Positions 1 to 64,000 of a stretch of 64,000 nucleotides of DNA are shown one piece after another (position 1 is the stretch's first letter; the number at the start of each line of letters is the position of its first letter). Below the pieces are notes generated by a model, which worked only from the letters and a program-made list of their open reading frames with translations, did no database searches and was not told the origin of the DNA. A program made the translations under genes and the position numbers. The stretch comes from a candidate division KSB1 bacterium (lineage in GTDB: Bacteria > Zhuqueibacterota > Zhuqueibacteria > Residuimicrobiales > Krinioviventaceae). The stretch covers positions 1,054,001 to 1,118,000 of the forward strand of contig JAXHMJ010000005.1 in NCBI GenBank assembly GCA_034521575.1, given 5' to 3'.

Positions 1-152
1 AATGGGCCTGGGTCAGGGATGGCAGCGGTAACGGATTTTTACAAATCACAGAACGAAATGATTACCAGCCGCCGGTGCGCTCACCCCACTCGATAGCTGT
101 GCTTGAAAAATTTCAGGTCAAAGACTTTACCCTGACCGTTCAAACAGCGTGA
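1..152 (+). CDS. C-terminal end of a protein entering from the left edge
   Basis: An open frame beginning at base 3 runs to a TGA at 150-152 and gives about 49 residues. They include QPPVRSPHSIAVL followed by a beta-strand-like KDFTLTV. This resembles the opening strands of DUF1080/laminin-G-like jelly-roll proteins, in which a longer domain would normally follow, so the gene may end prematurely here. The 5' part lies outside the window. The similarity is from memory of the motif only. Confidence 0.4.
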   Translation, partial: WAWVRDGSGNGFLQITERNDYQPPVRSPHSIAVLEKFQVKDFTLTVQTA

Positions 153-330
153 TTGAAAAAAGACAACGTTATTTGAATCAAAACGCTTGAGGGATAAAAG
201 CGGCTCTGCCCTTAATCATGTCAAGTGGACATCTCAGCATCGCGGTATTTGTGCGCAACTTTGCAATTATGGAAAAGAAGGGTTTAGATTTTAAATAGGT
301 CCGGATTGAAGACAGGCTGGGTTTGGCCCG

Positions 331-1500
331 CTATGATCCGTCATTTCCCGAAAACTCTATCCCATGCAGAGGAAAAATCAACCGTTTGACCCGCCGAATC
401 AGCGTATCGATCACCGGATCTACAGCCTGCCGCTGTTCATCGGTCACCGGCATAACCCGGTCCTGCAGCCCGCCCATCCAGTCCGTGGATTCCAGCATCA
501 CGCCGCCCAGGCCCAAATTCATATCGGATAACTCCTGGATATCCTCATTCATCACGCACCAGGCCAGAGACCAGGCGCGAACCGTATTTTCGACATTATA
601 CCCGCCTCCGCCGCTGACCAGCAGCGGTTTGTTCAGCCCCATCAAATAATTCAGCACCTCAACGTAAACGTTGTTGGTCAACTGCATATGCGCCAGGGGA
701 TCTCCGCTCAGAGCGTCCGCACCCAGTTCAAGGACAATAACATCAGCATTATAGGCTTGTATCAAAGGAACAGCCAGTTCATCAAAGCACCGCAACCAGG
801 CCTCGTTATAGACATGGGCGGGCATCGGCATATTCACAGAATACCCTTCTCCGGGGCCTGTTCCGATTTCGGTCTCAAATCCCGTACCCGGGAACAGCAG
901 TTCGCCGCTCTCATGCAGAGAGAGGGTCAATACATCATTACGGTTGTAGAAAAAATCCTGAACGCCGTCCCCGTGATGCACGTCAATATCCAGATAAAGA
1001 ACCCGTTGACCTTTTTCAGCAAGGTAATTGCAGGCAATCGCCACGTCATTGATATAACAAAACCCGGCCGCCAGCTCCGGTCCGGCATGGTGAAAACCAC
1101 CGGCCGGACTGAACGCGTATTTTGCTTTTTTAGCGAAAAGCATATCAGCGGCTTTAACCGTGCATCCGCAGGCCAAAGCGCCGTATTCGTACATTCCCTT
1201 AAACACCGGAACATCCGGACCGCCGATTCCCATTTTCAGCGCTTCAATATCCCAATCGCCTTTTTGGCATTTTAAAAGGGTATCCAGATAACGCCGGGTA
1301 TGGAACGTCTCGAGCAGCCGCCGGTCAGCCGGCTCTGCCTTTATCTCCTTACGTCCCGGGCCGGATAGCAATCCCATGGAATTCAGGGTTTTCCGGGTCT
1401 TTTGGGCGCGCTCGGTTTTGAACGGACAATCCGGTGGATAATGATGTTTTTCCAATTGTTTTGAATAAACAAAAATAACGTTTTGCTGCTTTGAACTCAC
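331..1500 (-). CDS. acuC: AcuC/class I histone-deacetylase-family lysine deacylase
   Basis: A 389-residue zinc-dependent deacetylase of the arginase/HDAC fold. Visible signature residues are the tandem His pair in GGFHHAG (137-138), the zinc and charge-relay segment DIDVHHGDG (171-179), the second zinc Asp in GADALSGD (D262), and the catalytic Tyr after GGGG (Y301). In Bacillus the AcuC homologue removes acetyl groups from acetyl-CoA synthetase. Here the start ATG overlaps the stop of the upstream GNAT-fused gene as ATGA, so the two are probably translationally coupled. Together with the ADP-forming acetyl-CoA synthetase this suggests acylation control of acetate metabolism. The family call is firm; the substrate is inferred. 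Confidence 0.9.
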   Translation of the reverse strand: MSSKQQNVIFVYSKQLEKHHYPPDCPFKTERAQKTRKTLNSMGLLSGPGRKEIKAEPADRRLLETFHTRRYLDTLLKCQKGDWDIEALKMGIGGPDVPVFKGMYEYGALACGCTVKAADMLFAKKAKYAFSPAGGFHHAGPELAAGFCYINDVAIACNYLAEKGQRVLYLDIDVHHGDGVQDFFYNRNDVLTLSLHESGELLFPGTGFETEIGTGPGEGYSVNMPMPAHVYNEAWLRCFDELAVPLIQAYNADVIVLELGADALSGDPLAHMQLTNNVYVEVLNYLMGLNKPLLVSGGGGYNVENTVRAWSLAWCVMNEDIQELSDMNLGLGGVMLESTDWMGGLQDRVMPVTDEQRQAVDPVIDTLIRRVKRLIFPLHGIEFSGNDGS

Positions 1501-3379
1501 TTGTTCTTGTGTTTCTCCGCTAGATCATAGGTGATATCGTAAACTTCACCGTCAAATTCAGTGTGAATACTGTATCCAGAGTTATGAAAAACCGCCAACA
1601 TGGCTTTATTTTCCGGCAAAACCTTGGCGTGAAACCGCTTGACATCATTTTTTCCGGCAATTTCACTGAGGAACTTTAAAAGCAGCGATCCCATGCCTTT
1701 TTTTTGCCATTCATCCTGTACCACAAAAGCAACCTCGGCCTGTCCCTGGCGGGGTTCGTTAAAATACTGACCGATCGCTACAACTTCCTGACCGGACACA
1801 CTGGGGACCACCCCCACTACCGCCACATTGTTTTTATAATCCACGTTGGTGAGCTCGCTGAACATCCTTGTGCGGGAACGCCACGGTTCGGGTCATATAG
1901 CGTTTTCGCAGTGATTCTTCACTCAATGAATACAGCATTTCAGACAGCGCCCGTTCATCCGTGGGTTTGACCGGCCGGAAAAGAATCTCAGTGCCGTCAC
2001 GCAGGGTTTCGTAACGTTCCAGTTGTTTGGGATAATCCACCCCTTCATAGGCGGTTTCCGACTGATCTTCATAAAGATAATTCTGCTTTTTAGCGTCCTG
2101 CAACAGTTGTTTTCGGAATTTGGGATGCGCAATATTGATCAAATCCAGGGCGCGCTGGCGAATGCTCTTGCCGTGCAGATAAGCCACACCGTATTCGGTC
2201 ACCACATAATGCACATCACCGCGTGTGGTCACCACTCCGGCGCCTTCCGTTAAATGCGGGACAATACGCGAAACGGTTCCTTTTTTAGCAGTCGACGGCA
2301 TAGCTATAATCGGTTTGCCGCCGCGGCTGCGCGCACTGCCGCGGATAAAATCGACCTGTCCGCCGATTCCGCTGTAAAACTCATATCCCAGTGAATCCGC
2401 ACAAACCTGACCGGTCAGATCAATTTCCAGTCCCACATTGATGCCCACCATGCGTTCGTGCTGACTGATCACATTGACATCATTGACATATTCTGTCGGA
2501 TGCAGTTCAATAAAAGGATTTTGATCAATATAATCGTACAAGCGCTGACTGCCCATACAAAAACTGGCAACCACCTTGCCCCGGTTCAGGGTTTTTTTCT
2601 TACAGGTGATCGCGCCGCATTCGATCAGATCTATAATCCAGTCGCTGAACATTTCCGTATGAATGCCCAGATCTTTTTTATCTTTTAGAAATTCAGCCAG
2701 GGCCTGAGGGATGCGGCCGATGCCGCATTCGATCGTGCTTCCATCATCGATCAAATGCGAAATATTCTGGCCGATGGCTCGCAGCACCTCGTCAGACTCG
2801 CGCTCCGGAACTTCAACCACATCCTCATCATACGGCACCAGCATATCAAGAGAATTCACATGCACAAAGCTGTCGCCGAACGTACGCGGCATTTTGCTGT
2901 TGACCTGAGCTATCACATAACGGGAGTTGGCGATAGCGGACTTTACAATATCCACGGACACCCCCAGACTGCAGAGTCCGTTTGCGTCCGGCGGCGTCAC
3001 GGAAATCAGAGAAACATCCAGAGGAATACGTCCGCTCTCGAATTCTTCCGGTATCTCGGACAAAAAAATCGGCGTATAATCCCCGACACCCTCGTTCAGA
3101 GCATGCCGCACATTATCTGCAATAAAAAAACTATTCATTTTAAACTTTTCGCCCAGTTTTTTATCCGCATATGGCGCATCGCCCACAGTGAGCAGATGAA
3201 CAATATGAGCATCATAGATATGACTGGAATGTTCAACCAAAGCGTTGACCAGATGCTGTGGTTGAGACACAGCCAGTGCCTATAAAAATACTATTACCCG
3301 GCTTAATCGCCTTCATGGCGACAGGGGTTTTGACAATCTTGTCTTTATACTTTTCCTGCCAATTGATTTCCTGTTGCAT
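1497..3379 (-). pseudogene. acetyl-CoA hydrolase/CoA-transferase fused to GNAT acetyltransferase, two frameshifts
   Basis: Reading from the ATG at 3379 (preceded by AGAAGGA) gives MQQEINWQEKYKDK and then IFIGTGC. One extra base near 3268-3270 then shifts the frame; the next frame continues SQPQHLVNALVEH, exactly where the family has its nucleotide-fold start. The CoA-transferase/hydrolase domain is complete (glutamate-containing segment around GVAYLHGKSIRQRA). It leads into a GNAT domain that is split by a second extra base near 1855: FPHKDVQ in one frame, ELTNVDYKNN in the next. The GNAT acetyl-CoA loop is QKKGMGSLLL. Such fusions are about 620-640 aa, which matches the repaired length. It sits between acetyl-CoA synthetase and acuC. 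Either a recent pseudogene or two sequencing errors. Confidence 0.75.
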
Positions 3380-3396
3380 TTTATCCTTCTCTCAAA

Positions 3397-5502
3397 TTAT
3401 TTGTTTTCTTCTACACTCATTCTTGCGTCAACGGCGATGGGAGTCACTCCCGGAGGACCGATGACAAACGGATTGATATCAAGTTCCTGAATTTGCGGAA
3501 ACTCGGTGACCAGCTGAGACAATCGCTGTAAACTCTCAGCCAGGGCATCTATATCAACACCTTCCTCACCGCGCACGCCTTCCAGCATTTGATAGGTTTT
3601 TGTGCTTTTCAGCATTTGTTTGGCTTCATCCGCTGTAATCGGCGCCAATGAAAAAGATACATCCTTGAGCACTTCGACCATAGTGCCGCCCATACCAAAC
3701 ATCATCAGCGGTCCAAACCGCGAATCCCGGTTCATACCGAGGATCACTTCCTTGCCGCCGGTTGACATTTTTTCAACCAATACACCTAAAATATTGGCAT
3801 CGGGCTGCTTTTGAGGAATGCGGTACATCATCAAATCAAACGCATCCTTAACCTCAGTCAAGGAGCGCAAACCGACTTTGACACCGCCCACATCGGATTT
3901 GTGAATAATATCGGGCGACCAGATCTTCATAACCACCGGGAACCCGATCTGTTCGGCTATGGTGGCGGCATGTTCCGGACTGGTTGCAATGGTTCCCTGG
4001 GGTGTGGCAAATCCATAAGCTTCCAAAACTCCCTTGGCCTCGGTTTCCCCCACTTCGCGTTTGCCTTCACGCAAATGTTTATCGATAACTTTTTCCACTT
4101 TGTGCCGGTTGACCGGGAACAGTTTCACCACACGTTTGGGACGCGAACGCCAGCGCGTGTAATCGATCATCACCTGAAGTGTGTTAACCGCATCTTCAGG
4201 AGAACTGTACTGGGGAATTTTGCCTTTCTGCAGAATTGCAACACCTTCGTCTACCTTGGATGCACCCATAAAACAGGCAAAGATCGGCTTGTCCGGTTTC
4301 TCTTTGGAAATCTTGACAATAGCTTTAGCCGTTTTTTCCGACTCGGTCATAGCCTGGGGCGTCAGCACAACGATCACCGCATCCACTTTATCGTCTTCCA
4401 TCACCACATCAAGAGCGTATTCGTACCGGTCTGCCAGGGCATCACCCAGCACATCAATGGGATTATGAATATTGGCGGCAGCAGGCAGGTTCTCGGCCAG
4501 TTTGTCCTCGGTTTCCTGACTCAGAGACGCAAAATCAAGCCCGTGTGCTTCAATGGAATCCGCAGTCATAATTCCGGGACCGCCGGCATTGGTAATCACC
4601 GCCACACGCGATCCCGTTGGCAGCGGCTGATTGGCAAAGGCGCGTGCGTAATTGAACTGTTCCATTATAGATTTGCAGCGTACAATACCCGATTTTTTAA
4701 ACACAGCTTCATAGGCCTGTTCACCGCCGGCCAGACTTCCGGTATGCGAGGAAGCCGCTTTGGCGCCGGCTGAAGAACCGCCCGATTTGATCAGAATCAT
4801 CGGTTTGCGGCTGGAAATCTCCTCCGCAACCCGGGCGAATTCATTGCCGTCGTCGATACTTTCCAGATAACCGGCAATCACCCTGGTTGTCGAATCATCA
4901 GCCAATGCTTCAATCACATCCAGTTCGTTCACATCGGCTTTATTGCCAATGCTCACCAGTTTACTGAATCCGATCCCCTGATCGTTCGCCATATCCAGAA
5001 TAGCAGCCAGCAATGCGCCGGACTGAGAAATATAAGCGGTTCCGCCTTTAACCGGCAGATCACCGCCGAAACTGGCGTTCAGTTTGCTCGATGTGGAAAT
5101 CACTCCGAGACAGTTGGGCCCAATGAAGCGAACATTTCCCCGGCGCGCAATTTGCCTAATTTTCTTTTCAAGCTTTTTACCTTCTTCACCCACCTCTTTG
5201 AACCCGGCGGTGATAATAATGACCGAATCCACACCAAGTTTAACGCATTGTTCCATAATATTCGGAACCACTTTGGCGGGAACAATGATTAAAACCAGAT
5301 CCGGGGTTGAACCAATGGATTCCAGATCAGGGTAGCATTTCAGACCTTCAATTTGATCAGTTTTGTGATTAACAGGAAAGAGATCCCCCTCAAACCCGGA
5401 ATTTTTGAGATTCCAAAGAATCTCGTATCCTACTTTTCCCTTTTTCTGGGAAGCGCCTACAATAGCAACCGATTTTGGATCAAAAAATTTTTCTAGAGAC
5501 AT
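3397..5502 (-). CDS. ADP-forming acetate/acyl-CoA synthetase (fused alpha-beta)
   Basis: A 701-residue protein that makes ATP from acyl-CoA, ADP and phosphate, or the reverse. An N-terminal CoA-binding Rossmann domain begins FDPKSVAIVGAS, two ligase-CoA domains follow, and the phosphohistidine loop is SSHTGSLAGG near residues 250-260. An ATP-grasp domain starts near residue 480 (FPVVMKIWSPDIIHKSDVGG). Length and order match the single-chain acd type found in archaea and anaerobic or candidate-phylum bacteria. It is first in a minus-strand operon with the CoA-transferase/GNAT gene 17 bp downstream and acuC after that. In Salmonella Pat, a similar ADP-forming-synthetase-like domain is fused to GNAT; here the parts are separate. 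Confidence 0.92.
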   Translation of the reverse strand: MSLEKFFDPKSVAIVGASQKKGKVGYEILWNLKNSGFEGDLFPVNHKTDQIEGLKCYPDLESIGSTPDLVLIIVPAKVVPNIMEQCVKLGVDSVIIITAGFKEVGEEGKKLEKKIRQIARRGNVRFIGPNCLGVISTSSKLNASFGGDLPVKGGTAYISQSGALLAAILDMANDQGIGFSKLVSIGNKADVNELDVIEALADDSTTRVIAGYLESIDDGNEFARVAEEISSRKPMILIKSGGSSAGAKAASSHTGSLAGGEQAYEAVFKKSGIVRCKSIMEQFNYARAFANQPLPTGSRVAVITNAGGPGIMTADSIEAHGLDFASLSQETEDKLAENLPAAANIHNPIDVLGDALADRYEYALDVVMEDDKVDAVIVVLTPQAMTESEKTAKAIVKISKEKPDKPIFACFMGASKVDEGVAILQKGKIPQYSSPEDAVNTLQVMIDYTRWRSRPKRVVKLFPVNRHKVEKVIDKHLREGKREVGETEAKGVLEAYGFATPQGTIATSPEHAATIAEQIGFPVVMKIWSPDIIHKSDVGGVKVGLRSLTEVKDAFDLMMYRIPQKQPDANILGVLVEKMSTGGKEVILGMNRDSRFGPLMMFGMGGTMVEVLKDVSFSLAPITADEAKQMLKSTKTYQMLEGVRGEEGVDIDALAESLQRLSQLVTEFPQIQELDINPFVIGPPGVTPIAVDARMSVEENK

Positions 5503-5703
5503 GACACATCATTACCTTGTATTTGAATTGATTTGATTACAGAAAAGTATTTTAACAAAAACTATAAACAAAGTCAAGTTAAAAGAAAGTAAAAATGAAT
5601 CTAAAATCAGTTTAAAAATTCGCGGGATCATTCCAAGCCGGTTCGCTTTATCAGTGTGACAGTGACCAGCTGGCGGCTAAAAAAGAAGAACCGGGAGTTT
5701 CTT

Positions 5704-6837
5704 TCAATATTTAGAAAATATAATGTTTTGGGCCGACTGTTGGGTCAGACGATGATAAAGACTCGATAGAAACAAACGATTGTCCAGGGCAACGTAACGA
5801 ACCGTGCCGCCCATGCGGTAAAAGCTTTTTAAAAACCTCAAATAATAATCAGGTTCAGATTTGGGCGGTTCACCCTGACTCCAGTCCCAGCTCGCAGGTT
5901 GCAAATCGTTAACGACCAGCCAGTGATCCCGTATCGATCCGCTGTTCCCGAGCACATTGTTGGCCGCGGACACGGCTTTTTCGAATACCTGTGGCGCCAT
6001 AATCGCAGAGCCCACTGACAGAAATACACCGCCGGACAGTTTGCTCACCGATTTGACCATGATCTGAAAATCCCAGTGACCGCCGCGCCCCAGGGCTGCG
6101 CCATTTGCCCGGGGATGATTATAAATAATATCATAACCGATACCCGGATGCACAGTCGCCGGCACTGACAACTCGAATGCCTGTCCGAATACAGAATTTT
6201 TTTTAAAAGGATGCGCGACAGATAAAAAACCGGAATCCGTTTGAAACACAGAAAGATCGTTCCAAAGGTCGGCTTTGGCCGAAAGCAGCGGATCAAATTG
6301 TTCAACACCATTCAGGATATCCCGCTTGAGTTGTTTTTTGTCCGGTATATCCATTCCCTGATTGGCGATCAACGCCCCTATCGATTCACCATAGCCCATT
6401 CCCTTGACCGCGCCGGCCAGCACCGCAAGATTCAGATAATTCCCGGTTTCATTCCAGGTTCCGAATTTCCCCTGGCTGACATTGGCGCGCACATCTTCCT
6501 CAGAGCGTCCCATCCAGGCAAATTCCCAGTCATGAATTCCGCCGGCGCCATTGGTAGCGATATGGGTAATCCACCCCTCCTGCATCATCCGGATAACCAG
6601 CGGAGACAAACCGTTTTTAATCAAGTGCGCGCCAAACGCCAGGATCACAGATGCGCCGCTTTTGCGGGCGCGGATAATCCGCTCGGCTGTTTGCGCGATT
6701 TTACCAGCAACGTCCGGTTTTAGCAAAGGCGTATCGGCATCGGGATCTGCCTTTATATCATTGAAACAGGACTTGCTTTGACGTTCTCTGACCGGATAGA
6801 CCGTAATCTGATCCGGGGTTATTTTTTCAAAAGGCAT
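5704..6837 (-). CDS. conserved protein of unknown function, 377 aa
   Basis: Not recognised with certainty. The middle carries SGASVILAFGAHLIKNGL and ITHIATNGAGGIHDWE, an alternation of strands and glycine turns like a nucleotide-binding Rossmann fold, then GRSEEDVRANVSQGKFG. A later segment has a glycine-rich GRGGHWDFQIM. There is no signal peptide or membrane segment. The arrangement loosely recalls deoxyhypusine-synthase-like folds, but that is a guess. It is divergently transcribed from the sugar kinase at 7008 across a 170-bp gap, so a shared regulatory region is possible. A GAGG ribosome site precedes the ATG. Confidence 0.7.
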   Translation of the reverse strand: MPFEKITPDQITVYPVRERQSKSCFNDIKADPDADTPLLKPDVAGKIAQTAERIIRARKSGASVILAFGAHLIKNGLSPLVIRMMQEGWITHIATNGAGGIHDWEFAWMGRSEEDVRANVSQGKFGTWNETGNYLNLAVLAGAVKGMGYGESIGALIANQGMDIPDKKQLKRDILNGVEQFDPLLSAKADLWNDLSVFQTDSGFLSVAHPFKKNSVFGQAFELSVPATVHPGIGYDIIYNHPRANGAALGRGGHWDFQIMVKSVSKLSGGVFLSVGSAIMAPQVFEKAVSAANNVLGNSGSIRDHWLVVNDLQPASWDWSQGEPPKSEPDYYLRFLKSFYRMGGTVRYVALDNRLFLSSLYHRLTQQSAQNIIFSKY

Positions 6838-7007
6838 CGGAACCTCGTTGTCAATGCGCGGTCAAATCAGATTACATCTTGATTTTTAGCACTGTAACTT
6901 TTATATTGAACCGGGACTTTTCGTCTCAGGGCTTGATACGATTGGTATAATATAAATAAAAAGAGAGAAAATTCAACAAAAAAAGTCAATTAGAAAAGGA
7001 TGAGAAT

Positions 7008-8579
7008 ATGGGATATTTATTTGCAGGCATTGACAGCTCCACTCAGGGCACAAAGCTGCTTGTCCTGAATATGGAAACCCAAAAGGTTATTTATACCGAT
7101 TCCGTCAATTATGACAAGGATTTGCCTCAGTACGACACCCGGAACGGTGTCATACAAACCGACAAGGCCGGGGTTTCGGAATCCAATCCGAACATGTGGG
7201 TGGACGCCCTGCACATGCTGTTTGAACGACTGCGCAAATCCGATGTAGAGCAGCAGCGTATAAAATGTATTTCCGTTTCCGGGCAGCAGCACGGTCTGGT
7301 GACCCTGGACAAAGACGGCAACCTGACACGTCCAACCAGCAAATTGTGGAATGATTTCAGCACCCAGAAAGAGTGCGACATCATGACGGAAAAAACAGGC
7401 GGCGTTGATGCCATGATTAAAGAGGTGGGCAACAGCCAGCGCACCGGATATACCGCAGCCAAGATCTTTCATATGGCGCGTCATGAACCCGAGGCCTTTG
7501 AAAAAACCTGCACCTGCTTTCTCGTTCACAACTATATCAACTGGTTTTTGACCGGCGGCCGCAATGGCGGCGTGCGTGTCATGGAACCCGGCGACACCTC
7601 GGGAATGGCCCTCTGGCACCCCGGTACCCAAACCTGGTCGAAAAAAGTGATGGGAATCATTTCCCCGGATCTGGAACAAAAACTGCCGCCATTGAAAGCA
7701 GCAGATAAAAGCATCGGCGCCATTTCCCAGGACCTTGTGGAACACTATAAATTTGATCCGTCCTGTAAAATCGATGCGGGCTGCGGTGATAATATGTACG
7801 GCGCCGTGGGAACCGGCAACGTCGCTCCCGGCATTGTGACCCTCAGCCTGGGAACCAGCGGCACCGCGTATACCTGTTTATCCGAACCCTATATCGATCG
7901 CAAAGGAGAAATCGCGGCATTTTGCGACAGCACCGGCAACCACTTGCCGCTGTTGTGCGTATCCAATCTGGCCAACGGCTACAACCAGGTACTGGAGCAG
8001 TATAAACTGTCGCACCAGGACTTTGTCAAGCGCGTGCAAAACGTCCCCGTGGGCAACAAGGGTAGAATTCTGATTCCCTGGTACATGGGCGAACGCACAC
8101 CCGATATGCCCAACGCCACACCTGTGTATTTCGGATTCGGTCTGGATGATTTTCAACCCGATATTCTCTGCCGGGCGGTACTGGAAGGCCATATCCTGAA
8201 TTTGTATGAAGGATTTCGCGATATGCCGGTAAAACCCAGGGAAATCCGGCTCACAGGCGGCCTGTCTCAATCCAAAGCCTGGGTTCAGACCATTGCCGAT
8301 ATTTTTGAAACCGAAGCCGTGCCGGTGGAAGGCGAAGGCGCCGCTCTGGGCGCGGCCCTGCATGCAGCATGGGTTTGGAAAAAAGAAGCGGGGGAACGCG
8401 TGGACCTCAAAGATCTGGTTCAGCCCTTTGTCGTGCTGCAGGAAGACCGTCGATGCAAACCGGATCCGGATCATGTGAACATTCACAACCAGCAAAAACA
8501 ATTATTCTCGGCGTTGAGCAAACGCGCACGCGGATTGTCCGCGGATGATCCGTTTGCCCTGTCCAAGAGCATGTCGTAA
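7008..8579 (+). CDS. xylB: xylulokinase-like FGGY carbohydrate kinase
   Basis: A 523-residue FGGY kinase that phosphorylates a ketose such as D-xylulose with ATP. The N-terminal phosphate loop is AGIDSSTQGTK. The catalytic Asp lies in GCGDNMYGAVGTG near residue 260, and the C-terminal adenosine motif is LTGGLSQSKAW, with GEGAALGAALHA near 445. The start is set by an AAAGGATGAG ribosome site 8 bp upstream. No isomerase, transporter or regulator of pentose use lies alongside, so the exact sugar is inferred. nadB follows 47 bp downstream on the same strand. Confidence 0.85.
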   Translation: MGYLFAGIDSSTQGTKLLVLNMETQKVIYTDSVNYDKDLPQYDTRNGVIQTDKAGVSESNPNMWVDALHMLFERLRKSDVEQQRIKCISVSGQQHGLVTLDKDGNLTRPTSKLWNDFSTQKECDIMTEKTGGVDAMIKEVGNSQRTGYTAAKIFHMARHEPEAFEKTCTCFLVHNYINWFLTGGRNGGVRVMEPGDTSGMALWHPGTQTWSKKVMGIISPDLEQKLPPLKAADKSIGAISQDLVEHYKFDPSCKIDAGCGDNMYGAVGTGNVAPGIVTLSLGTSGTAYTCLSEPYIDRKGEIAAFCDSTGNHLPLLCVSNLANGYNQVLEQYKLSHQDFVKRVQNVPVGNKGRILIPWYMGERTPDMPNATPVYFGFGLDDFQPDILCRAVLEGHILNLYEGFRDMPVKPREIRLTGGLSQSKAWVQTIADIFETEAVPVEGEGAALGAALHAAWVWKKEAGERVDLKDLVQPFVVLQEDRRCKPDPDHVNIHNQQKQLFSALSKRARGLSADDPFALSKSMS

Positions 8580-8626
8580 AGGTATGCGGTCCGCTGTCAT
8601 TACACTACTATTCCGGGAAAACCAAT

Positions 8627-10240
8627 ATGGCCTATGAATCTGACTTTTTAATCATCGGCAGCGGTATCGCGGGACTTTCCGCTGCATTGAAACTGTCCAG
8701 GGTCGGAACCGTCGCAATTGCAACCAAAAAAGAAAAAGCAGAGTCCAACACCAATTATGCCCAGGGGGGGATCGCATCGGTGTTTGATGCGGACGACTCG
8801 TTTGATCAGCATATAAAAGACACATTGGCAACCGGGGCGGGCCTTTCCAATCCGAAAGCTGTGAGCATGATTGTAGAACGAGGTCCCGCTCTCATCAATG
8901 AACTGTTTGATCTGGGAGTGCCGTTTACCAAGCGTTCTGACGGCGAATTTGATTTGGGACGAGAGGGCGGACATCAATTTGAACGTATCGTTCATGTCAG
9001 AGACCATACCGGGCAGGATGTAGAACAAACCCTGCTCAATGCGGTCAAGGAAAATCCGAACATCAGCCTGTATGAAGACCACGTCGCAATTGATCTAATT
9101 ACGGAACATCATGTGTTTTCTCCCGGCAGCTTGCAGCAGGACACATCTTTCTCTTGCTGGGGCGCTTATGTGCTTGATGAAAAAGGCGGACAGGTCAAAC
9201 GCTTCATGGCCAGGGCCACTATTTTGGCGACCGGCGGCTGCGGTCAGGTGTACCTGCACACCACTAATCCGGGCATTGCCACAGGTGACGGCGTGGCTAT
9301 GTGCTACCGCGCCGGAGTGGCCATCGCCAACATGGAATTTATGCAGTTTCATCCCACATCCCTGTTTCATCCGCAGGCCAAGTCGTTTCTGATCTCGGAA
9401 GCGCTGCGTGGCTATGGCGCCGTCCTGGTCAACCGGCAGGGAGAAACGTTTGTGGACAAATTCCACCGCAGCGGTTCACTGGCGCCGCGCGATGTGGTGG
9501 CCCGTGCCATTGACTCGGAAATGAAAAAATCGGGAGAGTCCTGCGTTTACCTCAATGTCAGTCATAAAAACGCGGAAGAGACGCGTCAACGATTTCCCAA
9601 AATTTATTCCACTTGTAAACAGTATAAAATCGATATCACCCGGGAACCCATCCCGGTTGTGCCGGCCGCACACTATTCATGCGGCGGCGTGGTCACGGAC
9701 CTCGAGGGACGCACGTCGTTATCCGGATTGTTTGCCTGCGGTGAGGTAAGCTGCACCGGCGTCCACGGCGCCAACCGTCTGGCATCCAATTCACTGCTGG
9801 AAGCATTGGTATTTGCCGATCAGTGTGTAAACGCCGCAAAATCTTGTGTAAAAAACAATCATAATAGCTTGCCGCGTATCCCGCTCTGGGATGACGCCGG
9901 CACGTTTAACAGTAAAGAATGGGTACTGATCTCGCATGATAAAATGGAGATTAAAAACCTGATGTGGGATTACGTGGGAATTGTCAGATCAACATTGAGA
10001 CTGGAGCGCGCCTTGAGTCGCGTCCGGTTGGTGGGGCGAGAAATTGAAAATTTCTACAGACGCACCACAGTAGCCGCCGGCCTCATTGAATTGCGCAACC
10101 TGGCAACCGTTGCGCAGCTTATTATCCAGTCAGCCTTACTGCGCAAAGAAAGCCGGGGGCTGCATTACACCACCGACTATCCGCAAAAGAATGACACGGA
10201 TTATCTAAAAGATACGATTCTGCAAAAACGCGTGATCTGA
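8627..10240 (+). CDS. nadB: L-aspartate oxidase
   Basis: A 537-residue FAD enzyme that oxidises L-aspartate to iminoaspartate, the first step of bacterial NAD synthesis. The FAD dinucleotide-binding motif is IGSGIAGLSAALKLS at residues 9-23. TNYAQGGIASV follows, as in the succinate dehydrogenase/aspartate oxidase family. The C-terminal substrate region has GVHGANRLASNSLLEALVF. nadA and nadC are not in the window. The gene is probably co-transcribed with the kinase upstream, although the ribosome site is weak. It converges on yjbQ, whose stop lies only 2 bp away. Confidence 0.93.
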   Translation: MAYESDFLIIGSGIAGLSAALKLSRVGTVAIATKKEKAESNTNYAQGGIASVFDADDSFDQHIKDTLATGAGLSNPKAVSMIVERGPALINELFDLGVPFTKRSDGEFDLGREGGHQFERIVHVRDHTGQDVEQTLLNAVKENPNISLYEDHVAIDLITEHHVFSPGSLQQDTSFSCWGAYVLDEKGGQVKRFMARATILATGGCGQVYLHTTNPGIATGDGVAMCYRAGVAIANMEFMQFHPTSLFHPQAKSFLISEALRGYGAVLVNRQGETFVDKFHRSGSLAPRDVVARAIDSEMKKSGESCVYLNVSHKNAEETRQRFPKIYSTCKQYKIDITREPIPVVPAAHYSCGGVVTDLEGRTSLSGLFACGEVSCTGVHGANRLASNSLLEALVFADQCVNAAKSCVKNNHNSLPRIPLWDDAGTFNSKEWVLISHDKMEIKNLMWDYVGIVRSTLRLERALSRVRLVGREIENFYRRTTVAAGLIELRNLATVAQLIIQSALLRKESRGLHYTTDYPQKNDTDYLKDTILQKRVI

Positions 10241-10241
10241 T

Positions 10242-10655
10242 TTACTCGCCCATCACCTTGATGATGCCGCGTTTGCGGCGCTGACCGTCAAATTCGGCAT
10301 AATAGATCTGCTGCCAGGGGCCCAGATCCAGACGGCCGTCCGTAATCGGCAGAATCACTTCATGATGAATTAATAAATTTTTCAGATGAGCATCCCCGTT
10401 GCTCTCGCCGGTGCGGTGATGGCGGTAATCCGGCCCTTTGGGGGCCAGTTTGTCCAGCCACTCGTCAATATCCTGAATCAGACCCGACTCAGCGTCATTC
10501 ACATAGACAGCCGCCGTGATGTGCATGGCAGACACCAGCACCATACCTTCTTGAATACCGCTTTTTTCAACAGCCTCTTTAACTTTTGACGTGATATTGA
10601 TATAATCACGCGGCTTGTCGGTATTGAACCACATATAATCGGTATAAAACTTCAT
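10242..10655 (-). CDS. yjbQ: YjbQ-family secondary thiamine-phosphate synthase
   Basis: A 137-residue single-domain protein of the UPF0047/YjbQ family, members of which have weak thiamine-phosphate synthase activity. Family marks are [13 protein letters not shown] near residues 43-55, the [13 protein letters not shown] stretch near 81-93, the ligand histidines in [10 protein letters not shown], and [12 protein letters not shown]. Its ATG follows directly on the TAA of the 170-aa gene upstream, so the pair forms an operon. The cellular role of the family is still poorly settled. Confidence 0.88.
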
Positions 10656-11168
10656 TTATTCATCTCCCAGGATGAGAGCTTCGCGTTCGAATAAGGACTG
10701 ATTAAAATCGTCGATATAATTGTTGATCTGCAGAAAATGATCTTCCACGCGGTCTTTGTCCATCTTTTCCTGCTTCATCGAAGCAATTTCTTCATCAATA
10801 TTCACGGTCTCATCAAGCATGTCAGCTTCCAGATCATATAAACGCTGCAGAAAACGTTCGGAAACGGAATCCCTGCCGAAAAATCCCCCGGATGTATAGG
10901 TGGGATCGTCCAGACTCGCGCATATCGTCGTCAGTTTTTGCTTTGTTTTGTCCACGAGCTGTTCAATTTTACGTTGATCCTCTTCCTGCTGCGCCTGAAT
11001 TTCGGCGCCCAGATTGGACAACAGCGAGTGAATCTGATTAACCAGATGCGCGCGTACGACGGTATCGGTTTTTTCACGAATATCACAGGCATGATATCCG
11101 TCATATCCCCGGATGGACTTGGCAAGACGTTCTAATCCGGGATGCTTGGCAAGAGTTTGTGCTGACAT
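10656..11168 (-). CDS. uncharacterised helical protein, 170 aa
   Basis: Not recognised. The sequence is highly charged, predominantly helical, and rich in Glu, Gln and Asp. Heptad-like stretches (AEIQAQQEEDQRKIEQLVD near residues 55-73 and a second near 120-165) suggest coiled coils. It has no signal peptide. It is translated immediately before yjbQ with stop and start codons touching, so the two products probably work together or are at least co-expressed. No catalytic motif is visible. Confidence 0.7.
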   Translation of the reverse strand: MSAQTLAKHPGLERLAKSIRGYDGYHACDIREKTDTVVRAHLVNQIHSLLSNLGAEIQAQQEEDQRKIEQLVDKTKQKLTTICASLDDPTYTSGGFFGRDSVSERFLQRLYDLEADMLDETVNIDEEIASMKQEKMDKDRVEDHFLQINNYIDDFNQSLFEREALILGDE

Positions 11169-11395
11169 AACTCAATCTCCTAAAACAATGAACTCAATGA
11201 TGTTACGATTGATGGAAACAAAGGCGGAAAATATTTTGAATATATCTTCATTTTACAATTGAACGTCTTGAAGGAGCCAAATATAGACACAATCATAAAA
11301 AAAGTCAATAGAATAATCAACAACCCCGATAAAATTAAACTATTTTACATTTGAAAGCTCAAGGTCTTTGTCTGTAACACTCTCTTTTGCGGATA

Positions 11396-12295
11396 TCATC
11401 CCGTCAACCGCGCCTTTTTTTGCCGATGTTCCACATACAAAGCCAGACTGACTCCACTCGTAATAATAATCATTCCGACCAGCTGAACCGGCGTAACCCC
11501 CTCACCCAGAAACAGCCAGGCGAGAAAAGACGCGCCCACCGGTTCCGCCAGGATAACCACTGAAACGGCTGTTGCGGAATAATATTTCAGCGACCAGTTG
11601 AAACTGGTATGTCCCACCACCTGGGGTAAAAGCGCCACGGCCAGTAAAAGCCAATAGGTCTGGGATGTAAAGCCGATCATTGGTGTTCTGTCCAGCAGCA
11701 CAAACAAACCGGTAAAAACAGCGGCCACGCTATATACGAGCGTGACATAAGGAACAGTGTCCATCTCCGGGCGCAGTTTGCGTCCGATCAGCAAATAAAT
11801 CGCTGCGAACAGAGCGCCCAGCAGCGCCAGAACATTGCCGAACAACTGATCCGGAGACACGGAGAAATCAGCGCGACTGATGATCACACTGCCGACCAGA
11901 GTTACGATCAGGCCGACGCCCATCAACGGCGACGTCTTTTCCTTGAGAAACAGCGCGGCCCCCATACTCACCCACAAGGGCGATGTGCAAACCAGCACCA
12001 CAGAGCTGGCAACCGAGGTATAATTCAATGAAGTGATCCACGTGGCAAAGTGCAAAGCCAGCGCCAGCCCGGAGATAAAGAGCCATTTGCCGTGCCCGCG
12101 GATATGCAACAGTAAATCACCCTTGCGCCACTGCAGCAGCAAATAAAAAATCGCGCCGAACAAAAGCCGATAAAAGGCAATTGCGAGTGAAGGCGCTTCA
12201 CACGCCTTGATTAAAACTGCGGCTGATGATATAGCCAGCAATCCGGCGGCCAGCACCAGAACCACATGAGGTTTTTTAACAGCAGATTCGTTCAA
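11396..12295 (-). CDS. EamA/DMT-family transporter
   Basis: A 299-residue inner-membrane protein with about ten hydrophobic helices in two homologous EamA halves. The first half carries AFYRLLFGAIFYLLL, the second LAEPVGASFLAWLFLGEG, the usual second-repeat signature. Drug/metabolite exporters of this type move amino acids, nucleosides or other small metabolites; the substrate cannot be read from sequence. It lies 33 bp downstream of the ribonuclease Z gene and probably ends the rnz-plsY transcript. Confidence 0.87.
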   Translation of the reverse strand: MNESAVKKPHVVLVLAAGLLAISSAAVLIKACEAPSLAIAFYRLLFGAIFYLLLQWRKGDLLLHIRGHGKWLFISGLALALHFATWITSLNYTSVASSVVLVCTSPLWVSMGAALFLKEKTSPLMGVGLIVTLVGSVIISRADFSVSPDQLFGNVLALLGALFAAIYLLIGRKLRPEMDTVPYVTLVYSVAAVFTGLFVLLDRTPMIGFTSQTYWLLLAVALLPQVVGHTSFNWSLKYYSATAVSVVILAEPVGASFLAWLFLGEGVTPVQLVGMIIITSGVSLALYVEHRQKKARLTG

Positions 12296-12328
12296 CTCTC
12301 TCTCCGTTCGACTAGGGTTCGATCCAGA

Positions 12329-13234
12329 TCATTTGGGAATGAAACACGATGCAAATTCAGAACCCGCCTGGGCAAGCAACACATCACTGTTTTTGTGAAA
12401 CCGCATGCTGATATGGTACAGAGCAAGCCGGAGCGCCCCGGCGCTGCGGGCGATTTGCGCCGCCTCCCGGGCTGTACTGTGTTGGGTGAAACGGGCCCGT
12501 TCCTGAAATTCATCGGAAAATGTGGACTCGTGGATCAAAAGATCGCTGTTCCGGGCCAGTTCAACAGCTGCGTCGCAGGGACGCGTATCCGTACAATAAG
12601 TAATGATGCGTCCCGGTATCGGCGGACCCAGCACGTCGTCCGGGTAAACCGTACGGCTGCCGCGTTTGACCGGATGCCCACCCTGCAGACGTGCGCGGTC
12701 CGGTCCGGGCTCCACACCCAGGGCGTGCGCCTTTTCAGGATCAAATTTGCCCGGCTTTTCCGCTTCCTCAAACCGGTAACCGATCACCGGCACCTTGTGT
12801 TCCAGTCCGGCCGTTTGAACTGTGAATTCATTGACCATAAACCGATCCGGTGTTCCGGGATCAATTTCTATAATTTCAACAGGATAATTCAAATCATAGC
12901 CGGCAACCTGCTGCATACAACGGATATAGTGCTGCAGGCCGGGCGGACCATAAATATTCAACAGCTCTTGCCGCTGCAGCAGCTGCTGTGAGGTCAGGTA
13001 TCCGGCCAGCCCGAACAGATGGTCGCCATGCAGATGAGAAATAAACACCGAGGAAATACGTGTGGGAGACAGTCCGGCGCTCATCAGCCGCTGCTGCGTG
13101 CCTTCACCGCAGTCCAAAAGATAAAGATGGCGGTCCGAACACAAGACGGCAGCGCTCACATTGCGCTCCGGTGAGGGCAACGAGGCCCCCGTACCCAGAA
13201 ACACCACCGACACAGTTGTGGTCAATACAGGCAT
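12329..13234 (-). CDS. rnz: ribonuclease Z
   Basis: A metallo-beta-lactamase-fold endonuclease that trims tRNA 3' ends. The metal motif is SHLHGDHLFGL. N-terminal VVFLGTGASLPSPERN and DCGEGTQQRL are typical of RNase Z, and the C-terminal end has the usual HSTAREAAQIA. The frame stays open to an ATG at 13282, but the ATG at 13234 starts at MPVLTTTVSVVFLG, is the usual family start, and avoids a 41-bp overlap with plsY. plsY lies 7 bp upstream on the same strand. Confidence 0.9.
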   Translation of the reverse strand: MPVLTTTVSVVFLGTGASLPSPERNVSAAVLCSDRHLYLLDCGEGTQQRLMSAGLSPTRISSVFISHLHGDHLFGLAGYLTSQQLLQRQELLNIYGPPGLQHYIRCMQQVAGYDLNYPVEIIEIDPGTPDRFMVNEFTVQTAGLEHKVPVIGYRFEEAEKPGKFDPEKAHALGVEPGPDRARLQGGHPVKRGSRTVYPDDVLGPPIPGRIITYCTDTRPCDAAVELARNSDLLIHESTFSDEFQERARFTQHSTAREAAQIARSAGALRLALYHISMRFHKNSDVLLAQAGSEFASCFIPK

Positions 13235-13241
13235 CCGGGGA

Positions 13242-13877
13242 TCAGGACTCTTTATGGGTTCCGAATTTGTTCTCAGTACCATTCAGCAAACGCTTGATAT
13301 TGGAACGGTGCGTAAATACAATCAAGGCCGCGATAATAAAACTAAACACATACAGAGCCGTGGAAACCGGAACATGACAAACGTAGCGAAAGACCGACAG
13401 AGTCACCGGCAGGGTTACAGCGGCGGACATGGACGCCAGAGACATAATCCGAGTGGCAATAAACATCAGCGCAAACACGACCAGACAGAACAGCAGCGCC
13501 ATGGGATACATGGCCAGCAGCATTCCGGCGGCTGTTCCCACACCCTTGCCGCCGCGGAAATGGGCAAACAGGGTCCAAATATGCCCGGCCACCACGCCGC
13601 AACCGACAATAATCATCATCGTATCCAGATGCAGCGGTGTCATCGATAGAAACAGACGCGATACCCACCAGGTTGCGGCAAACCCTTTGAATACATCAAA
13701 GGCCATGACAAACAGGCCCGGACCGGCTCCCAGCACACGAAACACGTTTGTCCCTCCGGCATTGCCGCTGCCGTGCTCCCGAATATCAATCCCGCGCAGC
13801 AGTTTCCCGGTGAGAATGCTGGTCGGAAATGAACCAATCACGTAAGCGATAATAAATGCAGCAACAATTCCAATCAT
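13242..13877 (-). CDS. plsY: acyl-phosphate:glycerol-3-phosphate acyltransferase
   Basis: A 211-residue polytopic membrane enzyme that transfers an acyl group from acyl-phosphate to glycerol-3-phosphate, the first step of phospholipid synthesis. The three cytoplasmic motifs are visible: GSGNAGGTNVFRVLG (residues 37-51), GGKGVGTAAGML near residue 108, and HRSNIKRLLNGTE near the C-terminus. Five to seven hydrophobic helices fit the family. It sits between the nucleotidyltransferase gene and rnz in a minus-strand operon. Confidence 0.93.
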   Translation of the reverse strand: MIGIVAAFIIAYVIGSFPTSILTGKLLRGIDIREHGSGNAGGTNVFRVLGAGPGLFVMAFDVFKGFAATWWVSRLFLSMTPLHLDTMMIIVGCGVVAGHIWTLFAHFRGGKGVGTAAGMLLAMYPMALLFCLVVFALMFIATRIMSLASMSAAVTLPVTLSVFRYVCHVPVSTALYVFSFIIAALIVFTHRSNIKRLLNGTENKFGTHKES

Positions 13878-13906
13878 AGTCTTATCCTTTATATTATATC
13901 AGAATA

Positions 13907-14818
13907 TCAAAAGATTTCCCGTTCATAAAGCTGCAAAAGCTGTTTTCGAAAGCGCCCCCGCAGTCCCAGTGTCGTCAATGTATGCAGGTACCCTTCCGGC
14001 GTGCCCATGTCCAGTCGCTCTCCCTGGACCTCGATACCATAGACCGGCTTTGACTCGATCAATTCCTGCAAAGCCGGGGTCAGCTGGATTTCGCCGCCGG
14101 AGCGTTTGTTCTGTTGTATATGTGTATGCAGAATAGCAAAAATATCCGGTACCAGCGCATAGATTCCGAATAGAGTCAGATACTGATCCAGCCCCGGAAC
14201 GCGCAGTTCGTTCCTGGCGGCTTTAATCGACGGTTTTTCGAGTATATGCGTCAGACGGTATCGTCCCGGCACATTTTCCGAGCTCCCGGTTACAGTTCCA
14301 AACAAATGCAGCAGATGTTCCGGTGTCTGTTGCAAGCCGAACACCGAAGCATTTTGCTGCGCAAACGCATGCAGCAATTGCTGAATACACGAGTCGGATG
14401 TTTTTGACACATACACATGATCGCCCAAACAGAGCAGAAACGGTTCATTTTCGGCCCAGTCACGCGCGCAATACACGGCATGTCCGAACCCCTGCTGACG
14501 GGTTTGTTCAATAAAAGTGATACGCTCCGACATATCGCGCAGGTTTTCAGCCAGGGCCTGCTGTTCGGGCTTGCCGTCAAAGCGGGTATCTGTGATCTGT
14601 TCGTGAAAATGCCGTCTCATTCCGGCGGCGCCCGGCTGTACGATTAACGCCGCCTCCGAGATTCCGGCTTTAAAGACTTTTTCCAGAATCACCTGGATGG
14701 TCGGTTTGGTCACACCATCAATATCGACCAGCGGCAGCAGTTCTTTCTGCACCGCTTGGGTCGCCGGAAACTGACGCGTGCCGTAGCCGGCGGCTGTTAC
14801 AATAGCTTTTTTGATCAT
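13907..14818 (-). CDS. GalU-like UTP--glucose-1-phosphate uridylyltransferase
   Basis: A 303-residue sugar-phosphate nucleotidyltransferase. The N-terminal VTAAGYGTRQFPATQ is a variant of the usual GGxGTRxxPxT loop, followed by KELLPLVD. QQGFGHAVYCA and PFLLCLGDHVY match the uracil and metal-binding strands of GalU, and EKPSIKAARNEL follows. The usual Pro-Lys before the second loop reads Gln-Lys. It probably supplies UDP-glucose for envelope sugars, for example the glycosyltransferases near the right edge, but substrate choice is inferred. Confidence 0.82.
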   Translation of the reverse strand: MIKKAIVTAAGYGTRQFPATQAVQKELLPLVDIDGVTKPTIQVILEKVFKAGISEAALIVQPGAAGMRRHFHEQITDTRFDGKPEQQALAENLRDMSERITFIEQTRQQGFGHAVYCARDWAENEPFLLCLGDHVYVSKTSDSCIQQLLHAFAQQNASVFGLQQTPEHLLHLFGTVTGSSENVPGRYRLTHILEKPSIKAARNELRVPGLDQYLTLFGIYALVPDIFAILHTHIQQNKRSGGEIQLTPALQELIESKPVYGIEVQGERLDMGTPEGYLHTLTTLGLRGRFRKQLLQLYEREIF

Positions 14819-15044
14819 GCGGCTCCCTGCTTTTGATTAAAATAGTCATTTTAATACAAAAATAAAAGCACGGAATTGTATGTATTACACTGATACATTG
14901 TTTCCGGCCTAAACAGACACCCTGCACCCAACGGCCGGCATTTTTATTGTATTTTATAGACTTGTGCGTTAGAATTCATGGTATAATGTTTGCATTTCCA
15001 ATCATAATAAAAAAGCAAAACCCGTTCAACTCTAGCTCGAGACT

Positions 15045-16136
15045 ATGACAAACGCTATGGAAAATCTTAAAGATCTCGTTTACTCACTCTGCTCAGGCGC
15101 GTACAGTCAATCCCAGCTGGTGGATGTTGTCAATATTATGCAGAAAATATCCCTGAGTTACCTGAAATATCAACAGGTTATGGGAAAACGTATTTCCAGT
15201 GAACGCAATAATACCTATATTGAATTGGAAGACCTGTCGATTGACTGTATTGCTGAATTATTCAGCCGCGACAGCGACGGGCGCTTTCATCAATTGCAGC
15301 GTTATTATCTACCCCGTTATGAAGAAAATGCCGATATCTCGGATGAAGATGTACTGATGCTGACACGGCGTCTGGTGGTGCGCAAAACCAAACAGGAATT
15401 ATCGCGTATCTTTCGGGAACGCGACCCGGAAGGCGCAAAAATCGTCAGAAATATCAAAGTAGCCGTGCGGTCTTCGGAAAAACTGGCCATGTTTTCGGAA
15501 ATGGGCCGCGACTATGTGTTTTACAAAAACGGTCTGGAACTGGAACCGGGGGAACCTCTGGATCCGCATGCCATCGCGGATTATCTGCGCCGAAAAAATC
15601 CACCTGTGCCGCTGGACCTTTTGCACACACGCTTTATCGAATTTTATTCGCCGTCCGATTCCGTGTCCGGTTCGATCCGCCGGCTGATGAAAACCGTGCA
15701 TGAACTAAAAAAGCATCAGAATTTCCTCGCCCTGGATGCGCTGACCAAACTGGTGCGGGAAGCAAAATTTGACACAGCGCGGGAAAACCTGAAACCTGAT
15801 GACTATTCGCCCACACCGCTGGATGAATTGGAGACCCGGGAAATAGAAAGCTATATCGATGTCACCATGACGGTTGTGCGCGAAAAAATCAAAACCCAGT
15901 ATCTTCAGGCGAACAAACTCGACCCGGAACGTGCCATCATCTATGAAAAGGCGCTGCGCGATGTGTTGTTCGACCTGGTGCAGAAAAATATTAATTCGTC
16001 CTATTTTAAAAACCTGAAATATTATATCCCCCGCCTGACTCAAAAAGAATACCGCTGCAACGAACGTTCGATTTTCGAGTATCTTGCCAAAGTGGCAAAA
16101 CGCGAATTCCGCGGTCATTTAAAAAGCCTGCTTTAA
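15045..16136 (+). CDS. uncharacterised protein, 363 aa
   Basis: Not recognised. The protein is soluble, mostly helical and strongly charged. It has two similar halves: residues 15-125 and 255-363 both contain Y-x-LPR-Y/IPRL-type segments (HQLQRYYLPRYEEN, FKNLKYYIPRLTQK), each followed by a helix rich in Arg and Lys. This hints at an internal duplication. Some spacing recalls helical sigma-like or RNA-binding modules, but no sigma-70 region is recognisable. An ATG 12 bp further in is an alternative start. It heads a plus-strand group that ends with the peptidase-MA protein. Confidence 0.72.
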   Translation: MTNAMENLKDLVYSLCSGAYSQSQLVDVVNIMQKISLSYLKYQQVMGKRISSERNNTYIELEDLSIDCIAELFSRDSDGRFHQLQRYYLPRYEENADISDEDVLMLTRRLVVRKTKQELSRIFRERDPEGAKIVRNIKVAVRSSEKLAMFSEMGRDYVFYKNGLELEPGEPLDPHAIADYLRRKNPPVPLDLLHTRFIEFYSPSDSVSGSIRRLMKTVHELKKHQNFLALDALTKLVREAKFDTARENLKPDDYSPTPLDELETREIESYIDVTMTVVREKIKTQYLQANKLDPERAIIYEKALRDVLFDLVQKNINSSYFKNLKYYIPRLTQKEYRCNERSIFEYLAKVAKREFRGHLKSLL

Positions 16137-16201
16137 TTTTTACGTAAAAAAACGCCTTTGTCTGTATTCTATAACAGTTTAATCACCAAAGACAAGGCAA
16201 G

Positions 16202-16738
16202 ATGGCTCTTATGACAACTCGATCAAAACCGAACGACGTTCATCTCTCCCCTCAAAGCAAAGATGACCCGTGTGAACGCTCGGCGTTGTTTCATCAACTG
16301 ATGCAACATCAGTTGGAGCAGCCCGTGGCGGACCGGGTTTTTGATTGGGCCGAAGACATATGCCGGGAACCCGTCATATGGTTTCAGTGCCGTTCTCTGG
16401 GTCGGCCCCATAACGGAGACATGGAGTTCAGGCTGGCAAAAACGGGGAAAACCGCATCCCTAAATTCTAAAGATGATCTATGGATCCGCGCTGTACAGGA
16501 TACGAAACAGGACCGGCTGGTGCTGTACGCCCGGCCGCAACAACACCAGGGTCTGCACCGCTACACCCTGATCCTGCCGGGGCTAACGGTACAAGCGCCG
16601 ATCCGCATGGCCGGCAAATGCGTATTGCCCTCCATTGCGCTTGAGCAGCTTGACGGACAAAAGCTGGTGCTGCGTTTCAGAGAAGATGCGCTCACCTCAT
16701 CATTCCAGGAGCGTTTCAAAAGAATGCTTTGTTCTTAG
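16202..16738 (+). CDS. uncharacterised protein, 178 aa
   Basis: Not recognised. The N-terminal third is polar, with SALFHQLMQHQLEQPVADRVFDW, and the rest is likely beta-rich (LVLYARPQQHQGLHRYTLILPG). No signal peptide, membrane segment or catalytic motif is visible. It lies between two other genes of unknown role on the same strand with gaps of 65 and 72 bp, so co-transcription is likely. An internal ATG at residue 4 is an alternative start. Confidence 0.65.
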   Translation: MALMTTRSKPNDVHLSPQSKDDPCERSALFHQLMQHQLEQPVADRVFDWAEDICREPVIWFQCRSLGRPHNGDMEFRLAKTGKTASLNSKDDLWIRAVQDTKQDRLVLYARPQQHQGLHRYTLILPGLTVQAPIRMAGKCVLPSIALEQLDGQKLVLRFREDALTSSFQERFKRMLCS

Positions 16739-16810
16739 CCTGAACTTTTCTATATTGAAACGATCAGAAAACCGTAACCTGTAGACTTTATCTGCAAAAC
16801 GGGGCTGTTA

Positions 16811-17728
16811 ATGGAAAGTCGAAAAACATTACTGAATCAAATTCCGCCGCTGAATACCATTGTGACTCTAACCGCGAACTTTAAACAAATCATGGACCCG
16901 GAACACATGGATCCCACTGTAGCGCGTCTACTGAATCTCATGGACGGGAAACGCACCATTCGGCAGGTCATCGACCAAATCTCCGGACCTGAACTCACCA
17001 CACTGAAACACTTGGCCAAACTTCATCAGCTGGGATTTCTGCAGTATGACCCTGAAAATGAAGACGAGTCCTTTGAGCTCGATTCGGGCTCGGCTGATAA
17101 TTATTATGTGAATTCAACATCCGCCGCATCCCGGGAAAGCACACAGCTGATGCCGCACGAGCCTGTGGAAGAAATAGACGGAAATTTCGAGTATTCTACG
17201 AATGCGCCGGAAAAACCCGAATTTGCCTCACCGGGAGATATTCTGCACGAACACGAGCGACGGCAAAAACGCGATACACTGCTCATCCTGAGTACAGACC
17301 CGGATATCCAGAAACTGTTTCTCCATCATCTCGAATTCAAAGAAAGCTCACGCAATAAAACACCGGATCCCCATATTCGATTCGGCATTCTGCAGCGGAA
17401 AGATCGAACCCTGAACATCCTGGGGGTGTGCATGGACCGTCATTTTAACGCGTATATGGAATTTTTCGGTTCGTCTATCCATGCCTGTCTGCTGCTGATC
17501 AACCGGGAAAAGGTGGTCACCTCTTATCTGAATTATCTTCTCACCGTCCTTGAAAAAAAATTGTATGTCCCCATCACCCTGGTGCTCAAAGGTGATGAAA
17601 AAGCCCTTTATCACGACAGCCGCGACCTGCAGCAGCGCGTGGTCAACAATGAAAACTGGCGCCTTTTGCTCAAATCCTCGTTCAATCCGCGTGACATTCA
17701 GGATATCATAAAAAGCGTGTCCTTGTGA
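16811..17728 (+). CDS. winged-helix (DUF4388/PqqD-like) plus GTPase-like domain protein
   Basis: A 305-residue protein. Residues 30-85 (DPTVARLLNLMDGKRTIRQV, then LHQLGFLQY) read like the small winged helix seen in DUF4388 and PqqD-type modules. An acidic linker of about 70 residues follows. Residues 155-305 form an alpha/beta domain with strands DTLLILSTDP, LLLINREKV and ITLVLKGDE that resembles a degenerate Ras/MglA-like GTPase lacking a clear P-loop. Its stop overlaps the start of the peptidase gene as TGATG, so the two are coupled. Role unknown; a regulatory or cell-surface polarity function is speculation. Confidence 0.6.
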   Translation: MESRKTLLNQIPPLNTIVTLTANFKQIMDPEHMDPTVARLLNLMDGKRTIRQVIDQISGPELTTLKHLAKLHQLGFLQYDPENEDESFELDSGSADNYYVNSTSAASRESTQLMPHEPVEEIDGNFEYSTNAPEKPEFASPGDILHEHERRQKRDTLLILSTDPDIQKLFLHHLEFKESSRNKTPDPHIRFGILQRKDRTLNILGVCMDRHFNAYMEFFGSSIHACLLLINREKVVTSYLNYLLTVLEKKLYVPITLVLKGDEKALYHDSRDLQQRVVNNENWRLLLKSSFNPRDIQDIIKSVSL

Positions 17729-18675
17729 TGCGCCGCCAACCTTTAGCGCTCGTACGCCCTCTACACACGATTCTTGTCCTGCTGCTTACGCTCGGTTTTT
17801 TGGCCGGTCGTGCATCCGGAACCGATTTTACGCGTTACGGATATATTCAGCTGCATTACAGCCCTCCGGACTCCCAGATTGCCCGGAAAACCGCTGATAT
17901 TCTGCATGAAGCGTATCAGGAAATTGCTTACGACCTCAGAATCAAAGGGCAGGACACACTGAACGTGTTTATCGCGCCCGGTCGAAAGGATTTCCGCGAA
18001 CTGTTGCAGGGGAGACTGCCGGACTGGACCGGAGCGTTTGCGGTACCGGGGCGGCGGGCTATGTACCTGCGCTCTCCGCGCTGGTTTCAGGAAAAACAGA
18101 CCTATCGCAGCACGGTCATTCATGAGCTGACGCACATTCTGGTGCATGACCGGGTCAACCAGCGCCGCCTGCCTCGCTGGCTGGACGAGGGCCTGGCTGT
18201 ATTCTATTCGCGCGAAACCCGCCTGCGCACATCCACAGCCATTTCCAAAGCCCTGACCACCGGATCGATTATTCCCCTCGATCAGGTGGACGAGGTGCTG
18301 AAATTTCACCGCGTTAAAGCCGAACTCGCTTATCAGCAGAGCTACTCCGCGGTCTATTACCTGCTCACTACCTATGACCTCGAAGCCCTGCGCACGATCC
18401 TCGATGGACTCGACCGCGGCTTTAGCCTGGACGAATGCTTTAGACAGGCCACCGGCAGCTCATTCGCCGGATTCGAACGCGAATGGCTGGACTGGGTGCG
18501 TAACACCCACAAAGGCCTGTGGCTCACCGATATCAACCTTTACTGGCTGCTCATTCTGCTCCTCCTCCCCGTCGCCTATCTGGCGCGCAAATGGCACAAC
18601 CGCAGAACCCGTAAACGCTGGCAGGAAGAAGACCGGGCCGAAGAGAATCAGGTCGAAAAACATCACTCGCAATGA
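17725..18675 (+). CDS. membrane-anchored gluzincin (peptidase MA-like)
   Basis: A 316-residue protein with an N-terminal signal segment (residues 12-28), a zinc-peptidase core and one hydrophobic helix near the C-terminus (LYWLLILLLLPVAYLA), then a charged tail. The zinc motif is VIHELTHILVHD, and the third ligand Glu is likely in LPRWLDEGLAVFYSRE, as in the peptidase MA/M1-like clan. This predicts a protease domain outside the inner membrane. The start could be GTG 17725 or ATG 17728; the latter overlaps the upstream stop by one base. Confidence 0.82.
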   Translation: MMRRQPLALVRPLHTILVLLLTLGFLAGRASGTDFTRYGYIQLHYSPPDSQIARKTADILHEAYQEIAYDLRIKGQDTLNVFIAPGRKDFRELLQGRLPDWTGAFAVPGRRAMYLRSPRWFQEKQTYRSTVIHELTHILVHDRVNQRRLPRWLDEGLAVFYSRETRLRTSTAISKALTTGSIIPLDQVDEVLKFHRVKAELAYQQSYSAVYYLLTTYDLEALRTILDGLDRGFSLDECFRQATGSSFAGFEREWLDWVRNTHKGLWLTDINLYWLLILLLLPVAYLARKWHNRRTRKRWQEEDRAEENQVEKHHSQ

Positions 18676-18892
18676 GCTCGCGGATTTGCTCATTACCAAT
18701 TTTCGGCACATCTCTTCACAAGCCCTGGATGACTTTGGCTCGTTCAGGCCTATCTTTTGATATCTATTCTTCAATCTCATCCAACCTTTCTAATGCCTCG
18801 CGAGTCCCTCGTGTTTTCACAACTCTATTCTTCTACGTTCCCGCCGGGAAGGGTTTGAAAAATGAGTTTTTATATATACTTATAAATGTATA

Positions 18893-18922
18893 AAACAGTA
18901 CGTTCTGTAGAACGTACTGTTT
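18893..18922. promoter_or_regulatory. 14-bp-arm palindrome, candidate operator
   Basis: Two 14-bp arms, AAACAGTACGTTCT and AGAACGTACTGTTT, are separated by two bases. Its central 26 bp match 21 of 26 positions of the palindrome in front of the AbrB-type gene at 55291. This points to a shared DNA-binding protein rather than a terminator, since no T-run follows. Confidence 0.5.
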
Positions 18923-18946
18923 ACAAAAGTCAAATCATTTGAATGA

Positions 18947-19040
18947 ATATCCGGGGCAGACAAACACACTCGCCCCCGGTCCGATGCGTGTGTGTGTCCG
19001 CGTCTCATCCACGTTCTATGATTTCGCTGCAAACGCGGTG
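18947..19040. repeat. dispersed ~90-bp repeat, copy A
   Basis: Starting at ATATCCGGGGCAGACAAACA, this segment matches 53242-53332 with a few substitutions and a small indel. The conserved end reads TTCTATGA followed by GCTGCAAA. No protein is evident in either copy. Confidence 0.65.
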
Positions 19041-19189
19041 AAATTTGCACCCGAGATCCGGTTTATCACCAAACGGGAAAAAAAGTGTGATCCGCAGAGC
19101 GTCCCGGCATGAATCAGCCGACGGGCGGTATGGATATACCGGGGAATCATGATTTGAAATCGTTGAGGTTTCCGGGGGAGGGCGCGATT

Positions 19190-19360
19190 TGTGTGGCTAT
19201 TTTGAAAGTTTGGCTTAAATTTGTTTTCTTTCGGATTCTCTGAATATCTCGGGCATTTATTTCTACAGCAGGTATTTCAATCCCAAATTCTTTTAATTCC
19301 TTTTCCGTAAATGATGTCTTGATCCCACTTTTTATTGTATCTTGGATCGTATAAAAAACA
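19190..19360 (-). pseudogene. XRE/HigA-type antitoxin fragment
   Basis: The minus-strand frame reads TIKSGIKTSFTEKELKEFGI, then EINARDIQRIRKKTNLSQ. That is the N-terminal arm and first helices of HigA-like helix-turn-helix antitoxins. After LSQ the normal recognition helix is missing (TFKIATQIAP follows), and there is no proper start, because the 5' end abuts the stop of the sorting-domain gene at 19365. A relic of a toxin-antitoxin locus; no toxin partner is visible here. Confidence 0.5.
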
Positions 19361-19364
19361 ATTC

Positions 19365-21635
19365 CTATTTCAACAACATCACCTTTCTGACAGATGTATG
19401 ACTACCAGAAGATAACCGGATAAAATATACACCCGAGGGACACTGTTTGGCATTCCAGATCACAGAATATTGACCGGCATTCTGGTATGTTGATACCAAT
19501 TGTTCAACTATTCTGCCGGTTAAATCATAAACAGTCATTTCAGTATGGCTGGCTTGTGACAGGTCATATACAATTGTGGTTGTGGGGTTAAAGGGGTTGG
19601 GATAATTGGGGTATAGCATAAAATGATCCGGTTTTTCATGCGTACTTTGCACACGAACATCATCTCCAGAAGAAAAAAATCCCGACATCAATAACGCAAA
19701 AATCTGATCACTGGCATTTAGTTCATCATCAATCACTATACCTCTCAGGATATAAATAAAATATCCGACATTCCAGCCAAATGCCGCCTTTGAAAGTTGG
19801 TCATTATCTGCTGATATGTCCATCCTGCTTTGGCCTGGATTATCATACACATGATAAGACACAAAATCCAGACTTTCTGACAACTCATACTGAGGTCCTT
19901 TGATAACCAATCCCGAATCCGGTTCATACTCCTGCGGATCATATATATCCGGATCCCAAGCATAGGTTTTTATGCCCTCTCCTGGCACAGAAACACAGAT
20001 GGTCTCCCCTAACATGTTCATATCTTGACTGGTTGTATCCCAAGAAACAATTCCAGATTCCATGCGTCTTAATTCATTTCCTGAAGAATACTGATAAATA
20101 GACATCCAGGTTTCATTAAAATACATGTCATTGTCCAGGAAGGCTATATATTGGTTGTCAATTAGTTTGAGCCGCTGTGGTCGCTTACCATTGCTCGGCA
20201 TCCGATCAATACAGGCTAATTCTGCTGGGTCAGATAGTTCAATCATTTCATACCCAGCATTATATTCTCCACCATAGTATCCCGCAAACAGCAAATGGCT
20301 ATTGTAATTAATCTCCAAATTTGTTCCTGGCCCATTTAATTGATAGGTTGATACTTGCCGGGGTTCTTTTACATTACCCACAACATCAAAAACCGTCACT
20401 TGGTCGGATCCCTTTGGCAATACATAGGCATAATCGCCACCAAAGACGATATCTAAAATTGTTTCCCCTACATCATAACTGGATTTTTCTTGAGGATTCA
20501 AAGGGTCTTCAAGGTCATAAATACTGAATGAACTGGCTGGTAAACCATGCGTCACATATAAATAATTATTGGATTGATAAATCTTGTTCCCATTTAGCAG
20601 TTCAACACTAGTCTCCCTAATTGGGTTTACCGGGTCGGTGCCAATATCATATATCACCAGTTCATTGTTATAATTGTCAACAACATATAGATAATTCCCG
20701 ACAATAACTTCACCGGAGATGATCATTTCACCATCTTCCCAGCCGCCAAATTCGTTGACCTTTTCAATTTTAATGGGAAGAATATTGGGTGCATCAGTAA
20801 TATCAACTAAAACCATTTCATGGTTTTTTTGATCAATGGCTACGGCAACTGTTCTCTCAGGATAATCAGGATGATTATTAATAATTTCCAATCCGCCTGA
20901 AAGGGCGCTATCCGCCATTTCTTCTGACATCTCATACATAAAGTTAACCCGCCCCCTTGCTGTATCGACTCTGTTTAATCGAAAAAAGCCAGGTTCCCAG
21001 GACCGATAAGGTGCATTAAGCCATAGGGAGGAAAATCCTTCTTGTGAATAAGAATCAAACGCAATTCCAAAATGATGATAGTCATCAGGCTTTTCAAAGG
21101 TTTTTATTGTTTTGCCTGTTTCCGGGTCAATTTTAATGATGGGTCCATTATTTGAATTTGACGAGTAAATCACATCTTTATTGGGGTCATAGGCCAATCC
21201 CCGATGTCGAGCGTAGGTGTCATTATAAATTTTTTCTGCTTCAGTAAAATCGGAAGGATCAATTTTTCGGATGTATTGATTTTTGCTGGCTAATATATAG
21301 GTCCCATCAAAGGCTAAATCTTGATAGCCTGAATATTCTGTGTTTTGTGATACTGATTCCACATATGAGCCATCAAAAGAGTAGATATCAAAATAATTGT
21401 CGCCTGCGTTGTTTGTGGACGAAACGATATATTGATTGTCAACAACGGTAACCCCCAGGCTAGTCCGTTCTGATAGAAGTGAAATTCTATCTAAAATGAT
21501 CCCAATACTCTGATGCCCCGACCTTTTTCTGAGTCCTTGTTTATTTTCAAAATCTTCCGTTTGATCATAATCCACTGCCAAAACTCCGGTGATCAGCAAT
21601 AGAATAGAAAGCGACCCATAAAATAATTTTTTCAT
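19365..21635 (-). CDS. secreted beta-propeller protein with type IX-like sorting domain
   Basis: A 756-residue exported protein. An N-terminal signal peptide (LFYGSLSILLLITGVLAV) is followed by repeated LVIVD-type blades (for example VVGNYLYVVDNYNNELVIYD and NNYLYVTHGLPASSFSIYD), predicting a propeller of about seven blades. The last 85 residues form a Por/T9SS-type domain with FMLYPNYPNPFNPTTTI, VYDLTGRIVEQL and SGVYFIRLSSG. Such tails direct surface display or secretion in Bacteroidota and related candidate phyla. It lies just outside the lower end of the cassette array. A GGAGG site precedes the ATG. Confidence 0.9.
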   Translation of the reverse strand: MKKLFYGSLSILLLITGVLAVDYDQTEDFENKQGLRKRSGHQSIGIILDRISLLSERTSLGVTVVDNQYIVSSTNNAGDNYFDIYSFDGSYVESVSQNTEYSGYQDLAFDGTYILASKNQYIRKIDPSDFTEAEKIYNDTYARHRGLAYDPNKDVIYSSNSNNGPIIKIDPETGKTIKTFEKPDDYHHFGIAFDSYSQEGFSSLWLNAPYRSWEPGFFRLNRVDTARGRVNFMYEMSEEMADSALSGGLEIINNHPDYPERTVAVAIDQKNHEMVLVDITDAPNILPIKIEKVNEFGGWEDGEMIISGEVIVGNYLYVVDNYNNELVIYDIGTDPVNPIRETSVELLNGNKIYQSNNYLYVTHGLPASSFSIYDLEDPLNPQEKSSYDVGETILDIVFGGDYAYVLPKGSDQVTVFDVVGNVKEPRQVSTYQLNGPGTNLEINYNSHLLFAGYYGGEYNAGYEMIELSDPAELACIDRMPSNGKRPQRLKLIDNQYIAFLDNDMYFNETWMSIYQYSSGNELRRMESGIVSWDTTSQDMNMLGETICVSVPGEGIKTYAWDPDIYDPQEYEPDSGLVIKGPQYELSESLDFVSYHVYDNPGQSRMDISADNDQLSKAAFGWNVGYFIYILRGIVIDDELNASDQIFALLMSGFFSSGDDVRVQSTHEKPDHFMLYPNYPNPFNPTTTIVYDLSQASHTEMTVYDLTGRIVEQLVSTYQNAGQYSVIWNAKQCPSGVYFIRLSSGSHTSVRKVMLLK

Positions 21636-21923
21636 AATTCCTCCACGCCCCTCTTTTTTAAAAATTGAAAATCGCGCTCCACCGTCTTGAATTCTTAATT
21701 AATACGTTTTTTACAATACGATTTGAGATTCAACCGAATCATTAAAACAGATTAAGGAAAACTCTTGAGAAAATCAAGCAAAGAATTAAAGTGGTGGTAA
21801 TAAACGTGCAAGAAGGTGTTAAAATCAAAGCTCATGTATTAATTTTTTTCGTTCTTCAGGGGATATCTTTTTAAAGTGAATCATCAAAATAAAGGTCTTT
21901 TTTCGTTCATCTATAATCCTTTT

Positions 21924-22046
21924 GCCCAACGATTGCATAAGCGGACTTGGCCAAAACGCTCGTTTAAAGTAAAAAAGCGATTCCACCAAGCTAAAAATCT
22001 CAAAAAAAGCGGCTGGCAAAGTTCGGCCTTGATGCTTTTGTTATCT
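21924..22046. repeat. attC site a (lowest in array)
   Basis: Core GCCCAAC (21924-21930) and GTTATCT (22040-22046) bound an imperfect palindrome: the left arm GCATAAGCGGACTTGGCCA pairs with the inverted right arm GCATCAAGGCCGAACTTTGC. The right core abuts the stop codon of the CopG antitoxin. It marks the 3' end of the minus-strand array. Confidence 0.75.
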
Positions 22047-22047
22047 C

Positions 22048-22323
22048 TTACTTTAATTCTTGCTCGATTCGTTCAGCGATAAACATTTTCATTAAAGACT
22101 GATAAGGCACATCTCGTTTATTTGCAAGTATCTTTAATTCTTCGATCATAATTTCTGGGAGTCGGATAGAAATAGTTTTTAAGCTTGGTTTTAATTTTGG
22201 TAAAGTGACAATATCTGCTTTATCCCAGTCAATATATTCGGTGGAATCATTTTCTGACCAGAATTCTTGTTCCTGAGCTTCACTTTTAAACTCGGGACTG
22301 TTTTTTAATATTTTGTCTTTCAT
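22048..22323 (-). CDS. CopG/BrnA-type antitoxin
   Basis: A 91-residue ribbon-helix-helix antitoxin. The C-terminal half (LKTISIRLPEIMIEELKILA) is the DNA-binding strand and helix; the N-terminal half wraps the toxin. It starts inside the end of the upstream brnT-like gene (ATATGA overlap), as is usual for BrnT-BrnA pairs, which repress their own promoter. The antitoxin is intact although its toxin has an in-frame stop. With attC sites on both sides it forms one integron cassette. Confidence 0.82.
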   Translation of the reverse strand: MKDKILKNSPEFKSEAQEQEFWSENDSTEYIDWDKADIVTLPKLKPSLKTISIRLPEIMIEELKILANKRDVPYQSLMKMFIAERIEQELK

Positions 22324-22612
22324 ATGTTTTTCTCTCTTTTTTACTCATATCTCTTGATGATATTACTCTTATGAGATTGTTTCGAATTGTAAAAGCTATG
22401 AATAGATATCTGTTTGTATCAGTAACACCCAGTGCATAATATCGCAATTCTGATTTGGAATGTTTAACATCATATGCTACTAATAATGTCTTGTTAAAAA
22501 ATATCTGCTCGCTTTCAACTGGTGTGACTTTGTGCTTCTCCCAATTTTTATGGATGTTACCTTCATCCCATTAAAAACCGGTACATTGCTGAAGAATATC
22601 AATACTTTTCAT
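22286..22612 (-). pseudogene. BrnT-like RNase toxin with premature stop
   Basis: From the ATG at 22612 the frame reads MKSIDILQQCTGF, then a TAA at 22571-22573, then WDEGNIHKNWEKHKVTP and on to RVISSRDMSKKERKTYE. The usual family has GFxWDEGN with one residue in place of the stop, so a single base change (CAA or GAA to TAA) explains it. The rest of the toxin, including the His and Arg-Asp-Met segment of the RelE-like fold, is unbroken. No in-frame restart is apparent near the stop, so the toxin is probably inactive, unless this is a sequencing error. Confidence 0.75.
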
Positions 22613-22661
22613 AATAATAAGTATATGTCATTTATATACAATTTGCAAGATTTTTTTATTG

Positions 22662-22753
22662 AGATAACCCATAAGCATCACCGGCGGGAGACACTGCAGA
22701 GCGAGGAACGAGCGGCGCTGTGTTTCCCGCCCGCATGCATGCACTTGTTGGGC
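22662..22753. repeat. attC site b
   Basis: Cores AGATAAC (22662) and GTTGGGC (22747-22753). Arms GCATCACCGGCGGGAGACAC and the inverse of GTTTCCCGCCCGCATGCATGC pair well. GAGATAAC here is the exact complement of GTTATCTC at 22040-22047, the signature of one cassette (brnT-copG) lying between sites a and b. Confidence 0.82.
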
Positions 22754-22811
22754 ATTCCATCGCATGCTCTGCCCTGCCGATTTCATGCATCTTGATGCGA
22801 ATCTCGGCTCT

Positions 22812-24935
22812 TCATTCATGATCGAGCGTTTCCCGCACTTTCGCGGCGAGTTCGTCGCGGGTGATCGGTTTGCTGACGAAATGCACGTTATCGTCGAGTA
22901 TGCCTCGATGAGCGATCATATTGGCGGTGTAGCCGGACATGTAGATCACCTTCATGTGGGAATCGCCCCCCGCCAGCTCCTCGGCCAACTCGCGGCCACT
23001 CATGCCGGGCATAACCACGTCGGTCAGCAACAGGTCGATGCCGTCCTTGTGCCTGGTCGCCAAGAGCAGTGCCGCTTCTGGCGATTCCGCCGTGAGCACG
23101 GTGTAGCCAAGATCTTGGAGAAAAAGGTCCACGGTGACGCGGATGGATTTCTCGTCTTCGACCAGCAGGATGGTCTCGGTCCCACCGAGTCGAGAGCCAG
23201 TCGGTATTTTGCGCTTCGCGTTGGCGGTCTCCTCCACGATCCGGGGCAGGTAGATACTGAAGGTGGTACCTCCGCCGGGTTCGCTGTAGACGCTGACAAA
23301 GCCCTTGTTCTGTTTGACGATCCCATAAACCGTGGCCAACCCGAGGCCCGTGCCCTCACCAACTCCCTTGGTGGTGAAAAAGGGCTCGAAGATGTTGGCC
23401 AGCGTTTCGCTGTCCATCCCAGTGCCGTCATCGCTGACCGCCAGCATAACGAATTCGCCGGGCTGCAAGTCCGCGTGGGTCTCGCAGTATTTCTCGTCTA
23501 TGGAGACGTTTTCCGTCTCGATGGTCACCTTGCCCGCGCCGGCGATGGCGTCGCGCGCGTTGACGCAGAGGTTGGCGAGGATCTGGTCGATCTGTCCGGG
23601 ATCGACCTTGACCGGACAGAGGTTCGCGCCCGGCGCCCAGACCAGATCGATATCCTCGCCGATGAGGGGCCGCAGCATCTTGAGCATATTCTTGACCGCG
23701 TCGTTGAGGTCCAGCACGTGCGGGACAATGGTCTGCTTGCGGGCGAACGCCAAAAGTTGCCGGGTGAGGTTGGCGGAGCGCTGGGCTGATTGCGTAATCT
23801 CGTCCAGATACTCCTGTATAGGATGATCTTTGCCAATTTCCTCGCGGCAAAAGTCTGCATACCCCATAATGCCCATGAGCATATTATTGAAATCGTGTGC
23901 CACGCCGCCAGCGAGGCGTCCGACGGACTCCATCTTCTGGGCCTGGGTCAGTTGAGCCTGAAGTTTCTCGCGCGCCTCCTCGGCCTGCTTGCGTTCGGTG
24001 ACGTCATGAAGGCTGCCGTACAGGCGCTTGACCGCCCCATCATCTCCAAGCTCGGGAATTCCCCGCACGACGCAGTGATGCAGTTGGCCGTCGGCGCGCA
24101 TGACACGCACTTCCAGATCATAGGGCACGCCGTTGCTCAGACATTCCTCGACAGCCTTAAGCAGGCGGGTGCGGTCCTCGGGCACATAGAACGTTTGGTG
24201 CTCGGTGAACGAAGGCGCTTCTTCCGCTGGCTCAAGCCCGAAGATACGGAAGAGTTCGTCCGACCAAGTAACTTTGTCGCCTTCGACTTCCCACTGCCAA
24301 CTGCCCACATGCGCCACCGCCTCCGTACGGCTCAGCATCGTGTGCTCGCGCTCCAGCGTCTCTTCGGCCTGCTTGCGCTCGGTGATGTCGCTCAACACGA
24401 CGCGGCACACAGGTGCGCCGTCTTCCGCTTGAGTGGCGGTTGCCGTCAGATGCGCCCAGAAGCTTGCGCCGTCCGGTTTGACCAGCCGCAGTTCGCATTC
24501 CTGCGGTTCGCCCGTCTCAAAGAGCTTTTTGCGGTGCAGGTAGTAGATGTCCTGGTCCTCCTTGAGGATAAAACGGGAGATCGGTTGCTTGACCAGCTCG
24601 CCGCGGTTCACGCTCAGCAGGGTGGCGGCAGTGAGGTTGGCCTCCAGGATCAGTCCTTTTTCGCTGATGGTGGCGTAGCCCACCGGAGCCAGGTCATAGA
24701 GGTCGAAATAGCGCGCTCGCCCGGCTTCGATTTCGGCCTGGGCCTTGCGAAGCTCCTCGTTCTGCATCTCCAGCTCGATCTGGTGCACCCGCAGTTCGTG
24801 GAGCGTTTCCCGGATTTCTTCGGACGAGAGGGTCGCGCTGTCTTTCGGCGTCCGGGCGGCCTGTTTTCGGGCAAGCGCTTCGGCCTTTTGCCGCAAGTCT
24901 GCGGCGTCTTTGGAGTTGTTGTCCTGGTTTGTCAT
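22812..24935 (-). CDS. hybrid PAS sensor histidine kinase with C-terminal receiver
   Basis: A 707-residue soluble kinase. After an N-terminal coiled coil (residues 40-75) come two PAS domains (about 75-190 and 200-325), each ending in DITERKQAEE/DVTERKQAEE. The HisKA helix has GGVAHDFNN with phospho-acceptor H347, followed by the HATPase domain with NLCVNARDAI and GTGLGLATVYG. The receiver (about 585-705) has VEDE and the phospho-acceptor Asp in LLLTDVVMPGMSG. It overlaps the CheB-CheR gene by ATGA. Its base composition is clearly more GC-rich than the neighbouring cassettes, which suggests separate acquisition. Its stop lies 59 bp from attC site b. Confidence 0.93.
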   Translation of the reverse strand: MTNQDNNSKDAADLRQKAEALARKQAARTPKDSATLSSEEIRETLHELRVHQIELEMQNEELRKAQAEIEAGRARYFDLYDLAPVGYATISEKGLILEANLTAATLLSVNRGELVKQPISRFILKEDQDIYYLHRKKLFETGEPQECELRLVKPDGASFWAHLTATATQAEDGAPVCRVVLSDITERKQAEETLEREHTMLSRTEAVAHVGSWQWEVEGDKVTWSDELFRIFGLEPAEEAPSFTEHQTFYVPEDRTRLLKAVEECLSNGVPYDLEVRVMRADGQLHHCVVRGIPELGDDGAVKRLYGSLHDVTERKQAEEAREKLQAQLTQAQKMESVGRLAGGVAHDFNNMLMGIMGYADFCREEIGKDHPIQEYLDEITQSAQRSANLTRQLLAFARKQTIVPHVLDLNDAVKNMLKMLRPLIGEDIDLVWAPGANLCPVKVDPGQIDQILANLCVNARDAIAGAGKVTIETENVSIDEKYCETHADLQPGEFVMLAVSDDGTGMDSETLANIFEPFFTTKGVGEGTGLGLATVYGIVKQNKGFVSVYSEPGGGTTFSIYLPRIVEETANAKRKIPTGSRLGGTETILLVEDEKSIRVTVDLFLQDLGYTVLTAESPEAALLLATRHKDGIDLLLTDVVMPGMSGRELAEELAGGDSHMKVIYMSGYTANMIAHRGILDDNVHFVSKPITRDELAAKVRETLDHE

Positions 24936-27900
24936 GTTTTCTCTCCCTTATCTTCAGATTGCAAAGTCCTGTTTGCGCCGGCATCCATTCGCGCTCCGCC
25001 TTGTTGCCCGGTCACATCCAGAGTGGCGCCGGTGATCCCGACGACGGCGCCGGCAGCATCTTGCAGCGGTTCGACGGTCAGATCATATACAACGGTTTTG
25101 CCTTCAATGGTGGTCTTGACGTTTTGTCGCGTGCATTTTCCGCTTGTCAGCACCTTTTGCTTGATCGCCGTCAGTGCGGCGGCCTCCTGTTCCGGCAAAA
25201 GGTCGGCGTCTGTCTTGCCGATGACCTGTTCCGACGCAAATCCAGGGACGGGATTGTGAATCCAGGTGTAGCGCAGTTTCATATCCTGATTGAAAACAGC
25301 AATCGAAGTAGTGTTGAGTGCGACCCGCAGCCGCTCTTCGTTCACCCGCAGCGCCTCGTGAAGTTTTCGCGCCGCCGTGATATCCACAAAGGTGAGCACC
25401 GCGCCCTCGATGACGTTATCCATGGTGCGGTAGGGCTGAATGCGCATGGCGTACCACCGGCCCTCGGCCGTCTGCACGTCGGTCTCCTTGGGGATCAGGG
25501 TATCGAGCACTGCCTGCGTGTCCTCCTTCAGGTTGCCGTAGCCGGGCAGGTTGGAGACGATGTGGGACACAGGCCTGCCGATGTCGCTCTGGATCAGATT
25601 GATGATTTCTGTGGCGGCGGGGGTGAAGCGCAGGATGCGCAGCGTGTGATCCACAAAGACCGTGGCGATGCCGGTGCCGGCCAGCAGGTTGTTCATGTCG
25701 TTGTTGGCGCGCGAGAGGTCGGCCACCTTGGTTTGCAGCTCGGCGTTGACCGTTGCCAGCTCCTCGTTGACCGACTGCAACTCCTCCTTGGAGGTTTCCA
25801 GCTCCTCGTTGGTGGATTGCAGTTCCTCGTTGACCGACTGCATCTCCTCGTTGGACGACTTGAGCTCTTCGTTGGACGTCTCCAGTTCCTCGTTGGTGGC
25901 CTGAAGATACTCATCCTTGGCCCGCAGCTCCTGCTTGAGCGCGGCGATACGGTCGTCGGCATCCACACCGGTCGGCTCTTCTGATGGCGGATTGTCGCCC
26001 GGCCCTTCAGGCAATGATAACTTGTCGCCGACCATGGGTTCCTGCGCCGGATTTAGAATGACCAGGTACAAAGGAGACTCGGGCGAGGCCGTCGGGGCAA
26101 GGACCACCGGACGGACAATCACATTGACAGTGGTAAAGTCGCCGTTGGTCTTCACCCGCACTCCCGGGCGCCGCACGGTTTCCCTGGTTTGCGCGGCTTT
26201 GTGCAGCGTCGTGGTCAGGTCGCGCCGCAATCCTTCCCGGGCCATTTTCAGAATGTTGCTGGGGCCGCTCTCTCCGGGGGCGGGTTCCAGGTACATGCCG
26301 GTGCGGCCGTGGAGATAGAGAATATCCCCCCCGGCATTGACCAGCGCCCCGGCCTGGACAACCTCTTGCAGCAGGGCCTGTTCGGTCAGCTCGCGCAACG
26401 GCAATTTCCGGGGATGAGTCGTCTTCCCTCCGGTACGCATATGCTCTGTATCGGGCGTCGTTATGGGCGGAAGGAAACGTCCCACGCTTGCACGCTCGGC
26501 GCCGAGGATGCTTTCCTTGCGCTGGTAAATCTTTTGCTTACGGTCCAGCGCTGCAAAGAGATCGCCAATCTCGCCCACGGTTTCGGAGGTCCCCAGAAAG
26601 AGATATCCTTTAGGGTTCAAGGCGTAATGGAAGAGCGGGATGAGCTTTTTTTGCAGAGTGCCGCCCAGGTAGATCAGCAGGTTGCGGCAACTGATCAGGT
26701 CCAGCCTGGAAAAGGGCGGGTCCTTGATCACGTTCTGCTCCGAAAAAACCATCATGTCCCGGATGCCTTTATGGATGCGGTAGGCGCTGTCGCCCGGCTC
26801 GGGCGAAAAGAAGCGCGTCAGCCGCTCCGGCGTGAGATCGGTGGCGATGGAGGCCGGATAGATGCCGGCACGGGCCACGGCAATGGCATGTCTGTCGATG
26901 TCCGTAGCAAACACCTGCACTTTGAAGCTCTGTTTGAGCGCTTCCTGACATTCGGCCAGCAGGATGGCCAGGGAATAGGCCTCCTCGCCGGTGGAGCACC
27001 CCGGCGCCCAGATGCGGATCGTTGCATCAGCGCCCTTGCCGGCAAAGAGCTTGGGGATGATCTGCTCTTCCAGGGCATTGAAGGCTTCGGGGTCGCGGAA
27101 AAAACTGGTCACACCGATCAGCATGTCGCGAAACAGCGCCTCCACTTCCTCGGGAGCCTGCTGGATGAACTTGACGTAGCCATCCATGGTTTCGATCTGG
27201 TGGACGGCCATGCGCCGTTCGATGCGGCGTTGGCTGGTCGTGGGCTTGTACTGGGAAAAGTCGTGGCCGGTCTGGGCGCGCAAAAGGACAAAGATTTTCT
27301 TGAGCGCGCTCTCGGTCTTGGGGGGCGGCGTGGCGGGCACGGGCGGCTTGCCGAAGGCATGGGTCGTGTAGGCGATGAGCTGGGCGGGCATTTCGGCCGG
27401 CGGCAGTTCGTAGTCCACAAGTCCCGTGGCGATGGCGCTGCGCGGCATGCCGTCGTATTCGGTGGACTCGGGGTTCTGGGCCATCACCATGCCGCCCTCG
27501 CCCTTGATGGCCCGCACGCCCAGGGTGCCGTCGCTGCCGGTGCCCGAGAGCACCACGCCAATGGCTCGCTCGCGCTGGTCCTGGGCCAAAGACCGGAAAA
27601 AAAAGTCGATGGGCAGTCGCTGGCCGCGCGGCGAGGCGGGCTCGAGCAGTTGGAGTGCGCCGTTCAAAAAGGCCATGTCACGATTGGGAGGGATAATGTA
27701 GGCGCAGTTGATCTGAACCGGCATACCGTCCTCGACCTCAAAGACCTGCATACGGGTGTAGCGCCGGATCAGGTCGGTCAGGATGCTCTTGTGGTCCGGG
27801 GCCAGGTGCTGCACCAGCACAAAGGCCATACCCGGGTCAGCGTCTGTGGGCATACCGGAAAAGAAGGCCTCAAAGGCCGCCAGGCCCCCGGCTGATGCGC

Positions 27901-28048
27901 CGACACCCACGATTGGAAAGGCGGTGGCAGCACGGTCAGCCTTTGCCTGCGCCTCAATGGCGGTTCCATTGTGCTCCGGCGGCATGCCGGTCTTCATTTC
28001 GCCTGGGTGTGAGGCGTCCGGCTTGGTCAGTTTTTTTCTCTTTGTCAT
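24932..28048 (-). CDS. CheB-CheR-PAS fusion (methylesterase/methyltransferase)
   Basis: A 1038-residue fusion. The CheB methylesterase domain (about 40-230) carries the triad S52 (GASAGG), H81 (VQHLAPDHK) and D173 (GSDGTLG), but no receiver. CheR (about 265-510) has TSFFRDPEAF and the SAM loop APGCSTGEEAYSLA. A long coiled coil with repeated EELxSxNEEL heptads (about 690-785) leads to two PAS domains. Such fusions usually work with histidine kinases as stand-alone signalling systems rather than classical chemotaxis, and here the partner kinase follows with overlapping codons. GC-rich like its partner. Its 5' end cuts into a HigB-like toxin gene. Confidence 0.93.
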   Translation of the reverse strand: MTKRKKLTKPDASHPGEMKTGMPPEHNGTAIEAQAKADRAATAFPIVGVGASAGGLAAFEAFFSGMPTDADPGMAFVLVQHLAPDHKSILTDLIRRYTRMQVFEVEDGMPVQINCAYIIPPNRDMAFLNGALQLLEPASPRGQRLPIDFFFRSLAQDQRERAIGVVLSGTGSDGTLGVRAIKGEGGMVMAQNPESTEYDGMPRSAIATGLVDYELPPAEMPAQLIAYTTHAFGKPPVPATPPPKTESALKKIFVLLRAQTGHDFSQYKPTTSQRRIERRMAVHQIETMDGYVKFIQQAPEEVEALFRDMLIGVTSFFRDPEAFNALEEQIIPKLFAGKGADATIRIWAPGCSTGEEAYSLAILLAECQEALKQSFKVQVFATDIDRHAIAVARAGIYPASIATDLTPERLTRFFSPEPGDSAYRIHKGIRDMMVFSEQNVIKDPPFSRLDLISCRNLLIYLGGTLQKKLIPLFHYALNPKGYLFLGTSETVGEIGDLFAALDRKQKIYQRKESILGAERASVGRFLPPITTPDTEHMRTGGKTTHPRKLPLRELTEQALLQEVVQAGALVNAGGDILYLHGRTGMYLEPAPGESGPSNILKMAREGLRRDLTTTLHKAAQTRETVRRPGVRVKTNGDFTTVNVIVRPVVLAPTASPESPLYLVILNPAQEPMVGDKLSLPEGPGDNPPSEEPTGVDADDRIAALKQELRAKDEYLQATNEELETSNEELKSSNEEMQSVNEELQSTNEELETSKEELQSVNEELATVNAELQTKVADLSRANNDMNNLLAGTGIATVFVDHTLRILRFTPAATEIINLIQSDIGRPVSHIVSNLPGYGNLKEDTQAVLDTLIPKETDVQTAEGRWYAMRIQPYRTMDNVIEGAVLTFVDITAARKLHEALRVNEERLRVALNTTSIAVFNQDMKLRYTWIHNPVPGFASEQVIGKTDADLLPEQEAAALTAIKQKVLTSGKCTRQNVKTTIEGKTVVYDLTVEPLQDAAGAVVGITGATLDVTGQQGGARMDAGANRTLQSEDKGEKT

Positions 28049-28409
28049 GCCAATCTATTCCTGTACAAGGGATTATACGTTCATAGCTGATATTCTGTGA
28101 ATGTGCTACTTTATGTACAATGGTCGCCAGCTCTGATATTCTATTGTTATTCAACAATTCTCCTTTCACTGTAAATATCAAGCGATAAAAACCAGATAGC
28201 TTAATAGCCCATTGACTTTTTCTATCACTTTTCAATAAATGACAGTGTAAGCCTGGCAACAAAGCCAGTTCATTTATGTCTCTTGATTGTTTTATGATAT
28301 TGATTCGTTGAATATACTTGCGAGCGACATCTTTTCCATAGCTTCGTTCTGCTTCACTAGAATTTTCATACTGCTTTTGAAGCTTTCTTGTTCTGAATTG
28401 AACTTCCAC
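27954..28409 (-). pseudogene. HigB/RelE-like toxin truncated by the CheB-CheR module
   Basis: Residues 1-91 match HigB-type killer proteins: MEVQFRTRKLQKQYEN, DVARKYIQRINIIKQSRDIN, LPGLHCHLLKSDRKSQWA, SGFYRLIFT. The family then ends with a short segment such as EVSKHY and is about 100 aa long. Here the frame instead runs on for some 60 unrelated residues that overlap the GC-rich cheB gene in another frame. The junction is near 28135. No downstream antitoxin remains. It is therefore probably a truncated toxin, although residues 1-91 retain most of the fold. Confidence 0.6.
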
Positions 28410-28505
28410 ATAATTCTCTCAATATTCTTAAAACAATATTTACCTATGGGGCAAAGATAAAAAGTCAATTTGATTATATCAAGGATTAAATTTACCTTTA
28501 ATAAA

Positions 28506-28931
28506 CTACTCGGTTTTCGTCGTCCAAATCTTTAAATATTCTTCAGCTGTACAAACTGACATTTTACTTTGTTTGTAATGCTTTTTATTTCGGGTAATAA
28601 TAAAATTGATTTCGTATGATTTCGCTGTATGATATTGAATTGCGTCTTCAAAGTCACTAAACTTTGACGACAAAGCCAAGTCGATTATTTTTGAATCCAC
28701 CGGAAGAATTGAAATTATCGACTTGAGTTTTACGAGGCTTTGTAAGGCATATTCTTTAGATTTAGCTTTTCTTAAAATATAGTGAAGATTTGCAAAAACG
28801 ATGGGTGAGGTGAATCCGGCAACATCCCCTTTATCTAACAAAGAAAATAACTTGGCTGCCGGAGTATAAAATTCATCACGCTGTGCTAGTACATCAAGAA
28901 TTATATCAGAATCAACAAATACCCGGTGCAT
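28506..28931 (-). CDS. PIN-domain RNase toxin (VapC-like)
   Basis: A 141-residue PIN nuclease. Acidic residues expected in the active site are in VDSDIILDVL (Asp near 8), in the middle helix, and in SKFSDFEDAIQYHTA (Asp-x-x-Asp near 92-97), followed by ITRNKKHY. It would cut RNA in a metal-dependent way. The upstream DUF6364-type antitoxin gene overlaps its start by one base (TAATG). The antitoxin is frameshifted, which is hard to reconcile with an active toxin. Confidence 0.8.
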   Translation of the reverse strand: MHRVFVDSDIILDVLAQRDEFYTPAAKLFSLLDKGDVAGFTSPIVFANLHYILRKAKSKEYALQSLVKLKSIISILPVDSKIIDLALSSKFSDFEDAIQYHTAKSYEINFIITRNKKHYKQSKMSVCTAEEYLKIWTTKTE

Positions 28932-29180
28932 TATGAATATTTCTCCTGAATGTAAGAACCATATTCTTTTTTGAAATCAAAATTTTTATCAACGCTAATA
29001 ATTCCTGATAATTCTTTAACGATTGGAGAAATTTCAATTTCTTCAACTTGATTCTTTTCAGCTAGGAAAGATAAAATAATTCTGAACCAAAGATGACAAA
29101 CTTTGATTCTTATCACGAGCATATACTTTTGCCTGTTCAATAATATCCTTGTTGAGATTTAATGTGAGTTTTACGTTCAT
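28931..29180 (-). pseudogene. DUF6364-type antitoxin with +1 frameshift
   Basis: From the ATG at 29180 the frame reads MNVKLTLNLNKDIIEQAKVY and VQNYFIF, then meets a stop. An extra C near 29064 separates it from the continuation LAEKNQVEEIEISPIVKELS in the next frame. Repaired, it is about 82 aa, the typical ribbon-helix-helix antitoxin paired with PIN toxins. Its last codon overlaps the toxin start. Confidence 0.7.
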
Positions 29181-29273
29181 AACTTACTCCGTGATTCTTA
29201 CGTATTTATTGTAGTAATTTATTACGTGTTGATCAAGTAAAAAGTTCCTTTTTTTTCTTTTCACATTCAATAA

Positions 29274-29921
29274 AACTCGCCAAAACGTACATCTCCAATG
29301 GCCCCCGACTATTTTTTTTTTTTGAAATTGTGACACCGAAAACATCATGTTATGACTCTATGGTCTTTCGATTCAACCCGGTAATTGCTGATCGCAACCC
29401 GGTGCGTATAGCGGCCCGGATAATCGATCACTCGTTCCGGATCGCGATAAATATCTTTGCAAACCGTAATCCACTTTTTCTTGTACAGATTTTTCTTGAA
29501 TAATTTGAACGAGTTCGCATCTTTCAAGCACTGAATCTTGCCATGAAACCCTATTTTATTCTCTTGCCAGGCCTCATTTAGATACGCTATAAATTTCTTT
29601 TTAAACAAATCCGATATCTCATTCACATGTATAAAACATGGCGTTCCTGATTTGTCTTGCGCGAGTTGAACGAGCGCCGTCATTGGATAATCCGCCTCCG
29701 GTAACCAGGCAGTGCAAATGCGGGTGATCAACCTATCAAGCGTGTTACGATACAAAAACTTGATCGCGCTACAAGCCTGCTTAAGATTGGCCTGACTGCC
29801 CTTTTTAAGCGTTTTCATAGTATAAAGATAGCGTCTGATATCATCGACTGTTACCGATTCAGCAGGTTTTGCAATCGTCTCCAGGAATCGACATGACAAG
29901 TATAAGCAAGTATCGTTTTGG
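29274..29921 (-). mobile_element. IS91-like deletion derivative, copy 1
   Basis: A single ORF (29345-29899) joins the N-terminal SAM-like part of a tyrosine recombinase (VDDIRRYLYTMKTLKKGSQ) directly to the C-terminal part of an IS91-type transposase (DLFKKKFIAYLNEAWQ, then YPGRYTHRVAISNYR). The catalytic regions of both are absent. Copy 2 at 33003-33652 has the same junction, so the deleted form itself appears to have moved. The left end (AACTCGCCAAAACGTACATC) matches the ends of copies 2 and 3. Confidence 0.75.
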
Positions 29922-30032
29922 GACTGTAACTCATCAGAGACAAGTCCATTTTCATTTGTTCAACGAGCTGTGAATGATCCTGCTTTGATAATGTTAATGG
30001 TGATAGGTGAATCTACATCAACGTCAGCATCA

Positions 30033-30395
30033 TTACAACAGGTTTTCAATTGCCCTGACATAGCCAACAACTTGACCCCACGGTTTTTCTTCTGGTTCCT
30101 TGATTGGTAACGCACCAGCAGAAAGAGCATTTTTGTATGCTGCGGAGACATCTTCTGTCACAAAAGCCAGCTCGATACCAAAAGGTTTGTCATTGATATT
30201 GGCTTTTGAATACTTACCAAGATTCATATCGCCCATTTCGTGGGAAGCAAAAGCTAATATCGTTTCACCTGATTGCAGTTCACCATAGGCTTTAGACTCA
30301 TGAATAAATTTCACGTCAAAACCAAAGGCTTTTTTGTAAAATTCCAATGTCTCTTCCACTGATGAAACATAGATGATTGTATATCCGTATTTCAT
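30033..30395 (-). CDS. VOC/glyoxalase-fold protein, C-terminally short
   Basis: A 120-residue vicinal-oxygen-chelate protein: the N-terminal TIIYVSSVEETLEFYKKAFG and the mid-region FGIELAFVTEDVSAAYKNAL are the two beta-alpha-beta units. Family members usually end with YVRDPDGxLIEL, where the Glu binds the metal. Here the end is GYVRAIENLL and stop, so the last ligand is missing. It follows the helix-hairpin-helix gene by 6 bp and belongs to the same cassette. The lower cassette end was probably altered by the nearby IS91 relic. Confidence 0.75.
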   Translation of the reverse strand: MKYGYTIIYVSSVEETLEFYKKAFGFDVKFIHESKAYGELQSGETILAFASHEMGDMNLGKYSKANINDKPFGIELAFVTEDVSAAYKNALSAGALPIKEPEEKPWGQVVGYVRAIENLL

Positions 30396-30401
30396 TTTTC
30401 T

Positions 30402-30692
30402 TTATCTCCCCTGCTGAGCTATGTGATTTTTTCGTTCTTGAGTAAACGACCACCATGGAAGAGGTTCACCACCCGCCATAAAATGAACAGCCGACATAAA
30501 CACATCAATCACGCAAGGGTCATGCCTTTTACCTGTAGCTGCGCATAAATCTTCATACATTTTGAAAGGTTCCACTCCAATCAACTTCTTGGGATGGTCG
30601 ATGCCAATCAAATGAAGATCTGCTGCTATCGCTTTACCAATATTTGGGAGCGCGTCCAAACGTGATACTTTGTCTCTGTCTGGATTCTTCAT
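30402..30692 (-). CDS. helix-hairpin-helix protein (pathogenicity-locus/Cdd1 type)
   Basis: About 96 residues from the ATG at 30692. LDALPNIGKAIAADLHLIGI is a helix-hairpin-helix with the GIGxxxA-like turn. CAATGKRHDPCVIDVFMSAV matches the Cdd1 family found beside many cassette and defence genes. The longer frame to 30740 lies inside the attC site, so the 30692 start is chosen; it has AAGGA upstream and lies about 20 bp after the cassette boundary, typical of cassette genes. Function unknown. Confidence 0.72.
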   Translation of the reverse strand: MKNPDRDKVSRLDALPNIGKAIAADLHLIGIDHPKKLIGVEPFKMYEDLCAATGKRHDPCVIDVFMSAVHFMAGGEPLPWWSFTQERKNHIAQQGR

Positions 30693-30707
30693 GTTGTTCC
30701 TTATCTC

Positions 30708-30838
30708 GGCTAACGCTTGGCTAACCTGCGCGCAGGCCAACCCCGCGCATTATTTCAAAAACCAAATGAACCTGAAACGCCCCAAAATTTAGCCAAACCG
30801 CACGCGCCCTGCACGTCAGGTTGAGCCGATTGTTAGAC
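30708..30838. repeat. attC site c
   Basis: Cores GGCTAAC (30708-30714) and GTTAGAC (30832-30838). The inner arms AACCTGCGCGCAGG and CCTGCACGTCAGGTT are an imperfect inverted repeat, with outer arms TTGGCT and AGCCGA. Its outer core GTTAGACC is the complement of GGTCTAAC at site e. Confidence 0.8.
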
Positions 30839-30850
30839 CTAAATTTAAAA

Positions 30851-31279
30851 TTAGACAGTCAACAACCAAGGATTAAAAAGTGAAACACCGCTTTGTTCCA
30901 TATCCTTTGTATTTCTCGTCACTACAATAAGGTCATTTGCAATTCCGGTTGCTGCAATCAGACCATCAATCAAAGACATTGGTTTTCCAGCAAGCTCTGC
31001 TTTACCTTGAAGTTCACCCCATTTTGTAGCCGTATTTATATTAAAATTCAATATTCTATTTTGAAATCTTTCACGTAAATCCGAGTTAACCCATTTGTGT
31101 AGACGGTCTTTTTTTCTACTTTTTGGTAGTTTTTCGATGCCTTTATGAATTTCACCAAATGTGAAGACACTTAAGTAAAGTGCCGTTTCATCCAAATCGG
31201 AAATCCAAGTTTGAACATTTTTATCAGGCTCTTTTTTTAACAACTCTGAAACCACGCATGTATCCAGAAGGTAGTTCAT
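30851..31279 (-). CDS. VapC-type PIN RNase toxin
   Basis: A 142-residue PIN nuclease. Expected acidic residues are in LLDTCVVSELLKKEPD (Asp near 6, Glu near 12), FTFGEIHKGIEKL (Glu near 43) and GLIAATGIANDLIVVTRNTKDM (late Asp residues near 118 and 126). It should cleave tRNA or other RNA when not bound by its antitoxin, encoded immediately upstream with a 4-bp overlap. The stop lies 12 bp from attC site c, a normal cassette layout. Confidence 0.88.
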   Translation of the reverse strand: MNYLLDTCVVSELLKKEPDKNVQTWISDLDETALYLSVFTFGEIHKGIEKLPKSRKKDRLHKWVNSDLRERFQNRILNFNINTATKWGELQGKAELAGKPMSLIDGLIAATGIANDLIVVTRNTKDMEQSGVSLFNPWLLTV

Positions 31280-31530
31280 AGAGAAACCTCGCGTGGAAAT
31301 TCCTTATTTCTTTCTAAATCAATAGAATAATCTGCTAATGGTGATTTCCGAAAAAAGCTAATAATATTTTGTTTGGGTTTTAATAATTTTCTATACTCAG
31401 AAATTGATAAAACTACAACAGCCTCTTCACCGTGTTTTGTTACTATCTGTGGGCCAATAGTTTTAGCTTTTTCTACTAAATTGCTAAATTTATTTTTAGC
31501 ATCTTGTAATTGCCATGAATTGTTCAACAT
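31276..31530 (-). CDS. Phd/YefM-type antitoxin
   Basis: About 84 residues from the ATG at 31530 (GAGGTG ribosome site); an ATG 12 bp further upstream is also possible. WQLQDAKNKFSNLVEKA and IVTKHGEEAVVVLSISEYRKL are the classic Phd/YefM DNA-binding fold. The C-terminal tail (NIISFFRKSPLADYSIDL) is the toxin-binding part. It overlaps the vapC start and probably represses the pair. Confidence 0.87.
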   Translation of the reverse strand: MLNNSWQLQDAKNKFSNLVEKAKTIGPQIVTKHGEEAVVVLSISEYRKLLKPKQNIISFFRKSPLADYSIDLERNKEFPREVSL

Positions 31531-31650
31531 AATACACCTCATATATTTATCCAGACTGTCTAGAATATATGTACTTGATTATCCATTGTCAATAAGATTT
31601 TTCAAGTAAAATTTATAAACTCAAAATTAAATTATTGTGACATAGGGTCA

Positions 31651-31787
31651 ATAAAACAATTAGCAGTATAAAATCAGCCGTTTTAACCGCATCGGACTAA
31701 CCAGCGTTAGCGAACCGAACTTGTAACTGCCCCAAAATGTGCTTGAAAGAATAGGCGGTTAAAATCGGCTGCATTTGCTTGTTGACC
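31651..31787. repeat. attC site d
   Basis: Arms AAATCAGCCGTTTTAACCGC and GCGGTTAAAATCGGCTGCATTT form a long inverted repeat that matches sites h and i closely. An 8-bp insertion (GCAGTATA) sits near the left core, whose AAC is in ATAAAAC; the right core is GTTGACC. It directly follows the nucleotidyltransferase stop codon. Confidence 0.72.
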
Positions 31788-31795
31788 AGTTTTTT

Positions 31796-32386
31796 CTAAT
31801 GCTGTGAGCTATGCGTTTTTAACAGACCTTTAAGTTTTGGAATAATTTCCGGTGCTTCTTTTAGTTCGCATAATGGTGACAATTGATCGATTATATAAGA
31901 TTGATCTAAATGCTGTGCTTGTCGGATTATAATTCCCTCGATATCCACCCAATCTTTTGGACGATCTGCAAACCCTTTCAGAATAATCAAGTCTTCGGCG
32001 GAACAAGTGATCAAGTCGAAGTCTGGTAAATATTCAAAATATGTTGCCCTATTGATCATTTCTTCTTCGAAAGGCAATCCTGATAGAGATATATCAATTG
32101 AAACCCCATTTGAAGCATAAAGTAAGAGTACTCGATTTTGAAGGGCAAATTCATGCGCCCCTGAAATACGAGGTTTAAAATTAGTCAGGAGATTTTCAAT
32201 ATGTTTTTCCTCTGAACCAAATCCGCACAATAAGCATAAATCAACATCTTGGGTCATCCTGATTTCTCCCCATCTTAGGACAGCCAAGCCACCAAAAAAG
32301 CAAAATTTCCAGTCCTTCTCTTCAAAATATTCTTGGAATTCAAGTGCGGCTTGAAAAAGGGGATTGGCATTTTGTGAATAAATCAT
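31796..32386 (-). CDS. nucleotidyltransferase-fold protein (AbiEii/DUF6036-like)
   Basis: A 196-residue protein. The core WKFCFFGGLAVLRWGEIRMT followed by QDVDLCLL has the Gly-Gly turn and paired Asp residues of minimal nucleotidyltransferases related to AbiEii toxins; a third Asp may be that in VSIDISL. SAEDLIILKGFADRPKDWVD is the usual helix after the core. It overlaps the preceding 80-aa gene by ATGA, so the two may be a toxin-antitoxin-like pair. Cassette gene; the stop is beside attC site d. Confidence 0.75.
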   Translation of the reverse strand: MIYSQNANPLFQAALEFQEYFEEKDWKFCFFGGLAVLRWGEIRMTQDVDLCLLCGFGSEEKHIENLLTNFKPRISGAHEFALQNRVLLLYASNGVSIDISLSGLPFEEEMINRATYFEYLPDFDLITCSAEDLIILKGFADRPKDWVDIEGIIIRQAQHLDQSYIIDQLSPLCELKEAPEIIPKLKGLLKTHSSQH

Positions 32387-32625
32387 TGTGAATCCTGCAA
32401 GTATTTTGAGTAATAGGATTTAAAAATGTTCTGCTGAGTTACCAATCCACTAAAAACACGAACAGTTTGCTTATCAAAAGCATATTGGAGCATATTGTTG
32501 AGAATATCTCTATTCTTCAAATAATAATCTTTATTTCGAAGTTCCATGATTTTTATTGATCTTAGAGACGTGTCTGCTTTTTGCCATGTTGCTACCCATC
32601 GCTTTGCTTGATCATTTTTATGCAT
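32383..32625 (-). CDS. small partner of the nucleotidyltransferase, 80 aa
   Basis: Not recognised as a named family. The protein is short, basic and helical (RWVATWQKADTSLRSIKIME), like small proteins that precede AbiEii/DUF6036-type nucleotidyltransferases in bacterial islands. Its stop overlaps the start of the nucleotidyltransferase, so the products are made together. It lies about 115 bp after the cassette boundary at site e. Confidence 0.6.
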   Translation of the reverse strand: MHKNDQAKRWVATWQKADTSLRSIKIMELRNKDYYLKNRDILNNMLQYAFDKQTVRVFSGLVTQQNIFKSYYSKYLQDSQ

Positions 32626-32742
32626 TCATACCTCATTCATTACTTTTAAAAAAACTTGATCATAAATATGAACTCAAAGTCCGTTGATATAATATGATCA
32701 AAGTTACCATAAATTGCATGCTATTTTTTTAATTTCTTTATG

Positions 32743-32876
32743 GTCTAACATCAAGTATTTTATCCTGCGTTGAGCCCAGAAAAAACCACACATGACTGCG
32801 GTTCTTCCAGGGTTGATTACAAAGTTATAAATTGTCAAACAAACAAGCTCAATGCTGGATAAAATACCGGTTGAAC
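32743..32876. repeat. attC site e
   Basis: Cores GTCTAAC (32743-32749) and GTTGAAC (32870-32876). Arms TATTTTATCCTGCGTTGAGC and GCTCAATGCTGGATAAAATA form a strong inverted repeat. It is nearly identical to site k at 44104, and the similarity continues into the following IS91 end. ORFs overlapping it are read-through shadows. Confidence 0.82.
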
Positions 32877-33002
32877 GATGCCGCGGTCTATGCCTATCTC
32901 TATCCAATATCATAGTGTTGAAAATATTACCTTTTTGCTCTTTATCACTGATTTTATTAACATTTTTCAAGAATTCATCTCTTTTCATTCTTGTCCAACT
33001 CG

Positions 33003-33652
33003 AAAAAACTCGCCAGAGCATACGTCACCCATGGCCCCGACTGAAATTTTTGAAATTGTGACACCAAAAACATCATTTTAGACCTCTATGGTGGTCGATT
33101 CAATCCGGTAATTGCTGATCGCAACCCGGTGCGTATAGCGGCCCGGATAATCAATCACTCGTTCCGGATCGCGATAAACATCTTTGCAAACCGTAATCCA
33201 CTTTTTCTTGTACAGCTTTTTCTTGAATAATTTGAACGAGTTCGCATGTTTCAAGCACTGAATCTTGCCATGAAACCCTATTTTATTCTCTTGCCAGGCC
33301 TCATTTAGATACGCTATAAATTTCTTTTTAAACAAACCCGATATCACATTCACATGTATAAAAACATGGCGTTTCTGATTTGTCTTGCGCGGGTTGAACG
33401 AGCGCCGTCATTGGATAATCCGCCTCCGGTAACCAGGCAGTGCAAATGCGGGTGATCAACCTATCAAGCGTGTTACGATACAAAAACTTGATCGCGCTAC
33501 AAGCCTGCTTAAGATTGGCCTGACTGCCCTTTTTAAGCGTTTTCATAGTATAAAGATAGCGTCTGATATCATCGGCTGTTACCGATTCAGCAGGTTTTGC
33601 AATCGTCTCCAGGAATCGACATGACAAGGTTAAGCATGTATCGTTTGTCTCA
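33003..33652 (-). mobile_element. IS91-like deletion derivative, copy 2
   Basis: Nearly the same sequence as copy 1 (29274-29921), with the same tyrosine-recombinase/transposase junction. One additional A near 33360 splits the fused frame into two pieces (33078-33353 and 33328-33675). The left end GAGCATACGTCACCCATGG matches, inverted, the end of the intact element at 43007-43021. Confidence 0.78.
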
Positions 33653-33809
33653 GCCAAAAATCCTGTGGTTGACAAATGCCATTAGCGTTCTACCTTCAAT
33701 TGTCGTCTAAACACGATACTTAAAAGCACTCCGTTTATTATCAATACCAACCAATCAATTGTTACAATGCATTGCCTTTTGATTAACCGAAATATGATAT
33801 ATAATTCTT

Positions 33810-34874
33810 TTATGAAGCAAAGTAAATTGTAGCTTTTCGCTCGCCTTGTTTATTTATCATTTTATTTTTCACTAAATATTGCAGATCTTTTTTTAAGGTA
33901 TTAATAGAGATCTCAGAAAAATGCTTATTTATATCTCCAATTTTACATGGTTGATTTTCTAAAATATATGTTTTAATTTTTTGTTGTCGCTCGTTTAGAT
34001 AAATTTGCTTGATTTTTGTACTGCTTAGTTTTATATTCAGTTTTATTGTAAGCAGTTTTAGTGAATTAAGAAAAAACAGCATCCATTTATCAAGTTGCTC
34101 ATCTTTTGTATTCCGATTTTTTTGACATTCCATCAAGGCTGCATAATACTGTTCTTTTCTATTCTCGATTAAATGTTCAAATGAGATATATTTTACAAAA
34201 TCATAATCCATTTTTATTAACAGTAGTGTCGTTAATAATCTCGATAATCTACCATTTCCGTCATGAAAAGGATGTATTGACAAAAATTCATATATGAACA
34301 AACCTAAAACCAGGAGTGGATGATATTCCTGACTTTTAAAATTTCTACTTGTCCAATTGATTAATTCATGCATTTCACTCTGGACTAAATAGGGTTCGGT
34401 TGTATTAAAAATGGTTTTTTGTGTTCCATCTGGATAATTTGCGACGACTTTGTTCGATACTTTTTTATATGCCCCTTTTTGTCCTCTATCTTTTGTAGAA
34501 TATTTTAACATGACGGAATGCAATTGCATTATATAATTTTCTGACAAATCAATATCTTTACTATTTTCAATTATTAATTCCAGAACATCATAATATCCAA
34601 TCACTTCCTGCTCATCTCGATTTTCGAGTTTATTTATCTTTAAATCAGAAATTAATTGTTTAACTTTATCATCCGATAGTGTTGCTCCTTCAATTCTCGT
34701 TGATGAACCAATACTTTGTATTGTAGCAATATTTTTCAATTCCTCTAAAACAGTAATAGTCTGGTCTTCAAGTACTTTCCATTTCCCTTTGAAAAAATCA
34801 ATCTCGGAAATCAGTTTTAAAATTTGTTGACTGGTCCGAAATTCAAAATGTAATTTTTTATCTAGTGTATCCAC
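33810..34874 (-). CDS. Fic-family AMP-transferase-like protein
   Basis: A 354-residue protein. The catalytic motif is complete: HPFHDGNGRLSRLL (about residues 197-210), with the catalytic His first and the phosphate-binding GNGR. The N-terminal region has SIGSSTRIEGATL, the inhibitory (S/T)xxxE(G/N) helix signature of class II Fic proteins, so activity is probably self-restrained. The C-terminal 80 residues look like a winged helix (IGDINKHFSEISINTLKKDL). Such proteins transfer AMP to host targets. AT-rich cassette gene, lying between attC site f and an IS91 relic. Confidence 0.9.
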   Translation of the reverse strand: MDTLDKKLHFEFRTSQQILKLISEIDFFKGKWKVLEDQTITVLEELKNIATIQSIGSSTRIEGATLSDDKVKQLISDLKINKLENRDEQEVIGYYDVLELIIENSKDIDLSENYIMQLHSVMLKYSTKDRGQKGAYKKVSNKVVANYPDGTQKTIFNTTEPYLVQSEMHELINWTSRNFKSQEYHPLLVLGLFIYEFLSIHPFHDGNGRLSRLLTTLLLIKMDYDFVKYISFEHLIENRKEQYYAALMECQKNRNTKDEQLDKWMLFFLNSLKLLTIKLNIKLSSTKIKQIYLNERQQKIKTYILENQPCKIGDINKHFSEISINTLKKDLQYLVKNKMINKQGERKATIYFAS

Positions 34875-34957
34875 AACCTATCCATATCTTATCTATTATT
34901 TATACCCACAAGATATCCATATCTTATCTATAAAACAAGTACTCATTACTATTTTTA

Positions 34958-35028
34958 TTATAACATAGAAATCACCGGCTAAAATCGCGCGAAGCGCGGG
35001 ATTAGTCCGGTGGATTTTTTTGTTAAAC
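34958..35028. repeat. attC site f
   Basis: Cores TTATAAC (34958-34964) and GTTAAAC (35022-35028). Between them AAATCACCGGCTAAAATCG and the inverse of GGATTAGTCCGGTGGATTT pair around a CGCGAAGCGCG hairpin. A short, well-formed site. Confidence 0.8.
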
Positions 35029-35053
35029 CATTTTTGTTTAATATATTTTCGAA

Positions 35054-35473
35054 TTAAGGTATAAGTTTCGCCAGCACAAACCAAAATATAATACCCAGGG
35101 CAATACTTACTAATCCTAAAATACGCCCAGAAGCAATCGCTTTTTTTGCTCCCAATAATGTAACAGTTTGGGGTGTCACAAAAGGATATTTTATTAAGAC
35201 GAAGCCAGATCCTGCACAAATGATGAGAACACCTAATGCACCATAGTCAATTTTAAGCCTCCAGAAAGCAATAATAAGACCAAACAGAATAGAAAGGATA
35301 AGCCCGGTTATGTAATGTTTAATGTGACTATTCGCATAGTGGACAAAATTTTGTAGTTCTTTTTCGCAGATATCTCCACATATTTTTGCTTCTTCATATT
35401 TGCCTCTAAATTGTAATTTTATTTTTTTTAACCCAGACGATTCTTTAGAGCACCAAAAACATTTTTCTGCCAT
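35054..35473 (-). CDS. small membrane protein with N-terminal cysteine cluster
   Basis: A 139-residue protein. The N-terminus has CFWCSKES and later GDICEKEL, a likely four-ligand zinc ribbon. Two to three hydrophobic helices follow (ITGLILSILFGLIIAFW, ALGVLIICAGSGFVLI, and LGLVSIALGIIFWFVL). Function unknown. AGGAGG lies 6 bp before the ATG, and the gene is flanked by attC sites f and g, so it is a complete cassette. Confidence 0.72.
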   Translation of the reverse strand: MAEKCFWCSKESSGLKKIKLQFRGKYEEAKICGDICEKELQNFVHYANSHIKHYITGLILSILFGLIIAFWRLKIDYGALGVLIICAGSGFVLIKYPFVTPQTVTLLGAKKAIASGRILGLVSIALGIIFWFVLAKLIP

Positions 35474-35515
35474 ACTATGCCTCCTATTTTTATCACAATA
35501 ATTTATTTAATTGTG

Positions 35516-35572
35516 GACTAGCGTCGCGGATCAGGCGCGCTGTCAAGCGTCGCCTGCATGCTGTCGTTCGAC
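35516..35572. repeat. attC site g
   Basis: A short 57-bp site. The right core is GTTCGAC (35566-35572); the left core reads GACTAGC, with G in place of the second A of the AAC triplet. Arms GGATCAGGCG and CGCCTGCATG pair. TCGAAC at 36888-36893 complements the right core. Confidence 0.65.
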
Positions 35573-35605
35573 TGCTCTGTGCCCCGGAATTTCGCAGGGG
35601 CCCGT

Positions 35606-36770
35606 TCACCTCTGACTGCCTTCCTCACGCATAGGCTCCCCTCGGTTATCCTTGTAATCCGACTCGATTACATACTCCCACAAGTCGGCGGCGTTGTCCG
35701 TTCCGCGATAGCCGAGATAGTACAAGTCGCCGTTGTTTCGCTTCAAGATTTCTCCGTAGCCGGAATCGTTAAAGTAGGCGTCGTCGACCGGCTTCATCTT
35801 CCAGGTCTTGCCACAGTCTTCGGTGTACCACAGGCAATTGCGCTGTTTGAACTCCAGAATCCGATCGCGACCGGTTAGGTAGATTCCGGCCCGGTTCTTT
35901 GGGGAACTTTGTCAGTTTCGGCTGCTGAACGACGTGAACGTACTTGGTGATGTCGGTCATCGGCCCCCATGTCTTTCCTCGATCGCGACTGATCCGCATC
36001 TTCGTAACGTCCTCGTCGAACGAGCGACCAACGACCATGATCGTGGCTTCGTCAACGAAGACGATTCCGGTTTCATTGATGTCGTCCTCCCGCGTAGCAT
36101 ACTCCGAAACCTTTTGCCATGTGTGGGCGTTGTCGTCCGACCGATACACCACCGCCCAGGGAGGGGATGGGTCGGTCAACGCTGTAATGTAAATTGAACG
36201 GCCCTCAACAGTCTTTCCGTGTGCATATGTAACACCGGCCGGGATTCCGGGCGAGGGTCCCTCGTACTTCCACGAGGCGCCGTTGTCGGTGCTTCGCCAC
36301 TGACGCGTCAGTTCTTTCTCAGGCTTCTTCTTGCCCTTGATGTGTTCCCAGTTCATCGAGATATAGAGAAGATCGCCGTTCGGGCAGGTCAGCACACCGC
36401 CGTCATTCGGCTCGATTCGTTCATGCTCGGCACGCAGAGGCGCTCCTTGGACCGTTGTGCCGTCGGGCAGGCAGTTCGGCTTGCTCCAGGTTCGGCCTTC
36501 ATCATCGGAAGTGTGAATGACGACGTTTCTCGGCGCAATTGCGCCGTGCTGAGTGGCCTGTGTGTAGGTCGCAATCCATCGACCGGTCTTCGTTTTCGTC
36601 AGTGAGCCGCGAGCGGCCCAGTCCAGTCCTTTCGGGTCGGCCTTGAAGACCAGCTTGCGGCTCTTGACCTTCATTCCCGCCGCAGTATCGTCCGGCAATT
36701 CAGCCGCGCAGATCGTTACCGCGGCCGTAAGGAAAGCCGCCAGCGCGAAGATCAAAGTTCTCTCTATCAT
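35606..36770 (-). pseudogene. exported BNR/sialidase-like protein, one frameshift
   Basis: From the ATG at 36770 (GAAGGAGG upstream) a signal peptide (LIFALAAFLTAAVTICAA) leads to a sialidase-type propeller. Asp-box motifs are SDDEGRTW, STDNGASW, SDDNAHTW and SRDRGKTW. Near 35900 the frame shifts by one base; the next frame carries the fifth box TEDCGKTW and the natural end (LKRNNGDLYYLGYRGTDN). The repaired length is about 387 aa. GC content is higher than in the toxin cassettes. It lies between attC sites g and short site g2, a rare cargo for an integron. Substrate unknown. Confidence 0.75.
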
Positions 36771-36886
36771 AGCAATCCTCCTTCAGTTGAACGATTTAGT
36801 TAACCAGAAGGCGCGTTTTGTGCTCCGATCTGGTTCGAGTTTATTTTTCACCACGAAGAGCAGCTTTGTGGTGATTCATTCTCTTT

Positions 36887-36943
36887 CTCGAACGTCATCC
36901 ATGAGGCGCGCCATTAGGCGTCGCCTCGATGGAATTGTTGGCA
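36887..36943. repeat. attC site g2
   Basis: Cores CTCGAAC (36887-36893) and GTTGGCA (36937-36943). Arms ATCCATGAGGCG and CGCCTCGATGGA pair. GTTGGCA is the exact complement of TGCCAAC at 38418, which defines the polygalacturonase cassette. Confidence 0.8.
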
Positions 36944-36949
36944 TAATTC

Positions 36950-38401
36950 TCAGTCTTGCTGAACATCCCTGCAATTGATGAATGAAATGGGATTTCCTTT
37001 AGAGGGTTCGCTTTTGATATTTATCAGTTTTAGACCGTTCACCCATTTGAAGGTCATGCCGGTGCTGGCTTTGATGGAAACATTTTCCAGCGTTATGTTC
37101 TCTAAAGGCTTATGGCTAATTCCGTTCATACTCAAGGCAACTCTGGCACCATCACAGGTTACATTCTTGATCGTAATATCTCTAAACACAGGATAAGCCT
37201 TGCCGCCCTTGTCCGCCAGGTAGGCCCCATAGTGGGTGTTGATGCGTATTGCCTCCGCCTTGATATTCTTCATTTTGATATTCTGATACCAAATATTCTC
37301 CACAACACCGCCACGGGAAGCGTTGGATTTCAGGCGAATACCCCTGTCAGCTCCGTCGAACTCGCAGTCATGCGCAAAAATGTTGCGGACATCGCCGGAC
37401 ATATCACTCCCGATTACGATGCCACCATGGCTCCGAAATCCTTTGATATGACGGACAACCACGTTCTCTGTCGGCTTGCCCACCCGCCATCCGTCTTCGT
37501 TGATGCCGGACTTGAGTGCAATACAATCATCACCTGCGTTGATTTGACAGTATTCAACGAGCGCGTTTTTTGTTGAGTTCAAGTTGATCCCGTCAGTGTT
37601 TGGGCCACCTTTGGTTTCCAAGCAAAGTTTCCTTACAATCACGTTTTCGCAATACAGAATATCAAAAGTCCAGAATGGCCCGGGCGCGGCAACGGTAAAG
37701 CTCTCAAACAGAACGTTCTTGCAGTTCACGGGATTAAAGAACTGGGGTCTGAGCGCAGACTTTGGGGTGCCGTGTATTCGTTTCTCCGGTGGCAGGTTCT
37801 TACGAATTTGTGTGTCGTATATAACACGGGCCATCTTATCGTCCCGTCCCTTCCACCCCCACCAGGCTTTGCCGTGACCGAACAGCTTGCCTGGGCCAGT
37901 GATGGCAATATTCTCGCAGTCCCTGGCGTAGATAAGAGGAGAATAGTTGTAAAGTTCAAAACCGGCCCAGCGTGTGAAAACCACAGGCAGGTAGTCCTGT
38001 GGGTCATCACTGAAGTGGAGCTCAGCTCCCTCTTCAAAATGTAAATTCACATTGCTCTTCAAGTGAATGGGTCCTGTAAACCATTTGCCCTTTGGAACCA
38101 GAACTTTTCCTCCACCCGCTGCAGAACAGGCTTCAATGGCTTTCTTGAAGGCTTTGGTGTTCTTTGTCTTGCCATCCCCTTTGGCGCCATACTGACTGAT
38201 GCTGAAGATTTGGTCCTTAAATACCGGTTTTTTCAACTGCGGCATCTTGAAAGGCGCCTCTATCTTCTCAATCTTCACAGGCGCTTTCTGGATAATAGCT
38301 GGCGTATCTGTTGCTCTTTCCGCTACTACTACCCGGCTTTGAATTAAGAGCAAAACACTAGTAGCCACGAGTCGTGCATAGTTCATCAAATTGAGTTTCA
38401 T
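36950..38401 (-). CDS. GH28 polygalacturonase-type glycoside hydrolase
   Basis: A 483-residue exported enzyme. A signal peptide (LVATSVLLLIQSRVVVA) is followed by ISQYGAKGDGKTKNTKAFKK, the usual start of the GH28 right-handed beta helix. Active-site motifs are complete: GPNTDGINLNST, GDDCIALKSG, FRSHGGIVIGS and RGIRLKS. It should hydrolyse galacturonan-type polymers such as pectin. The stop lies beside site g2 and the start about 17 bp after the core of site h, with complementary ends, so the gene is one integron cassette. Likely acts outside the cytoplasm. Confidence 0.92.
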   Translation of the reverse strand: MKLNLMNYARLVATSVLLLIQSRVVVAERATDTPAIIQKAPVKIEKIEAPFKMPQLKKPVFKDQIFSISQYGAKGDGKTKNTKAFKKAIEACSAAGGGKVLVPKGKWFTGPIHLKSNVNLHFEEGAELHFSDDPQDYLPVVFTRWAGFELYNYSPLIYARDCENIAITGPGKLFGHGKAWWGWKGRDDKMARVIYDTQIRKNLPPEKRIHGTPKSALRPQFFNPVNCKNVLFESFTVAAPGPFWTFDILYCENVIVRKLCLETKGGPNTDGINLNSTKNALVEYCQINAGDDCIALKSGINEDGWRVGKPTENVVVRHIKGFRSHGGIVIGSDMSGDVRNIFAHDCEFDGADRGIRLKSNASRGGVVENIWYQNIKMKNIKAEAIRINTHYGAYLADKGGKAYPVFRDITIKNVTCDGARVALSMNGISHKPLENITLENVSIKASTGMTFKWVNGLKLINIKSEPSKGNPISFINCRDVQQD

Positions 38402-38417
38402 CTTCTTTCCTTTTCTC

Positions 38418-38545
38418 TGCCAACAATTAAATCAGCCGTTTTAACCGCATCGGACAAACCAGCGCAAACCAACTGAACCTGACATTGCCCCGAAATGTGC
38501 CTGAACGAATCGGCGGTTAAAATCGGCTGCATTTGCTTGTTATAG
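38418..38545. repeat. attC site h
   Basis: Cores TGCCAAC (38418-38424) and GTTATAG (38539-38545), with arms AAATCAGCCGTTTTAACCGC and GCGGTTAAAATCGGCTGCATT. It is almost identical to site i apart from the cores, as expected for cassettes recombined at the same point. GTTATAGC complements GCTATAAC at site i. Confidence 0.88.
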
Positions 38546-38626
38546 CCTTATTGTGCGAGTCCGCAAAATTTATGATAATGTTGGTGTTAGCTTGTTATGA
38601 CACACTTCAGTTGAACATGTACCAAT

Positions 38627-39571
38627 TCACTTGCTAATTTGTATATTAATTATATAGGTTCCTGAATTTTGCGGACGCACCTTTTCTGTTCCAAGCATTG
38701 TATCGTAAATGATGCTTTTCCCATCTGGAGACCATGAAGCCCGAACTTCGTTTGCGTCTTTTGTATCCAGAACTTTAACTGCTTTTTGGCTGCCGTCACT
38801 TTTAATAATGAATAGGTCATAATTGTCAGATTCCATATTTGAATAGAGAATCCATTCACCGTCCGGTGACCACGTTGGGTATTCTCCTCCCTCTGTTGTA
38901 ATCTGCGTCAAGTTGCTGCCGTCGGTGTTGACTGTCCAAATGTTATAAACATTTGAAATATTGTCAATTGACTCAAACACGACTTTGGAACCGTCCGGTG
39001 AAAATTTTGGCCAACCTTCATAGGTGCGGTCTACAAGAATATACTCGGTTTTGTTTGTTGACAAATTTGTCAACCCGAGAAAATCGTCCTCACTATTCGT
39101 AGAAGAAAAATCTGCATCATACACAATATTATGTCCATCCGACGACCAGTCACCGGCTTGGACAGTTACTGTGTCCGGTGATATATGTTTTATTTCTTTA
39201 TCATCAATGGATATTGTAAAAATATAATATTCTTGCTCGTCTATTCGGTTTGAGCTAAAGCCAAGGGAACGGCCGTCCGGTGCCCAAAAAGGGTGCATGT
39301 CTATGGACGCCTCAAATGTAATTTGCTGAACAGTGCTGCCGTCTTTGGATGTTATAAAAATATCCTGTCTTGTTTCTTCAGTCCAACCTGTATATGCGAT
39401 CTGTGTTCCGTCCGGCGACCATTCCGGGTGCTTTCCACTGTCAATAAGCAGTTTAGGTTCTGATACATTTATTTTTACCTGTCCGTTGTCTTTTTTGAGA
39501 GGACTCAAGTCTTCTTCACACCCAACAATAAAAAGTAGGGCAGCAACGATTGTCATAATTTTTAATCTCAC
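38627..39571 (-). CDS. TolB-like WD40/PD40 lipoprotein
   Basis: A 314-residue lipoprotein. The GTG start has AAAGGAG upstream. The signal peptide ends in the lipobox FIVGC (Cys 18). Six repeats of the PD40 type follow, each with a core like HPEWSPDGTQIAYT, HPFWAPDGRSLGFS, WPKFSPDGSKVVFE or YPTWSPDGEWILYS, predicting a six-bladed propeller like the C-terminal domain of TolB. No tol-pal genes lie nearby, so a surface-binding role is more likely than Tol function. It is a complete cassette between attC sites h and i. Confidence 0.9.
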   Translation of the reverse strand: MRLKIMTIVAALLFIVGCEEDLSPLKKDNGQVKINVSEPKLLIDSGKHPEWSPDGTQIAYTGWTEETRQDIFITSKDGSTVQQITFEASIDMHPFWAPDGRSLGFSSNRIDEQEYYIFTISIDDKEIKHISPDTVTVQAGDWSSDGHNIVYDADFSSTNSEDDFLGLTNLSTNKTEYILVDRTYEGWPKFSPDGSKVVFESIDNISNVYNIWTVNTDGSNLTQITTEGGEYPTWSPDGEWILYSNMESDNYDLFIIKSDGSQKAVKVLDTKDANEVRASWSPDGKSIIYDTMLGTEKVRPQNSGTYIINIQISK

Positions 39572-39811
39572 AATAACTCCTTTAGATCTTGATACTGAAG
39601 ATCTAGTGATGAAGGTTAATTACGACAAGAATTTTCTATATTCACAATAGAAAGGTGACTAATGGCTTTGTTTGAATATCCCGTATAATTAAAGATACGA
39701 ATGTAGCGAATTATATCAATAGTATTTTTAAGTGATCGATATAATTATTTAAAATTGCACATTAAATGCCGATTGGTTTTTCTGATGTAGATAATTTATT
39801 GTTGATGATAG

Positions 39812-39939
39812 CTATAACAATTAAATCAGCCGTTTTAACCGCATCGGACAAACCAGCGCAAACCAACTGAACCTGACATTGCCCCGAAATGTGCCTGAAC
39901 GAATCGGCGGTTAAAATCGGCTGCAGTTGCTTGTTAGCA
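39812..39939. repeat. attC site i
   Basis: Cores CTATAAC (39812-39818) and GTTAGCA (39933-39939). Its body differs from site h by only about one base over some 110 bp. GTTAGCAG complements CTGCTAAC at site j. Confidence 0.88.
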
Positions 39940-39984
39940 GAATATGCCGGCAATTATTGATTTATTCCGCACGTATGCTTGCGC

Positions 39985-40386
39985 TTATTGACGATTAATG
40001 AAATCTTTTGATATTCGAAGGACAAAATCTTTTACTTGCTTGGCATCCTTAAGCGCAAGATTCATATCTTCGTCGTTCAAGTCGAATGGATATGGATATC
40101 GAACATTAACGCTGTAGTCCGTTAATCTCAGGCATTCATCTTCGATAATTTTAAATTCGACATAATATTCGCTGCAAAGTTTATTCAATATGACCAAATC
40201 ATGAGTTTTTAACACCTCATGATTATTGAGAACTAAAAAACCCTTCAAGTATTTTTCAGCAGATTGTTGACAATGGTAACAAATGATTTCAATAGGGCGG
40301 GGGTGCATTGTCAAAAGGTGATTAGCTGAGGATAAATCAATTTTTGCAATATCAAACCATTCTTGAGCAAGTTGGCTGTTATCCAT
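39985..40386 (-). CDS. HEPN-domain toxin of a HEPN-MNT pair
   Basis: A 133-residue helical HEPN protein: WFDIAKIDLSSANHLL, EIICYHCQQSAEKYLKGFLV and the characteristic SVNVRYPYPFDLND near the C-terminus. In such pairs the HEPN protein is an RNase and the MNT nucleotidyltransferase its antitoxin. Note that the usual R-x4-6-H ribonuclease motif is not clear in the late region here, so this may be the PF05168 type with altered chemistry. It overlaps the MNT gene by 8 bp. Same cassette as MNT. Confidence 0.85.
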   Translation of the reverse strand: MDNSQLAQEWFDIAKIDLSSANHLLTMHPRPIEIICYHCQQSAEKYLKGFLVLNNHEVLKTHDLVILNKLCSEYYVEFKIIEDECLRLTDYSVNVRYPYPFDLNDEDMNLALKDAKQVKDFVLRISKDFINRQ

Positions 40387-40696
40387 TTAGCAGAATCCCC
40401 TGATTTAGAATTTTATATTCCAATGTATTTTGATGTGCAGCTCTTTGTTGAAATTCATAAGAGTCATAAATTAAAATGTCGAGGGGGATATTTAGAATAT
40501 TATTGATTTCCTTTCTTATTGCTCTTATTAAATCAATCTTTCTATTATTTCCTAAATTAGTTGTTACGCATAAATCAAGGTCACTTTCAATATTGGGCTC
40601 TCCCTGTGCATAGGAGCCAAACAGAAAAATATCTTTCACTGGAAATTTCGAGTCTATTGTTGACGCGATTAAGTTTATTTGATCATTTGTTATCAT
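40379..40696 (-). CDS. MNT-type minimal nucleotidyltransferase antitoxin
   Basis: About 105 residues from the ATG at 40696 (MITNDQINLIAST). The nucleotidyltransferase motif is intact: FLFGSYAQGEPNIESDLDLC, with the GS turn and two Asp residues, and a third Asp in IPLDILIYDS. In known MntA-HepT pairs it inactivates the toxin by adding AMP. The longer frame to 40747 begins with an unlikely basic leader. Cassette bounded by attC sites i and j. Confidence 0.87.
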   Translation of the reverse strand: MITNDQINLIASTIDSKFPVKDIFLFGSYAQGEPNIESDLDLCVTTNLGNNRKIDLIRAIRKEINNILNIPLDILIYDSYEFQQRAAHQNTLEYKILNQGILLNG

Positions 40697-40802
40697 GAGT
40701 TCAATTCTTATATATTTTATGAAAAGTTTTCTATACCTAACCAACAATTATGCTGTTCAATTTCCTGTTAAAGAGATGATAAAAATTTTTGATTTTCGAC
40801 CC

Positions 40803-40931
40803 TGCTAACACTTTGCTCACGCGCGGCGGCGAGCAACCAATCAGATTGACCAACGAATTCTGCCACTGAATTTGACCTCGAAGCTGTCAAAGGCGACGGC
40901 GCCAGCCGTCGCGTGCAGCAGATTGTTGAAC
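40803..40931. repeat. attC site j
   Basis: Cores TGCTAAC (40803-40809) and GTTGAAC (40925-40931, perfect GTTRRRY). Arms CTTTGCTCACGCGCGGCGGC and the inverse of GCCGTCGCGTGCAGCAGATT pair with the usual bulges. GTTGAACT nearly complements AGTCCAAC at site k0 (one mismatch). Confidence 0.85.
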
Positions 40932-41028
40932 TAAGCCCGCCCAAAAAAGCGGGCGGGCACTTTTGCCTGATAATTGCAGCCATCGTGAACCTCACAAATC
41001 AATTATTCATTTTAAAAGGAGGTTCACG

Positions 41029-41895
41029 ATGACTGACTGGCGTACACGTATGACTGAAGACATGCAACTCAAAGGCATGTCGGAACGAACAATTGAAATG
41101 TACATTCGTTCTATTGCTCAACTTTCAACATATTACCAAAAACCACCTGGTCAAATCACCGAAGAGGAACTGCGCCAATACTTCCTCTACAACAAAAACA
41201 AACGCAAATGGTCGCGAACCGCATGTACCATTGCATTATGCGGTATCAAGTTCTTTTTTACCCATACCCTGCAACGCGATTGGACAACAATCAGGTTTGT
41301 GCGTCCTGAAAAACAAAAATCATTACCTGTTGTATTAAGCCAGGCTCAAGTTCACAAAATTTTAAAGAACGTACGGTTTCCTCATCATCAGGCCTGTTTA
41401 TTCACGATCTATTCTCTCGGTCTTCGGCTTCAAGAAGGTACCCATCTCCAAATATCCGACATTGATTCTGAACGTATGTTTGTCCATATTCATCGCGGCA
41501 AAGGAAACAAGGACAGATATATACCATTACCTCAACGCACTCTTGAATTGTTGAGAACTTTCTACAAAACACATCGAAATCCAAAATGGATATTCCCGGC
41601 ACCTGGCCGTGGTGGAAACGCTATGCCAACCACTGACAAACCTATTCCTTTGACAAGTATACAAATTGCTTTCAAAGAAGCCAAGGATGCTGTTAAAATT
41701 GCAAAAAAGGTTTCTGTTCACCATCTCCGGCATTCGTATGCCACACATTTACTCGAAGCCGGCGTTGATCTGAGGTTTGTGCAAAAATATCTCGGCCACG
41801 AAGATCCCAAAACAACCATGATCTATACTCAACTGATCAATCAGAATCTGCCTGACCCAGTTCATGTGATCAATAAGGTTATGAACAGCCTGTGA
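41029..41895 (+). CDS. XerC/D-like tyrosine recombinase of an IS91-type element
   Basis: About 288 residues from the ATG at 41029, set by AAAGGAGG just upstream. The N-terminal SAM-like domain is RMTEDMQLKGMSERTIEMYI. Catalytic residues are visible: Arg in YSLGLRLQEG, Lys in HRGKGNKDRYIPL, His-x-x-Arg in HHLRHSYATHLLEAG, His in LGHEDPKTT and the nucleophile Tyr in MIYTQL. Its stop overlaps the transposase start region. It is not an integron integrase: the extra helix region between the Lys and HxxR motifs does not resemble IntI, and its pairing with an IS91 transposase is the known arrangement of such elements. Confidence 0.88.
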   Translation: MTDWRTRMTEDMQLKGMSERTIEMYIRSIAQLSTYYQKPPGQITEEELRQYFLYNKNKRKWSRTACTIALCGIKFFFTHTLQRDWTTIRFVRPEKQKSLPVVLSQAQVHKILKNVRFPHHQACLFTIYSLGLRLQEGTHLQISDIDSERMFVHIHRGKGNKDRYIPLPQRTLELLRTFYKTHRNPKWIFPAPGRGGNAMPTTDKPIPLTSIQIAFKEAKDAVKIAKKVSVHHLRHSYATHLLEAGVDLRFVQKYLGHEDPKTTMIYTQLINQNLPDPVHVINKVMNSL

Positions 41896-42989
41896 TCACA
41901 ATGGCGGACATTATCCGCCAATATGGAAATGAAACAATTGCAAAATATAGACCAAGTATTCTTCCAAGTCATTATAAAACCATGCAGAATATTGTTGACT
42001 GTAGAACTTCTGCACTGGGTGGACAGACTTGGAAATGTGAAGAATGCCGCAAAATACATTACAGTTATCATTCATGTAGAAATCGACATTGTCCAAAATG
42101 TCAAAATGACCGCGCAAATCAATGGCTTGCCAAACAATATCAGACTCTGTTGCCGACATCCTATTTTTTGGCGACCATTACAATACCAAATGAACTGCAT
42201 ACCGCCTTTCAACAACATCAAAGAATGCTTTACTCGTTACTCTTTCGAGCCGCCGCTCAGGCGCTGCTAATTCTGGCAAAAGAGAAAAAATACCTCGGCG
42301 CCGATATCGGCATGATGGGTGTTTTGCATACATGGACGCGCGATCTGAGATATCACCCGCATATTCATTTCCTTATACCGGCTGGCGGACTGACCAAAGA
42401 TGGCAAACGCTGGAAATGGGCCAAACCCGATTTTCTGGTGCATGTCAAACCCTTGTCAATATTGATTCGCAGATTATTCAAAGATGCTCTCATTCAGAAA
42501 AATTTGAATCTTCATCTGCCAGTCAATACATGGAAAAAGAAATGGGTTTGTCATATCAAACCAGTTGGAAACGGACAATCAGCTCTTAAATACTTGGCAC
42601 CATACATCATGCGTGTAGCCATTTCTGACAAAAACATAATAAACTTACAACATGGCAAGGTAACATTCCGCTATAAAGATGCTCAAACAGATACCGTGAA
42701 AACCCGGTCACTGGATGCCAATGAATTCATATATCTGTTCTTACAACATATTCTTCCAAAAAGCTTTGTAAAAGTGCGCTATTTTGGAATATTGGCCACC
42801 AAAAAACGAGGTGAATTGGCATATGTCAAAGAACTGATCGGTGAACGTTTACAAACAAATATTGATGATTTAATCACAGACGATAAAATCATGAAATGCC
42901 CTGACTGCGGACATGCACTGATTTTTGTCGCGGAAATCCCGAAAACAAGAGGACCTCCAAATATTGGGCTTACAATCTCAAAACTTTAA
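41892..42989 (+). CDS. IS91-family HUH transposase
   Basis: About 362-365 residues. The N-terminal zinc ribbon is CRNRHCPKCQNDRANQWLAK, the HUH metal motif is HPHIHFLIPAGG (about 152-163), and the tyrosine-bearing helix has ALKYLAPYIMRVAISDKN. A C-terminal CPDCGHALIF may bind a second zinc. Such enzymes move DNA by single-strand rolling-circle transfer. Start GTG 41892 or ATG 41901; either overlaps or abuts the recombinase stop. The gene appears intact. Confidence 0.9.
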   Translation: MITMADIIRQYGNETIAKYRPSILPSHYKTMQNIVDCRTSALGGQTWKCEECRKIHYSYHSCRNRHCPKCQNDRANQWLAKQYQTLLPTSYFLATITIPNELHTAFQQHQRMLYSLLFRAAAQALLILAKEKKYLGADIGMMGVLHTWTRDLRYHPHIHFLIPAGGLTKDGKRWKWAKPDFLVHVKPLSILIRRLFKDALIQKNLNLHLPVNTWKKKWVCHIKPVGNGQSALKYLAPYIMRVAISDKNIINLQHGKVTFRYKDAQTDTVKTRSLDANEFIYLFLQHILPKSFVKVRYFGILATKKRGELAYVKELIGERLQTNIDDLITDDKIMKCPDCGHALIFVAEIPKTRGPPNIGLTISKL

Positions 42990-43231
42990 AAAATCATTTT
43001 CAATGACATGGGTGACGTATGTCTTTTATATTAGAAAACAGTAGTTTTGCCTTGTTTACAGCTTATTTTGAACCTTGCTCAGGATTTGATACTATTCATT
43101 TTTCTAGTATTTTTTCCGAGATATATTTTCTGAACAGTTTTTAACTGTTGTGTAGAGTGCCTTCCCAAAAATGTAAATTCCATTAACTTACAACTCCACT
43201 ACTAAAACTCGCTACGAGTCGTTAGGGCCAA

Positions 43232-43299
43232 GTCCAACCCCGCGTTCGCATATCGACCTTCACTGCGTTCAGGTCGAATGCAACGCTTATTCGTTAGCC
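43232..43299. repeat. attC site k0
   Basis: Cores GTCCAAC (43232-43238) and GTTAGCC (43293-43299). Arms GCGTTCGCATATCGACCT and AGGTCGAATGCAACGC pair strongly. GTTAGCCGT exactly complements ACGGCTAAC at site k, enclosing the mazF cassette. Confidence 0.87.
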
Positions 43300-43371
43300 G
43301 TTTACTTGAAATGATCTCATATACTTTAAAAAGTCTGTGCTTGATTTTGCAAATTTTTATCTATGCCCAAT

Positions 43372-43728
43372 TTACACAGCAAAAAAGTTAGCGAGCTCTT
43401 CTTTGAAGGAAGTAATATCTTTATTGCTTAATTTACCAAATTGCTTAACGATAATCTTTTTGTCGATGGTTGCGAATCTCATACGAATCATTGAAGGTTT
43501 TGGCAAATTTGCTTTTTGCCACTCTTGAATATGATAATCGCCTAATTTAACTTTTATATCAATTTTGCTGGTGATAAAAGCAATAACAATATCTAAGCCT
43601 TTATTATATTCATCTGGTGAGACGACGAGAGCGGGGCGTTTTTTAGACGAAGATAGGTCTGTAAATGGAAATGGGACAAGGACAATGTCCCATTTTTTAT
43701 AATGTATTGTAGATTTCATCTTCTTCAT
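43372..43728 (-). CDS. MazF/PemK-type endoribonuclease toxin
   Basis: A 118-residue toxin; a start nine bases in (MKSTIHYKKWD) is equally possible. Family marks are WDIVLVPFPFTDLSSSKKRPALVVSPDEYN, with the Arg-Pro-Ala strand, and the later MIRMRFATIDKKI. MazF enzymes cut mRNA at short sequences. The RHH antitoxin gene upstream overlaps its start by 31 bp. The cassette is bounded by sites k0 and k with 9-nt complementary ends. Confidence 0.88.
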   Translation of the reverse strand: MKKMKSTIHYKKWDIVLVPFPFTDLSSSKKRPALVVSPDEYNKGLDIVIAFITSKIDIKVKLGDYHIQEWQKANLPKPSMIRMRFATIDKKIIVKQFGKLSNKDITSFKEELANFFAV

Positions 43729-43939
43729 TATCCCATTCTGAGAATGAAAATTCTGACATTTTCATGATCTCTTTTAGGTTTTCGCTTTCTGAAAGATTAA
43801 TCAATACATCCTTTTTTTCGTCAATATAGTTTTCAATTAATTCAGTTAGAATACTGCTCATTGATTTGCCTTCAATGGATGCAATAATTTTTAATGCTTT
43901 TCTTTTATTGTCATCTATTCTTACACTCATAACACTCAT
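43697..43939 (-). CDS. RHH (CopG-like) antitoxin of the MazF toxin
   Basis: About 80 residues from the ATG at 43939 (AAGGAG upstream). MSVRIDDNKRKALKIIASIEG is a ribbon-helix-helix DNA-binding segment, and the acidic tail (FSFSEWDNEEDEIYNTL) is the likely toxin-binding part. An inverted repeat TTACCT...AGGTAA (43962-43983) lies just upstream of the gene and could be its operator. Confidence 0.85.
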   Translation of the reverse strand: MSVMSVRIDDNKRKALKIIASIEGKSMSSILTELIENYIDEKKDVLINLSESENLKEIMKMSEFSFSEWDNEEDEIYNTL

Positions 43940-43961
43940 AATAAATCTCCTTTTTGTAGTC

Positions 43962-43983
43962 TTACCTACAAAAAGTAAGGTAA
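43962..43983. promoter_or_regulatory. candidate operator upstream of mazF-type pair
   Basis: Six-base arms TTACCT and AGGTAA with a 10-base spacer lie about 23 bp upstream of the antitoxin ATG. This is the place and size expected for RHH autoregulation. Short, so it could be chance. Confidence 0.3.
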
Positions 43984-44103
43984 TCATTATTAAATGTCAA
44001 TGATTAAATTAAATTGCATATACAAATATTTCGTTGTGCTTGAGATTGTGATGTTTTATCAGGCTATTTTCATCGAAAACAATTTACGATTTGCTTTTTT
44101 TAC

Positions 44104-44238
44104 GGCTAACATCAAGTATTTTATCCTGCGTTGAGCCCGGAAAAAACCGCACATGACTGCGGTTCTTCCAGGAATGATTACAATAGTTATAAATTGTCAA
44201 ACAAACAAGCTCAATGCTGGATAAAATAACGGTTGAAC
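44104..44238. repeat. attC site k
   Basis: Cores GGCTAAC (44104-44110) and GTTGAAC (44232-44238), with arms CAAGTATTTTATCCTGCG and the inverse of GCTGGATAAAATAACGG. Nearly identical to site e, and the match continues to about 44460. Confidence 0.85.
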
Positions 44239-44365
44239 GATGCCGCGGTCTATGCCTATCTCTATCCAATATCATAGTGTTGAAAATATTACCTTTTTGC
44301 TTTTTATCACTGATTTTATTGACATTTTTCAAGAATTCATCTCTTTTCATTCTTGTCCAACTCGA

Positions 44366-44562
44366 AAAAACTCGCCAGAGCATACGTCACCAATGGCCCC
44401 GAGTGAAATTTTTAAAATTGTGACACCGAAAACATCATTTTATACCTCTATGGTGGTTGATAAACCGGTAATTGCTGATCGCAACCCGGTGCTTATAGCG
44501 GCCCGGATAATCAATCACTCGTTCCGGATCGCGATAAACATCTTTGCAAACCGTAATCCACT
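44366..44562 (-). mobile_element. IS91-like relic, copy 3 (truncated)
   Basis: Matches the left about 200 bp of copies 1 and 2, including the GAGCATACGTCACCAATGG end and the transposase tail. It then stops abruptly near 44562, where group II intron RT sequence begins. Confidence 0.7.
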
Positions 44563-44831
44563 TTTTTTAATATGCCATGATCCAAACTGTCGAAAAACTT
44601 GCTCACATCTGCATCCACTATCCAGCGAATATTCTGCCTGTAACATTGTTCTCTGAGTTCCTTGATGGCCTGGTGAGGGCTGCGCCCTTCACGAAACCCA
44701 TAAGAAAAATCATAGAAATCCTGTTCGTAGACCGAACTCATAACCATACTGACTGCCCGCTGCACAACCTTGTCCTCGAATGTTGGCATACCCAGAGGAC
44801 GTTGACATAACAAAGCAGGAAGCAGCTTCAT
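44563..44831 (-). pseudogene. group II intron reverse-transcriptase fragment
   Basis: The minus frame reads RPLGMPTFEDKVVQRAVSMV, FYDFSYGFREGRSPHQA and WIVDADVSKFFDSLDH, which are RT blocks 1 to 3 of bacterial group II intron proteins. It lacks the N-terminus, the YADD active site and the maturase domain. It ends at the IS91 relic on one side. Upstream DNA to about 45.2 kb may include intron RNA. Some group IIC introns are known to insert at attC sites, and the array context fits that, but class cannot be told from this fragment. Confidence 0.75.
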
Positions 44832-45239
44832 TATGCCCGGGGTGTTTTGTCAACCGGTTACCCCATCGTTCTTTGGTGTGAATACAAGGAAACAGAAGGC
44901 TCTCCCAAGTTCCCAGGCTACTCTTTTGAGTACATGATCTGGTCTTAGACCCCGGTGGTGTCTCATGAACTCGCCACTTGCGTTCATGAGACTGCTGCCT
45001 TCCAAAAAATGCAGTCCGTCGGCTTTTCAAAGCGAATACCGTTCGCTCCTTATCCTTATGTCCACAACTATACATATTTCGGGGCTCAATACAGACCCTG
45101 CACCCTCGATTCCCTCAGCTTCGTACGCCCGTTACCGGGCTTGCACGTGAGGTTCACTACTGCCCTGTTGGCTAAACTTTGAGCAGGTGGGACTTGCACC
45201 CACTGGGTAACGTAATCGTATTTCAATGAACTTTGCCAT
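44832..45239. other. possible intron 5' region, no gene supported
   Basis: No ORF with recognisable protein. On the minus strand this DNA precedes the RT fragment and contains inverted repeats (for example TCATGAACTCGCCA / GCGTTCATGAG), as expected for the structured 5' RNA of a group II intron. A full intron fold was not derived. Confidence 0.3.
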
Positions 45240-45287
45240 CTCCCAACGATCTGGATTTAGCTTGGCACGAGCAAAATTGTGTTATGC
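45240..45287. repeat. attC-like site l
   Basis: Right core GTTATGC (45281-45287) is certain, because GTTATGCAA complements TTGCATAAC at 46017-46025. The left core TCCCAAC and the weak arms around GATTTAGCTTGG are less convincing; the site may be altered by the intron. Confidence 0.5.
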
Positions 45288-45320
45288 AAAATTATGATTT
45301 ACCTGATTTTTCCAAATTTA

Positions 45321-45998
45321 TTATTCTACTTTAAATCCAAATAAATCTAATGATACAGCCATCCATTTGGCCACGTGATATGATCCTTGAGGAATTGGCT
45401 CGTTATCATAGTCTAGTTCTACATTTGAATGCTGATATACTAAATCAAAAGCCGATTCTGCGTCTGGTACTACTACTAATGTTTCCTTTGGATTCAAATT
45501 CAAGTGTTCAACTTTTATTCTCCATTCACGTTCCCACGTGTAATCAATCCCTTGATCTGGTTCATATCGTACATGTCTATATTTTAATTTGTCAGGTAAT
45601 AATTTAAAATCACTTTCAGGTTGATAAATTACCGGTCTACCACCTTTTGAAAAAAGCCATTCTTTTTTTACAGCTACTCCATATGGTTCATAACGAGTTT
45701 TATCGTCTAACGATTCCGCAATATTTATTAAAGAAAACAATGACGCTAACTCTGATATTGGAGATTCTGTAAAACATATACATTTAAATCCACCACGAAT
45801 ATTATTCGATGAGCCCTTAAGTGAACCATCAGATAATATTTTCTCAAGAACCGATAATGCGCTTTGGGGCAATGTTCTATTATATTTATCATTTTTGATT
45901 TCAACTTTTGAATCTGGTTTTCTTGTAAAATGGAAGAGTAGGTTCCCCAAATCTCTTCGCACTAAATTTATTCTTTTTTGTAAGCGATTTTCATTCAT
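45321..45998 (-). CDS. AbiGi/DUF2971-like protein
   Basis: A 225-residue soluble protein. LLFHFTRKPDS, a central GFKCICFTESPISELASL and YGVAVKKEWLFSKGGRPVIY recall the AbiGi antitoxin and DUF2971 families, which occur in abortive-infection loci and may share an ADP-ribosyltransferase-like fold. TWEREWRIKVEHL is the usual acidic-aromatic segment (Glu-Arg-Glu-Trp-Arg). No partner toxin gene lies beside it. It is the single gene of a cassette with 9-nt complementary ends. Assignment is from motif memory. Confidence 0.65.
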   Translation of the reverse strand: MNENRLQKRINLVRRDLGNLLFHFTRKPDSKVEIKNDKYNRTLPQSALSVLEKILSDGSLKGSSNNIRGGFKCICFTESPISELASLFSLINIAESLDDKTRYEPYGVAVKKEWLFSKGGRPVIYQPESDFKLLPDKLKYRHVRYEPDQGIDYTWEREWRIKVEHLNLNPKETLVVVPDAESAFDLVYQHSNVELDYDNEPIPQGSYHVAKWMAVSLDLFGFKVE

Positions 45999-46018
45999 TT
46001 ATAATTTTGTCTTTACTT

Positions 46019-46037
46019 GCATAACGTTATATTATGC
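46019..46037. repeat. collapsed attC site m
   Basis: Only 19 bp remain: GCATAAC followed almost directly by TTATGC. The left core matches the AbiGi cassette start, and TTATGCATT matches AATGCATAA at site n. The cassette boundary survives although the palindrome has been lost. Confidence 0.55.
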
Positions 46038-46104
46038 ATTACTAGTTAATCATATGGTTTTCTATCGAGACATGTCTAGTAATAGTAACCATAATCAGAT
46101 ATTT

Positions 46105-46881
46105 TTATTTTTTCGATTTTTTTTCTATATATTTAATGATCCAAATATCACTTTTATCGTTGTGTTGCGGATTGTTTTTCCTGAAAGCTAGAATAATTTG
46201 TTCATCAGTAAATTTATTGTATTTTGGATAGTTTCTTCTAAGATTTGGGAAAAATGTTTCGGGTATTGTTGGTACGGGTGTAAGTTTGTTTGTTATTTGA
46301 GGCGAATTTACATTTATTTTTAAACTTTTAAATTTATCTAATATATTTTTTATTGCTTTCTGGGCTGCAATATTTTCAACGTTTTGTCCAATTTCAGAAC
46401 CACGTGCAGAACCAGCCCAGACAATTTGACCGGTTTCACAATCAATAAGCTTAAGTGAGATTGCAGCCTTTGAAATAGGCATATAAGCTGGATCTGCCCC
46501 TTGAACAACCTGTATATTGGTTTGGATACATTGATATTCACTTATTGAACCTGTTAAAATTGCTTGAACCCCTAATACTTTTCCAATTGATGGAGCAGTA
46601 CTTTCGTCTATAAAACCAGTCATGCCTAGTTGTTGCTCTTGAAGTATATGCATTGTTTGTGATCTATCTATAATGTTATACTGCGAATTTATTAATTGCA
46701 TAGAGAGCATATCTGCTACTTGTATACCTGAACCTGGTCTATTGGGATAATCGGTTAATGGGAAAACTGCTATACGATTATATTTGCTATAATCAATATC
46801 ATTCCTTACAAATACTTCGCTACTAGCACATTGAAGAAAAATGTAAATTGTAATTGTGATTAAGATTTTATACCATTTCAT
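46105..46881 (-). CDS. CsgG/LpoB-like lipoprotein
   Basis: A 258-residue lipoprotein: the signal peptide ends in FLQCA (Cys 18), and YNRIAVFPLTDYPNRPGSG then VADMLSMQLINSQYNIIDRS, IGKVLGVQAILTGSI and CETGQIVWAGSARG are the strands of the CsgG/DUF799/LpoB fold, which builds periplasmic or pore-forming assemblies. The usual curli or penicillin-binding-protein partners are absent. The last 60 residues are polar with no recognised domain. Single-gene cassette between sites m and n. Confidence 0.78.
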   Translation of the reverse strand: MKWYKILITITIYIFLQCASSEVFVRNDIDYSKYNRIAVFPLTDYPNRPGSGIQVADMLSMQLINSQYNIIDRSQTMHILQEQQLGMTGFIDESTAPSIGKVLGVQAILTGSISEYQCIQTNIQVVQGADPAYMPISKAAISLKLIDCETGQIVWAGSARGSEIGQNVENIAAQKAIKNILDKFKSLKINVNSPQITNKLTPVPTIPETFFPNLRRNYPKYNKFTDEQIILAFRKNNPQHNDKSDIWIIKYIEKKSKK

Positions 46882-46901
46882 GACATCACCTATTTAGAAA
46901 T

Positions 46902-46956
46902 GCATAACCCAGCATCAGCGGCGGCGCGCAGCGCCGTCTGCTGCATGCTGTTGGGC
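46902..46956. repeat. attC site n
   Basis: A classic short site: cores GCATAAC (46902-46908) and GTTGGGC (46950-46956, perfect GTTRRRY), with arms CCAGCATCAGCGGCGGCGC and GCGCCGTCTGCTGCATGCTG. GTTGGGCC complements GGCCCAAC at site o. Confidence 0.92.
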
Positions 46957-47050
46957 CTACATTGAGTTATGATTGCGCCAATCCTCGTAATCATGGATAA
47001 GTTGTCCTGTGGTGTGTTCCCGAGCTCAACCAATAATAACTAACTGCATC

Positions 47051-48274
47051 TCACGAGCCCGCCTTTACAAAATGAAGTATAACTTCCTCTCGCATCCGAT
47101 TCTGCATTCTATCCCCGGCTTTTATAGATTCAGGAGGCGGCAAATAGCGTCGTCTTGTTTCAATTGGACGAGTAGTACGCGAAACAAGCGTAAGCCCATG
47201 TTGCTTTGCGAGAGAAGCCAGGGCTTCCGAGTTTTTTATAAAGACGCCGCGTATTGTTGAGTCACCAACAACAAAGATCGCTTTCCCATTCACCTTCAAT
47301 ACGCGGGCACATTCTTTTATAACTTGCTTCATATCCAAAACATAACGACGTATCATGCCCAAGTGTCGTTTACTCATTTCGTCAAGGGTTGCCATGGAGG
47401 ACATGGCTTCCTGAATTGCTATATCTGTGGAATGTTTTATTGATACTTCCGCCCCAATGTTGCCCGATCTGATTGATCGAATTTCAGGGATCTCGTGTCC
47501 CATCCAAACAAGCGACAGTTTGTGGCCGCGAAGATAGTCTATGGCGTTCAAATACGGCGGGGATGTAAGGATAATATCCATACTTGAGCTTTCAATAGGC
47601 AATGATCTTGCATCACCATGCTGGACATTTACAGAAGGAGCGACCTTGGCTTCCATTGTAAATGGGCAGTTTTTTACCACTGTTGCCACGGCTTTCTGAA
47701 AAATATTGAACGGCTTCACAGGTGCAACAGCATAAGCACGATGGGGCCTACTATGTGAGACATCCCTTGCAAGCGAAACCCCCGCGGATTTCGTTATTAT
47801 CATTCGCGAGAATGCGCACCACAAAAACATTCTTTCAGATTCAGACCGCACCCTTGAGATACAAGTCGATAAAGCGGTCAAATCACGGCGTGTTTCGGGA
47901 TCGAACCAGAAATCGATGAACTTGCGGGTCTCGACGTCAGCGCCTTTAGGATATGAGTTTTCAAGCCTCAAGCATTTGGCAAGTTCTATTGCTCGCTCTA
48001 ATACGAGTTTGGCGCGACGCAAGACCTTTTCTGGATCGGCATCGGCGCACCAAGTGCGCGAAATTAACAGCGCCAGTGGATCTGTATCACATCCAAAAGC
48101 GTGATGCCCTCTCATCCTTGCGCAGGCAAGCGTTGTTCCCGATCCTGACATCGGATCGAGAACTTTCAAGGAATCGCCTTGCGACGGCAGTGCATCCCAC
48201 ACAATCGAAGGCGCCATCCTTGCCGGGAATGGATGAACAGGTCGAATGTGAGCTTTTTGCGTTGCCGGAATCAT
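47051..48274 (-). CDS. DNA adenine/cytosine-N4 methyltransferase
   Basis: A 407-residue SAM-dependent DNA methyltransferase. Motif I is DPMSGSGTT (40-48) and motif IV is TSPPY (237-241), in that order, with the catalytic loop after a variable region. TSPPY allows N6-adenine or N4-cytosine methylation; the recognition sequence cannot be read. The N-terminal RPVHPFPARMAPSIVW is typical of MTases of this site-specific type. Its start overlaps the end of the GHKL ATPase-nuclease gene by ATGA, so it should be the modification arm of a restriction-like system. Part of one 4-kb cassette. Confidence 0.9.
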   Translation of the reverse strand: MIPATQKAHIRPVHPFPARMAPSIVWDALPSQGDSLKVLDPMSGSGTTLACARMRGHHAFGCDTDPLALLISRTWCADADPEKVLRRAKLVLERAIELAKCLRLENSYPKGADVETRKFIDFWFDPETRRDLTALSTCISRVRSESERMFLWCAFSRMIITKSAGVSLARDVSHSRPHRAYAVAPVKPFNIFQKAVATVVKNCPFTMEAKVAPSVNVQHGDARSLPIESSSMDIILTSPPYLNAIDYLRGHKLSLVWMGHEIPEIRSIRSGNIGAEVSIKHSTDIAIQEAMSSMATLDEMSKRHLGMIRRYVLDMKQVIKECARVLKVNGKAIFVVGDSTIRGVFIKNSEALASLAKQHGLTLVSRTTRPIETRRRYLPPPESIKAGDRMQNRMREEVILHFVKAGS

Positions 48275-50826
48275 ATGTGTATTGTCCTTCTTTCCGCTTC
48301 GGGATATTGACCAACAGCCGTCTGTATATCCTGTAAAATCAAATCGGGCCTGCGGTTGATTTCAACGGTGTTCTCACGAGCATACACAACTCCGCTTGCA
48401 AGTACCTGCATTGCTTTGCAGCAGTCGACTAGTTCAGCCTTTGACATTCTTACCGGAGGCTCTCGATGCCGAAGCTCGGTCACAACGGCGGCATATTCCA
48501 CTGCTTCATTCGGAACTTCTTCTGCCAATTTCCAAATAGTTTCAAGTATCTCTTTGTACGGCCTTCTTTCTGGTTCCTCTTCGGAGAGGACATCTACCCA
48601 GTCCTTACTTTCTTCAGGTGTAACACAGTCTCTGAAAAGGCCACGAAGGCGGCTGAGACCACCAATTCGCTTTGCCGAAGCGATACGGATCAATCGCGCC
48701 AAGTCGTCAATATGCATCAGCGTGATTGTTCTTCTTGTCTTTTCCTTGTGGTTGTTGATATCACGGACCGTGGCTGAATTTACTTCATTCGAGGTAGCAA
48801 AGCCATTTCCGATCACCAAATGATGGTCGCATCTGTAATCTTCCATGTGCCTTGCAATTCCCGATACATTCAGGCGATGAGCCGAAACAGTCTTACCGCT
48901 CTTTGCCTCAAGGCCGACTTTATAACGTTGAACGGAACCATCTTCCGATGCGGCTAAATGGGCTTCGGCTGTGCCATCCGGCTTGCCGCTTCCGCCGATG
49001 CGAATTACATTCGCAAAACCCATTGCCTCAAAAGCTGCGCGCATTTCTTCTTCCAGTTCGTTTGCGTCGTCACGAGCTTCGGTGAGCGCGAGTGCAATCA
49101 TGCCGGCCGTTCGGCGCGCAGAGGATCTGACAAACTGTCGTAGCAGCTCGTCACGTCTCCCAATCGCATCGCGAATCACGCTTTCATCCAAGCCCATGTG
49201 GTATAAATGGGCCTCAAGGAGGATTTCCGCCATGACTACCATTTCGAGAGGAAGGCTTCGGGCAGGATCGGAAAAGAATTCCTGAAAGGCAGCGATGAAA
49301 GGATGGGAAGAATTAACGAGAAGTTTGCCTTCTCGAGCATCGAAAACCGCCAGACCGTCCTTCGAGTCCAAGACGCTGATCTCTAAGCGAAGTAAGCCAT
49401 CCGCGCCTTCAGCCTGTTCCTGCAGGGTCTTAAGTAAGGCGGCATTCTCCTCAGCGGACAGTCCGGATGGGAAGCGAAGATAAAATGGCGTCGCCCGATT
49501 TTCGGCAACCATCCGGGCCAGCGCCAACAGGGGCTTTCTTGTCAAACTGCCCGGAGCTGCGGAGATACTGGCAAACATTCGGGCTGATGGCGTTTGTGTG
49601 CGGTCATGTTCCACGAGCTTGTTGCGCGCCATATTAAAGGCGGCACGTAGGAAATTCTGAACAGCTTCATACAAATCGCCTTGTTGAAACGATTCTCGTG
49701 AAGATCGGAGCGCTTCATCCAAACTGTCGATATGAACGACCATCCTGAAACGAGAAAACGTGCCATGCCGTAAGAGATTCCGCTCAATGCCAAATCCGGG
49801 ATCATCAACATTGACCCTTCGTCCTCTGACATAAACGAAGAATCCACTGCTTTGCTCAAACTTTTCTTTCCCTCTATCAAGTTCATCTGCGAAAATCTCG
49901 ATATACCCCGTAATCCTGCCTAGTAATTCCTCGTGATAAACTCCATAGCGGTGAATGGAATCTTCCGATTCTCTTGTGTCCTCACGCGCAATCAATCCTG
50001 TCGGGCATGGTGGCGACATTGCAATGACATCTTTGCCAAGGACAAGCTTCTTGAGGGGGCGATCCATTTCGGGAGGTGTTATCGGATCACCATCAAGAAA
50101 AAGCCGAAAATCGATCTGCTGAGGCATGGCGGTTCTCAAAACCCACCTAAGGCGCCCAATCTTGACCTTTTGGCCCATTTCTTTGAGGTTCGACATAATC
50201 GCGACGGTCCACGATTCAGATGCTTCTTCTCCAAACAGCCTGAGCGCCTGATAACCGTCCTTATCCCCACGGGTCCAATACTGAACTGCCTCTCTTGCCT
50301 GTTCCATGGTCAACGTTCGTAATGGTATCTGGATCGTTTGCTCATCAAAAACGCCCTCAGAGGCATCGGTGACGCTTCCGGTCAAGTTGGAATAATCCAT
50401 TGTTGCGGCATAATACGTATCGCCGGATTTACTAATATGGGTCAACTTTGCAGCCAGGACGTATGTTGACAACTTGCCGATTCCGAATCTCCCGATGGGC
50501 TTACGTCTCGAAGAACCACCGGCTCTTCGCCGTGTGCTTTCTCCAATGATCCAATGCTTCTTCAAACCGTCTCCATTCATTCCCTCGCCATCATCAATGA
50601 TTACGATTGTCGCGTCTGGAGCTCGGAGATCCGGCGCGAGTAAGATGTGAACATTGTTTGCGCCGGCGTCGAAGGAATTGGAAACGAGTTCTTCAATAGC
50701 CTTGTTAGGACTGGAATATAGCCCTTCCGAGAATAGCTGTATGATTCGATGGCTGATTCGGACATCTATTTGGTCCGTTGTTGCGCCCGCTGTCGCATAG
50801 GATGCTGTCTTATCAGGAATCGGCAT
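48271..50826 (-). CDS. GHKL (MORC/MutL-like) ATPase with C-terminal PD-(D/E)XK-like nuclease
   Basis: An 851-residue protein. The N-terminal HSP90-type ATPase is complete: catalytic Glu in AIEELVSNSFDAGA (E46, Asn 50), nucleotide-binding IIDDGEGM (D78-M83) and GRFGIGKLS (112-120). A middle helical-beta region follows to about residue 600. The C-terminal part has GSGKPDGTAEAH (D617) and, after a strand, GLEAKSGK (E640, K642), the spacing of a restriction-endonuclease-like fold, then LVIGNGF. ATP-driven clamp and cleavage in one chain, coupled to a methyltransferase, is the pattern predicted for bacterial MORC-type restriction systems. The nuclease call is inferred from motifs. Confidence 0.85.
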   Translation of the reverse strand: MPIPDKTASYATAGATTDQIDVRISHRIIQLFSEGLYSSPNKAIEELVSNSFDAGANNVHILLAPDLRAPDATIVIIDDGEGMNGDGLKKHWIIGESTRRRAGGSSRRKPIGRFGIGKLSTYVLAAKLTHISKSGDTYYAATMDYSNLTGSVTDASEGVFDEQTIQIPLRTLTMEQAREAVQYWTRGDKDGYQALRLFGEEASESWTVAIMSNLKEMGQKVKIGRLRWVLRTAMPQQIDFRLFLDGDPITPPEMDRPLKKLVLGKDVIAMSPPCPTGLIAREDTRESEDSIHRYGVYHEELLGRITGYIEIFADELDRGKEKFEQSSGFFVYVRGRRVNVDDPGFGIERNLLRHGTFSRFRMVVHIDSLDEALRSSRESFQQGDLYEAVQNFLRAAFNMARNKLVEHDRTQTPSARMFASISAAPGSLTRKPLLALARMVAENRATPFYLRFPSGLSAEENAALLKTLQEQAEGADGLLRLEISVLDSKDGLAVFDAREGKLLVNSSHPFIAAFQEFFSDPARSLPLEMVVMAEILLEAHLYHMGLDESVIRDAIGRRDELLRQFVRSSARRTAGMIALALTEARDDANELEEEMRAAFEAMGFANVIRIGGSGKPDGTAEAHLAASEDGSVQRYKVGLEAKSGKTVSAHRLNVSGIARHMEDYRCDHHLVIGNGFATSNEVNSATVRDINNHKEKTRRTITLMHIDDLARLIRIASAKRIGGLSRLRGLFRDCVTPEESKDWVDVLSEEEPERRPYKEILETIWKLAEEVPNEAVEYAAVVTELRHREPPVRMSKAELVDCCKAMQVLASGVVYARENTVEINRRPDLILQDIQTAVGQYPEAERRTIHI

Positions 50827-50946
50827 TACTCGTTGTTCCTTTCCAGAACCAGATCGCGATCATCTACAAGGCAAACGATCTTGTTCATTCTAAAACTGTG
50901 TGCTTGTTGGTTTCTCAAGAAGTTGTTTCTCTTCATGCGTACGTCG

Positions 50947-51015
50947 GCCCAACGACAACCATCACCGGCGCGCGCGCCTTTGGCGCGTCCGGTGAATAAT
51001 TTTATGATGTTTTTA
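50947..51015. repeat. attC site o
   Basis: Left core GCCCAAC (50947-50953). Arms TCACCGGCGCGC and GGCGCGTCCGGTGA form a strong hairpin. The right core is degenerate (GTTTTTA, 51009-51015) and overlaps the stop codon of the AIPR gene. Confidence 0.7.
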
Positions 51016-52770
51016 ATCCGCCGACCATCTTGCCTCAAATTGATCTCTTTCCATTTTTAAGCCTTGCTTGATTTTATTTGAAATATCCGCATTCATCATA
51101 GGCAACATATTCAAACTTTGGCTCACTGCGGCTCGTATACCTGCCAAACAAGTTTTTGTTTTAATCCAATTCTGAGGGCTAAAAACTCTATTGGAGGGTT
51201 GCGGCTCATTTGCAGCCGACTCCAAAGCAAAGTTCAGAGATCTTCCGGCTAAATCAACTATTTGGTCCATAAGATCAAAATCCTTTGCTCTATTAATAGC
51301 TATGCTTGGATCAGGTACGCTTTCCATTGGCATAGAATTTGATACACCGAAACAAACCGAGATTGCATAAAGGTGGTGATATGGGGCATAGGCACGCATT
51401 GCCAGTAAACTTTCATTCAATCCTAGCGGATTATTTTTTTCCCATTTTTCCCAAACCTTTTTCATCCAAACGTTTAACGCCTGAGCTTTTTCAGCAGAGT
51501 AGTCCTTTTTAAATAGTTGATCAAAATACTTATCAAAAATTCTCGTTTCACTATACGCTATATTAGGTCTCTGTGAATGCCACGTGATCAAATATTTTCC
51601 TAAATTAAGTAAATCCAACACATAGTCTTTATCTTTGGTGGCAGGAGGAATTTCACCTCTTTTGCTTACAAAATATCCATTGGAATATTTCTGTTCATAG
51701 GATTTTTTAATATTTAGAACTCTTTTGTCATTACTTCTAAGATCCCTCGGCTTGACGGCGCTTTGCGAATTTGTGTTGATACTTATTTTGTCGCCACGCT
51801 CCCGCTGGGGGATTTCATAAAACCGAAAAAGAATATAGGTGTCGTCTAATTGTTTTACTTTTTCGCTACAATTTAAAATTGTTGTTATAGATTGGCATCC
51901 GTTCACAACGCTTAAGCCGTGAAGCTTTAATTTATTATTGTTTAATGACAACTTATTACAAATAGCTGTAATTCCGTTATGATAGAAAAAAAAGTCCTTG
52001 TGTTGGTCGGAATATATTGTACTTTTAATTCCTTTATTTACCCTGTTGCTTAATCCCAAACTTTGTCTAACATTTTTTTGAAATAGGGTGCCATCCTTTA
52101 TTCCGGGCATTTTAATGCACTCTTTGAGGGGTAGAGCGGCCACCACCACTTTGTTGCCAGCAATTTCAATCTCCATAGCTTTACTGTTGGCCAAACTGAC
52201 CTCATGATTAATCGTTGGATTATCCTTTTCAAGAGCAAGATCGTAACGCCTTTTCAATTCGTTCTTATCAACTATTTTGATATTTGCATAAAAATCGTTA
52301 GTTTCACTAAGCTCCACTAATTGAGCTTGAAATGTATCCAAATCGGCTTTTGCTGCTTCAGTTAATTCACCGGTTGTTATAAGCTCAAATTCAATTTCGT
52401 ATTCATCTTCAAGTGCTTTAGCAACCTCGGACAACTTTCTTTTTAATTTACCATTCCCAACCTCTTGCAGTCTGACCAAATCTTTTAATTGTATCCAAGA
52501 GGACAATACTTCACGTAGTGGTTCCGCATCCACAGATCCATTACCAATGAATTTGCCTTGAATGACAAAGACAGTTTGCTGATTGTCATCAATAAATAAG
52601 GCATCAATCTGCTTGTCATCAGCACCATCTGTCATATCATCTTGGGTTTCATTCATATCTCTCAAATGAATGTTGCGTAAATACCACGCAACAAATCGTT
52701 GCCCATCATTCGGAAAATATTGCTGATAGAATTTTTCTTTAATTTCATCGGTAATTTTTTGATAAATCAT
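51013..52770 (-). CDS. AIPR-family abortive phage infection protein
   Basis: A 585-residue protein. Residues near 235-345 have the AIPR core: GTLFQKNVRQSLG, FFFYHNGITAICNKL and LHGLSVVNGCQSITTI. Residues 40-80 have GADDKQIDALFIDDNQ and VFVIQGKF, spaced like the Asp and Gln-x-Lys of Mrr-type PD-(D/E)XK nucleases. AIPR genes occur in phage-defence islands, sometimes with GHKL ATPases and methyltransferases; that pair lies directly downstream here, beyond attC site o. The start is close behind GTTAGGAG (52776-52783), a possible cassette boundary that also supplies the ribosome site. Confidence 0.87.
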   Translation of the reverse strand: MIYQKITDEIKEKFYQQYFPNDGQRFVAWYLRNIHLRDMNETQDDMTDGADDKQIDALFIDDNQQTVFVIQGKFIGNGSVDAEPLREVLSSWIQLKDLVRLQEVGNGKLKRKLSEVAKALEDEYEIEFELITTGELTEAAKADLDTFQAQLVELSETNDFYANIKIVDKNELKRRYDLALEKDNPTINHEVSLANSKAMEIEIAGNKVVVAALPLKECIKMPGIKDGTLFQKNVRQSLGLSNRVNKGIKSTIYSDQHKDFFFYHNGITAICNKLSLNNNKLKLHGLSVVNGCQSITTILNCSEKVKQLDDTYILFRFYEIPQRERGDKISINTNSQSAVKPRDLRSNDKRVLNIKKSYEQKYSNGYFVSKRGEIPPATKDKDYVLDLLNLGKYLITWHSQRPNIAYSETRIFDKYFDQLFKKDYSAEKAQALNVWMKKVWEKWEKNNPLGLNESLLAMRAYAPYHHLYAISVCFGVSNSMPMESVPDPSIAINRAKDFDLMDQIVDLAGRSLNFALESAANEPQPSNRVFSPQNWIKTKTCLAGIRAAVSQSLNMLPMMNADISNKIKQGLKMERDQFEARWSAD

Positions 52771-52783
52771 TACTTTCTCCTAA

Positions 52784-53759
52784 CAAAGTAAAGTATCAAA
52801 ACATAACATCAACATATAATTTATCAGACTAATATAGCTATTCATTTTTTTCTACTATTAGAAAACATTCAGGGCTCTATAAATTTTCCAGTATTAGAAA
52901 AAAGTCAAACCGCTATTCATCAACTCTGCCGGCACAACACAGGTACCCGCCAGATGTTACAGTGATCAACTGCCATAAAATTCAAGGGATAGCGATTTTT
53001 AACGCTATTTCGAACGCTATGTGAAAAAAACAATTTAAAGACAGGCGGGCAGAAATTGCCGCTGGTACACCCCTGAACGGCTCCGTGTGGGGTTCGTTTC
53101 CAAACCTGTACAACCCCAAGCGACACCCCGCGTTTTATTGTTTTTGCATTTTATTGATATTTTTGCAAAGATGCAAGGAAAAGTTACGAGTTTTAAGCGG
53201 TCATATACTGCTTTGAAAAAAAGCCAATGCATTGAAACAGGATATCCGGGGCAGACAAACACACTCGTTCTTCTGTCCGATGCACGTGTGTCCGCGTCAT
53301 CCATGTTCTATGAATCAGCTGCAAAAACGGCACAATCTGGGTTTATTGCAGGTGCGCATCGAGTCGTTCCAAAGTCAGGCTGTCACCGCAGGGGCGATCC
53401 GGGCTGTTTCAAAACCCTGGATAATAACAAGCGATCCAAAACAGCAAAGCCGCCGCGAAAAAATTCAGAGGGATCTCATTCCCCCCCCGAAAGCTCGGGG
53501 CTAAGCCAAACAACAGCCGATCAACATGTTGTACAGAAATATAAACGATCTATCGAGTGAAATCCACCATCACTGAATAAATATGCAAACAAAATATTTC
53601 ACAGCTACGCGCTTTGCTTTTGGATTCAAAATCACCACGGAGAAAATTTAGAGGTTTGCAGCTCCAAGAGACTACTCACATTTCATAACCAGGCGCTTTA
53701 GCGCGTGGACATCAATATTCCCAAGGGGGGGTTAGCCCACAAACACGGCGATCTGTCCA
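52784..53759. other. gene-poor stretch with repeat copy B and hairpins
   Basis: No gene is supported; overlapping ORFs lack family features. It holds repeat copy B, a CCCCGA/TCGGGG hairpin (53485-53500) and a GGCGCTTTAGCGC hairpin near 53690 that recalls IS200/IS605 or REP-type ends, with no transposase. An attI or integron integrase would be expected upstream of the first cassette, about here, but none is visible. Confidence 0.5.
53242..53332. repeat. dispersed ~90-bp repeat, copy B
   Basis: Matches copy A (18947-19040) from ATATCCGGGGCAGACAAACA to GCTGCAAA with scattered changes. Confidence 0.65.
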
Positions 53760-54023
53760 TTATTCGTCTTGATCAACCGGTAATTTGGGTAATTCCTGCA
53801 GTTGACGAACATACAGAGCCTCGTCAAACGCAGTTTCAGTTTGCATGATGCTATAGATGTGAGCCATAACAACTGAAGCGATCAATTCTTTGGCTTTTTG
53901 TTGAGAATATCCTTCTGAAACAAGACGATCCAATGTCTTTTTCGTCTCCGCCGGGTTATTGTAGCGAATCTGATTATTAACGACCCGGATTAACAACTTT
54001 TTTATTTTTGGATTCTGCTGCAT
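53760..54023 (-). CDS. small conserved helical protein, 87 aa
   Basis: A soluble, helical protein: IKKLLIRVVNNQIRYNNPAE, then VSEGYSQQKAKELIASVVMA. It looks like the small DUF1841-type family from anaerobes and candidate phyla, but this is from memory and uncertain. An AGGAGG site lies upstream. It sits among broken toxin-antitoxin genes and appears itself intact. Confidence 0.55.
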   Translation of the reverse strand: MQQNPKIKKLLIRVVNNQIRYNNPAETKKTLDRLVSEGYSQQKAKELIASVVMAHIYSIMQTETAFDEALYVRQLQELPKLPVDQDE

Positions 54024-54050
54024 TTTATCCTCCTGTATAACAGGTCACGG

Positions 54051-54422
54051 CTAATCTGCAAAACCGTTCAACCAGGTTGAGTTGATTCCGGGTGAACAGT
54101 TTGGCTTTTTGGACTCTTTCATATCCGATACGCAAGGCGCGGGCATAGGTTTGCACGTTTTTGCCGGCCGATTTTTCACCAGATTTTCAAAGAGCGATTC
54201 TTTGTACAGCTCGTCACAAGTCGTAATGATTTTTTCAACCGCAGAACTGTCTTTTGCTTCCAACAGCGGCAGGGTCGCGATGAGTATATCCTGGTTGGCA
54301 AGGGTCCCGGATATGTCTTTCAATTCTGCCAGATAGCGGTTGGACGCAGCATAGTGGCGCCGCACAAATTTTGTTTCAATATCAACAGGCGGCGGTAAAG
54401 GCCTCAGGATTGGCCCATTCAA
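54051..54422 (-). pseudogene. Fic-family N-terminal fragment, frameshifted and truncated
   Basis: LRPLPPPVDIETKFVRRHYA, IATLPLLEAKDSSAVEKIIT and DELYKESLFENLVKN are the Fic N-terminal domain, including the SAxE-type inhibitory helix. After KNRPAK the family sequence continues in another frame (NVQTYARALRIGYERVQKA), so one base is gained or lost near 54180. The coding sense stops near 54050 and the catalytic HPFxxGNGR domain is absent. A clear AAGGAG precedes the ATG. Confidence 0.75.
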
Positions 54423-54554
54423 ACGCTTTCTCCTTTCAACACCGTGCGCAGGGCAGCATAGAGCTTTGCAGCATCACCCATTCAGGTTTCGAATGATCAG
54501 TCCGTTTCCGTTCCGGTCCGCCCTTGTCTTTTGTCTCATTATTAATTAAATTAT

Positions 54555-54738
54555 TTATGCCGAAAAACACAAGCCCTTTTTTTTAAAGTCGACTTGATGC
54601 AGCGGTTCCATCACCATTTTTCCATTACCGGCAAAAAGATTCAGATCATCACCCACATCGATCTGAGCCTCCTCAAGAATATGTTTGGGTAGCGTGTAAT
54701 CCCTGACTGTTTCCCCATGTTTTGATTCCAGTATGCAT
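54555..54738 (-). pseudogene. MazE-like antitoxin with frameshift
   Basis: From the ATG at 54738, after AAGGAGG, one frame gives MHTGIKTWGNSQGL. The next frame continues LPKHILEEAQIDVGDDLNLF and KMVMEPLHQ. Together they make a normal SpoVT/AbrB swapped-hairpin antitoxin; one extra base near 54700 breaks it. No MazF gene follows. Confidence 0.7.
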
Positions 54739-55244
54739 ATTATAACCTCCTTTACATAGTAGGATATCGCAAGTCTATACATTATATCAAAAAAATCAAA
54801 AAGAGCATCATCGGAAGAGATCTTTAAGCAAGGTGTCATTGTATGACTGCGGGGCGAAAGCCCCCTTGAAGACGTCAGGAGGATACTGAGCTGCACACTT
54901 GCACCATCCCCTTGCATTGAGTGTGGAATGATTTTGAATCCAATCCCAAAGCGTATGCCTATGAAACAGGTCACTCGCCAAAGTTGCCGGTATCCTTGCG
55001 TTACCCTGTTTGCCTCCGATGCCGAAAATATTTTGAAAAAATAACTTGCATTTTCGCATCAATTCAATTAAAATAAGATTCATCCAGTATCCGGCCCGTA
55101 CCCAATCGAGACGTGTGCGTTACTCCTCTTGATTTTACCGGGCCGGATTCTTGAAAATTAACAGCATAGTGATATTAATGCCGGGGGCACATATTATAAC
55201 ACGGCATTTCAAAACACCCGGCTTTTACATTTTCAACAACTTAG
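54739..55244. other. 505-bp stretch, no supported gene
   Basis: Small frames exist (for example 54808-55083 on minus) but show no recognisable family or codon signal. An inverted pair CCGGCCCG / CGGGCCGG at 55089-55146 flanks a short stretch and could form a hairpin. Confidence 0.35.
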
Positions 55245-55270
55245 ACAGTACGTACTGCGGTACGTTCTGT
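55245..55270. promoter_or_regulatory. 26-bp palindrome upstream of AbrB-type gene
   Basis: ACAGTACGTACTG and CGGTACGTTCTGT form an almost complete palindrome (one mismatch, one wobble) ending 20 bp before the ATG at 55291. It shares 21 of 26 bases with the palindrome at 18895-18920. Position and symmetry suggest an operator for the AbrB-type protein. Confidence 0.55.
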
Positions 55271-55290
55271 TTCAAATCGGAGAGATTTTT

Positions 55291-55485
55291 ATGAGCAGAA
55301 AACGGACACATGGTAGTGGGCGGGAAAAAATCCGAAAACTTACCAGAACATCAAAATACTCCTATTACATCACGATCCCCAAAGCTTACATTGACAAACT
55401 GGGCTGGCGCGAACGGCAAAAAGTGGTGGTAGAGTTGGAGGGTGAAACGCTGGTGGTGCGGGATTGGGAGGAAAATGGAGAATAG
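55291..55485 (+). CDS. AbrB/SpoVT-type DNA-binding protein, 64 aa
   Basis: A small swapped-hairpin DNA-binding protein. SKYSYYITIPKAYIDKLGWR and QKVVVELEGETLVVRDWE are the beta strands and the IPKxxxxxLGW turn of AbrB/MazE-type proteins. The first 18 residues are basic and could add DNA contacts. It stands alone with no toxin after it, so a regulatory role is more likely than antitoxin. The palindrome 20 bp upstream is a plausible self-operator. Confidence 0.82.
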   Translation: MSRKRTHGSGREKIRKLTRTSKYSYYITIPKAYIDKLGWRERQKVVVELEGETLVVRDWEENGE

Positions 55486-55622
55486 CACGATCTGCCGCCG
55501 CTTCCGCTCATCATCGGACAAATGATCACCCTCGTGCAGCCCGTGCACCAATGTGGAGGACCGGCGTTTGCACAAAAACAGACCGGCGTTGCCGTCCAGC
55601 CATGTTTTGCAGGAGAAACAGT

Positions 55623-55886
55623 CTACACCCCATAGTGCACCCTCCACTGCCTCCCTGCAATCTCGTCAAATTTCCGTGTCATCTCTGCATCCCGGTTTGT
55701 CCATTGGGGGATGGGCTTTTTGGCGTTGGTATTGACCTTGCGGCGGCCCATGCGCTTCAGATAGCGGCGCGTGTCCTCATCCGCAATGCCGAGAAAGCGG
55801 TTGATGCGGTACAAGCCTTTTTTTCCGGGATTTAGGGAAATATCTTCAAACGCGATTGAGATGGATTCAGAAACGATTTCTTGCAT
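55623..55886 (-). CDS. hypothetical protein, 87 aa
   Basis: Not recognised. From the ATG at 55886 the frame reads MQEIVSESISIAFEDI, then YRINRFLGIADEDTRRYLKR, mixed alpha/beta and basic near the end. A longer start at 55925 adds a hydrophobic leader of low credibility. It converges on the AbrB-type gene. Real but degraded, or a chance frame. Confidence 0.3.
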   Translation of the reverse strand: MQEIVSESISIAFEDISLNPGKKGLYRINRFLGIADEDTRRYLKRMGRRKVNTNAKKPIPQWTNRDAEMTRKFDEIAGRQWRVHYGV

Positions 55887-55923
55887 TTGGCGGAGAATCT
55901 TTTTATATATATAAAGCAAAAAC

Positions 55924-55941
55924 ACCCCGGATAATCGGGGT
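55924..55941. terminator. hairpin, possible terminator
   Basis: A six-base GC stem ACCCCG/CGGGGT with a GATAAT loop. Read on the minus strand it is followed by GTTTTTG, as a weak intrinsic terminator would be; it lies upstream of the lipoprotein gene. Confidence 0.35.
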
Positions 55942-55980
55942 CAAAATACCATCACTTTGGACAGCAAAAAGGAAACAGAC

Positions 55981-56994
55981 ATGAAAAAACTGATTTGGAC
56001 AGGACTGGCGCTGGCCGTCATCGGATCGGGATGCAGCGGCAGTCAGGCGCCGGAGAGCATCGGCAGCATCCACCGCGACGACGCACGTATCAATACACTC
56101 ATCCCGCAGGATGCGGTCATCGAGGCGCTGGCCGAGGGATTCGAGTGGAGCGAAGGACCGGTCTGGTCAAACAAATATGAATCCGTGCTGTTTAACGATA
56201 TTCCGGAAAATACCACCTATCAATGGAACGACACGGACGGGCTGTCGATTTTTCTACGTCCGGCAGGGTATGCCGTGGGCGACAATCCGCCGGGCAATGA
56301 ACTGGGAAGCAATGGGTTGTATGTGCATCCGCAAACTGGCGATCTGCTATTCTGCGATCACGGCAACCGCTGCATCGCCGTGTTAAACCAGAACAACTGG
56401 ACCAAATCCATTCTGGCGGATCGATATGAGGGAAAAAAGCTCAACAGTCCCAATGATCTTGTCATCAGCTCAACCGGGCACATTTATTTTACAGATCCCC
56501 CTTATGGGCTCAAGCGCCCGGATTTCCCGAATCAGGAACTTGATTTTTCCGGCATCTTTCATCTCACTCCGGATGATGAACTGATCCTGGTGTCCGACGA
56601 ACTGGATCGGCCGAACGGCATCGGCCTGTCTCCGGACGGCAAAACGCTGTATGTGGCCAATTCCGGAAAACGCAAACTCTGGCTGGCGTTTGATGTGGCA
56701 ACAGACGGCAGCCCGGGAAAATCGCGCGTCTTTTTCGACGCCACCGGTTTTGACAAATACGGCCGGGGCGGCGGCTGTGACGGTCTGGCCGTGGATGAAC
56801 AGGGCAATATCTGGGCGACCGGTCCCGGCGGTGTGATGGTGTTCACCCCCGAGGGCGAGCACCTGGGCAGCATCGAAACCGGCACCGCCATTTCCAACTG
56901 CTGTTTCGGCGGAAAACACGGCAACGAGCTGTATATGACCGCGGATATGTATTTGTGCCGCGTCAAGGTCAATGTAAAAGGGCTCGGATTTTAA
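55981..56994 (+). CDS. SMP-30/gluconolactonase-family lipoprotein
   Basis: About 337 residues from the ATG at 55981 (AAAGGAA upstream). The signal peptide ends with lipobox VIGSGC. The six-bladed SMP-30 propeller is visible: FEWSEGPVWSNKYESVLFND, SPNDLVISSTGHIYFTDPPY, PNGIGLSPDGKTLYVANS and GGGCDGLAVDEQGNIWATGP. Metal ligands should be the early Glu (EGP), the Asn of SPND and the Asp of CDGL. Such enzymes hydrolyse sugar lactones; the export signal places it in the periplasm or envelope. Confidence 0.9.
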   Translation: MKKLIWTGLALAVIGSGCSGSQAPESIGSIHRDDARINTLIPQDAVIEALAEGFEWSEGPVWSNKYESVLFNDIPENTTYQWNDTDGLSIFLRPAGYAVGDNPPGNELGSNGLYVHPQTGDLLFCDHGNRCIAVLNQNNWTKSILADRYEGKKLNSPNDLVISSTGHIYFTDPPYGLKRPDFPNQELDFSGIFHLTPDDELILVSDELDRPNGIGLSPDGKTLYVANSGKRKLWLAFDVATDGSPGKSRVFFDATGFDKYGRGGGCDGLAVDEQGNIWATGPGGVMVFTPEGEHLGSIETGTAISNCCFGGKHGNELYMTADMYLCRVKVNVKGLGF

Positions 56995-57269
56995 CTGCAG
57001 CAACAATCCCGGCACGAAAAAGCAGTGCATATTTCTTTTATCGACTATTAAAACAGCTGACCCCATCAAAGGTACAAATAGTTGTGGTCAGTTGTTGATC
57101 AATGAAAACTCTCAGACAGGGTGGGTCGCGGAGAAAACCCGGATGATAAACGGTATTTCGATAGACACAGATATCCCTATAGACTTTTTGCGGGGAAACC
57201 CGGGGGCCCTGAATCATTTTAAAACCATCATTCGCCCGGCAGAAAAGACCGCATTCACCGTTCTTATTG

Positions 57270-58952
57270 TCAGCGCGGGATGATTATATCATTGCCTTCA
57301 TTCGGCCAGCGCGACCGGATGGACACGGTGTCGGAATAAACGAAAAAGACTTCCGCCGGCTGCCAGGGTAAGGCCTGTCCATAGCTGTAGCGGCCGTTCT
57401 CATCCGCATCGCGAAATCCCTGCAGCAGATAATCTCCCGGCAACAATCCCCGGAAGCGGAACGGACCGTCCGTCGGCAGGATGATTCTATGGGGTTTATC
57501 CGCATTTCGTTTGCGCGCGTACAGAAACACCGGACCCTGCGCAGCGGTATCCGGATCAATGACCGTACCGGCGATCTGTGACAGGGTATCGGGATTCCAG
57601 GTTTCAAAGTCCTGCTGCACCAGGGTATCGCTCAGTGCATTTCCGGCCCGGTCGGTTACAGCTGTGACGTCGAGACAAAAGCGATAATGGGTATGCGGCG
57701 CCAGTGAATCGGGAACAAAGCGCATACGCGCCAGATTCGGCCATTCAAAGCGTCCGCCTATCGTATCGGCACCCAGGGTATCGACCAGCGAAAAGGCCTG
57801 CTGCACAGACCACTGGTCCATGGCTTCGGAAAAGGTCATCTCAATTGGCGTGTCCGGTGGCTGCAGGCGGGTGGTGTCATTGGGGAACCGGGCTATAACC
57901 GACGCGGCGGCCGTATCCGGCTGAGCGGCGCCGTCAAATTCCAAAGTCGCGGAATCCGGCGGCAGGGGATTGTAAAACGTATCGTAAGCTTTGGAAATGC
58001 GCATGCGGTACGGGCCGGGACGCTGGGTTCCGGTCACCAGCCGCAGCACAGCGTTATTGCGAGAGTCCCAATAAGCATCGTATACAGCCAATGTATCGCC
58101 ATTCCGGGTCGGGGGCTGCAGAAACAGGGAATCCGGATGCGTTAGCATAGCTTTGGAGAAACGCACATTCAGGTGTATGGCATCGGGAGCCTCCGCCCTG
58201 GCGATCACCGGCGGCATCGTATCGCGCATCGCGGTGCGGATCCCGATCCACGGCGTTTCAGACGAGTCCGTGTACACATCGGCGGGCGCCACACCCAGCT
58301 TGTCGAATCCGGCGTTGTAGAGATTGTTGAGATCACGGTCCAATACGGCAAACAGACGATACCGGCCCGGAGCCATATAGTTGAGAGAAAACCCGCCGTC
58401 TTCCCCCACCTGGGTGATATACAGAGGCGACTGCCGGGCCGGATCAGGATTTAATGAATCATTGAGAGAATAAGCCCAGACTTTGGTTCCTTTGACCGGT
58501 TGATCCGAGTACACCTGTCCGGTTAATTGTCCGCGGTCAATAGACTCGCCGGTCGAAAACGCCAACGTAAAGGAATATCTCATGGAATTGCTGCGGCGGT
58601 CGCGGGTCCCGGCGCCGATAGTGATCACATAGGTTTTGTCCGGCATCAGGGGATCCTTAAACCGGAGGGTCAGTTCCCGGTCTTTTTTCCAGTCAAACTG
58701 CAGACGGTCGCGACTGACGAACGGGGTGATAAACACGAGTGGTTCACAGGAATTGGGCTGCACCGGTTCGCTGAACCGAATAATTACATCTGTCTGCGCC
58801 GAGACGCCGATGCTGTCTGCAGCAGGCACGGTTGAAAGCACAACCGGCGGGGTTTCATCCACCGGACCGCCGCCGGGATAGCCCTGTGAGGCGCAATGCA
58901 GTCCTGCAATCACTGCCGGCATCATGATGAGTATCAAACAAAAACGTCTCAT
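57270..58952 (-). CDS. exported Ig-like (Big_5) lipoprotein
   Basis: A 560-residue lipoprotein. The signal peptide ends with AGLHC (Cys 20). DETPPVVLSTVPAADSIGVS then DVIIRFSEPVQ is a Big_5/SbsA Ig-like domain, and a second lies near residues 345-450 (PDTPIEMTFSEAMDQW). The centre holds a carboxypeptidase-regulatory-like strand set (GRYRLFAVLDRDLNNLYN) and a related one near the end (GDYLLQGFRDADENGRYSYG). Known from Bacteroidota and relatives as surface proteins. Its ATG overlaps the glycosyltransferase stop by 4 bp, an odd operon pairing. Confidence 0.85.
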   Translation of the reverse strand: MRRFCLILIMMPAVIAGLHCASQGYPGGGPVDETPPVVLSTVPAADSIGVSAQTDVIIRFSEPVQPNSCEPLVFITPFVSRDRLQFDWKKDRELTLRFKDPLMPDKTYVITIGAGTRDRRSNSMRYSFTLAFSTGESIDRGQLTGQVYSDQPVKGTKVWAYSLNDSLNPDPARQSPLYITQVGEDGGFSLNYMAPGRYRLFAVLDRDLNNLYNAGFDKLGVAPADVYTDSSETPWIGIRTAMRDTMPPVIARAEAPDAIHLNVRFSKAMLTHPDSLFLQPPTRNGDTLAVYDAYWDSRNNAVLRLVTGTQRPGPYRMRISKAYDTFYNPLPPDSATLEFDGAAQPDTAAASVIARFPNDTTRLQPPDTPIEMTFSEAMDQWSVQQAFSLVDTLGADTIGGRFEWPNLARMRFVPDSLAPHTHYRFCLDVTAVTDRAGNALSDTLVQQDFETWNPDTLSQIAGTVIDPDTAAQGPVFLYARKRNADKPHRIILPTDGPFRFRGLLPGDYLLQGFRDADENGRYSYGQALPWQPAEVFFVYSDTVSIRSRWPNEGNDIIIPR

Positions 58953-60036
58953 AACCTCTCCGTTGTCTTGGATTGCCCGGTTTGCCTTAATATCGACTCG
59001 AGTTGATTCAGCACCCGGTCGGCTGTAAAGTGTTGTTTCACATAATCAAAGTTAAACAATCCCATGCGAATTCGCAACGCTTGATCGTCCGTTAGCTGTT
59101 TTAAATAGCTGCAAAGGATATCCGGATGCGGTTCATCACAGAGAAACCCCATTTTCCCATGCTGAAAAAAATCCTTGATACCGCCAGCGGGACAAGTGAC
59201 CACCGCGCATCCGAATGCCATTCCTTCCAGAACGGCGGTCGGCATACCTTCCCCGTAAGTGGTGGGCAGCAGCAGCACATCGGCCTTTTGCATCAGTCTC
59301 TTTTTGTCCTCACCCTGGACAAACCCGTGAAACCGCGCCGGAACTGATTGCGTTTGTGCATGCTGCTGTGCAGCTGTTAATTGCGACCCGATCCCGGCCA
59401 CATTTAGCTGGACATCCGGATGTGAGTATTGCAGCTGTTTGACCGCGTCCAGAGCGGGAAACAGACCTTTGCCGGGCTCCAGCCGCGCCATGAACAGAAT
59501 GCGCAGGCCCGGGGAGCCGGCTGTTTCACGAATACGCTGCTCATCCCAATCCGCGGTCTCGTCGTCATTGACAAACGTGGACAACCGGTACACCTTTCCT
59601 TTGAATCCCTGTTTACAAAGTGCAGACTCGAATTCAGAGGCCAGTACAATCACCGCCTCTGTCTTGAGTAATGCAAACCGGATGAATCCGGGGGCCAGTT
59701 GCTGCATTTTGTTTACAAACGACCAATCCCAGCCGTGAATAAAAACCACCGCTTTTTTGCGCCTGACCCGACATACATGCACAAACAGCATGTCTCGCAT
59801 GACGGATTTGAATCGCATCGAGGTATTGATCAGGACAATGGAATTGCGGGAGAGTTTCTGATTAAAACGGATAATATCGCCGACAAAGCGCAACACATTG
59901 CGAAACAAACCGGATTGCCCCAGACGTTTGCCGGTGATCATCAGATCAACAGGCAGGGTAAATTTGGGAACAAGGTGACGGAAAAAGTTACCGATTCCGC
60001 CGATACTGCGGATATCCTGGGTCAGGCATAATACAC
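58949..60036 (-). CDS. GT4-type glycosyltransferase with unclear start
   Basis: The ATG-started frame begins at 59941, but the coding sense continues upstream: LCLTQDIRSIGGIGNFFRHL is the expected N-terminal strand and glycine turn of GT4 enzymes and can be read from about 60036. No ATG exists there. The C-terminal half has the family marks FMARLEPGKGLFPALDAV, GFVQGEDKKRLMQ and YGEGMPTAVLEGMAFGCAVV. It should transfer a sugar from a nucleotide donor in polysaccharide synthesis. The 5' end overlaps the end of the FN3 protein, which itself looks cut off. Confidence 0.8.
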
Positions 60037-62595
60037 GACTGTCCGCTTTACCGTAGCTTCCGCATGAATACCACGGGGAGAAGAAGGAGGGGTAAAGTCC
60101 AGGGGACGGTCCGCCTGCAGATTCAGATTATCAAAGGCTACGGCATCGTTGTACGATCCCAGTCCCAGTTGTCCGGCGGGCAGGGACAGCGACAGTGAGA
60201 AACAGAGTTTTTTATTTACAGCGGCTTTGAGTTCACCATTGTAAAAAGCCAGATCAAACCGATGCTCCTGATCCAGATTGACCGTCAAAGGATACTCTTG
60301 AAACAGCACGCGTTCGCCGTTTTCAATATGATTCACCGCCACATTATATGTGTGTACCTGAACATACCAGTAGTTAAACGCGTCTTCATAGGCAAAGACC
60401 ACCGCGTAATCGGCGTGTGCGTTGGAGAGCAGGTCTTCCAGGCTTGACACGTGGCAGCGCAGATAAAACCGAGTCGAGTAAAATATACTGTGAGGGATAA
60501 TCATATACTCTCCCAGACGTTTTCCGCCCGGACTGTCAAAGGATGTGGATTCCAGAACAAGAGCCCGGTCTTTACCCTGTGGAATTATGTTCCATCTGTC
60601 CGGATTCAGAAACTGATAAGAGCTGAACGTGGAGGATTCAAAATCATCAAACCAATCTTTGAGAATCACAAAGCGCGGGGAATCCACACGGATCAGAGGA
60701 ACGGGAGTCACCGACTGGTCTGTCAGGTTACGCACAGTGACATAATAGGACATCCCGGTTTGCAATTCGGACACATTCAGGATCACAGTCTTTTCATCCG
60801 CGTCCAATACAGCGGAATTGACCGACCCGGAGGGATAGAGCGAATAATTGGATACCGTTTCCGCGGTCAGACGGCTGAGGGGCTGTGAGAATTTGATTTG
60901 AACGGAATGCCTGCCTGCGATCTCGACGTCACGAATCCGCGACACGCTAAAATCGGCCGGAGTGGTCAAGGATACCGTGGCGGGCTGTTCGGAGAGATTG
61001 CCGGCATTGTCCACGGAATAAACATTATAGCGATAAAACGTGCCGGCATCGAGTCCCGCATCGAAAAATTCCGTATTGAACACATCCGTGATATAGCTGC
61101 CATTGCGGTATAGTTTGTAAAAGCGGGGCTGATCGCCGTCCCGAGCCGCGTCCGGAGTGGTCCATTCTAGTCTGATGGTATTCGAATTGTCTTGATATCC
61201 CTGCAGATCATCCGGTTTCAGAGGCGGGATATCGTCCGGGTCCGAGGACTGTTGGCGCGCCGGTATTTCAAACATAAACAGATCACCGTAGGATGTGTTA
61301 TAGGTGCTTCGAAACACGATGCGGTTGCCCTGGCGATTGATGACCGCGTCCGGCGTGGCAAACTTGCCGGTCCGGCCTTGCACAGGCCGGGAGCGGTGAT
61401 GCAGCAGCCGCCTCACCTGGCCGGAGCCGTCTGTGGGAATTTCAAGAATCTCGCCCCAGAACGGCGCCCAAAGTTCATAGGGATCATCGGTGCGTGTAGA
61501 GGTCAGGGACACATACAGATAATCGCCGCCGTTGACGGAATTGCAAGCGGACATGCTGTAATGCGACCAGATCGGCACGTCTTTGAGCAGCCGCACATAG
61601 CCGTCGCGCAGGCGGATCGATATAAAATCGCCGGTGCTGATGCCGTCCAGGGCGTCAAACTCGGGATAACTGGTGGTGCCGGCGCAATAGACCACCTGTT
61701 CGCCGTAAGCATCCACTCCGGTCTCCCAGTGAATGATGCCTGGGTAAATTTGCCGCTGAAAATTCCAGTTTTTGTCATAGACCTCGATGCCGCGATAGCG
61801 TCCGATTCCGGGATCGGTCCCCCAGGCCACAATGATATAATCGCCGCGCGCGGAAATGGTCGCATAATCCACACCCACTGAACCCGATTTTGATCCCAGA
61901 CTGCCCAGATCAAAGGTGCTGACCGGGTGCTTTACATCTTTGATGAGATCATAGACAAACATTTCCTTTGCATCGCCGTCCAGCACCCAATAGCGGCCGT
62001 CATCCGACAGGTCGCCCTCTCCCCCGGATGGACCGATTTCACTGTACTCGTCGAACTTGCGCAGCACCACATAATCGTTCATACTGCGCACATCGTAAAG
62101 ACGAATCTCGTTGCCCACATAATTGTAAAAATGATAATTGGGATCCATAGTGACAGTCACCCCGTTCACGGTGTACTGTTTGGCCAGCGCCCAGCGGATC
62201 TGATAGGGACGGATATGGTCGCGTCCCAGCAGTTTGATGCGTTCGCCGGTCAGGCCGTTATAGAGAAATGTGGTTAACGGGTAATTGTCGCCGTCCCACT
62301 CGTTCTCAATGGCCAGAAAATAAAATCCATCCTTGTTAAAATAGCAGATTTCCGCGTTCGAAAAGTATCCTCCAACCACCTCATCGTTGAATCGGGAACT
62401 GTTGGTCATGCGGGTCACCCGAGTGCCAAACACCGGATCGCTGTAGGTACTGCCCACAGATAATGGCGGATGAAAGCTGTCATAATCCGGGGGAATGATT
62501 TTTTTATCCGTGTATAGCCCGATTTGTTCAGCTGCAGAGACGAGCCCGCCACCAAAGATCGCCAGACTGCAGAAAATAGCTGTAAAAAACTTCAT
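60022..62595 (-). CDS. exported beta-propeller/FN3 protein, C-terminus apparently cut
   Basis: About 857 residues from the ATG at 62595 (GAGGT upstream). Signal peptide FFTAIFCSLAIFGGGLVSA, then an N-terminal propeller-like half with repeats such as SDDGRYWVLDGDAKEMFVYD. An FN3 domain starts at IPPLKPDDLQG, with IRLEWTTPDA. A jelly-roll or LamG-like domain follows near residues 680-820. The last 20 residues (FTPPSSPRGIHAEATVKRTV) look like the start of another FN3 domain that stops after two strands, so the gene is probably truncated or frameshifted at its 3' end. Confidence 0.78.
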   Translation of the reverse strand: MKFFTAIFCSLAIFGGGLVSAAEQIGLYTDKKIIPPDYDSFHPPLSVGSTYSDPVFGTRVTRMTNSSRFNDEVVGGYFSNAEICYFNKDGFYFLAIENEWDGDNYPLTTFLYNGLTGERIKLLGRDHIRPYQIRWALAKQYTVNGVTVTMDPNYHFYNYVGNEIRLYDVRSMNDYVVLRKFDEYSEIGPSGGEGDLSDDGRYWVLDGDAKEMFVYDLIKDVKHPVSTFDLGSLGSKSGSVGVDYATISARGDYIIVAWGTDPGIGRYRGIEVYDKNWNFQRQIYPGIIHWETGVDAYGEQVVYCAGTTSYPEFDALDGISTGDFISIRLRDGYVRLLKDVPIWSHYSMSACNSVNGGDYLYVSLTSTRTDDPYELWAPFWGEILEIPTDGSGQVRRLLHHRSRPVQGRTGKFATPDAVINRQGNRIVFRSTYNTSYGDLFMFEIPARQQSSDPDDIPPLKPDDLQGYQDNSNTIRLEWTTPDAARDGDQPRFYKLYRNGSYITDVFNTEFFDAGLDAGTFYRYNVYSVDNAGNLSEQPATVSLTTPADFSVSRIRDVEIAGRHSVQIKFSQPLSRLTAETVSNYSLYPSGSVNSAVLDADEKTVILNVSELQTGMSYYVTVRNLTDQSVTPVPLIRVDSPRFVILKDWFDDFESSTFSSYQFLNPDRWNIIPQGKDRALVLESTSFDSPGGKRLGEYMIIPHSIFYSTRFYLRCHVSSLEDLLSNAHADYAVVFAYEDAFNYWYVQVHTYNVAVNHIENGERVLFQEYPLTVNLDQEHRFDLAFYNGELKAAVNKKLCFSLSLSLPAGQLGLGSYNDAVAFDNLNLQADRPLDFTPPSSPRGIHAEATVKRTVVYYA

Positions 62596-62629
62596 TATAA
62601 CCTCAAAATAATTAGAATGTTTAATCAAT

Positions 62630-63415
62630 TCAGCGGCGTTTTCGGAATAATCGGTTCCAGGCCAGTTTTCCCATCAGGAATATAAATACCGTGTTGGTGA
62701 TACAATAACGCTTCCACATGCGCCGGGGTTCCAGGATCAAGCGGAACAGCCATTCCAGGCCGGTTTCCTGCATCCAGCGGGGCGCCCGGCGCGTCGCCCC
62801 GCCCAAAATGTCAAAACTGCCTCCCACACCATGAATCACCCGGACGTTCAGATCGTTTTTGTGCCGTTTCACCCAGTTTTCTTTCATGGGTGTTCCCATT
62901 CCCAGCAGCAGTATATCCGGATCGGCTTTATTGATAGAAAGAACGGTCTCTTCCTCATCGTTCATGGTTTCAAAATATCCGTGCCGATAGCCCGCAATAT
63001 TCAGATTCGGAAACACGGTCTGCACGTAATCGATAGCTGATTTCAGCACAGCCTGACGGGCGCCCAAAAAATAAATCGTATAGCCTTTTTGAGCAGCCAG
63101 CCGGATCAGTTTTTCCATCAAATCAGTGCCGTTCACGCGTCCCGGAAGCGGATCACCCATCAGCCGGGATGCCCACACAATGGGCACGCCGTCCGCGCCG
63201 ACCAGATCGGCATTCCAGAGCACGTCGCGCAAATCAGGATCAGATTGAGCCTTGACCAGCTTGGCCGCGTTGATCACCACGATATGACATTGTCGTTTTT
63301 CTATAATCGCGGATTCCAGCCGCTGCACACAGCCGGATATCGACATGTGATCCACAGGACAACCGAGTAGATTTATTCTGTGAAATGTCAGCTCATTTCC
63401 AATTCGCGAACGCAC
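62630..63415 (-). CDS. WecG/TagA/CpsF-family glycosyltransferase
   Basis: A 261-residue GT26 enzyme that adds a sugar (often ManNAcA or glucose) to a lipid-linked acceptor. Family marks: HIVVINAAKLVKAQ, WNADLVGADGVPIVWASRLM with the catalytic Asp, GYTIYFLGA, and ILLLGMGTPMKENWVKRH, then GVGGSFDILGG. The C-terminal basic stretch (EPRRMWKRYC) is the usual membrane association segment. With the flanking GT4 genes it suggests exopolysaccharide or secondary cell-wall polymer synthesis. Its start lies 3 bp from the end of the upstream glycosyltransferase. Confidence 0.92.
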   Translation of the reverse strand: MRSRIGNELTFHRINLLGCPVDHMSISGCVQRLESAIIEKRQCHIVVINAAKLVKAQSDPDLRDVLWNADLVGADGVPIVWASRLMGDPLPGRVNGTDLMEKLIRLAAQKGYTIYFLGARQAVLKSAIDYVQTVFPNLNIAGYRHGYFETMNDEEETVLSINKADPDILLLGMGTPMKENWVKRHKNDLNVRVIHGVGGSFDILGGATRRAPRWMQETGLEWLFRLILEPRRMWKRYCITNTVFIFLMGKLAWNRLFRKRR

Positions 63416-63418
63416 GCA

Positions 63419-64000
63419 TCAGCCTCCGGTTTTCATAAGCTCGTCGTACACCGTCTCAAAAGCGTTTATCATGGCTGTTTGTGAAAATTTTATCTGAACG
63501 CTATGCCGCGCGGATTCTCCAACCGTCAGTCGTTCCGGATTTTCAGTAAGACTCTGAATCTCGGATGCCAGGGCCCCGGCGTCACCGGGAGCGCTCAAAT
63601 ACCCGGTTTTTCCGTGCTCGATCAGCTCCGGGTTGCCGCCAACCCGGGTGGCCACAACGGGTTTTGCCAGATACATAGCTTCGAGAATCGTATTGGAACA
63701 GCCTTCCACCTGACCGGAGGACAATACCACGGCATCGGCCGCATGGTAATAATTGGACACGTCGCTGCGCGTTCCGGTAAAGACAATCCGATCCCGAATC
63801 CCGAGCTCTGCAGCCGTCTGTTCGCAAGCGGAGCGCAGCGAGCCATTGCCGACGATAAATGCATAGACCGGCGCAGAAGACTGTACTGCCCGGTGCACGG
63901 CATCAATAAAAGTCATGGGATCCTTGACTGTCTCCAGACGCCCCACCCAGGTCAGGATAAACGCCTGTGCCGGAATGCGCCACTGTTCGCACAGCTCGTG
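63419..64000 (-). CDS. GT4 glycosyltransferase, 5' end beyond the window
   Basis: The C-terminal about 190 residues of a GT4 enzyme; the frame is open to the right edge, reading LTWVGRLETVKDPMTFIDAV. Motifs: IVFTGTRSDVSNYYHAADAV, EGCSNTILEAMYLAKPVVA with the donor-binding Glu, and GGNPELIEHGKTGYL. The ATG at 63946 is internal. First of the visible run of minus-strand polysaccharide genes. Confidence 0.9.
   Translation of the reverse strand, partial: HELCEQWRIPAQAFILTWVGRLETVKDPMTFIDAVHRAVQSSAPVYAFIVGNGSLRSACEQTAAELGIRDRIVFTGTRSDVSNYYHAADAVVLSSGQVEGCSNTILEAMYLAKPVVATRVGGNPELIEHGKTGYLSAPGDAGALASEIQSLTENPERLTVGESARHSVQIKFSQTAMINAFETVYDELMKTGG

Follow-up and report, generated by a model that had tools for sequence, protein, structure and literature searches.

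The participation of GHKL ATPases in DNA restriction was predicted in 2008, when GHKL proteins were described in restriction-modification (R-M) loci, a minority of which lack helicases (Iyer et al., PMC2292703); the original prediction for the DNA described here had appealed to this work, and the literature bears out that appeal. In these prokaryotic MORC operons a GHKL-S5 protein adjoins DNA methylases, and in most of them the nuclease is a protein of its own and an SFII helicase is present. A more compact arrangement is found in paraMORC3 or GHKL Shedu proteins, in which an N-terminal GHKL domain and a C-terminal PD-(D/E)XK domain share one chain (PMC12137116; PMC2292703). Specifically, VcSduA, a GHKL-nuclease from Vibrio cholerae WASA strains, blocks phages and needs both activities to do so (PMC12137116); its nuclease is of the SduA_C type (DUF4263), and the system is described without a cognate methyltransferase. 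Likewise, BbrUII and HgiDII (NF050001) are restriction enzymes with an N-terminal GHKL-S5 region, HEF_HK genes, which code for GHKL proteins resembling two-component systems, have been reported beside R-M genes (PMC8011034), and defence genes are already known to be carried as attC cassettes in the chromosomal integrons of Vibrio (PMC12409362).

Within the 64-kb window (the whole stretch of DNA that was analysed) lies a gene pair that looks like a compact relative of these restriction systems, and that we consider likely to be a compact two-gene R-M system captured as a gene cassette. All features given below are on the minus strand. The putative restriction component (48271..50826) is an 851-aa protein with Pfam matches to HATPase_c_3 and Mrr_cat, pointing to a fusion of a GHKL ATPase with a PD-(D/E)XK nuclease. 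Full-length relatives occur both in bacterial genomes and in viral contigs, whereas plasmid and phage records returned matches to the ATPase domain only and no full-length relative. The putative modification component (47051..48274) is a 407-aa SPPY DNA amino-methyltransferase. Both open reading frames were found as originally predicted, with the stop of the first and the start of the second overlapping in a common ATGA.

The N-terminal part of the larger protein, residues 15–384, is a MORC/Hsp90-like GHKL-S5 ATPase. Its GHKL domain (residues 15–150; 50377..50784) contains all three motifs of the superfamily, the N-box (E..N; EELVSNSFDAGA), G1 (DxGxG; DDGEGM) and G2 (GxGK; IGRFGIGKL), which are invariant or nearly so among relatives, and HATPase_c_3 matches residues 38–148 with 71.6 bits. 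MORC2 and TRAP1 are the top Foldseek matches, and the VIA comparison with MORC2 (9cdh_B) gave Z 13.9 and rmsd 3.3 over 183 residues; this closeness of fold to MORC2 and to Hsp90/TRAP1 is a point of likeness to the prokaryotic MORC operons. The S5/transducer region (residues 151–384; 49675..50376) was delimited by profile-profile comparison, in which residues 14–384 matched BbrUII-like and other GHKL proteins with a probability of 99.5 and the alignment stopped at 384. Within it, the segment GFFVYVRGR(R/L)(V/I) at residue 328 fits the MORC pattern GhXhhpXXRhl at most positions by eye, with V at the polar position. The homology to BbrUII/HgiDII over residues 14–384 does not extend further: the C-terminal halves gave no alignment, and those enzymes have about 660 residues as opposed to 850 here. 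Membership of that family was rejected, as the NF050001 profile scores the 851-aa protein at 76.1 bits, over residues 34–163 only, and at least 550 bits are required.

The second half of the fusion is a predicted nuclease domain of the Mrr_cat type (residues 588–713; 48688..49065). Mrr_cat (PF04471) matches these residues with 23.1 bits in the full-length protein and 25.6 bits when the domain is scanned alone, just above the curated Pfam cut-off of 21 bits, and the expected D and ExK are present; among the members scanned, only the window protein scores above the cut-off, the others scoring lower or giving nothing. Compared by hhalign with genuine Mrr_cat domains, the region gave probabilities of 74–88, and the best of 50 column shuffles reached 8. 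The candidate catalytic residues, D617 in a P-D-G motif (48976..48978) and E640-A-K642 (48901..48909), are the same in each of the six close relatives that can be read at these positions. At greater distance the motif varies, with PDG retained in L061, L062 and L076 and PEG, in which E replaces D617, in L063; EAK is retained in L076 and reads DAK in L061–L063. Searches with the nuclease profile gave no match in PDB sequences, and viral contigs scanned with only the nuclease-region profile yielded none either. AlphaFold model 2, built from six sequences, reached moderate confidence over its full length, with a mean pLDDT of 61.7 (a model from three sequences had pLDDT 34.8) and a usable ATPase part and tail; in the nuclease region, where the core fold of the family runs alpha-beta-beta-beta-alpha-beta, it has a helix at 588–602, strands at 618–624 and 633–639 and a helix at 655–664, with pLDDT of about 43–77. 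Fold searches with the full-length model listed only GHKL folds, the ATPase domain filling the results. Because of this, and because of the moderate confidence of the model, the nuclease fold is assigned from sequence profiles, which support a fused PD-(D/E)XK-type nuclease of the Mrr_cat family and, together with HATPase_c_3 and the invariant D617, E640 and K642, uphold the fusion as first proposed. The tail that follows (residues 723–851; 48274..48660) is helical in AlphaFold model 2, with pLDDT mostly 76–88 up to residue 840. Its elements at about 757–823 follow a winged-helix-like order and may form a DNA-binding part. The tail and the methyltransferase were each weighed as a hypervariable region for target recognition; the tail is the least conserved portion of the fusion (mean identity 38%) without being hypervariable.

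Given this domain order, it is worth considering that the fusion might act as a direct defence nuclease like Shedu of the paraMORC3 type, sensing phage DNA ends or structures alone, with the methyltransferase an accessory or mere companion. VcSduA, which has the same order of GHKL, middle region and PD-(D/E)XK domain, does work alone (PMC12137116). However, the nuclease matches Mrr_cat and not SduA_C (PF14082): no member scanned matched SduA_C up to an E-value of 5, whereas a control, L082, matched at 1.1e-5, and hhalign gave 0.3% against Shedu-type C-termini. On these grounds membership of Shedu/paraMORC3 was rejected. Furthermore, in the loci with a readable neighbour the adjacent methyltransferase is constant and co-diverging, and where it differs it has been swapped for another methyltransferase, not lost. 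We therefore regard a Shedu-like mode of action as unlikely. As judged from sequence comparison, the cassette pair falls outside the named GHKL families, matching BbrUII/HgiDII in the ATPase only and differing from Shedu in the nuclease.

The methyltransferase itself has both hallmarks of SPPY amino-methyltransferases, the SAM-binding motif I (DPMSGSGTT; 48131..48157) and a catalytic motif IV of the form (S/N/D)PP(Y/F) (TSPPY; 47552..47566), as located in an alignment of seven members in which HPFPAR, DPMxGSGT and SPPYLN are invariant. Pfam N6_N4_Mtase matches the 407-aa protein with 41.5 bits, and PADLOC calls it MTase_II. The claim of a TSPPY DNA methyltransferase is thus borne out, and the motif, starting at T237, lies where it had been placed, as do D617, E640 and K642 in the fusion.

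The conservation of the pair across relatives argues for a functional partnership of the R-M kind. In all ten loci with a readable neighbour, which come from three bacterial phyla and three viral contigs, an amino-methyltransferase adjoins the fusion gene, which is the arrangement of a restriction gene and adjacent methyltransferase gene expected of Type II-like R-M genes. It is of the same family in eight and different in two, being 25% identical in L061 and of another class in L062; a more distant relative, L076, has Vsr and an apparent C5-methyltransferase adjacent. No gene other than the methyltransferase was common to the compared neighbourhoods, so the homologues do not regularly bring along a third essential subunit, and the pair is conserved as a two-gene unit. 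The two proteins co-diverge (Mantel r 0.92, p 0.0001 for ATPase against methyltransferase distances; r 0.83 without the outgroup). The ATPase motifs, the D617/E640/K642 residues and the methyltransferase motifs are invariant across close relatives of 41–78% identity, and between the window and its closest relative (L002) amino-acid changes are few while silent changes are saturated or near saturation; the gene family is under purifying selection. Of the idea that this was an undescribed minimal form of anti-phage system, the conserved pair of ATPase-nuclease and methyltransferase holds, whereas its being undescribed does not hold in full, in view of the 2008 predictions, VcSduA and the NF050001 family.

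The surroundings of the pair are often rich in defence genes: it lies between HsdS and HsdR in L055, beside BrxC, HEC-01AB and BrxHI in L056, and beside a FokI-type enzyme, a C5-MTase and Vsr in L061. The Mrr family includes modification-dependent enzymes. Together with the position of the pair among other modification systems in L055 and L056, this raises the alternative that the mark is a trigger or signal, the nuclease cutting fully or partly modified DNA or killing the cell once a phage blocks the methyltransferase. A methyltransferase in the same operon would, however, turn self DNA into a target, and the swaps of methyltransferase partner fit ordinary R-M pairing; a modification-dependent or abortive system seems to us improbable. 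Two other loci (L019 and L067), which we infer to hold HEF_HK genes, resemble the present one in that a two-HATPase protein adjoins two methyltransferases akin to the one described here; in these loci the Mrr-type nuclease domain was not found and the operon genes differ.

The cassette extends from about 50952 down to 46908, its own attC included, and keeps the orientation of an array of attC sites running from about 30.7 to 51 kb of the window. The attC at its 3′ end (46902..46956) is of textbook form, a 55-nt hairpin of GCCCAAC...GTTATGC, and shuffling the 24-kb array 200 times under a first-order Markov model never gave an equally strong site. The site at its 5′ edge (50947..51015), belonging to the preceding AIPR cassette, has a GTTGGGC core and a stem, CACCGG...CCGGTG, resembling that of the attC at 34958–35028; because its R″ box is poor and partly decayed, we grade it a probable rather than a certain attC. 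The cassette proposed at 46951–50953 stands with corrected limits, the R″ box of the 3′ attC having served as the starting point of the earlier measurement. AIPR was weighed as a third subunit, since such genes often occur in R-M operons (PMC2292703) and the gene just upstream is one of them; it was rejected, given that the attC-like site separates it from the pair and that it is absent from the neighbourhoods of all compared relatives. Carriage as a single cassette was seen once, in this window, the other relatives being chromosomal or viral and a search around the closest one detecting no attC; integron carriage looks incidental. Compared with the Vibrio defence cassettes, the gene families are others, and the cassette is a 4-kb, two-gene, R-M-like one in an integrase-less array.

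That array is classed as integrase-less (CALIN type) because a full integron integrase is absent from the 64-kb window and from its contig; two full integrases lie elsewhere in the same genome. Since no sigma-70-like promoter was found upstream on the coding strand, the cassette may be silent in its host. The lack of a full integrase on the contig and of a promoter-like site upstream, together with the decayed 5′ attC and the frameshifted copy in L002, invites the reading that the pair is a passenger, silent or without function, that has survived by chance in an old array. Yet neither reading frame is interrupted, no motif is missing and the family is under purifying selection, making such a passenger highly improbable.

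The preferred reading of the pair as an R-M system allows a mechanism to be proposed. The methyltransferase would mark a short sequence in host DNA, probably with N4-methylcytosine or N6-methyladenine. By analogy with MutL, MORC and Hsp90, the GHKL-S5 module would bind ATP and dimerise into a closing clamp; once the clamp sits on foreign DNA that is unmodified, binding or hydrolysis of ATP may license cutting by the fused PD-(D/E)XK domain, with sequence recognition coming from the winged-helix-like tail, the methyltransferase or both. We infer the DNA substrate, the cutting of unmethylated sites, the gating by ATP, the dimerisation and the anti-phage effect. More tentatively, the pair could stand for a separate class of ATP-gated restriction, as yet unnamed, that does without a helicase. 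A MORC-like clamp would take the place of the translocating helicase, checking for methylation and licensing the Mrr-type nuclease fused to it; the methyltransferases would be interchangeable, and the class would spread through integrons, virus-derived contigs and other defence loci. Like the minority of operons in the 2008 survey, it has a GHKL-S5 protein next to a methylase and no helicase; unlike most of them, its nuclease is fused.

Predictions of GHKL ATPases in R-M loci go back to 2008, and the mechanism has mostly not been worked out. A system of four kilobases in cassette form is easy to clone and test. If the proposal is true, an ATPase and nuclease in one chain, free of both a helicase and a separate specificity subunit, would offer a simple test bed for the control of cutting by MutL/MORC-like clamps, and would have a bearing on the origin of MORC proteins.

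The pair reads on the minus strand as an 851-aa open reading frame (48271-50826) and a 407-aa frame (47051-48274) that overlap in ATGA. Within the 851-aa protein, Pfam places HATPase_c_3 at residues 38-148 (71.6 bits) and Mrr_cat at residues 588-713 (23.1 bits, for a gathering score of 21), and the 407-aa protein matches N6_N4_Mtase in Pfam and type II methyltransferases in PADLOC. The original prediction of an ATPase fused to a PD-(D/E)XK-like nuclease, with an overlapping methyltransferase, is supported, and the positions it gave for D617, E640, K642 and TSPPY are exact. The GHKL N-box, G1 and G2 are kept in every close relative covering them, and none of the six close relatives that span the nuclease residues departs from the window's protein at D617, E640 or K642. 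To judge by sequence, the distant relatives carry the literal PD-(D/E)XK pattern, as PDG...(D/E)AKS at loci L061, L062 and L076 and PEG...DAKS at L063. The nuclease region also withstood profile-profile comparison with genuine Mrr_cat domains (88% with a first alignment and 74% with a cleaned one; the best of 50 column-shuffled profiles reached no more than 8%, and the protein's other regions stayed below 1%). An AlphaFold model from six sequences (mean pLDDT 61.7) has a helix at 588-602, strands at 618-624 and 633-639 and a helix at 655-664, modelled elements that fit the expected nuclease core, and a predicted tail (723-850) of helices and then a beta hairpin in winged-helix-like order. Fold-search matches are reported for the ATPase domain only, which Foldseek groups with MORC2 and TRAP1 (VIA, against MORC2 9cdh_B: Z 13.9, rmsd 3.3, 183 residues).

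An amino-methyltransferase directly adjoins the ATPase-nuclease in all ten loci with a readable neighbour (the window, L002, L055-L059 and L061-L063), mostly with an overlap or a gap of up to 50 bases (161 bases in L056). The partner belongs to the window's methyltransferase family at eight of the ten loci; at L061 it lies upstream and is a relative with 25% identity, and at L062 it is of another class. At L076, putative Vsr-like and C5-methyltransferase-like frames stand in its place. Distances of the two proteins are correlated (Mantel r 0.92, p 0.0001; without the outgroup, r 0.83, p 0.0014). The pair recurs, and no third gene proved common to the neighbourhoods of L002 and L055-L060 when these were compared all against all, which speaks against the regular presence of other essential subunits. 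Several relatives lie in defence-rich settings: between HsdS and HsdR in L055, and between BrxC-HEC-01A/B and an incomplete BrxHI in L056 (5755-19000 / L072), with no further BREX genes recognised among the frames scanned on that contig. The pair of L061 has a FokI-type enzyme, a C5-methyltransferase and Vsr as neighbours. A different arrangement occurs at L019 (3272-8185) and L067 (1580-6535), where two methyltransferases related to the window's neighbour a protein with two HATPase domains.

The pairing, motifs and context are best explained by a restriction-modification system, in which the methyltransferase would mark self DNA and the ATPase-nuclease would cut unmarked DNA, with the GHKL clamp predicted to control cutting and phage the putative target. 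That a GHKL domain can act together with a fused nuclease has a tested precedent in VcSduA, the GHKL-type Shedu of Vibrio cholerae, whose defence is abolished by E27A (ATPase) and by K557A (nuclease) (PMC12137116).

With respect to named families, homology to the GHKL restriction enzymes BbrUII/HgiDII (NF050001) extends to residue 384 and stops there, and membership was ruled out at 76 of 550 bits. HgiDII, SalI and BbrUII recognise GTCGAC. Shedu membership was likewise ruled out: SduA_C, the nuclease domain that marks Shedu, gave no match while the control was positive. The 851-aa protein thus belongs to neither family, but its mode of action is probably that of a GHKL-controlled restriction enzyme. 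The proposal of an undescribed minimal form is only partly supported: Iyer et al. had already predicted MORC/paraMORC GHKL proteins as restriction-modification components, as the original prediction noted, with helicases missing from some loci, and had described paraMORC3 proteins with C-terminal endonuclease domains (PMC2292703).

The fusion family is rare. One scan of 84,980 genomes yielded two relatives: L002, full-length and 78% identical, from a Nitrospirae MAG, and a fragment with 79% identity that lies at the end of a contig of a Planctomycetota MAG. Whole-genome searches gave full-length relatives (41-49% identity) in one genome of L002's phylum and four of L003's, besides contig-end fragments, and no copy in the window's phylum other than its own; those three samples contain the family in 1/82, 2/296 and 6/392 genomes. 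Viral contigs hold three full-length relatives (28-31% identity), and their search also returned L076, a more distant one. The closest relative (L002, 575-3161) is split by a frameshift near residues 575-590, either a sequencing error or a real break.

Both genes and the array's sites all lie on the minus strand. On the 3' side of the methyltransferase is a 55-nt attC with a strong hairpin (46902-46956, GCCCAAC...GTTATGC), of a type found in 0 of 200 shuffles at equal scan strictness; an attC-like site precedes the ATPase gene (50947-51015, GTTGGGC core, CACCGG/CCGGTG stem), its stem resembling that of the attC at 34958-35028. The pair sits between these two sites, as in the original proposal of one cassette with matching ends, but the borders shift from 46951-50953 to about 46908-50952 (minus-strand cut points) and the 5' R'' box is poor. 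Similar sites extend down to about 30.7 kb in the window. Because integron integrases over the family cut-off are found only on contigs C3 and C1 of the same genome, with none on the window's own contig, the array is integrase-less. GC content is 49% in the pair's cassette versus 32-37% in neighbouring ones.

Vibrio integrons are established stores of defence cassettes (PMC12409362). Here, positions 28300-46900 appear to hold further toxin-antitoxin or defence-type genes, among them PIN/Phd-type pairs, a nucleotidyltransferase-like frame (31796-32386), a Fic-like frame (33810-34874) and a weak AbiGi-like frame (45321-45998), the last being the only one from a profile scan. The cassette directly upstream of the pair carries an AIPR/AbiU-like gene (51013-52770, minus; PF10592, PADLOC AbiU), absent from those neighbourhoods of the pair's relatives that were compared; restriction-modification operons commonly include AIPR genes (PMC2292703). 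Two near-identical unit pairs (29345-29899 and about 33080-33640; 32743-32876 and 44104-44238, palindromic and attC-like) suggest duplication within the array. A group II intron end (44511-45196, minus; Rfam RF02005, 105 bits) lies with a reverse-transcriptase-like fragment near attC-like sequence, and tyrosine-recombinase-like and IS91-like transposase frames (40963-42989, plus) form an insertion on the opposite strand.

Overall, the observation is confirmed with its borders corrected, and its interpretation is partly supported. The relatives form a small, coherent family that lends itself to testing, while its components and the idea behind it had been anticipated.
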